A DNA stretch of 27,286 bases, taken from positions 1 through 27,286 of IMG/VR virus record IMGVR_UViG_3300045016_000278, one strand, 5' to 3'. The notes beneath the pieces were generated by a model. The model made no database searches. It saw only the letters and a program-made list of their open reading frames with translations, and was not told the DNA's origin. Positions 1 through 27,286 of the stretch are shown here, piece by piece. Position 1 is the stretch's first letter; each line of letters begins with the position of its first letter. The stretch comes from a virus. The translations under genes were made by a program, and so were the position numbers.

Positions 1-2
1 TC

Positions 3-3000
3 CGGCACCGCTACGAGCAGGCCGAGGCCAAGGCCGAAGCGGACGCCAAGGCGGCCGGCAAGGCCAAGCCCGACCTCGGACCCTACCTGGCGGCGCAGCG
101 GATCTGCCTGCCTCCATACCACGGGTCGTGTTTCGCCGGTTGGGTGCCGGTGTCAGGGGCCGTGGTTGGCGCACTCCAGGCCCGGTATCGTGGGCCGATG
201 ATCGAAGTCGAGACGCGGGAAGGCCGCCGCTTCGCCGTCACCCCGAATCACCCCGTAGCGACCCCGGAGGGCTTCGTCCCGGCTGGCTCGCTCCAGGAGG
301 GGAGGCAGCTTCTCGGCTACGGCCCCTGGCCGGACTTCCCACCCGCGGGCGTACCAGCACCGGATCAGCACTACGCCCCACCCTCTATCGAGCAGGCGTT
401 CGACCTTGCGGGCCAAGCGCTCTCGGGCGTCCCGGGTCGGGTGCGGATGCGACCCGAAGACCTCCACGGCGACGCCGAGCGGGTTGAGGGCGAGGTCGAG
501 GTTGTAGGGTCCTTCCGCCTGTTGCTCGACCACGGAGAGCCCCGCGGCCCGGAAGGCGGCGGCGAAGGCTCCTTCCCACCGGCCGCGGCAAGCGCCCCTC
601 TCCATCCGGGTCTGGGCAGCACGCTCCCTCTCGCCAGGGTTCGCCTGGCGCCCCCGAGCAGTGGCCCAGGCGGCGCGACACTGGCGCTCGACCGCTTCCC
701 GGCCAGCGGCCCGGAGACGTTGCCACTTCAGGTGCTCCGCCTCGGACCGGCCGCGGAGCTGGACGCCCGCCGCGACTACGAGGCGCAGGACCGGAGTGCG
801 GCTGACGCCGAGTTCGTCGGCGAGCTTCTGCGGCGCTTCCCCGGCCAGGTAGCGGCGGACGAGGTGGTCCGGGTCCGGCGGTATGAATGGAGCGGTCACG
901 TCTACGACCTCCAGACGGTAGGCGGCTGGTACGTCGCCGGCGGCATTATCGCGTCAAACTGCCGCTGTACGGTGGACGTGGAGAAGGGGGCCCAGGTCAA
1001 GGCCCCCGGGATGCCGGCCAAGCCGGGGCCTCCGCCTCCGAAGCCGCCGCCCCCGAAGCCGGCCCCTCCGCCCGCTGTACCCCCGAAGCCCCCGGCCGCG
1101 GCCAAGCCTCCGCCAGCGCCGAAGCCGGCCCCTCCGCCTCCGAAGCCAACCCCCCCTCCCGGGGCCTTCCCCTGGGCGGAGAGCGAGCTGACGGCCGGCC
1201 CCCCGAAGACGAAGGGGGCGCACGAGGGGTACTTCTACCGCGCCCCCGACGGGAGCGAGTGGCTGTTCAAGCCGGTGCCCGAGCAACTGGCGGTCTCGGA
1301 GCGGGTGGCTTGCCACGACCTCGCGGTCCGCCTTGGGCTCCCTGGCCCCGACGCCTATGCCGTCCGCCTCCGGGGCAAGCCGGGGGTCGTGCAGCGGTTG
1401 TTCCCCGGGGTGAAGGGCGACCTCGAAGGGATGCCCTTCGAGCAGCTCACCGAGAGCGACACGGACACCATTCTTCGGGAGGCGGCCTACAACTGGCTCA
1501 TCGGCGAGAACGACGGCCACGCCGGAAACTGGCTGCGGCTCGCGGACGGCCGCCTGGTCGGGATCGACAAGGGGCAGGCGTTCAAGTTCTACAACGCCGA
1601 CAAGCTGGACTGGGACTACCACCCGAACACTGGCTTCCACGGCGGGCAGTACGACCACCTGCTCCTTCGGGCCTACGCCCAGGGCCAGGGGCCGGCCAGC
1701 ATTGATCCGGCCCGGCTTCCCCAGCTTGCCGCCTTCCTGGACCGGGTCGAAGCTCTGCCGGACGAGGAGTTCCTGGCCATCCTGCGGCCGATGGCGGTCG
1801 GGCTGCACGCCGCCTCGGCCGGCAAGCCCTTGCCCGGGGTCTTCGGGCAGAAGGTCGGGTGGTCGGTCGACCAGTTCCTCGAAGAGGCCCTGCGCCGGAA
1901 GAAGGGCCTGCGCCGGGACTTCCTCGGCTACCTGGAGCGGGCACAGAAGGAGCGCAACAAGGCCCTGGGGGTCCAGGTCCCGGCAGCCGCAACCCGGCGG
2001 GCTCGGCAGGCCGCGGCCACCGTCGCCGAACCAGGGGTGGTCACGCCGCTCAACGCCGAGTGGGTGCGGAAGGCCAAAGCCTCGGGCTGGCGCGGCCGTA
2101 CCATGTTCCTGGGAGGCCAGGACTGGGAAGACATGCAGGCGGTGGGCTACACCTTGGAGGACGGCACCTTCATCCTGGAGGGCAAGCTGCGAGAGGATGG
2201 CAACAGAAGGCTCGTTGACGCAATCCTCTCCCGCGGGATAGCCGCCTCCACGTCCGAATCTGGCGGAGCCCTGACCCCCTCCGAGTTCCGACTCCAGGCG
2301 CTTGCGTTTGCAATCGCGAAGCACACGAACCACCACTTCGACCCGGCCAGCCTCGGCTACGACCAGAAGATCAACCTGAACCACAAGGCCAACGCCACAG
2401 AGGCTTGGCGCCTCATCAGGCAGATGGCGAAGTCGTCCAACCCCGACGAGCGGGCGGCCGCCAAGCACTACGCCGACTATCTCGGCGGCCTGTTGCACTG
2501 GGATGCCGAGGGCAACCCGACTTGGAAGGAGAAGCCCAAGCTGGCGAGCGCCGGACACAAGCTGGTGTCCTGGGCCGACGCGCCCCAGCGGCACGGGCTG
2601 AAGGGCCCACCCACGACCTTCCGCGAGCGGCCGGTCAACACCCCCAGCCGCCGGTTCCGGCCAGACGGGCCGCCGCAGGCGACCGACGAGCCGCCCCTGG
2701 AGTGGGGCGGCAAGATGTACGAGGGGCACCTGGCCCCCGGGGTCCAGCTCCGCTACGTCCCCTGGTCCTCCCCGGGGGCGTTCGCCGGCCGCATCGAGCT
2801 GGTGCTGGACAAGGCGGAAGCGACCCCCGCAGGGATCGAGGCGGCCCTGGTCAAGCTGCGGGAGCTGGGCGTCGAGTGCCGCCTGGCGGACAAGAAGGAC
2901 CTCCGGCTCCTGTACCTGCGCAAGACCACCCGGGCCGCGAAGCTGGAGGGCTACGTAGGCTTCAGCCCCAAGGAGGACCGGCCGGTAGACGAGCAGATCA

Positions 3001-3728
3001 AGGAACTCCACACCGCCTGGAGCCGGCGGCTGGGGCGGCCGCCCGAGCAGATGCCGGGCTACCAGGAAGCGCCGACCTGGGACCACGAGGAGTTCGACGG
3101 CCGGCCCCGGTGGCTGCGGTTTGACGTATCCGACGAAGACATCGCCGCCTACCAGGAGGAGGGCTACACCATCGCGCAGAGCATCAACGCCCTCTCTGGC
3201 GGCGGCCATTTGGACAACAAGATCGGACAGGGGCACCTGGAAGCCATACTGAGAAGCGACTCGCTGCTGTCTTCCTGCGAGCGAATGCGAGTCGGCATCT
3301 ACAATGCTGTCTCGCGGCAGGGCGAATCGGTGGACCGCGATGTCCCCTCCGGCGGCGCGGCCTACGTTTTCACCCGGCTGCGAAGGTGGCAAGGCCGCGG
3401 AGCCCCGCCCTTCGACCTGGAGTTCGACCTGCGGCTCTGGAGGGACTGCGACGCAATCCACTACTCCGGCGATATGTTTGGTCAGACCGTAAGGGGGGCC
3501 ACTTCGCGGCGGATAAATGGGAACTGGGAGGGGAGCGCGGGGGCCGCCAGGAGTTCGCCAGATAACGAGCTGGACTTCAAGAGCCGGGTCGGAATGCTGG
3601 CCTGGCTGCGGGCTGTTCATGTCCGCTCCAAAGAGAGCCGGGAAGCGGTGCTGGACCTCTTCCGAAAGCTCGGCATCAAGAGGGTCCGGGGCCGGCCGAT
3701 AGAAGCGCTGGTGAAGGTCGGGGGCTAG
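3..3728 (+). CDS. Mu F/SPP1 gp7-type minor head protein, intein-containing, with kinase-like domain (5' end outside window)
   Basis: The frame is open from the window edge, so the start lies upstream. The visible part has 1241 codons. The N-extein ends PPYHGS and, after removal of the intein (129-959), continues CRCTVDVEKG. This restores the C-R-C motif that ends Mu F/SPP1 gp7-like minor head domains, which sit at the portal inside the capsid. A Pro/Lys linker follows (about 1017-1166). Next is a kinase-like domain (about 1190-1800): WLFKP with a candidate nucleotide-binding Lys at 1269-1271, ENDGHAGNW (1506-1532) resembling a D-x-H-x-x-N catalytic loop, and GIDKGQAF (from 1560) as a metal-binding Asp motif, as in HipA or PI3/4-kinase-like proteins. 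A basic helical stretch lies near 1860-1970. The rest, to 3725, is unassigned; it contains a G/S-rich segment ending YVFTRL (about 3350-3380). Stop TAG is at 3726. The minor-head call is firm; the kinase fold is inferred from motifs; the tail is unknown. Confidence 0.82.
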   Translation, partial: RHRYEQAEAKAEADAKAAGKAKPDLGPYLAAQRICLPPYHGSCFAGWVPVSGAVVGALQARYRGPMIEVETREGRRFAVTPNHPVATPEGFVPAGSLQEGRQLLGYGPWPDFPPAGVPAPDQHYAPPSIEQAFDLAGQALSGVPGRVRMRPEDLHGDAERVEGEVEVVGSFRLLLDHGEPRGPEGGGEGSFPPAAASAPLHPGLGSTLPLARVRLAPPSSGPGGATLALDRFPASGPETLPLQVLRLGPAAELDARRDYEAQDRSAADAEFVGELLRRFPGQVAADEVVRVRRYEWSGHVYDLQTVGGWYVAGGIIASNCRCTVDVEKGAQVKAPGMPAKPGPPPPKPPPPKPAPPPAVPPKPPAAAKPPPAPKPAPPPPKPTPPPGAFPWAESELTAGPPKTKGAHEGYFYRAPDGSEWLFKPVPEQLAVSERVACHDLAVRLGLPGPDAYAVRLRGKPGVVQRLFPGVKGDLEGMPFEQLTESDTDTILREAAYNWLIGENDGHAGNWLRLADGRLVGIDKGQAFKFYNADKLDWDYHPNTGFHGGQYDHLLLRAYAQGQGPASIDPARLPQLAAFLDRVEALPDEEFLAILRPMAVGLHAASAGKPLPGVFGQKVGWSVDQFLEEALRRKKGLRRDFLGYLERAQKERNKALGVQVPAAATRRARQAAATVAEPGVVTPLNAEWVRKAKASGWRGRTMFLGGQDWEDMQAVGYTLEDGTFILEGKLREDGNRRLVDAILSRGIAASTSESGGALTPSEFRLQALAFAIAKHTNHHFDPASLGYDQKINLNHKANATEAWRLIRQMAKSSNPDERAAAKHYADYLGGLLHWDAEGNPTWKEKPKLASAGHKLVSWADAPQRHGLKGPPTTFRERPVNTPSRRFRPDGPPQATDEPPLEWGGKMYEGHLAPGVQLRYVPWSSPGAFAGRIELVLDKAEATPAGIEAALVKLRELGVECRLADKKDLRLLYLRKTTRAAKLEGYVGFSPKEDRPVDEQIKELHTAWSRRLGRPPEQMPGYQEAPTWDHEEFDGRPRWLRFDVSDEDIAAYQEEGYTIAQSINALSGGGHLDNKIGQGHLEAILRSDSLLSSCERMRVGIYNAVSRQGESVDRDVPSGGAAYVFTRLRRWQGRGAPPFDLEFDLRLWRDCDAIHYSGDMFGQTVRGATSRRINGNWEGSAGAARSSPDNELDFKSRVGMLAWLRAVHVRSKESREAVLDLFRKLGIKRVRGRPIEALVKVGG
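153..899 (-). CDS. Vsr/PD-(D/E)XK-like homing endonuclease encoded antisense inside the intein
   Basis: This 248-codon minus-strand gene starts at GTG (899-897) and stops at TGA (155-153). A Shine-Dalgarno GGAGG (complement of 908-912) lies 8 nt upstream. The product reads as a real protein. Residues about 12-45 form a resolvase-type helix-turn-helix (YLAGEAPQKLADELGVSRT). Residues about 110-185 fit an EDxHD/Vsr-like nuclease core: AFRAAGLSVVEQQ, then YNLD (Asp135), VAVEVFG (Glu146), His151/His153, and RLLDRGWGVVLIRCW. That last stretch is the strand-turn typical of phage Vsr-like homing endonucleases such as I-Bth0305I. The product probably cuts intein-less alleles of the minor head gene to drive homing. 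The last ~35 residues oppose the N-terminal splicing domain and may be only passively coded. Its codons are in register with the sense codons, so both proteins share almost the same 747 bases. Family membership is from motif reading only. Confidence 0.75.
   Translation of the reverse strand: MTAPFIPPDPDHLVRRYLAGEAPQKLADELGVSRTPVLRLVVAAGVQLRGRSEAEHLKWQRLRAAGREAVERQCRAAWATARGRQANPGERERAAQTRMERGACRGRWEGAFAAAFRAAGLSVVEQQAEGPYNLDLALNPLGVAVEVFGSHPHPTRDARERLARKVERLLDRGWGVVLIRCWYARGWEVRPGAVAEKLPPLLERASRDEALRGRYGVIRGDGEAAAFPRLDFDHRPTIPGLECANHGP
908..912 (-). promoter_or_regulatory. Ribosome binding site for the antisense endonuclease gene
   Basis: The complement of 908-912 reads GGAGG, 8 nt before the GTG start at 899. 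It lies within the sequence coding for the intein C-terminal splicing block (D-L-Q codons), so the site is shared by two coding constraints. It supports real translation of the minus-strand gene. Confidence 0.6.
1017..1166 (+). repeat. Proline/lysine-rich linker repeat in the minor head protein
   Basis: Imperfect repeats of CCG-CCC-AAG-type codons encode runs such as PPPPKPPPPKPAPPP and PKPAPPPPKPTPPPG. The stretch is likely an extended flexible linker between the portal-side Mu F domain and the kinase-like domain. It has no sign of being a mobile or CRISPR repeat. Confidence 0.7.
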
Positions 3729-3730
3729 GC

Positions 3731-4126
3731 ATGAACTGGGAGCCAACCATCGTCGCCTACCTGCAAGAGATGCGAGGCCAAGCTCTGGTCGAAGTGCTGG
3801 ACCGTTCGGCGGAGGGGCTGCTGCTCTGGCGGAGCGGCGAGCATCCCTGCGCCGCCTTCGCGGCGCGGGAAGACTGGTTCGTCTGGTGGTCGCTGGGCTC
3901 CGACGGAGAGCACGCGTTGCGAGTGCGGAAGGCCCTCCGGCAGGTCGACGACCTGTACCTGGATGGGGTGCCCTTCCCTAGCGGTGAAGTCCGCCGGCTC
4001 TGCCTCTCCCCGATCTGGCTTCCCGAGCAGCGGGCCGATTTGGCGGCCTGGGAACAGCGGAGGCCGGGCGACTGGGCCCGGCGTTGCGTACAGGAGTTGC
4101 TCGATGCCCGTATTCGTGGCGAGTAG
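3731..4126 (+). CDS. Hypothetical protein (131 aa)
   Basis: The ATG lies 2 nt after the stop of the minor head gene, so it is co-transcribed and probably translationally coupled. The protein is mostly acidic and amphipathic, starts MNWEPTIVAYLQEM, and has a Trp-rich centre (REDWFVWWSLG). There is no signal peptide, membrane segment or catalytic motif that I recognise. It lies between a multidomain minor head protein and the preQ0 genes, so it could be a partner or chaperone of the large upstream protein, or belong to the modification cassette. Neither can be shown from sequence. It overlaps the next gene by 23 nt. Confidence 0.7.
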   Translation: MNWEPTIVAYLQEMRGQALVEVLDRSAEGLLLWRSGEHPCAAFAAREDWFVWWSLGSDGEHALRVRKALRQVDDLYLDGVPFPSGEVRRLCLSPIWLPEQRADLAAWEQRRPGDWARRCVQELLDARIRGE

Positions 4127-4448
4127 CCTGGCCCTGTCCGAGATGCCGGGGGGCGGCCCTCCCTTCCGAGTGGTCGCAGTGCTGGCGGTGGACCCCCGCA
4201 ACGGGGAGCACGCGGTGGCAACCGAGCTGGGGGCGGACGTGGTCCGGGCCAACATCGAGACCCGAGTCATGGATGCCCGGAGAGCCGGCCGATCCCTGAC
4301 CGACCTGCTCGACTACCTGGCCTCCCAGGGCAACCGCTACTTCCGCTCCTGGGAAACCCCGGAGAGCGTCCAGGCGCCGACCGTCGAGGCGGCAGCCGAC
4401 CGGCTTCTCCTGTCCCTCCGCCCCGAGATGGAGGTCCCGCCCCTATGA
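4104..4448 (+). CDS. Hypothetical protein (114 aa)
   Basis: The ATG at 4104 was chosen because AGGAG (4092-4096) lies 7 nt upstream. Upstream codons in this frame would overlap the previous gene heavily. The product begins MPVFVASSLALSEMPG, followed by a hydrophobic strand FRVVAVLAVD and a helical C-terminal half (LTDLLDYLASQGNRYFRSW). No known family was recognised. The stop overlaps the queD start as ATGA at 4445-4448, so this gene is joined translationally to the preQ0 cassette and may be functionally tied to it. Confidence 0.65.
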   Translation: MPVFVASSLALSEMPGGGPPFRVVAVLAVDPRNGEHAVATELGADVVRANIETRVMDARRAGRSLTDLLDYLASQGNRYFRSWETPESVQAPTVEAAADRLLLSLRPEMEVPPL

Positions 4449-4855
4449 GCACCATCGTCGTCGCCTGCGAACTGGAGTTCGACGCGGCTCATCGACTGCT
4501 CGGCCACCCGGGTCGGTGCGCTTCCCTGCACGGGCACCGCTACCGGGTCGAGGTCCGGGTGGCGGGCGGACCCGGCGAGGATGGCCTGGTGCTCGACTTC
4601 TCCGACCTCAAGGGCCGGCTGCGTGGCCTGCTCGACCCTTGGGACCATGCCACCCTGCTCCAGGAGGGCGACCCCCTGCTCCCGGTCCTGCGAGCTGACC
4701 CAACCTGCCGGGTGGTCGCCTGCCCCTGGCCCCCGACTGCGGAGCGGATGGCCGAGGCTGTCCACGGGAGCCTTGCCCGCTCCCTGCCGCCGGACCTGGC
4801 CGTCGCCGCGGTGACGGTCTGGGAGACCCCGACCAGCTCTGCCACCGCGGCATGA
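4445..4855 (+). CDS. queD: 6-carboxy-5,6,7,8-tetrahydropterin synthase (QueD)
   Basis: This cytosolic enzyme converts 7,8-dihydroneopterin triphosphate, the FolE product, to 6-carboxytetrahydropterin, the second step toward preQ0. It has 136 residues, close to the usual 120-140. The zinc site is complete: His16 in FDAAH, and His29 and His31 in SLHGHRY. Cys25 (GRCASLHGH) is in the catalytic position that separates QueD from eukaryotic PTPS. DFSDLK and the DPWDHATLL segment carry the conserved Asp and His. PTAERMAE and VWETPTS supply the C-terminal substrate-binding Glu residues. Its ATG overlaps the previous stop, and its own stop overlaps the queE ATG (ATGA, 4852-4855). Confidence 0.95.
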   Translation: MSTIVVACELEFDAAHRLLGHPGRCASLHGHRYRVEVRVAGGPGEDGLVLDFSDLKGRLRGLLDPWDHATLLQEGDPLLPVLRADPTCRVVACPWPPTAERMAEAVHGSLARSLPPDLAVAAVTVWETPTSSATAA

Positions 4856-5520
4856 GCCGGGGCTACGCCGTCCACGAGGTCTTCGCCTCGCTCCAGGGCG
4901 AAGGTCTGCACACCGGCCGCCCCGCCCTGTTCGTCCGCTTCGCCGGCTGCAACCTGTGGTCCGGCCGGGAGCAGGACCGGGCCCGGGATGCCGAGCGCCA
5001 TGAGGCGGCCTGCCCAGCCTGGTGCGACACCACCTTCCGGGGGCCGCCTGGCCGCCACGGTGGCCAGCTCTCTCTGGCCGCCCTGCTCCGGGCCTGCGAG
5101 CAGGAGGCCGACGGTGTCGCCTTCGTGGTCCTGACCGGCGGCGAGCCGCTGCTCCAGGCGGACGCCGAGCTGATCGGGGCCCTGCGCCGGCGGCTGGCGC
5201 TCCCCGTCCACGTCGAGACCAATGGGACCCTGCCCCTGCCCCCGGGGGCGAACCCGGACTGGATCGCCCTCTCGCCGAAGACGCCGCCGGACCGGCTGGC
5301 CCTGCGGGTCTGCGACGAGCTGAAGGTGGTCTACCCCTCGCCGGTTCCCCCGGTGGCCTATGCCCAGGCGCTCCGGGTCCTGGCCCGGGATGCCCTGCTC
5401 GTGCAGCCGCGGGCGGGACCCGACTTGCCGGCGGCCGTCGGGGCGTGCATCCTGTACGTCCGGGAGCACCCCGGCTGGCGGCTCGGGGTGCAGGCGCACA
5501 AGGTCCTCGGCTTGCCGTGA
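4852..5520 (+). CDS. queE: 7-carboxy-7-deazaguanine synthase, radical SAM (QueE)
   Basis: QueE is a radical SAM enzyme that contracts 6-carboxytetrahydropterin to 7-carboxy-7-deazaguanine. The N-terminus VHEVFASLQGEGLHTGRPA and FVRFAGCNLW are typical. LTGGEPLLQ (SAM-binding GGE-type motif), VETNGTLPL and SPKTPP follow in order. The cluster cysteines are Cys33 (CNLWSGRE), Cys53 and Cys57 (ACPAWCDT). The CNLWSGRE form resembles the proteobacterial CX14CX2C group, but the spacing here is CX19CX3C, which is unusual. There are 222 residues. The ATG overlaps the queD stop, and the TGA overlaps the folE GTG. The function is confident; the cluster geometry is the only odd point. Confidence 0.93.
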   Translation: MSRGYAVHEVFASLQGEGLHTGRPALFVRFAGCNLWSGREQDRARDAERHEAACPAWCDTTFRGPPGRHGGQLSLAALLRACEQEADGVAFVVLTGGEPLLQADAELIGALRRRLALPVHVETNGTLPLPPGANPDWIALSPKTPPDRLALRVCDELKVVYPSPVPPVAYAQALRVLARDALLVQPRAGPDLPAAVGACILYVREHPGWRLGVQAHKVLGLP

Positions 5521-6179
5521 CCCCCTTCGACCTCGACCGAGTCCGCTCCCACCTGGAGCGGGCCACCGCGGCTCTGGCCGTCCCCGGCGACCCCGAGCAG
5601 GCGCGGGTGGCTCTGTGGCAGGAGGCAGTAGCCCTCCAGCTCGCGCTGATGGGGGAGGACCCGGGGCGGGAGGGCCTGCGGGACACCCCCGCCCGGGTGG
5701 TCCGCTACTGGCAGGAGGCCCTATCGGGCTACGCCGTCGACCCTGCCGCCATCCTGGCCCGGTCCTTCGAGGAGACCGAGGGCTACGACGAGCTGGTGCT
5801 GGTGCGGGACATCGCCTTCGACTCGACCTGCGAGCACCACCTGCTCCCGTTCCGCGGCACGGCGGCGGTCGGGTACGTCCCCTCCCAGATGCCCCAGGGC
5901 CGGGTGCTCGGGCTGTCGAAGCTGGTCCGCCTGGTCCGCTGCTACTCCGCCCGGCTTCAGCTCCAAGAGCGCATGACCCGCCAGATCGCGGCCGCCCTCT
6001 GGGAGCACCTGCGCCCGCTGGGCGTCGGGGTGGTGATCCGGGCGGCGCACGGGTGCATGGAGTGCCGGGGAGTGCGGGCGAACGGGGCCAACGCGGTGAC
6101 CTCGGCCATGATGGGGGTCTTCCGCCAGGACCCGTCTGCCCGGGCCGAGCTGCTCGCCCTCTGCGGGGCGGCCCCGTGA
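5517..6179 (+). CDS. folE: GTP cyclohydrolase I (FolE)
   Basis: FolE catalyses the first step, GTP to 7,8-dihydroneopterin triphosphate, which feeds QueD. GTG at 5517 was chosen because it overlaps the queE stop as GTGA, matching the pattern through the cassette; it gives 220 residues, the normal length. The zinc ligands are visible: Cys105 and His108 in CEHHLLPF, and Cys180 in HGCMECRGV. GLSKLVRLVRCYSARLQLQE and the GEDPGREGLRDTPARV region are classic type IA FolE motifs. A phage-borne folE makes preQ0 synthesis independent of the host GTP cyclohydrolase level. Confidence 0.95.
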   Translation: MTPFDLDRVRSHLERATAALAVPGDPEQARVALWQEAVALQLALMGEDPGREGLRDTPARVVRYWQEALSGYAVDPAAILARSFEETEGYDELVLVRDIAFDSTCEHHLLPFRGTAAVGYVPSQMPQGRVLGLSKLVRLVRCYSARLQLQERMTRQIAAALWEHLRPLGVGVVIRAAHGCMECRGVRANGANAVTSAMMGVFRQDPSARAELLALCGAAP

Positions 6180-6676
6180 CCTGGTTCTGGGCCGGCCTCT
6201 ACCTGGCTGCGGCGGTGGCCGCGAACCTGGCGGTGGCGGCCTGGGGCCCGGCCGCCACCCTCCCGGCGGCAGCCCTCTGCATCGGGTGCGACCTCACCGC
6301 CCGGGATGCCCTGCACGAGCGCTGGGAAGGGCCGGGCCTGGTCGGGCGCCTGGGCGCCCTGATTGCCGCGGGGTCTGCGCTGACCTACCTCGCCTCCCCG
6401 GCTGCGGGCCGGGTGGCCCTGGCCTCTCTCCTGGCCTTCGCCGTCTCGGCCACGGTGGACTCGCTCGCCTACGGCGCTCTGCGCCAGCACATTCCTCTGG
6501 TGCGGGTCAACGGGTCCAACCTGGCTTCGGCTCTCGCGGACTCCCTGGTCTTCCCCACGGTGGCCTTCGGTGCCCTGCTCCCCTGGGTGATCCTCGGGCA
6601 GTTCGTCGCCAAGGTGGCGGGCGGCGCCCTCTGGTCGCCCCTGGTAGTGGCCCTGCGCCGGCGGAGGGCAGCGTGA
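6176..6676 (+). CDS. VUT/YhhQ-family membrane transporter, probable preQ0/preQ1 uptake
   Basis: This is a 166-residue integral membrane protein with about five hydrophobic segments: residues about 2-24, 26-42, 55-75, 82-106 and 120-160. CDLTARDALHERW resembles the conserved polar D-L-x-x-R region after the second segment of the VUT (YhhQ/QueT-like) family, and DSLAYGAL and NLASALADSLVF match later VUT helices. Members import 7-deazaguanine bases. GTG at 6176 overlaps the folE stop (GTGA), and the stop overlaps the queC start the same way. Its position between folE and queC supports a preQ0 or preQ1 role, giving the phage a salvage route beside synthesis. The family call is good; the substrate is inferred. 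Confidence 0.82.
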   Translation: MTWFWAGLYLAAAVAANLAVAAWGPAATLPAAALCIGCDLTARDALHERWEGPGLVGRLGALIAAGSALTYLASPAAGRVALASLLAFAVSATVDSLAYGALRQHIPLVRVNGSNLASALADSLVFPTVAFGALLPWVILGQFVAKVAGGALWSPLVVALRRRRAA

Positions 6677-7365
6677 CCCCGATGCCGGCAGTGGTGCTGC
6701 TCTCCGGCGGGCAGGACTCGACCACCTGCCTGTACTGGGCCCGGGAGCGCTTCTCCCCGGTCGCGGCTCTGGCGGTCAACTACGGCCAGCGGCACGTGGC
6801 CGAGCTGTTGGCGGCCCGGGCGGTGGCCGAGCTGGCCGGCGCCTCCTTCCGCCTCCTGACCCTGGAGGCCCTGACGCAACTCGGGGGCTCGGCTCTGCTC
6901 CCGGGTGGCGGCGAGCTGCGGGAAGCGGGCGGCCTGGTCGACGCCGAGGCCCCGGCCGGGCTCCCAACCTCCTACGTCCCCGGCCGCAACCTGCTCCTGC
7001 TCGGGCTTGCCGGGGCCTACGCGGCCAGTCTGGGAGTCCGGGACCTGGTGTGTGGGGCGAGCCAGGCGGACTACTCGGGCTACCCCGACTGCCGGCGCCC
7101 GTTCATGGATGCGATGGAAGCGGCCCTGACCCTGGCCCTCCCGACCACCTGCGGCCCCCTCCGCGTCCACGCTCCCTTGATGAACTGCACGAAGGCCGAC
7201 ACGGTGCGCCTGGCCTGGGCCCTTCCCGGGTGCTGGGAGGCGCTGGCCCTGACCGTGACCTGCTACCGGGGCCTGCGGCCGGGCTGCGGCGTCTGCCCGT
7301 CCTGCCGGCTGCGGGCCCGGGGCTTCGCCGAGGCCGGTCGGCCCGACCCTGCGGCAGGGGCCTGA
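6673..7365 (+). CDS. queC: 7-cyano-7-deazaguanine (preQ0) synthase (QueC)
   Basis: QueC converts 7-carboxy-7-deazaguanine to preQ0 using ATP and ammonia. The PP-loop LLSGGQDSTTCL is at residues about 9-20. NYGQRHVAEL, VPGRNLLLL and CGASQADYSGYPDC are family motifs. The C-terminal zinc site is Cys197, Cys205, Cys208 and Cys211 (CYRG..GCGVCPSCRLRARGF). GTG at 6673 overlaps the previous stop as GTGA; an ATG at 6682 is a possible alternative with little effect. There are 230 residues, the usual size, and no Gat domain is fused. This is the last step of preQ0 synthesis. The next gene, starting 1 nt after the stop, begins with the DNA-inserting DpdA domain. Confidence 0.95.
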   Translation: MTPMPAVVLLSGGQDSTTCLYWARERFSPVAALAVNYGQRHVAELLAARAVAELAGASFRLLTLEALTQLGGSALLPGGGELREAGGLVDAEAPAGLPTSYVPGRNLLLLGLAGAYAASLGVRDLVCGASQADYSGYPDCRRPFMDAMEAALTLALPTTCGPLRVHAPLMNCTKADTVRLAWALPGCWEALALTVTCYRGLRPGCGVCPSCRLRARGFAEAGRPDPAAGA

Positions 7366-7366
7366 C

Positions 7367-10300
7367 GTGCCCAAGGTCCGCACCACCCTCTTCTACGTCA
7401 CCCTCCCCTGGGGCACGCCGCTCCTGAAGCGGATGCGCATCGAGAACGTCATGGTCAGCTTCCGCCACTTCGGGCGGAAGCTGCCAGAGTTCCCCCGGCT
7501 CATCGTCGACTCGGGGGCCTACTCGGACGCCAAGCTGCGCAAGGGCGAAGGTGAGGGGAAGGGCCGGGAGAAGGAGGACCGGAGCGGCAAGGGGTACGCC
7601 CGCTACCTCGACGAGTCGCCGGCCGAGCGGAGCGTGGTCTTCCGCGTCATGATGGACAAGATCGGGGACCAGCCGGCGACCTGCCGCCGCTTCGACCGGC
7701 ACCTGGCCAAGGGGCACTCCTGCGCCTTCGTCTACTACTCCGACGCCCGGGTGACGCCGGCGGTGGAGGCGGCCCTCAAGCGCTCCCTGACGGCCGCCGG
7801 CGCAGCGTGCTTCGCCGGCATCACCACCGGCTACCTGATCGCCCGCAAGATCGGGATGAATGAGGTCTTCCGGGGCCTGGAGCGGTGGTGGGGGGCGGTG
7901 GAGAAGGTCCTGGGCAAGGGCCCCCGTCCCCGGACCCACCTGCTCGGTTCCTTCCGCATCCCGGTGCTGTCCCGCTTCCCCTTCACCTCGGCCGACATCT
8001 CCTCGCACTTCCTGGCCAACCGCTACGGCCGCTTCTGCACCTACCTCCGGGACGAGCGGGGCCTGCGGGTCTCGGGCATTCCCCACCACCAGGCGAAGAA
8101 CGTTGAGGGCCGGCTCTCGCCGGCCATGCGTAGGCTCCAGGAGGCCAGCTACGCCTCGGCCCGCAAGCTGGGGCTCGACCTCGACGTGGAGGACGACCGC
8201 TACTGTTGGAACATCCGGGCCTACAAGCTGCTGGAGGCGGCCCTGGCCCGGGGCGACGTGGAGAAGGCCGATGCCGGGCTCCTGCTCGACACCCCGGGCC
8301 TGACCCCCTGGGCGGAGGGGGCGGTGGCGCCTCCTTCCTCGGTGGCCTACGACTTCGGCTTCTCCCCGGGGGAGCTGGCCGACCTCGGCAAGACCGAGGA
8401 CGAGCATGACGGAGAGCGGGAGGGAGCCGAGGACCCGGGGGACGAGTGGGCGGCCGACGACGAGGCCGAGGACCAGGGCGAGGACTCGGCCGAGGCGACG
8501 GCGAAGGACGCCATCACCACCGACGCCCTGGCAACTGGCGGCCGCAAGGCCCCCGAGCAGGGCGGTCCTCCGCCCCGGCGCCGCCGGCGCCGGCAGGAGG
8601 AAGAGGAGAAGGCGGCGCCCCCGACCGGAGTGCTGCCGGCGCTCAAGATGCCGGACCCGGCCTTTCTGCTCGACCGCCTGGAGGCGGGCGAGTCGGCGGG
8701 CATCCTCTCCCGCCGGGCGCAGGCGGAGCGGGTGGGCGAGCCCGAGTTCCTGGTCAACGAGGTCGCGCCGCTCGGCTTCGACCGGGCCTTCGTCTGGGCG
8801 GTGGTAAAGCACGGAGCGGCCGAGGCGGTCGCCGACCTGTCCGCGCTGGACCCGCTGCGCCGGGCCGGGGTAGACGCTCTCGCCCGCCAGGAGTTCGCCG
8901 GGGAGCGGGACTTCTTCTACCTGCCCCTGGAGCTGGTCGAGCGCTACGAGGCGCCCCTGCCCCTCAAGCGCCCGCCGGCGGGCCGGCGCTTCGGGGCCGA
9001 GGTGGACCTGGAGCGGGACGTGGCAAAGGCCGCGGTCCCTTCCCTGCCCCCCGCCGGCGACGACCCGCCCGAGGCCGAGGCAGACGACGAGGGCGAAGGT
9101 GAGGTTGGCAAGCGGGTCCGCCAGCCGTTCGGAGCGCCAGCCGGCAAGTCGGCGGTGGCCGGCCGGGTGGCCGCGGGGCTCCCCCGCCACCGGACCTACG
9201 TGGAGCCCTTCGCCGGCGGGGCCGCGGTCCTGTTCGCCAAGGCCCCTTCGTCGTCGGTGCGGGAGGTCCTGGCGGACCTGGACCCCGAGGTCGTCGGCGC
9301 CTTCTCCTTTCTCCAGCGGGCGACCTCCCGGGACCTGGACGATCTGCGGGCACGGGACTGGCGCTCGACCCCCGAACAGCTCCGGCAGGCGGTGGCCCTG
9401 CAACCCCGCTCCGACGCCGAGCGCTTCTGGCGGCTCGCGATGCGCCGGTACTCGGGCTGGCGAGCGGCGAGCGGCGGCTACAACCCCGCCCGGCAAGGGC
9501 GGGTCTCGACCTTGCCCGGCCGCCTGGAAGAGGTCCAGCGGCGCCTCGCCGGGGTGGTGCTGCGGCGCCAGGACTGGCGGGAGACCCTGCGGGAGTTCGA
9601 CGCCCCCGACTCGTTCTTCTACCTCGACCCGCCCTGGCCCTCCCGCAAGGGGGCAGCGCCCGAGGGCCTGGAGCCGGCCACTCTGGCGGCCGCTCTGGCG
9701 ACCCTCAAGGGCACCTTCCTTCTGCACTACGACCCGGCCCACGCCGACGCCTTCCGCCGGGAGGGGTGGGGGCTGCGGGAGGCCGATGGGCTTCTGGAGG
9801 TCACGAACGCCCCGGACCGGGTGGGCAAGGCCGCGGCCGAGCCCACGCCCGGGGAGCTGGCGGCGGAGTGCCGCGGACTCCTCCGCAAGCTGGCCCAGGA
9901 CGCCCCAGGACGCACGGAAGCGGTCTGCCGGCTGGGGGAGCCCGGCCCGGACGATCTCGCGGCCCTGCGGGCCGCTCCGGGCCGCCTGCAAGCCGCGGCC
10001 GAGGCGCTGGCCGCGGTGGAGCTGGTGACCCCCGAGCCCTCCCCCGGCCCGGGCGACCCGGCCGCCCGTCTGGCCGCCCTCCTTCCCCGGCTGTTCCCGG
10101 CCCTGGAGGGGGCGGACGAGCTGCACAAGGCCCTGGAGGGTGGGCATGAGGCGGCCGCCCTGCTCGCCCGCCTGGGCGGGTTCTCCGGCACTGGCGACGG
10201 TGGTAGCGCCAGGCTTTGCCCCGCGTGCCTCGCTGCCCCTGCCCCGGAGGCTACCTGCCGGGTGGTGAAGGTGCTGATCGCCGGGGTGGGCTCCGTGCCT

Positions 10301-13300
10301 CCCGAACGGCTCGACGCCGAGAGGCTGCGGGACCTCTCCGATGGCCAGCTCCGGGAGGCCGACGCTTCCCTCCACGGGCTCTACGACCGGGCCTTCGGCG
10401 AGGGCGGGAAGGGCGGCGAGAACCGGGAGGTCCTGGTCAACGCCCACCTGTTCGTGCTCGCCGAGCTGCGCCGGCGGCGCCTGGCCCACGAGGGGGACCA
10501 GGGCGACCCCCTGGACGCGGCGACTCTGGCCCTGGCGCCCGACGCCTATCGGGGGACGGCGAAGGCTGCCGGACCCGCGTCAGACCGTACCACCGCCGCA
10601 GTCTACCCCGGCGGGCAGGAGGACTTCGGGAGCGAGATCGCCCTCTCCGAAGTGCTCCCCTACGCCCAGGACATCGTGCTCCGGGCGCCGGCCGTCTACG
10701 TGGTGGGCGGCCTGGCGGTCCACGGCCGCACCCGGGGCGACCTCGACCTCCTGGTGCGGGGGCCGCTCGACGAGGCCACCCGGCGGGTGGTCGAGTTCCG
10801 CCTGGGCCGGATGCTGCCGCCCGACCTCTCCCAGCGGGTGCAGTTCCTCGACGACGAGCTGGGCGGCCCCTTCACCGACCACGTCGAGCTGTACGACCTG
10901 GTGCTGCGCCGGCGGGAGGACCTGGGGGTCAAGCGGATGCGGCTGGAGAAGGCCGACGACCCCCTGCTCGACCTGCCGCCCCGAGGGAGCCAGAAGCGGT
11001 CCTCCGCGTTGCAGTACCACTTCCGGGGCCGCTCCCTGCACGCCGACCTCCGCTTCAAGGTGGCCGACGACTACCTGGTGGGCTGGACTCTGGCCCTCCA
11101 GCGGGAGGGCCGGACCCCCGACGTGAACTCGGTCGCCGAGGCCAAGCAGATCGCGGCCACCTTCTCCCCGGAGGGGAGCCGCTACTCCAAGCCCTTCCTC
11201 GCCCCGGCCCGACTCTGGGCTACCCCCAAGGCCCGGCAGCCGGTGGCGTGGCTGAACATCGAGGCGGAGACCTTCGCCCCCGGCTCGGTCGGGGCGACCC
11301 GCTTCGAGGAAGGCACCATCGTCCTGGTCGACCGGCCCCGGGTCGAATGGGGGCTCCAGAAGCCCTACAGCCACGAGTACTTCCTGACCGGCAAGGGGCC
11401 GCTCGTCGGCATCCTCTTCTTCCGCCTGCTCGTCGGCGAAGGCGAGGGGGACGAGACGCCGGCTCGGACCCCGGAGGGCGAAGCCTTCTGGACCTGCACC
11501 CTGACCCGCAGCCTGCTCCCCGGGGTGCTCAAGCCGCGGGCGGTGGAGACCGGCGACGTGCCGCCCCAGCACTACTCCGGCCTGCCGGCGACCCTGGCCG
11601 AAGTGGTGCCGTCCTCCTTCCGCTACTGGGAGGCGGCGACGCCCCGGGAGCGGCGGGAGGTGCGGGACGCCCTGGTCGGCGAGCGGTTCTTCACCGAGGC
11701 CGGCATCCGGCTGGTCGACGGCGAGTTCCGCCGAGTGGTGCAGAAGCTCTACGTCTACACGCCCCAGGCGGCCGACCTGGCCAAGGGGCCGCCGGTGGTC
11801 GACTTCGCCCTCTCCCGCCAGACCTGGCAGGGGCAGACCGTGATCCGGGGGGTGCCCTCCCGCACCGTCTGGCACCTGGTCCTCGATGGGCCGGGCGAGG
11901 GGCTGCGGGGCTGGGAGCTGCAAGCCGACCCGCTGGAGGAAGGGGAGCGAGTCGCGGCCCTGGCCCACGACCACCCGGAGAAGGAGCTGCTGCACTTCGA
12001 GGGCGAGGTCAAGCCGGGTGCCCGAATCGGGGGCGAGGTCCTGAACCCCACCCGGGCGACGCCCTCCGACGTGGCCCTGCTCGACCGGGGCAAGGCCACC
12101 ATCCTCGACGACGTGCCCGGCCGGCTGCGGGTCCGCTTCGCCGGTCGCAAGCTGCACGGCGCCTGGACCCTGGTTCAGGAAGAGGAGCGCTCGCCGGTCT
12201 GGACCCTGGGCCGGGGCGAGCTGCCCGGTCGCCGCCAGGCCGAGAAGGAGGCCGGCGAGGGGGCAGAGGACGGCCGCGGCCGCGGCGACCTGGAGAAGCG
12301 CACCGGCAGCCGAGGCCCCTACCCGCACGACGAGTGCATGTTCCCCCGCTGCTCCAAGGCCCCCGAGGTCGAAGTGGTCTGGGCCGACGGCCGCGGCCGG
12401 GCCTGGTTCTGCAAGGAGCACCTCGCCCGCTGGCGGGACCGGGGGGAGCCCGACGGCGACCCGCCTGGCGACCGGGAGATCATCCGGGAGCGGGAGGTCG
12501 AGGGGGGCCGGGTCGGCCCCCGCTACGGGGCGCCCCCGCTGGCCAAGGCCATCCCCCTCCGAGATGGCGTCCAGGTCTGGGACCCCGACCGGCGGGACCC
12601 CGAAGCCGACCGTACCCAGCTCCGGCCCCTGGCCCTGTTCCGCCCGCAGAAGCCGGCGCCCCGGCCGACCAACGAGTTCCGCGACCCGGAGGATGCCCTG
12701 GCCTTCGCCACGCCCGCGGCCCTGCGGGACGGCATCCTGGTCGAACCCAAGTGGAACGGCTTCCGGGTAGTGGCCGAGAAGGCCGGCGGCCGAGTCCTGA
12801 TCTTCACCGAGGACACCCAGCGGGACATCTCCCCGGCCCTGCCCGGGGTCACCCGGGAGCTGGCCGGGCTGCGGGGCGACTACGTGCTCGACGCCGAGCT
12901 GATGGCCTTCGACGGCGAGAGCCCCGTTCCCCGCCGGGAGCTGGCCCGCTTCCGGGGCGAGCGGCCGACCGACGACGCCCAGGCCGCGCTCTGCGTCCAC
13001 GACGCCCTTTACCTCCCCGGGCCGGGGAACCTGACGGCGAAGACCAACGCCGAGCGGCGGGCGGCCCTGGAGGCGTACCTGCCCGCTCGGGCGAAGCACC
13101 TGCGCCTCTCCCCGGCCCGGCTGGTCCACCGGGAGGCGGCCCTGCGGGAGGCCCTGCGCTGGGCCTCCCATCTCCCCGGCTCCGAGGGGGCCATGCTCAA
13201 GCTCGCCGGCTCCACCTACAGCCTGGGCGGCGAGAACGACGGCTGGGCGAAGTTGAAGCTGGTGCGGGAGGTCCTGGCCATCGTCTACCGGCTGGAGCCG

Positions 13301-14047
13301 GTCGAGGGCTCTCCTGGCGTCCACACCCTCTACTGCGCCGTCGGCCCCATCCCCCCCGACGAGCGGGACCGCTGGCGGGAGGTGGTCGAAGTCGCCGGGA
13401 AGCTGGCCACGCCCATCGGCCGGACCTTCAACACGAAGGCGGACGTTGAGGTCGGCAGCGTGGTTCGGGTGGAGGTCACCGAGCTGCTGTCCGACCAGCG
13501 GCCGGAGGCCAAGCGGTCCCTCACCTGGTTCACCCCGACGGTGGTGGAGGGCCCGGTCGAGCGGCGGCCCATGACCCCCGCCGAGGCCGAGGCCCTTCTC
13601 CTCCCCGGCGAGGTCAAGAAGCTCCTGGCCGAGGCCGCAGTGGCGAAGGACCTGGAGGTGATCGCCAAGGCCGGCGACGGCGAGCACTACGCGCTGGGGG
13701 TGGTGCTGGAGCCGACCGACGAGGCGGCCGGGCTCAAGCCCGACGCCCAGCATGACGTGTACTCGGCCGAGGAAGTCCAGCGGGCGGCCCACTACTTCAT
13801 GGAGGCCGGCGGCCGGATCGGCTTCATGCACCGGGAGATCATCGGGGACAAGGCCCGGGTGCTGGAGACCTACCTCGCTCCGGTCACCTTCGAGCTGCCC
13901 CTTCCCGGCGGCGGAGTGCGGCGCATCCGGGAGGGAACCTGGCTGCTCGCCCTCCGGGTCCTTGACGCCGACCTCTGGCAGGCTGTAAGGTCGCGGAAGT
14001 TCGCCGGCCTGTCGGTCGGCGGCACGGCGCGCCGGGAGGCCGCTTGA
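7367..14047 (+). CDS. Giant multidomain fusion: DpdA-like transglycosylase, D12 methyltransferase, nucleotidyltransferase, LigD-PE-like, DNA ligase and XkdF prohead protease
   Basis: GTG start, 1 nt after queC; 2226 residues with no internal stop. Residues 1-335 are DpdA-like with a TGT fold: LIVDSGAYSD (Asp48), FAGITTGYL, HLLGSF and TSADISS-RYGRF (Asp210), the two catalytic-Asp regions. Residues 336-580 are an acidic/Arg linker. Residues about 585-825 are a D12 adenine methyltransferase (EPFAGG with Phe615; DPPW from Asp754). Residues about 1105-1180 are nucleotidyltransferase-like (VVGGLAVHG, Asp1125/Asp1127). Residues about 1210-1600 carry LigD 3'-phosphoesterase-like motifs (His1218, LHADLR with His1225/Asp1227/Arg1229; HDHP with His1536; FEGEV). 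A Cys1657/Cys1662/Cys1682/His1685 zinc site follows. Residues about 1780-2080 are an ATP-dependent ligase (Lys1795 in KWNGFR, LDAELM, EGAMLK, WAKLK) with an OB-like end. Residues about 2100-2226 are an XkdF-type protease (GVVLEPT, SAEEVQRAAHYFM, GFMHRE, GLSVGG). The domains are strong individually; their delivery as one protein is inferred from the open frame. Confidence 0.85.
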   Translation: MPKVRTTLFYVTLPWGTPLLKRMRIENVMVSFRHFGRKLPEFPRLIVDSGAYSDAKLRKGEGEGKGREKEDRSGKGYARYLDESPAERSVVFRVMMDKIGDQPATCRRFDRHLAKGHSCAFVYYSDARVTPAVEAALKRSLTAAGAACFAGITTGYLIARKIGMNEVFRGLERWWGAVEKVLGKGPRPRTHLLGSFRIPVLSRFPFTSADISSHFLANRYGRFCTYLRDERGLRVSGIPHHQAKNVEGRLSPAMRRLQEASYASARKLGLDLDVEDDRYCWNIRAYKLLEAALARGDVEKADAGLLLDTPGLTPWAEGAVAPPSSVAYDFGFSPGELADLGKTEDEHDGEREGAEDPGDEWAADDEAEDQGEDSAEATAKDAITTDALATGGRKAPEQGGPPPRRRRRRQEEEEKAAPPTGVLPALKMPDPAFLLDRLEAGESAGILSRRAQAERVGEPEFLVNEVAPLGFDRAFVWAVVKHGAAEAVADLSALDPLRRAGVDALARQEFAGERDFFYLPLELVERYEAPLPLKRPPAGRRFGAEVDLERDVAKAAVPSLPPAGDDPPEAEADDEGEGEVGKRVRQPFGAPAGKSAVAGRVAAGLPRHRTYVEPFAGGAAVLFAKAPSSSVREVLADLDPEVVGAFSFLQRATSRDLDDLRARDWRSTPEQLRQAVALQPRSDAERFWRLAMRRYSGWRAASGGYNPARQGRVSTLPGRLEEVQRRLAGVVLRRQDWRETLREFDAPDSFFYLDPPWPSRKGAAPEGLEPATLAAALATLKGTFLLHYDPAHADAFRREGWGLREADGLLEVTNAPDRVGKAAAEPTPGELAAECRGLLRKLAQDAPGRTEAVCRLGEPGPDDLAALRAAPGRLQAAAEALAAVELVTPEPSPGPGDPAARLAALLPRLFPALEGADELHKALEGGHEAAALLARLGGFSGTGDGGSARLCPACLAAPAPEATCRVVKVLIAGVGSVPPERLDAERLRDLSDGQLREADASLHGLYDRAFGEGGKGGENREVLVNAHLFVLAELRRRRLAHEGDQGDPLDAATLALAPDAYRGTAKAAGPASDRTTAAVYPGGQEDFGSEIALSEVLPYAQDIVLRAPAVYVVGGLAVHGRTRGDLDLLVRGPLDEATRRVVEFRLGRMLPPDLSQRVQFLDDELGGPFTDHVELYDLVLRRREDLGVKRMRLEKADDPLLDLPPRGSQKRSSALQYHFRGRSLHADLRFKVADDYLVGWTLALQREGRTPDVNSVAEAKQIAATFSPEGSRYSKPFLAPARLWATPKARQPVAWLNIEAETFAPGSVGATRFEEGTIVLVDRPRVEWGLQKPYSHEYFLTGKGPLVGILFFRLLVGEGEGDETPARTPEGEAFWTCTLTRSLLPGVLKPRAVETGDVPPQHYSGLPATLAEVVPSSFRYWEAATPRERREVRDALVGERFFTEAGIRLVDGEFRRVVQKLYVYTPQAADLAKGPPVVDFALSRQTWQGQTVIRGVPSRTVWHLVLDGPGEGLRGWELQADPLEEGERVAALAHDHPEKELLHFEGEVKPGARIGGEVLNPTRATPSDVALLDRGKATILDDVPGRLRVRFAGRKLHGAWTLVQEEERSPVWTLGRGELPGRRQAEKEAGEGAEDGRGRGDLEKRTGSRGPYPHDECMFPRCSKAPEVEVVWADGRGRAWFCKEHLARWRDRGEPDGDPPGDREIIREREVEGGRVGPRYGAPPLAKAIPLRDGVQVWDPDRRDPEADRTQLRPLALFRPQKPAPRPTNEFRDPEDALAFATPAALRDGILVEPKWNGFRVVAEKAGGRVLIFTEDTQRDISPALPGVTRELAGLRGDYVLDAELMAFDGESPVPRRELARFRGERPTDDAQAALCVHDALYLPGPGNLTAKTNAERRAALEAYLPARAKHLRLSPARLVHREAALREALRWASHLPGSEGAMLKLAGSTYSLGGENDGWAKLKLVREVLAIVYRLEPVEGSPGVHTLYCAVGPIPPDERDRWREVVEVAGKLATPIGRTFNTKADVEVGSVVRVEVTELLSDQRPEAKRSLTWFTPTVVEGPVERRPMTPAEAEALLLPGEVKKLLAEAAVAKDLEVIAKAGDGEHYALGVVLEPTDEAAGLKPDAQHDVYSAEEVQRAAHYFMEAGGRIGFMHREIIGDKARVLETYLAPVTFELPLPGGGVRRIREGTWLLALRVLDADLWQAVRSRKFAGLSVGGTARREAA

Positions 14048-15063
14048 GTGGACCTGCGAAGGACGACGACGACCTCTACCGCCTGCGGGACCTCAAGGTG
14101 GAGGAGGTCAGCATCGTCGACCGCCCGGCCAACCGCATCGAGTGGCTCATCGTCAAGCGAGACGGGGAGGACCCCATGAGCGCAGGCCCCGAGGTCCGCG
14201 AAGGCGCGGACGGGAAGCTCACGGTCGCCAAGGCCGACCCGGCCAAGCCGGAGGACGAGGCGGCGAAGGCCAAGGTTCCGCCCGAGGACGAGGCGGCGAA
14301 GGCGAAGGCTCCGAAGCCCGAGGACGCCGAGAAGGCCGGCGGCCGGCTGGAGGCCGGTGCCCGGGAGGCGGCCGAGCGGCTGCTCTCCCTGGCCAACCAG
14401 GCCAAGGGCAAGGCCCCCGACGCGGCGATGCTCCGGGAGCTGAAGGCGGTCTCGGGCCTGCTCACCGGGCTCGCCGACAAGTACCCCTCGCCGAAGGCCG
14501 GCGTGGCGAAGGCGGAGGCCGACCTGATCGCCGAGGGTCGGACCTTCGACGGGGTGCTGCACACCGCGGCCCAGGCCATCCTCGGCGGGTCCCGGGAGCA
14601 GGCGGCCGCGGCGGTCGCCGGCGTCCGGGCCGCCATCGACTACGCGGTCGGGAAGGCCGCGAAGGTCGAGGACGAGGAGCCGGAGGACGAGGCGAAGGCG
14701 AAGGCCGCGAAGCCGAAGGACCTCCCCGGGGCCGGCAAGCGGTTCACCGCCGAGCGGGTCGGCAAGCTGACCTCGGCGCTCGGCTCGCTGCTCGACGTGC
14801 TCAAGGACCTGGGCGTCACCAACCTCCCCGCCCTGCTCAACGTGGCGAAGAGCGACGGCACGGCGGAGGGCGAGGTGATCGCCAAGGCCCTGTCCGCGGT
14901 GGGCGTCGACGCCGAGGCGGCCCGGGCCGCCGAGGCCGACGGCAAGCTCGCCGACCTCCAGAAGCGGCTCGACCGCCTGGAGACGGCGGGCCTGGCGAAG
15001 GGCCTGGGCGGCGACGCGGTCGCCAAGGCCGTGAAGCCGGACCTCTGGAAGGGGATCGTCTAG
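14044..15063 (+). CDS. Capsid scaffolding / prohead core protein
   Basis: TTG at 14044 overlaps the stop of the protease-ending gene (TTGA). An internal ATG at 14176 would lose the conserved beginning. The first ~40 residues read DLKVEEVSIVDRPANRIEWL, a segment common at the start of scaffold or protease-scaffold proteins beside XkdF-type proteases. The rest is highly charged, Ala/Lys/Glu-rich and helical, with acidic repeats (PEDEAAKAK) at about residues 75-100 and 215-230 and a coiled-coil-like end (KLADLQKRLDRLE). There are 339 residues. Its place between protease and major capsid is the classic scaffold slot, so it is probably degraded by the fused protease during maturation. Assignment is by position and composition. 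Confidence 0.78.
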   Translation: MSGPAKDDDDLYRLRDLKVEEVSIVDRPANRIEWLIVKRDGEDPMSAGPEVREGADGKLTVAKADPAKPEDEAAKAKVPPEDEAAKAKAPKPEDAEKAGGRLEAGAREAAERLLSLANQAKGKAPDAAMLRELKAVSGLLTGLADKYPSPKAGVAKAEADLIAEGRTFDGVLHTAAQAILGGSREQAAAAVAGVRAAIDYAVGKAAKVEDEEPEDEAKAKAAKPKDLPGAGKRFTAERVGKLTSALGSLLDVLKDLGVTNLPALLNVAKSDGTAEGEVIAKALSAVGVDAEAARAAEADGKLADLQKRLDRLETAGLAKGLGGDAVAKAVKPDLWKGIV

Positions 15064-15083
15064 CGCCGCCGAGCGGCGCCCGT

Positions 15084-15089
15084 GGAGGG
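15084..15089 (+). promoter_or_regulatory. Ribosome binding site of the major capsid gene
   Basis: GGAGGG, 7 nt before GTG at 15097. It decides the start: an upstream in-frame GTG at 15082 overlaps this site and has no site of its own. Confidence 0.65.
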
Positions 15090-15096
15090 CTGCACC

Positions 15097-16284
15097 GTGA
15101 CCAACGAAGAGCTGCTTCGCAAGGCCGTCATCACCACGGACGCCCTGGCGGCGGCCGGCAAGCTGAACCCCGAGCAGGCGGACAAGTTCATCGACTTCGT
15201 CCTGGACGAGACCGCCCTCAAGGGTTCGGTCAGGACCATCAGGGTCAAGACCGACTGGGAGATCAACAAGATCGGGGTCGGCGCCCGGGTCGCGATGCCC
15301 GCGGCCGAGGCCAAGGACCCCGGCCTCCGGCGCGGCATCACCACCTCCAAGGTGACGCTCAACGCCAAGGAGGTGATCGTCCCGTTCGAGATCGGGGACT
15401 CCTTCCTGGAGGAGAACATCGAGGGCGAGCCGAGCGCCGAGCACATCGTCCGCCTCATGGCGACGAAGGCGGCGAACGAGCTGGAGGAGCTGGGAATCCT
15501 GGGCGACGCCCTGGGCGTGGCGGCCCTGGAGTCCGACCTCATCGAGGGCGGCGACGCGGTCCGGCACGTCCGGGACTCCTACCTCGCCCTCTTCGACGGG
15601 TACGCCCGGCTCGCCGACGGCGGCAGCATCTTCAACGCCGCCGGGGCCAACATCGGGCTCTCGATCTTCGGCGGCATGCTCCGGGCCATGCCGACCAAGT
15701 TCCGCAAGGACCCCCGGCGCCTGCGCTACCTGGTGAGCCCCGACCTGGAGCAGCTCTGGCGGGAGCGGGTCAGCACCCGCGGCACCGCCCTGGGCGACCA
15801 GGCGGTGCAGGGCGACTCCCGGATCAAGGCGTTCGGGGTCGAGATGGTGCCCCTGCCGCTGCTCCCCTTCCGGCCCCGGGTGGTCGAGCACGTGGTCCTG
15901 AACGGTCTGGTCGCCGCCACCCTGCGGTACCAGAACCTCGCGAACGCCGTCGTCCACCTGGCGACCCTGGGGAACGTCCCGACCGCCCCCTACACCGCCG
16001 GCGTCGACTACACCCTCGACGCGGCGGCGGGGACCATCGTCCGCATCGGCGGCGGCGGCATCGCCGACGGGGCGACGGTCAAGGTCACCTACGACTCGCC
16101 CCCCATCGCCATCCTGACCCACTTCGAGAACCTGCTCCTGGCCATCGGGCGGGACATCCGCATCGAGAAGGACCGGGACATCTTCCGGCGGGTCAACCAG
16201 TACGCCATCACCATCAAGGTCGGGGTCGGGGTCGAGGAGGCGGCGGCCATCGTGAAGGCCCGCAACCTCGGCACCGGCATCTAG
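15097..16284 (+). CDS. Major capsid protein (HK97-fold type)
   Basis: There are 395 residues from GTG at 15097. It begins TNEELLRKAVITTDALAAAG and continues KLNPEQADKFIDFV, an N-terminal segment found in a family of large-phage capsid proteins. FEIGDSFLEENIEGE, an E-loop-like region, follows, then a helix rich in Met/Ala/Glu (RLMATKAANELEELGILGD) as in the HK97 spine helix. LRYLVSPDLEQLWRERVSTRG is typical of the A-domain. Near residues 295-330, YTAGVDYTLDAAAGTIVRI reads as a beta-rich insertion. Gene order (protease, scaffold, then this) and the strong ribosome site support the call. Capsid assignment is from order and motif feel, not from a search. Confidence 0.85.
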   Translation: MTNEELLRKAVITTDALAAAGKLNPEQADKFIDFVLDETALKGSVRTIRVKTDWEINKIGVGARVAMPAAEAKDPGLRRGITTSKVTLNAKEVIVPFEIGDSFLEENIEGEPSAEHIVRLMATKAANELEELGILGDALGVAALESDLIEGGDAVRHVRDSYLALFDGYARLADGGSIFNAAGANIGLSIFGGMLRAMPTKFRKDPRRLRYLVSPDLEQLWRERVSTRGTALGDQAVQGDSRIKAFGVEMVPLPLLPFRPRVVEHVVLNGLVAATLRYQNLANAVVHLATLGNVPTAPYTAGVDYTLDAAAGTIVRIGGGGIADGATVKVTYDSPPIAILTHFENLLLAIGRDIRIEKDRDIFRRVNQYAITIKVGVGVEEAAAIVKARNLGTGI

Positions 16285-16299
16285 CCGCCCCGGGTAGCG

Positions 16300-16614
16300 G
16301 TGCTCTGGGTCAACCGGGCGGATGGTAGTACCGCCCGGTTGACCCTGGGCCCGTTGCCCCTGACCCTTGATCCGGGCCTGCGGGGGGCCAGCCTTGGCAA
16401 CGGCGAGCAGCGGGTGGCGGTGCAGGCGCCCCGGCGCTTCGGGCGGGTCGCCTACTCGGCCGAGGCCGACGACGCCGGTGCCGAACGGCTCGACGTGCAG
16501 GCTGGCGAAGTGCTCCTGACCGTGATACGCTACGCCTCCGGTATGGTCCGGGTGGGCCTGGTCCGCACCGGCCACCCCCGCTACCTGCCGGCACTCGACG
16601 GGAGGCCACTGTGA
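16300..16614 (+). CDS. Hypothetical small virion-region protein (104 aa)
   Basis: GTG at 16300 has no clear Shine-Dalgarno, and a perfect 15-bp inverted repeat begins 7 nt into the coding sequence (16307-16345). The product is beta-rich (RVAVQAPRRFGRVAYSAE, EVLLTVIRYASGMVRVGLV) with no recognised family. The stop overlaps the next start (GTGA, 16611-16614). Following the capsid gene, it could be a decoration or head-stabilising protein, but nothing in the sequence proves this. The hairpin may limit translation relative to the capsid gene. Confidence 0.6.
   Translation: MLWVNRADGSTARLTLGPLPLTLDPGLRGASLGNGEQRVAVQAPRRFGRVAYSAEADDAGAERLDVQAGEVLLTVIRYASGMVRVGLVRTGHPRYLPALDGRPL
16307..16345 (+). 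repeat. Perfect 15-bp inverted repeat (hairpin) just after the capsid gene
   Basis: The left arm GGGTCAACCGGGCGG (16307-16321) and right arm CCGCCCGGTTGACCC (16331-16345) are perfectly complementary. They are separated by a 9-nt loop (ATGGTAGTA). There is no T-run after it, so it is not a standard intrinsic terminator. It lies 23 nt after the major capsid stop and inside the first codons of the next gene. It could be a transcript-stabilising or attenuating structure, or a binding site. Confidence 0.85.
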
Positions 16615-17075
16615 ACCTGACCGCCGCGTTCTGGAACCTGCTCCGGCGCCGCTCCGACGGCACCGGAATCGGCACCGACCACGCGATCCCCTTCTGGGAC
16701 GCCCTGCGCAACACCCTCTGCGGCCGGCAGGCCCGCTGCGTGCAGATCGAGTCCCCCTACGCCGAGTGGGCGGCGGGGGCGGCGAACGCGGCCGGGGCCG
16801 TGTTCTTCGTCTCCGGGGGCTCGACCCTGCGGGTCTGGGACCACGGGCTGCTGCTCGACGACTCGAACGTCACCTGCCGCCTGCGGAACATCACCGACGG
16901 GGCCAACGTGCTCGCCGTCGTCGGCCCCCGGGCGGTGGTCGAGTCGGACGGCGAGACGCCGCTCGCGACCCTGGCCGGCGGGGGCGCGGGGAAGTTCGTC
17001 CGCTTCGAGTTCAGCAACGCCGACGGGGTCAACCCCCACCGCGGCGGGGCCTACATCAAGGCGACGCTGGAGTAG
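16611..17075 (+). CDS. Hypothetical virion-region protein (154 aa)
   Basis: GTG at 16611 has GGAGG (16601-16605) 5 nt upstream and overlaps the previous stop. The product starts with a helix (LTAAFWNLLRR) and then is Ala/Gly/Val-rich beta sequence (GSTLRVWDHGLLLDDSNVTC, FVRFEFSNADGVN). This suggests a small beta-sandwich protein of the head or head-fibre region. No family was recognised. It lies in a tight run of small genes between capsid and fibre, so a structural role is likely. Confidence 0.65.
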   Translation: MNLTAAFWNLLRRRSDGTGIGTDHAIPFWDALRNTLCGRQARCVQIESPYAEWAAGAANAAGAVFFVSGGSTLRVWDHGLLLDDSNVTCRLRNITDGANVLAVVGPRAVVESDGETPLATLAGGGAGKFVRFEFSNADGVNPHRGGAYIKATLE

Positions 17076-17079
17076 GGCC

Positions 17080-17475
17080 GTGGCCCAGGTCGAGAACACC
17101 CTGACCGGCGGCGGCGTCTTCTCCCGGCACCGCCTCAAGACCGGCGCTCCGGTGGCGGCCGATGCGGCCCCGGACGGGAGCTTCCCGAACCGGCGGGCCC
17201 TGCTCAACTGCCGGGGGTGGGACACCATCATCGGCCGGGTGGAGCTGACCGGCGGCGTGGGGCCGACGGTGGACCTGGAGCCGCTGCTCTACGACCAGGA
17301 CACCGACAGCTTCGCCAAGCACACCCTCACCGGCGCCCTGGCCACCGGCGACGCCTTCGAGTGCCTGGTGGTCTCGGGCCGGGTCTTCCTGCGCATCAAC
17401 GCGGTGGCGGGCGCCCCGACCGCGGTGGAGATCCGCGTGACCGGGGGAACCCGCAGCCGCCGGCCCGAGGAGTAG
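17080..17475 (+). CDS. Hypothetical virion-region protein (131 aa)
   Basis: GTG at 17080 has GGAG (17069-17072) 7 nt upstream. The sequence is beta-strand rich: TIIGRVELTGGVGPTVDLEPLLYD, FECLVVSGRVFLRINAV and AVEIRVTGG. This resembles small decoration or fibre-base domains, but there is no family I can name. The gene ends in a basic tail (RSRRPEE). The GAGGAG that codes its last Glu residues (17467-17472) also looks like the ribosome binding site of the next gene. Confidence 0.65.
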   Translation: MAQVENTLTGGGVFSRHRLKTGAPVAADAAPDGSFPNRRALLNCRGWDTIIGRVELTGGVGPTVDLEPLLYDQDTDSFAKHTLTGALATGDAFECLVVSGRVFLRINAVAGAPTAVEIRVTGGTRSRRPEE

Positions 17476-17479
17476 CGCC

Positions 17480-17791
17480 CTGTCCCTCAAGCTCCATCCC
17501 CGGCGCTACGGCCAGGGCGGGATGTTCTCCCCGCCCTCCGGCGGCGGGGCCAACCCGGGGCAATGGGAGGTCGAGCAGTGGACGGTCGCCGTCCCCGGCG
17601 AGACCCAGTACACGGTGGCGATGGCCGTGGCCCTGGACGCCGACGGCACGCCCCTCATCCGCATCGAGTACGGGGGCGTCAGCTACGGCATCGGGGACGA
17701 CTTCACCCTGGCCGACAAGACGATCACGTGGACCTGCGGCATCCTCTTGGAGGCCGGCGAGGTCCTGGATGTCTGGTACGTGCAGGCGTAA
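17480..17791 (+). CDS. Hypothetical virion-region protein, probable CTG start (103 aa)
   Basis: From CTG at 17480 the product would be SLKLHPRRYGQGGMFSPPSG and onward. GAGGAG (17467-17472) sits exactly 7 nt upstream. The first ATG is at 17522, with only AGGGCGGG directly against it, a poor spacing. I therefore favour the CTG start; the conservative model is 17522-17791 (89 aa). The body is beta-rich (QYTVAMAVALDADG, IRIEYGGVSYGIGDDFTLADKTITW) and ends DVWYVQA, a pattern common in short phage carbohydrate-binding-like or fibre-attached proteins. No family is assigned. It immediately precedes the fibre gene. Confidence 0.55.
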   Translation: MSLKLHPRRYGQGGMFSPPSGGGANPGQWEVEQWTVAVPGETQYTVAMAVALDADGTPLIRIEYGGVSYGIGDDFTLADKTITWTCGILLEAGEVLDVWYVQA

Positions 17792-17802
17792 CCCGCCTGC
17801 TC

Positions 17803-17809
17803 AAGGAGG
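17803..17809 (+). promoter_or_regulatory. Strong ribosome binding site of the fibre gene
   Basis: AAGGAGG lies 6 nt before ATG at 17816. It settles the start at 17816 over an upstream in-frame TTG at 17810 that directly abuts the site. Confidence 0.65.
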
Positions 17810-17815
17810 TTGCTC

Positions 17816-19171
17816 ATGCCGCTCATCAAGGGGAAGCAGATCGCCGACAGCGCAATCACCGAGGCCAAGATCGGGTCGGGCGCGGTCACGGTCGGCAAGA
17901 TCGGCACGGGAGCGATTGTCGAGGGCAAGATCGGCACGGGCGCGGTCACGGTCGACAAGATCGGCACGGGCGCGGTCACCGAGGGCAAGATCGGCACGGG
18001 CGCGGTCACCGAGACGAAGATCGGCGCCCTGGCCGTCTCCGACGGGAAGCTCGCCGGGGACATCTCGGACGCGAAGCTGGCGACCCCCTACCTCAAGGCC
18101 GACGGCACCCGGGCCCTGACCGGCGACCTGTCCGCCGGCACCAAGAAGATCACCAACCTGGGCACGCCCTCCGCCACGGCCGACGCGGCCACGAAGGGCT
18201 ACGTCGACGGGGTGGTCCAGGGGCTCGACATCAAGCCCTCGTCCAAGGCGGCGACGACCGCGGTCCTGCCGGACTGCACCTACTCGGGGGCGGGCAACGG
18301 CACCCTGACCGCCGACGCCAACGGCGCCTTCCCCACCGTCGACGGGGTGGCCCCGGCCCTGAACCAGAAGTACCTGGTCAAGAACCAGGCGACGGGGCTC
18401 CAGAACGGGCTCTACTCGCTGACCACCGTGGGCGACGCCGGCACCCCCTGGGTGCTCACCCGCGTCGACGAGCTCAAGCACGGCGCGTCCGCGGCCGGGG
18501 CCTTCTCCTTCGTCGAGGAGGGCACGACCAACGGCGACGCCGGCTTCGTCTGCACGACCGGCGACGTGGTCGGGACCGACGCCCTGACCTTCACCCAGTT
18601 CTCCGGGGCCGGGCAGATCGAGGCGGGCGCCGGCCTGACCAAGACCGGCAACACGCTCAACGTCGGCGCCGGCAACGGGATCGCGGTGGGGGCGGACTCG
18701 GTCGCCGTGGACCTGGCCGCGGCCAACCCCGGACTGGAGATCAGCGAGAGCAAGCTCCGGGTCTCCGCCCACGGCAACGGGCTCACCGGCGGCGCCGGGT
18801 CGCTCCTGGCGGTCCTGGCCGAGAACACCTCGGTCGTGGTCGGCGTCGGTGGTGTCAAGGCGGCCCGCCCGACCAAGGCCAACAAGGCGGCCGCCTCCGC
18901 CGTGACCTCGGGGAACTACCAGGACACCGGGGTCGACATCGCCGCCACGCCGGCCGGGGACGGCTACGTCCGGGTGCTGGTGAATGGCCTGGCCTACGAG
19001 CTGGGCGACGGCGTGCGGACGAAGGACTGCTACTTCTCCGCCGACGGCGGCAACACCGCCCGGGCCATCGACGACATCGCCGCTGCCGACTCGCTCTACT
19101 GGAACGGGGTCATCGCCGGCTTCGACCTGGCGATCACCGACATCATCGACCTCGACTACTGCACGACGTAG
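17816..19171 (+). CDS. Fibre protein with 10-residue repeats (head or tail fibre)
   Basis: There are 451 residues. The N-terminal ~75 residues contain six tandem decapeptides of the type KIGTGAVTxx, typical of trimeric beta-helical fibre shafts (A-S/V-I-T-x-x-K-I type repeats). Then YLKADGTRALTGDLSAGTKK and ITNLGTPSATADAATKGYVDG form the classic phage fibre motif. Further beta-rich segments follow (GAGLTKTGNTLNVGAGNGIAV), and a C-terminal knob-like domain ends at YWNGVIAGFDLAITDIIDLD. Most tail fibre genes sit after the baseplate genes. This one lies between the capsid and the head-tail connector genes, which would fit a head (capsid) fibre. Fibre nature is firm; location on the virion is inferred. 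Confidence 0.85.
   Translation: MPLIKGKQIADSAITEAKIGSGAVTVGKIGTGAIVEGKIGTGAVTVDKIGTGAVTEGKIGTGAVTETKIGALAVSDGKLAGDISDAKLATPYLKADGTRALTGDLSAGTKKITNLGTPSATADAATKGYVDGVVQGLDIKPSSKAATTAVLPDCTYSGAGNGTLTADANGAFPTVDGVAPALNQKYLVKNQATGLQNGLYSLTTVGDAGTPWVLTRVDELKHGASAAGAFSFVEEGTTNGDAGFVCTTGDVVGTDALTFTQFSGAGQIEAGAGLTKTGNTLNVGAGNGIAVGADSVAVDLAAANPGLEISESKLRVSAHGNGLTGGAGSLLAVLAENTSVVVGVGGVKAARPTKANKAAASAVTSGNYQDTGVDIAATPAGDGYVRVLVNGLAYELGDGVRTKDCYFSADGGNTARAIDDIAAADSLYWNGVIAGFDLAITDIIDLDYCTT
17867..18046 (+). repeat. Six tandem 30-bp coding repeats in the fibre gene
   Basis: Units start at 17867, 17897, 17927, 17957, 17987 and 18017, with consensus AAGATCGGCACGGGCGCGGTCACC plus two variable codons. The fourth and fifth are the most alike; the sixth has diverged (AAGATCGGCGCCCTGGCCGTC). 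They encode K-I-G-T-G-A-V-T-x-x and could change number by slippage or recombination. They are not CRISPR repeats because there are no unique spacers. Confidence 0.9.
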
Positions 19172-19173
19172 CC

Positions 19174-19986
19174 GTGGCAGAAGCCCGCGCCGTCCTCTCC
19201 CCCTACCGCCCGCCGGGCCGGGTCCCGCAGGACGCCCAGCTCCCCCTGCGCCCGGCCCGACGGGTGCTGCTCGACCGGCCCGAGCTGGTCCAGCTCTTCA
19301 CCGGGGCAGCGCCCTACCGGGGCGGGCCCGAGCTGGCCCACGGGGAGGCGCCGGCCGAGGGCGAGCCCGTCTATGTCACCGTCGAGCAGGCCCTTGCCGG
19401 CCTGGCCGAGCGCACCCTGGCCCTGTCCTCTGGCCTGGCAAGCCTGGGGACCTTCCTCCGGCAGACCGTCCACGGCGCCATCGAGGAGGGGCTCCGGGTC
19501 GCATGGAGCGAGGGCCACCGGGAGTTGACCGTGACCGGCGGCCGGCTCTGGCAAGTCGAGATCGGGGAGGGCGGGGTCCCGACGATCTCCCTCTGCCCGG
19601 TGGTGGCGCTGGCGCCCCTCCGAGTCTGGCTGGTGGCCCACGGGGCCCTGGTCGGGAGCAATCCCCGGGAGGCGGTGCCCGACGACCTGGCGTCGAACGG
19701 AGAGGCGGTCGTCCGCCTGGAGCGGGGCGAGGTCCGGGCCGACCTCCTGGCGGTGGCGCCCCAGGGCGAAGATGGCCGGGTCGAGTGGTACCTCTTCCTT
19801 GGGCCCCGGTCCGGGATCAAGGCGACCGCCCTGGCGGCCCGGGTGCCGACCCCCGAGGTCCCTCGGGAGTACCTGGCCCGGGTCTTCCCCTTGGCCCGGG
19901 TGGTCTCGCAACAGGGGCGGTCCGGCGTGCTGGAGGTTGAGGAAGTCGCCAACCGGCTGCGGGCCCTCACTGGCACCGGGGCCTAG
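19174..19986 (+). CDS. Hypothetical structural-region protein (270 aa)
   Basis: GTG at 19174 lies 2 nt after the fibre stop, with no obvious ribosome site; coupling to the fibre gene is likely. The N-terminal ~75 residues are Pro/Arg-rich (SPYRPPGRVPQDAQLPLRPA). A helix follows (TVEQALAGLAERTLALSSGL), then beta-rich sequence (HRELTVTGGRLWQVEIGEGG, VEWYLFLGPRSG). The final helix (EVEEVANRLRAL) may pack on a partner. It could be a fibre-attachment or fibre-chaperone protein because of its place, but no family was recognised. Confidence 0.65.
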   Translation: MAEARAVLSPYRPPGRVPQDAQLPLRPARRVLLDRPELVQLFTGAAPYRGGPELAHGEAPAEGEPVYVTVEQALAGLAERTLALSSGLASLGTFLRQTVHGAIEEGLRVAWSEGHRELTVTGGRLWQVEIGEGGVPTISLCPVVALAPLRVWLVAHGALVGSNPREAVPDDLASNGEAVVRLERGEVRADLLAVAPQGEDGRVEWYLFLGPRSGIKATALAARVPTPEVPREYLARVFPLARVVSQQGRSGVLEVEEVANRLRALTGTGA

Positions 19987-20024
19987 CTTCCCCTCGCCGG
20001 CGCCGCTCTGGTAGGATGCCCCTC

Positions 20025-21044
20025 GTGGCGTCTACCCTGGTCCAGAGCCAGGCCCACCCGGCCGACCTGCTCGCCCTCTACCTGCACACCGACGGGGTGC
20101 TGGCCGACGCGACCAAGGTCGAGTACGCCGTCTTCGACGCCTCCGCCGGCTACCCTGGCAACCAAGTCCTCCCCGTCGCCGGCCGCACCGAGGTCACAAC
20201 CGGCGCCGGGCACGTGGCGACCGGGGTGTACGGGGTCTACAACCCGACGACGCTGGCCTTCTGGGCGCCGGCCGCGACCATCAAGCGGGGCCGGGTGGTC
20301 TGGTACTTCCGCCGGACGGCGACCGCGGCCGAGGAGGTCCTGGAGCGAGCCTTCGAGGTCTTCCCCGCGGCCACCGTGCGGACCCCCTCGTCGGGGCTGG
20401 CCCTGGTGCAGGACGCCCGGGATGCCGGCGTCCCGGCGGCCCGCACCGACGCCCAGGTATTCGCCGCCCTGCTCCGCTGGCGGGACCTGATCGAGCGCAC
20501 CTGCCGGCAGCGCTTCCGGCCCGTGCGGGAGACCCGGACCCTGCGGGGCAAGGGCGGCGCCCTGCTCCAGCTCGGCGAGCCCCTGGTCGGGCTCGCCTCC
20601 TGGTCGAACGGCGGCACCACCTGCTCCCTCTCGGCCCTTCAGGTCTACGGCCACTCGGGCGCCGACCGGCACAACCCCTACCTGGAGGTGGCCCGGGAGG
20701 ACGCCAGCATCTTCACCGCGGCCGCCTCATCCGAGTTCACCTGGGGCCTGCCCCAGGCCATCGCGGGCGTCTGGGGCTTCGTCGATCCCGACTTCGAGCC
20801 GCCGCTGGAGATCCGGGAGGCGGCCCTGCGGGGCGTCTACCTGGGCTTCACCGACGCTCCGGTGTCGGCGAGCGGGGTGCGCAAGGCCGAGACCACTGAC
20901 AAGCACTCGGTGACCTGGGCGCTCGACCACGCCCCGGCCCGGCCGGGGCTGCTCGCCCTGCTCCGGGACCCGGCGATCCAGGCGGCCTGCCGCCTCTACC
21001 GAGCGCCCCTGGCCCTGGGGGCCCCGGGCGGGGACAGCCGCTAG
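20025..21044 (+). CDS. Head-tail connector / adaptor protein (gp6-like)
   Basis: I chose GTG at 20025 because AGGA (20013-20016) lies 8 nt upstream; an in-frame ATG at 20016 adds three residues and has no site of its own. The N-terminal ~115 residues are beta-rich (VEYAVFDASAGYPGNQVLPV; RVVWYFRRTATAAEEVLERAF). From about residue 140, FAALLRWRDLIERTCRQRFR, then LGEPLVGL and the helical C-terminus, match head-tail adaptors of the HK97 gp6/SPP1 gp15 type, which bind under the portal. Its position before a closure-like gene and a tail-completion gene agrees. The N-terminal half is an addition to the usual ~100-200-residue adaptor. Confidence 0.68.
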   Translation: MASTLVQSQAHPADLLALYLHTDGVLADATKVEYAVFDASAGYPGNQVLPVAGRTEVTTGAGHVATGVYGVYNPTTLAFWAPAATIKRGRVVWYFRRTATAAEEVLERAFEVFPAATVRTPSSGLALVQDARDAGVPAARTDAQVFAALLRWRDLIERTCRQRFRPVRETRTLRGKGGALLQLGEPLVGLASWSNGGTTCSLSALQVYGHSGADRHNPYLEVAREDASIFTAAASSEFTWGLPQAIAGVWGFVDPDFEPPLEIREAALRGVYLGFTDAPVSASGVRKAETTDKHSVTWALDHAPARPGLLALLRDPAIQAACRLYRAPLALGAPGGDSR

Positions 21045-21452
21045 GTGCCCCTCCCGGCCCTGCTCCACCCGGTCACAGCGGTCGTGCAGGCGGCCGACCG
21101 GGGCAGCACCCCCTACGACGACGACGCTCGGGAGCCCCTGCGCACGGTCCGCCGGACCCCCTTCTCGGTCCCGGCCCAGGTCGAGTACGCGGGCCGCCGG
21201 GAGCCGAGCTACGACATCGGCGGAGCGGCCGAGGACGTGGAGGGCTACCTCGTCCTGCGGCGGATCGACGTGGAGGCGGCTGGCTGGACCCCTCGCCGGG
21301 GCGACCGCCTGGTCAAGCTCGGCTGGCGGGACACCAGCCTGTTCATCACCCAGGTCGAGGACGCCGGGCACTACGCCGACACCGAGGGAGCCTCCCTCCT
21401 GATCGCCCACTTTGCCGACCGGCGCCCGAGCGCCGACCGGCCGGCGCAGTAG
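21045..21452 (+). CDS. Head closure (stopper)-like protein
   Basis: GTG directly follows the previous stop (TAG 21042-21044). There are 135 residues, mostly beta: FSVPAQVEYAGRREPS, GYLVLRRIDVEAAGW, GDRLVKLGWRDTSLFITQVED. Small beta-barrel proteins of this size between the adaptor and tail-completion genes are usually head-closure proteins (HK97 gp9/SPP1 gp16 type). The fit here is positional with only general sequence support. The stop shares one base with the next start (TAGTG, 21450-21454). Confidence 0.6.
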   Translation: MPLPALLHPVTAVVQAADRGSTPYDDDAREPLRTVRRTPFSVPAQVEYAGRREPSYDIGGAAEDVEGYLVLRRIDVEAAGWTPRRGDRLVKLGWRDTSLFITQVEDAGHYADTEGASLLIAHFADRRPSADRPAQ

Positions 21453-22105
21453 TGGCCGGCAAGGGCAAGGCGGGCATCAAGCTCACTGGCAAGTGGGCGG
21501 CCCTGTCGCACGCCCTATCCAAGTCGGGCCCGGCTATCGAGGCCGAGGTCGGGAAGGCTACCCGGCTCAACGCCCACGTCGCCGCCGCGGGCATCCGGCG
21601 GGAGATCAAGGCCGGCATCCCGCCGGCGCTGGCCCCCCTGACCCGGCGCATCAAGCGGCGGACGAAGCCCCTGGTCGACCGCGGGGACCTCTGGCACGCC
21701 GTCACCGGGACGGTCTTCTCCTGGCGCTTGGCCTATGCCGGCATCCTGCGGACTGCCAAGGGCAAGGACGGGAAGTCCGTCTTCAACCTCGCCTACCTCC
21801 AGCACCAGGGCGAGACCATCCCCGTGACGCCCCGGATGCGGGCGATGTTCCGCCGGCTGGCCGGGGCCTCCCGGGCGAAGTCCGGCGCCGGCCTGACCGG
21901 CCGCGCCCTGGCCCTGTGGAAGCGCAACCCGAACCTGCGCTGGCGGCCCCTGAAGCCGACCACGACCCACCTGAAGATCCCCGGGCGGCCCTTCGTGCGC
22001 TACGCGTTGCAGGACCCCAAGCTCAAGGCCGAGATCAAGAAGAACTGGACCGAGGCCGTACAGCGAGCGCTTGAGGGTGGCGCGGCAGCGCCGGCGGCCC
22101 CATGA
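21452..22105 (+). CDS. Tail completion / virion morphogenesis protein (Mu G / HK97 gp10-like)
   Basis: GTG at 21452 overlaps the previous stop by 1 nt. The protein has 217 basic residues. The characteristic stretch is GIPPALAPLTRRIKRRTKPL then VDRGDLWHAVTG. This corresponds to the P-P-L-x-P-x-T...K-P-L-x-D-T-G-x-L motif of phage virion morphogenesis and tail-completion proteins that join tail to head. The C-terminal helix NWTEAVQRAL is typical of the family, and GRPFVRYALQD resembles its conserved final motif. It ends in an ATGA overlap with the next gene (22102-22105). Confidence 0.8.
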   Translation: MAGKGKAGIKLTGKWAALSHALSKSGPAIEAEVGKATRLNAHVAAAGIRREIKAGIPPALAPLTRRIKRRTKPLVDRGDLWHAVTGTVFSWRLAYAGILRTAKGKDGKSVFNLAYLQHQGETIPVTPRMRAMFRRLAGASRAKSGAGLTGRALALWKRNPNLRWRPLKPTTTHLKIPGRPFVRYALQDPKLKAEIKKNWTEAVQRALEGGAAAPAAP

Positions 22106-23346
22106 TCCGCACGGTCGCCCGGGCCTTCGACTTCGCCTTCGGGGAGGCCGGCTACGCCTTCTCCGACGCGGCCAAGGTCCACCTCGACCCGGCCCGGCAC
22201 GGGCTGGAGCTGCGCCCGGCGGCAGACGGGACCTACCCCCTGACCGCGAACCTCTGGGGTCGGACCCCGACGCTCAACCCGGAGGCGGTGCGGGCCTGGC
22301 GGGGACTCGACCTGGAGTACGCCACGCCGGTCGGCCCGGCCGGGCAGGCGGCGACCTCGGTGCGCCTGCGGCTCTACGACGGGGCGGTCGACCGCTACTG
22401 GAACGGGGCGGCCTGGGCGGCGGCCGGGGCGGGCAACTGGAACACCCTGGCCGAGGCCCAGGACCACTTTGCCACCTTCCCCCTGACCAACCGCCGGCTG
22501 GCCCTGACCCTGGGGCTGGCGACTACCAACCCGACCCTGACCCCGAGGGTCGCCCGGGCTGCTCTGCTCTACGACGTGGAGCTGGGGAGCGGAGTCGAGG
22601 ATGCCGTCCTGCGCACCCTGCTCCGGGCCCTACGGGAACGGCTGCGGCCAGAGGCGGACGTGACCGTCCGCTGGCCCGGGGGCGTGCAGTACAACTTCGG
22701 CTCCCTCGACCTGGAGGAACCCCCGGGCAAGGACCGCGCCCCGGTGGCGGCCTACGACCTGACCGCCGATCCCGGGCTCACCACCAACCTGTTCGCCAGC
22801 TACGTCGGAGGCATCCTGACCCTGACCGCCGACCCCGGCGCCGGGCACAATGTCCTCCTGCGGGTGGCCTACACCCCCCACGTCGCTCTGGCGACCTCGC
22901 CGGACTTCGACGAGGTGGCGGGGCTGCCGGCGATCCTGGGCGAGCGGGTAGCCGAGGTCCTGGTGGGGGAGGGCATTGGCCCGGAGGCCGCGATCCGGCG
23001 CTCCGACCACAGCGCCTGGTCCCTGGGCGCCCCCCGCCAGGTCCGCTACGAGGTCGGGTTGCGGGTGGTCGCCTCCCGGCTGCTCGACCTGCTCCGGCTG
23101 GGCGAAGCCCTGGAGGCTTCCCTCCGGGCAAGTCCTCTGGTACGCTCTGCGGCGCTCGACGTGCAGTACGCAGTCACCGTCTCCGAACCCCTCTCCCTGG
23201 CGCCCCGCACCGGCGAGGCCCTGGTCCATGAAGGGGGGTTGGCCCTGGCGCTGCGCGGCGTCGAGCTGTGGTACCGGACCCCGGTGGCCGGCGCCGGGGT
23301 CAAGCGCCTGGTGCTCGGCGGAGACCTCGCCGGCGCCATCGAGTAG
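22102..23346 (+). CDS. Hypothetical virion structural protein upstream of the tail sheath (414 aa)
   Basis: ATG at 22102 overlaps the previous stop. The first ~180 residues are beta-rich with YWNGAAWAAAGAGNWNTLAEAQ. Then there is a helical hinge (AVLRTLLRALRERLRPEADV) and more beta strands (VQYNFGSLDL; ILTLTADPGAGHNVLLRVAYTP). The middle helix-plus-strand section and DLLRLGEALEASLRASPLV could be a tail-terminator-like domain, because terminators often precede the sheath gene in myophages. This is only positional; no family was recognised. The last codons contain the AGGAGG site of the sheath gene (23345-23350). Confidence 0.6.
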   Translation: MIRTVARAFDFAFGEAGYAFSDAAKVHLDPARHGLELRPAADGTYPLTANLWGRTPTLNPEAVRAWRGLDLEYATPVGPAGQAATSVRLRLYDGAVDRYWNGAAWAAAGAGNWNTLAEAQDHFATFPLTNRRLALTLGLATTNPTLTPRVARAALLYDVELGSGVEDAVLRTLLRALRERLRPEADVTVRWPGGVQYNFGSLDLEEPPGKDRAPVAAYDLTADPGLTTNLFASYVGGILTLTADPGAGHNVLLRVAYTPHVALATSPDFDEVAGLPAILGERVAEVLVGEGIGPEAAIRRSDHSAWSLGAPRQVRYEVGLRVVASRLLDLLRLGEALEASLRASPLVRSAALDVQYAVTVSEPLSLAPRTGEALVHEGGLALALRGVELWYRTPVAGAGVKRLVLGGDLAGAIE

Positions 23347-23355
23347 GAGGCCGCG

Positions 23356-26091
23356 ATGGGTGTCACACGGCGGTTCGGTCCGGTTCAGGGCGCAGGCGTG
23401 GCAGTGGTGGAGCGGGAGCCCGAGGAGGGAATCCAGGCGTCCGCCCTGGGCGTGGCGGCCCTGTTCGGCCAGTTCGAGCGGGGGGACGTTTCGACGGTGG
23501 CCTCCCCGAAGCTGAACCGGGTCTCCGGGCTGGCCGGCTTCACCCGCATGCTGGGCGGCCGCATCGCCGCTTCGGTCGCCCCCGACGTGGCGCAGGACTA
23601 CTGGGCCCACGGCGAGGGAGCAGGCGAGCTGGTCTGCGTGCGCCTGACCGACGGGAGCGAGCTGACCGCCGAGCTGACCCTCTTCAACCGGAAGTGGGGC
23701 ACCGACTGGCATGCCCCGGCCTCTGCCAAGGGCAACGAGGCCCAGCTCAAGCGGGCGGTCCTGAAGGTGACCGCCCGCAACGCCGGGGCCTGGGGCGGCA
23801 AGCGGCGGACGCTCTGCGGCGAGTTCGGGGGCGGCGAGCTGACCGAGACCACCCTGGCGACCGGCCAGACCCTCAAGGTGAACGAGCTGGCCGGCGCCAC
23901 CCTGGCCCTGGGTGGCGTCGCCTTCCGCACCTACGAGGTCCTGTCCAATACCGCCGCCGGCGTGGCCACGGTCAAGGCCGGCGCGACCATGGTAACCGAC
24001 CTCGGGCTGTCGGCCGACAAGGAGTGGCGCATCACCCTGGACAACGGCATCGCCGTGGCCGGGGGGCGCAAGGCCCTGGGGGTCAAGGTGGTCGGCGCGG
24101 AGGTCGAGCCCACCCTCAACTTCGGGCTGGAGGTCTACCTCGACGGGGTCCTGACCGACCGCTACCCGACCCTCTCGATGGACCCGGCGAGCCAGTACTA
24201 CGTCGAGAAGGTGCTGGCGGCCGACGACGACGCCCTGATCGCCGTCAACGACCTCTGGAAGCTGACCGGGGAGCCGGTCGAGCCGGACACCCGGCCGGCG
24301 AACTTCCACGGCCGCCTGACCGCGGTGGACGCCACCACGGCCACGGTCGAGTGCGTGCAGGCCATCCAGGTCGACTCGGCCAACGTTCGCCTGGTCGCCG
24401 TGCGCTACCCGGCCGCCCCGGCCCTGGTCCCGCACCGGCTCACCTTCACCTGGGTCCTGGCGGACACGAAGTACACGGTGGCGGCGGCCGCCCTGGCCCG
24501 GCCGGGCGTGATCCTGACCGACCTCCCCGACTTCACCGTGGGGGCCGGCGAACAGCTCGGCAAGGACTACGACCCGGGCTACCCCTTCACCGTGGGGCTG
24601 CGCCTGGACCACGCCGCCTCTCCGGTCAACGGCACGAAGATCATCCTCGACGCGCTGCCCCTGGACGCCGCGGCCATCGCCGGCGGCGAGCTGGTCCCCA
24701 ACGCGGCGAACCCCTACCGCAAGCTGCGCGTCCGGTCCGCCACCCACCGGGTCCTGACCGTCGAGTCCGGGGACCCCTCGGTGCTCGGGACCGGCTCCAC
24801 GGCGGGCGCGGTCACCGGCACCATCGCCGAGCCCTACGCCATCGTGGTCGGGGTCAACGACGCGATGCGCATCGCGGTGGACGGCCGCAAGACCGTCGCC
24901 GTGATCCTGGCGCCCGACGCGGCGAAGACGGCCGCCGCGGTCGCCCTCGACATCAACGCCGCCTTCGACGCCATCTTCCCGGCCGGGACCCTGCACCCGG
25001 CCACGGCGGTCGCCGGCCGGGTGGTCCTGACCTCGCCCGGCGGCTTCTCCGCCGGCGGCCCGGCGTCGACCGTGGAGCTGGTCGACGCGCCCCAGAACGC
25101 CTACGCCACCCTCGGCATGGCGGTGGGGCTGGTCCGGGGCACGGCCGGGTCGGAGGCCGACGTGGGGTGGCTGGACGAGCCGGCGAACGGCTTCGACGGC
25201 GGGACGCCCGCCGACCAGAAGTACCTCGACGCCCTGTCCCTCGCCGACACCCCGCTCCGCCAGCTCGCGGACCAGGGCAAGGGCGTGATCCAGTTCGCCT
25301 GCCCCGGGACCACCGCGACCGCCGTGCAGAAGCAGATGATCGCCCTGGCCGAGGGGATGAACTACTACGCCCACCTGCTGCTCCCGGCCGCCACGACCAC
25401 CGAGCAGGCGGCGGTCGACCTGATCAACACCACCATCGGGCGGAGCGACTTCGCCGCCACCTACTTCCCGAGCTACGGCTACGTCAACGACCCCGACCGG
25501 GACGGGGTGCTCAAGCTGATCCCCCTGGTCGGCATGGTCCTGGGGCGGGACGCCCTCTACGCCCGCCGCTACGGGGGCTACCACCGGCCGGCGGCCGGGA
25601 TCGACGCCACCCTGCCCCGGGTGGTCAAGCTCCCCACCGGGGACACGGTGCTCAACGAGGAGATCCTGAACCCCCAGGGTCTCAATGTGGTCAAGAAGCT
25701 CCGGGGCAACTTCGTGCTCTGGGGCGCCCGGGGCCTGGCGAAGACCTCCGCCTTCCGCTTCCGGGCGCACCGGCTCCAGCTCTCCCACTACGAGTGGGTC
25801 TTCCGCGGGGCCTTCGACTGGGTGATCTTCCTGCTCAACACCGCCGCCCTCTGGGCGCAGCTCGTCTCCGCCTTCAAGGGCTACTTCGCCAGCGAGTTCG
25901 CCAAGGGCGCGGTCTACGGCGTCGACCTGGACGACGCGGTGACGGTCAAGATCGACGCCGAGAACAACCCGCCCGCCAGCATGGCGGCCGGGGACCTGAA
26001 CGCCGAGATCGGGCTGCGGCTGCCCGACGTGGTGGAGCGGTTCGTCGTCACCGTCGGCAAGCGGGGCGTCTACGAGGGCGTCTCCGCCTAG
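23356..26091 (+). CDS. Contractile tail sheath protein
   Basis: ATG at 23356 has AGGAGG (23345-23350) 5 nt upstream. The protein has 911 residues, far above the ~400-660 of T4 and many other sheaths. The N-terminus GVAVVEREPEEGIQASALGV and AALFGQFERGDV is the usual sheath opening with its G-x-F-x-x-G-type motif. The C-terminal ~150 residues match the conserved sheath end: ILNPQGLNVVKKLRGNFVLWGARGLAK, FRFRAHRLQLSHYEWVFRGA, TAALWAQLVSAFKGYFASEF, GAVYGVDLDD and VKIDAENN. The middle ~450 residues hold variable beta-rich domains likely displayed on the outer surface. It makes the contractile outer tube and, with the next gene, identifies a myovirus. Confidence 0.93.
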   Translation: MGVTRRFGPVQGAGVAVVEREPEEGIQASALGVAALFGQFERGDVSTVASPKLNRVSGLAGFTRMLGGRIAASVAPDVAQDYWAHGEGAGELVCVRLTDGSELTAELTLFNRKWGTDWHAPASAKGNEAQLKRAVLKVTARNAGAWGGKRRTLCGEFGGGELTETTLATGQTLKVNELAGATLALGGVAFRTYEVLSNTAAGVATVKAGATMVTDLGLSADKEWRITLDNGIAVAGGRKALGVKVVGAEVEPTLNFGLEVYLDGVLTDRYPTLSMDPASQYYVEKVLAADDDALIAVNDLWKLTGEPVEPDTRPANFHGRLTAVDATTATVECVQAIQVDSANVRLVAVRYPAAPALVPHRLTFTWVLADTKYTVAAAALARPGVILTDLPDFTVGAGEQLGKDYDPGYPFTVGLRLDHAASPVNGTKIILDALPLDAAAIAGGELVPNAANPYRKLRVRSATHRVLTVESGDPSVLGTGSTAGAVTGTIAEPYAIVVGVNDAMRIAVDGRKTVAVILAPDAAKTAAAVALDINAAFDAIFPAGTLHPATAVAGRVVLTSPGGFSAGGPASTVELVDAPQNAYATLGMAVGLVRGTAGSEADVGWLDEPANGFDGGTPADQKYLDALSLADTPLRQLADQGKGVIQFACPGTTATAVQKQMIALAEGMNYYAHLLLPAATTTEQAAVDLINTTIGRSDFAATYFPSYGYVNDPDRDGVLKLIPLVGMVLGRDALYARRYGGYHRPAAGIDATLPRVVKLPTGDTVLNEEILNPQGLNVVKKLRGNFVLWGARGLAKTSAFRFRAHRLQLSHYEWVFRGAFDWVIFLLNTAALWAQLVSAFKGYFASEFAKGAVYGVDLDDAVTVKIDAENNPPASMAAGDLNAEIGLRLPDVVERFVVTVGKRGVYEGVSA

Positions 26092-26111
26092 CTCGGAGGG
26101 GAGGAAGAAGC

Positions 26112-26555
26112 ATGCCAGCGAAGGGCACCATCAAGCCGGACCACATCCCGGTCAACAAGTTCATGCTGCTCGTCGCCGGGCTCCCGCCCCTGACCATCCT
26201 CAAGGTGGCCGGCATCGAGGAGGAGCTGGAGACCGTCGACCTGCCCGACCGCACCCGGGCCTCCGGCGGGAACACGAAGCCGTCGACCTTCGACGTGACC
26301 ACGCCCCTGCACCATGTCGTCGAGCAGGCAGCCTGGGAGGCGTGGTACAAGGAGGCGCAGGACCCGACCTGGCCGACCGCGAAGAAGGTCGGCACCCTGG
26401 TCCTCCAGAGCATCTCGGGGGCGGTCTTCCGCTCCTTCTCCCTGCTCGGGGTCTTCGTCCACAAGCGGGCGCTCCCCGAGCTGGACATGGCCAACGAGGG
26501 CGAGCTGGCAACCGTGGTCTGGACCCTCTCGGCCGACGACGTGCTGCCGGTCTAG
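26112..26555 (+). CDS. Tail tube protein
   Basis: ATG at 26112 lies 7 nt after GGAGGGGAGG (26095-26104). There are 147 residues, the usual size for a tube protein of the gp19/PF06841-type group. DHIPVNKFMLLVAGLPPLTI and LKVAGIEEELETVDLPD match the N-terminal strands (G-L-x-x-x-x-x-x-G-I-E-x-E). HHVVEQAAWEAWYKEAQ and the strands VFRSFSLLGVFVHKRALPEL complete the fold. The position directly after the sheath gene is standard. It forms the inner tube through which DNA passes. Confidence 0.9.
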   Translation: MPAKGTIKPDHIPVNKFMLLVAGLPPLTILKVAGIEEELETVDLPDRTRASGGNTKPSTFDVTTPLHHVVEQAAWEAWYKEAQDPTWPTAKKVGTLVLQSISGAVFRSFSLLGVFVHKRALPELDMANEGELATVVWTLSADDVLPV

Positions 26556-26610
26556 CCGCCGGCGGCCAGCGCTCCACAAGCCCGGCCACCGGGCATCTGG
26601 GAGGCGCCGC
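26556..26610 (+). other. Short intergenic gap with ribosome binding site
   Basis: These 55 nt lie between tail tube and the last gene. The gap starts with the palindrome CCGCCGGCGG (26556-26565), with no T-run, so it is not a clear terminator. GGGAGG (26600-26605) lies 5 nt before ATG at 26611 and serves as the ribosome binding site. No promoter-like sequence was seen. Confidence 0.4.
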
Positions 26611-27286
26611 ATGCCCCACCTCAAGACCCTCGACGACCTGGGACCTTCGCTGCCGGTAGGCATCGAGGGGCCTGCCGGCGACCGGCTGCTCGACTACTCC
26701 TTCCGCCCCTGGCGGACCTCGACCGAGCTGGCGGTCAGCAAGGTGCGGGACCGGGAGCGGACCCTCACCCCGGCGCAGACCGTCTCGGTGGTCCTGGCCC
26801 ACCTCCTGCGGACCTGGGGCGGCCTGGACTTCGACCGGCTCACCGAGGGCGAGCGGCGCCTGGCCTTGGCCCGGGCCTACGCCGCCGACGTATACGTGGC
26901 CTGGGTGCAGCTCCGCCGACAGGTCCTTGGCAACGAGTACGAGCAGCGGGTCACCTGCGGCTTTTGCCGGCACGCCTTCGTCTACGCGGTGGACCTGGGC
27001 TCCCTGGAGGTCCGGGCACTGGACTCGGACGAGGAGGTCTCCCGGCCGGCGCTGCTCCGGGACGGGCTGCTCTACCAGGGGCAGGAGCGGCGAGTTCTGA
27101 CCCTGCGGCCGGTGGCCTGGGCCACCTACGAGGGCATGGCGGCGACCTTCGACGTGGCTCGCCTCAAGCTGGGCGTCCTGGCCGGGGCCATCTGGGGGAT
27201 CGAGGGAGCGGACCGGAACCCGGTCCGCCTGGTCCCCGAGCAGATCGACCTCACCAAGCGGGACCTGGAGGCGCTGGTCCGGGCCA
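26611..27286 (+). CDS. Tail assembly/baseplate protein with zinc-ribbon-like CxxC (3' end outside window)
   Basis: ATG at 26611 has GGGAGG upstream. The frame stays open to the window end (225 codons). The first half is basic and helical (RDRERTLTPAQTVSVVLAHL; ALARAYAADVYVAWVQLR). VTCGFCRHAFVYAVDLGSLEVR follows (about residues 118-138), a C-x-x-C strand pattern seen in myophage gp26-like baseplate hub or tail-assembly chaperone proteins; a second Cys pair was not seen. The next part is YEGMAATFDVARLKLGVLAG. Position after the tail tube supports a tail-assembly role. The exact family is uncertain because the gene is cut. Confidence 0.6.
   Translation, partial: MPHLKTLDDLGPSLPVGIEGPAGDRLLDYSFRPWRTSTELAVSKVRDRERTLTPAQTVSVVLAHLLRTWGGLDFDRLTEGERRLALARAYAADVYVAWVQLRRQVLGNEYEQRVTCGFCRHAFVYAVDLGSLEVRALDSDEEVSRPALLRDGLLYQGQERRVLTLRPVAWATYEGMAATFDVARLKLGVLAGAIWGIEGADRNPVRLVPEQIDLTKRDLEALVRA

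Follow-up and report, generated by a model that had tools for sequence, protein, structure and literature searches.

A 2226-aa phage polypeptide and the possible loading of DNA repair and modification enzymes into the forming head by some phages

Polyvalent proteins of phages and conjugative elements unite disparate enzymes, including DNA methylases and nucleotidyltransferases (NTases), in one polypeptide (Iyer et al., 2017, PMC5512222). A peptidase is common in the class, though not universal, and in that paper's account peptidases of the assemblin-like type are always C-terminal. They are the closest known kind to the protein analyzed here, a single phage polypeptide of 2226 aa that combines domains with unrelated activities and also ends in a protease, of the XkdF type and perhaps not assemblin-like. 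Its core is different, consisting of LigD-type phosphoesterase (PE) domains and a DNA ligase; in the main text of PMC5512222 the terms ‘deazaguanine’, ‘queuine’ and ‘LigD’ are absent, and ‘ligase’, used three times, refers to RNA ligase. In the phage 7-deazaguanine systems as described in PMC6884629, the DNA guanine transglycosylase DpdA is accompanied by QueD, QueE, QueC and YhhQ genes, as here, but is encoded by a separate gene and not as a domain of a head-protease polyprotein; that account tells what DpdA inserts, not when.

Fusions of one enzyme only to an XkdF protease are represented by phrog_13242, in which a D12 methyltransferase also lies ahead of the protease, and by phrog_14859 (labelled RNA ligase), which an XkdF protease from a Lactococcus phage matches over the final third. 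The PE, NTase and DpdA segments of our protein match neither family. For phrog_1530 (‘DNA methyltransferase’) a fusion is at most a candidate reading; two XkdF proteases of named phages gave no methyltransferase match of their own. The ‘ATP-dependent DNA ligase’ AJP62006.1 of the ANMV-1 virus (KP703175) is similar in having an NTase, a ligase and two PE domains, and the neighboring gene reads to us as a portal gene; unlike in our protein, D12, DpdA and a protease were not found in it, and PF14550 and PF04586 detected no protease in ANMV-1. PE-ligase-XkdF or DpdA-protease fusions are undescribed in the titles and abstract openings among the matches listed, which, for a partial literature, is weak evidence of absence.

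The window, the whole stretch of 27,286 nucleotides from IMG/VR record IMGVR_UViG_3300045016_000278, contains the following features (profile names are followed by E-values):

4445 to 4855, plus strand: queD (PF01242, 5.5e-29)
4852 to 5520, plus strand: queE (TIGR04508, 3.3e-57, below its cut-off; phrog_2076, 3e-23)
5360 to 6676, plus strand: frame whose C-terminal third holds a YhhQ-type preQ0 transporter (PF02592, 1.1e-12; phrog_4899, 8.3e-32)
6286 to 7365, plus strand: frame containing queC (PF06508, 8.5e-62)
7367 to 14047, plus strand: 2226-aa multi-enzyme protein with a C-terminal head protease, a single coding frame
7487 to 8269, plus strand: predicted DpdA domain, residues 41-301 (hhalign, motif and neighborhood)
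8624 to 9001, plus strand: conserved domain, residues about 420-545 (45% identity to relative L013, 9e-28)
9122 to 9733, plus strand: D12 class N6-adenine methyltransferase, residues 586-789 (PF02086, 4.4e-7, match at 593-760)
10628 to 10912, plus strand: small Pol-beta superfamily NTase, residues 1088-1182
10994 to 11506, plus strand: PE-A, LigD-type 3'-phosphoesterase fold, residues 1210-1380
11795 to 12220, plus strand: PE-B, second LigD-type phosphoesterase fold, residues 1477-1618
12323 to 12415, plus strand: Cys-rich patch, residues 1653-1683 (read from the sequence; 43% identity to relative L027)
12713 to 13546, plus strand: ATP-dependent DNA ligase domain, residues 1783-2060 (PF01068, 2.5e-17, match at 1788-1964)
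13655 to 14038, plus strand: XkdF-type head maturation protease domain, residues 2097-2224 of 2226 (PF14550, 5.5e-18)
14044 to 15063, plus strand: scaffold-like gene that begins inside the 3' end of the polyprotein gene (position, composition; phrog_13975, 2.5e-8)
15082 to 16284, plus strand: capsid or virion structural protein (phrog_1623, 2.1e-67)

The 2226-aa frame starts with GTG one base downstream of the queC stop, and its TGA stop shares bases with the TTG start of the scaffold-like gene. Its length was rejected as proof of coding, since at the GC content of the window (about 73%) long open frames are common: the longest stop-free stretch in 100 base-shuffled windows had a median of 454 and a maximum of 875, and antisense stretches in the real window reach 1170. 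The case for coding is made instead by a GC3 of 0.85-1.00 in each 300-base step along 7367-14047, without a break, and by domain matches that are spread along the whole protein in one frame. IMG/VR records 3300045117_000395 and 3300024333_000005 encode the protein with 100% identity, which makes a misassembly specific to the window unlikely, although the records are possibly not independent samples. The initial annotation had named at least six domains in one uninterrupted frame; domain searches of the whole protein recover all six, and at the level of sequence a single coding frame with the predicted domains listed above is confirmed. Residues about 800-985 carry no domain assignment.

The DpdA segment gave no useful match in Pfam, NCBIfam, PADLOC or PDB sequence searches, and its identity was accepted only on the combination of hhalign, motif and neighborhood evidence. 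With hhalign, it matched a profile of four phage proteins annotated as queuine or queuosine tRNA-ribosyltransferases with a probability of 97.0 (E 1e-10), whereas ligase, capsid and PE segments of the window reached 0.3, 0.2 and 0.9; because the four proteins were chosen among weak tblastn matches of that segment, the profile is partly non-independent. Among PHROGs it matches phrog_887 (4.8e-6). D48, G50, D97, H191 and D210 do not vary across the 13 aligned sequences, and the two catalytic aspartates of this TGT-like domain are presumably among D48, D97 and D210. The preQ0 supply genes queD, queE, yhhQ and queC adjoin the frame, and queC, yhhQ, queD and queE also lie upstream of the DpdA-fused frame of relative L018. 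Used as the sole query, the DpdA segment recovered only the two identical records, and no second copy of DpdA or of the ligase was detected in the two longer records. For the domain at residues 420-545, an ASCH/PUA label was dropped after the ASCH-like seed from L018 missed the window. The methyltransferase (phrog_56, 3.9e-24; phrog_13242, 3.5e-28) has a motif of the DPPW/Y type, with DPP at residues 754-756, and its motif residues, including those of the SAM motif, are conserved in 13 of 13 sequences.

In the NTase, D1125 is kept in 21 of 22 sequences and D1127 in all 22. Pol beta, Pol X or TdT account for 58 of the 60 profile matches listed (67 matched; best E 0.0058), and the structural model is nearest to minimal MNT NTases with a best Z of 5.4, and is not clearly polymerase-like. 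The initial annotation of a LigD-phosphoesterase-like domain was right in kind, by profile and by fold, but not in number, as two PE domains stand in tandem. The model of PE-A aligns with 3p4h (Z 14.3, rmsd 2.0 over 116) and matches 3p43 in Foldseek (6.2e-7), that of PE-B aligns with 3p43 (Z 16.8, rmsd 2.1 over 120), and the six best VIA entries for both are all PE structures. PE-A was clear when modelled together with the NTase and did not stand out in an earlier fold run. The models thereby confirm a predicted LigD-type PE fold for both domains (Z 14-17). PE-B has profile matches to LigD-type PE only (best 6.6e-7; TIGR02777, 1.7e-4, below its cut-off), and the metal-binding histidines are absent from its profile alignment. 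The metal-site H-H-D with a following R is found in PE-A only, as H1218 (24 of 25 sequences), H1225 (25/25), D1227 (25/25) and R1229 (24/25). In our alignment these would correspond to His42, His48, Asp50 and Arg52, given as LigD phosphoesterase residues in PMC8656161. A further motif, H1336-E-Y1338, is kept in 21 of 22 sequences and seems to lie elsewhere in the chain than LigD His84/Tyr88. The Cys-rich patch between PE-B and the ligase is a possible zinc site.

The ligase has an adenylation domain with the lysine nucleophile and further motifs; K1795 (22/22), E1940 (21/21), G1941 (22/22) and K1962 (21/21) are conserved and presumably belong to these motifs. All 41 of its PDB profile matches are DNA ligases. 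The protein thus shares with bacterial LigD a LigD-type phosphoesterase fold and an ATP-dependent DNA ligase in one chain. It differs in having two PE domains, a small Pol-beta-type NTase and a fused head protease, and neither Pfam nor NCBIfam listed a match to a LigD polymerase (AEP) domain with E <= 1; LigD-named NCBIfam matches fall on the ligase or PE parts only. Ku was found in none of 10 records, most of them possibly fragments, which argues that the system is not a complete bacterial NHEJ pathway.

At the C-terminus, the XkdF segment matches phrog_3017 (2.3e-21), and H2155 (14/14) and S2216 (15/15) are conserved. The PF14550 domain, the conserved His and Ser, and a place ahead of scaffold and capsid together mark it as an XkdF-type protease. 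The scaffold-like protein itself matches phrog_3017 at its N-terminus (2.9e-6). The gene order bears out the proposal that the frame occupies the normal protease slot: it ends with XkdF and is followed by the scaffold-like gene and the capsid-type gene. In the records of five relatives, PF14550 and PF04586 match the same genes; XkdF is called unrelated to SH prohead peptidases in PMC7824862, as that text puts it.

Relatives came from scans in which the query was the whole protein, the PE region, the NTase or PE-A; pooled, and with ANMV-1 added, they gave 88 mapped loci; one pooled scan kept 80 of 81 loci, and none of the patterns that recruited loci lies within the protease region. Repeats (same contig or identical region) were left out, namely L003, L009, L010, L016, L017, L029-L031, L037, L038, L057-L060 and 11 more loci. 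Clustering left out the four of the 88 loci in which PE-A was not usable (L005, L006, L007, L035); the remaining 84 formed 67 clusters at 90% identity. The ligase is present in 62 of the 67. Among the 49 clusters with 5' context, 46 have a ligase and 46 an NTase, the latter tally being slightly selected because L032, L033 and L034 entered through the NTase scan. The sequences that seeded a profile match it by construction.

Of 63 clusters with 3' context, 19 include an XkdF-type protease in the PE frame itself, 14 have it as a separate gene just downstream, and 30 have none nearby by the XkdF-type profile. When 12 next genes of these 30 clusters were scanned against PHROGs, L024 and L025 gave a clear and L123 a weak head-protease match and the other nine gave none; the PE and ligase core, as far as profiles recognize proteases, thus often stands without one. 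With the exception of L027, the relatives tested have capsid, portal or head-morphogenesis genes next to the core. The domain order is shuffled among relatives, from which PE plus ligase appears as the stable unit and DpdA and methylases as cargo. Accessory domains differ widely (C5 methylase, 2H, MBL, UDG, NUDIX, AAA).

Ligase or PE fusions to XkdF in environmental phages, suggested in the initial annotation, do occur among the mapped relatives. The addition of DpdA and a methyltransferase had been thought new; this does not hold for either alone, as DpdA is fused in five of the 67 clusters and D12 is present in a number of relatives, but it does hold for their combination, which recurs in no other mapped frame. 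A search for the same architecture elsewhere found its parts in many uncultured viruses, in other orders and without the DpdA-D12 pair, and by these matches the polyprotein architecture is not unique.

In the reading we prefer, and which we hold with evenly balanced confidence, the protein would be a late head-morphogenesis polyprotein of the polyvalent kind, made together with the head and cut by its own protease into parts that heal, seal and modify the DNA of the phage in the prohead or at entry. The C-terminal XkdF domain would serve as the head maturation protease of the precursor. The PE pair and the ATP-dependent ligase, usually with the small NTase, would form a LigD-like ‘heal and seal’ module, in which PE-A cleans 3' ends, PE-B probably aids DNA binding and the ligase closes nicks or ends. 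DpdA would swap guanine for preQ0 in DNA, supplied by queD-queE-yhhQ-queC, and D12 would methylate adenine. The precursor would enter the prohead together with the scaffold, and the protease would cleave the linkers while maturing the head. The freed enzymes may then act on the genome once it is packaged or as it enters the next cell, closing nicks or ends and completing the protective modification. The analysis shows a single frame, the identities of its domains with their motif residues, its position in the genome and its recurrence in shuffled order; we infer late expression, self-cutting at linkers, packaging, the activity of the enzymes and when they act.

The linkers between the domains are rich in charged and small residues. 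KA dipeptides are not significantly enriched in them (Fisher p 0.24); K[AS] with a nearby P occurs 10 times in the window against 3.5 expected (2 of 500 shuffles), with mixed results in relatives. The motif [VILT]AK[AGS], picked post hoc after viewing these sequences, occurs at six sites in the polyprotein, five of them in linkers (shuffle mean 0.60), at six sites in the scaffold-like protein (shuffle mean 0.56) and at one site in 14 other window frames tested. In relatives it occurs 18 times where 8.4 would be expected, and 10 of these sites fall in linkers, for a linker fraction of 0.37. This candidate cleavage motif is exploratory and its support from relatives weak; predicted cuts in the polyprotein would lie near residues 554, 1066, 1473, 1727 and 2101.

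Alternatively, the fusion may be an expression device, with the enzymes made together with head genes, freed in the cytoplasm and never packaged, acting before packaging on replicating or concatemeric DNA to modify it and to close nicks that would stall the terminase. DpdA is ordinarily viewed as acting on DNA inside the infected cell, with which this alternative agrees, and the same enzymes occur in the same place as separate genes or in several frames in L028, L032, L075 and L121, where linkage to the head operon is thus kept and fusion is not. Expression alone, however, hardly accounts for the recurrent fusion of the enzymes to the protease itself (19 of 63 clusters), given that phage genes for replication and repair are mostly early; we regard this explanation as somewhat unlikely.

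We consider it improbable that the domains are injected conflict effectors, the NTase modifying host proteins or nucleotides, DpdA and D12 evading restriction, and PE and ligase acting on host nucleic acids or undoing damage by host nucleases. Polyvalent proteins are read in this way in the account of PMC5512222, the NTase weakly resembles MNT-type domains, and the widely varying accessory domains resemble arms-race cargo; yet it is PE and ligase, a DNA-repair pair, that vary least (62 of 67 clusters), and by every PDB match the ligase is a DNA ligase. Translation of several proteins from internal starts, or a fusion not translated whole, is very improbable: the 91 in-frame start codons, four of them GTG after GGAGG or GAGGT, stand against an unbroken coding signature, identity in three records and fusion also in sequence-divergent relatives.

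Returning to the self-cleaving head polyprotein, we tentatively extend it, as a possibility and not a probability, to a widespread and undescribed class of bacterial and archaeal tailed viruses that would build a LigD-like end-healing and ligation machine, fused or coupled to the head protease, into the prohead, with DpdA likewise in a subset, to act in the capsid or at entry without new protein synthesis. If true, the phage head would carry a repair and modification kit that is chosen module by module and freed by the head protease. This would account for DNA-end enzymes in the head operons of many uncultured viruses, give one class of polyvalent proteins a concrete function and provide a compact PE-ligase enzyme for biochemistry.

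The polyprotein is encoded by a single plus-strand frame (window 7367-14047; 2226 residues), with a GTG start one base past the queC stop and a TGA stop within the TTG start of the following gene. Long frames come easily at a window GC content of about 73%: in 100 base-shuffled windows the longest stop-free stretch is 454 at the median and 875 at most, and the real antisense strand has stretches of up to 1170. The case for coding is based on third-position GC (0.85 to 1.00 at each step of the frame), the domain matches that the frame contains and two IMG/VR records (3300045117_000395 and 3300024333_000005), possibly not independent samples, each 100% identical over 23,085 bases. Together these support the uninterrupted frame proposed in the initial annotation, and every domain named there is present (DpdA, D12, nucleotidyltransferase, phosphoesterase, ligase and XkdF). 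The organization, in polyprotein order, is as follows.

Residues 41-301: DpdA (hhalign, weak tblastn annotations and invariant residues)
Near residues 420-545: conserved domain with no assigned identity, between DpdA and D12
Next: D12 adenine methyltransferase
After D12 and before PE-A: small nucleotidyltransferase (NTase)
Residues 1210-1380: PE-A, LigD-type 3'-phosphoesterase (PE)
Residues 1477-1618: PE-B, LigD-type PE
Between PE-B and ligase: Cys-rich patch
After the Cys-rich patch: ATP-dependent DNA ligase
Last domain: XkdF head maturation protease

The DpdA segment matches a profile built from four phage proteins with queuine/queuosine tRNA-ribosyltransferase annotations, of which one is noted as DpdA, with an hhalign probability of 97.0 (E 1e-10; three other segments as controls, 0.2-0.9). 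Twelve of the 14 records that it hits weakly by tblastn (E 0.02 to 4) carry queuine/queuosine or tRNA ribosyltransferase annotations, and D48, G50, D97, H191 and D210 are invariant in 13/13 sequences. The gene is preceded by queD, queE, a YhhQ-type transporter and queC, described in PMC6884629 as part of the gene set supplying preQ0. The only phrog_887 and PF01068 matches in two longer records are the fused DpdA and the fused ligase, respectively. The polyprotein gene is followed by one scaffold-like and one capsid-type gene (phrog_1623, 2.1e-67), and a head protein (phrog_15127) is encoded upstream of the que genes. In window 5360-6676 the transporter match is limited to the final third, and 5521-6188, between queE and this match, has no assignment. 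The head-protein frame (3-3728) has its CRC motif interrupted by an in-frame insert of 831 bases (129-959; 277 aa) with intein-like ends (Cys first, Asn last, Cys next) and a weak Pfam intein match (E 0.0074). It is missing from the otherwise identical 3300045117_000395, and 3300024333_000005 starts directly after it.

The LigD-type PE assignment is weak by Pfam (LigD_N, E 0.11) but is made firm by NCBIfam (TIGR02777, 1.7e-4, under its cut-off), a relatives' profile and two models, which bears out the initial call. A PE profile from 17 relatives gave only four PDB matches up to E 1, all LigD-type PE as recognised from entry titles (best 6.6e-7). For a model of residues 1200-1640 (pLDDT 83.7), LigD-type PE structures take the top six places with both Foldseek and VIA, PE-B reaching Z 16.8. 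PE-A, in a model of residues 985-1400 (pLDDT 79.2), matches 3p43 by Foldseek (6.2e-7, the sole match at E <= 0.001) and LigD-type PE structures at Z 14.3; by sequence, PE-A alone has one PDB match up to E 10, a LigD-type PE (E 0.23). Since the PE-B profile also matches PE-A, both form a tandem pair. PE-A residues H1218, H1225, D1227 and R1229 are kept in 24-25 of 25 sequences and, in our own alignment, correspond to LigD residues described in PMC8656161 as essential or anion-binding. PE-B is without these histidines.

Scans with the whole protein, PE region and NTase yielded 6, 20 and 7 viral loci plus one Archaeoglobales MAG contig, and a PE-A scan yielded 81 loci (80 kept). Pooled, with repeats removed and ANMV-1 added, 88 loci were profile-mapped, of which 84 have a usable PE-A, forming 67 clusters at 90% identity. 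Ligase is present in 62/67 clusters, and ligase and NTase are each found in 46 of the 49 clusters with 5' context. For the XkdF-type protease, 63 clusters have the necessary 3' context: 19 carry it as a fusion, 14 have it in a frame of its own starting within about 0.7 kb of the PE-frame end, and in 30 it was not recognised. Because the search patterns all lie outside the protease, its recurrence is not a product of how the loci were retrieved. A PHROG scan of 12 next genes among these 30 clusters gave clear protease-capsid matches in loci L024 and L025, a weak protease match in L123 and no protease in the other nine. The L024 (11461-14067) and L025 (11462-14074) genes match phrog_4523 and phrog_133, and possibly encode a protease fused to the major capsid protein. 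Capsid homologues come after the core in L004, L011-L015 and L023, and in L020, L024, L028, L032 and L033 it has neighbours that match portal, head-morphogenesis, protease or major head PHROGs; the tested neighbour in L027 had no PHROG match.

The domain order is shuffled among relatives, e.g., NTase-PE-PE-Lig-XkdF (L011, L012, L061, L063) or C5 methylase-Lig-PE-PE-XkdF (L004, L098). A D12 domain is inserted between PE-A and PE-B in six loci (L013, L083, L093, L094, L097, L104), so the pair can accommodate a complete enzyme in its middle. Other relatives have metallo-beta-lactamase, 2H or AAA domains; L005-L007, whose sequence is cut off ahead of any PE, have UDG or NUDIX. DpdA is fused in 5/67 clusters (window, L018, L077/L078, L091, L118), separate but nearby in L013, L032 and L035, and found upstream in L027's record; profile calls necessarily recover their seed sequences, for DpdA the window, L018, L013 and L032. 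Upstream of L018 lie queC, yhhQ, queD and queE, 36-51% identical to those of the window. Intein/LAGLIDADG-like inserts were seen in the N-terminal region, ligase and PE-A of different relatives (L007 ORF 8219-11086, L020 ORF 4959-9923, PE frames of L022 and L036). The ANMV-1 record and the Archaeoglobales MAG contig point to an archaeal association of two relatives. In ANMV-1 (L008), 1913-3193 is annotated as 'MutT-like phage hydrolase' but, judging from its length and location, may encode a portal protein. PE-A of the MAG contig (L036, QMZE01000003.1) clusters at 90% identity with viral L019-L022 and L026, which may hint at a provirus or at the host.

The motif [VILT]AK[AGS] occurs six times in the polyprotein, five times in domain-boundary linkers (554, 1066, 1473, 1727, 2101) and once within DpdA (115). 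Five or more of the six sites would fall in linkers by chance with a probability of ~0.016 (binomial, linker fraction 0.33), the motif having been picked post hoc. There are six sites in the scaffold-like protein and one across 14 other window frames; other XkdF-fused relatives have 18 against 8.4 expected, 10 of them in linkers. We regard this as a predicted cleavage motif, a prediction and no more. A simpler earlier version, the KA dipeptide in linkers, failed.

The polyprotein works like polyvalent proteins and shows the testable features of that class. It is not a LigD, since Pfam and NCBIfam scans matched no LigD polymerase in it and no Ku was found in 10 records examined, mostly possible fragments. 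Single-enzyme XkdF fusions are already known among PHROGs: phrog_13242 (D12) and phrog_14859 (labelled RNA ligase). In Pseudomonas phage EM, L055 2381-2914 encodes a 178-aa XkdF-only protease whose best PHROG is phrog_1530 'DNA methyltransferase'; such labels on XkdF genes of other phages may have been carried over from fusions. Two features are new to us, and a literature search with partial full-text coverage found no description of either: a conserved PE-PE-ligase(-NTase) core linked to the head genes of many uncultured viruses, and the fusion of DpdA as a further module.

Most economically, the polyprotein would be a precursor produced together with the head, with the XkdF protease serving both head maturation and release of the cargo enzymes. 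These might act in the capsid, during entry or before packaging; precedents for their fate, both described in PMC5512222, are P1 DdrB, which is processed ahead of packaging, and the N4 virion polymerase, which is packaged intact. As the PE pair and ligase form the stable unit, the central function should be healing and sealing of DNA ends or nicks. Mycobacteriophage genome circularisation via Ku and host LigD provides a functional parallel. DpdA and the methylases would be cargo that shields the DNA from restriction.
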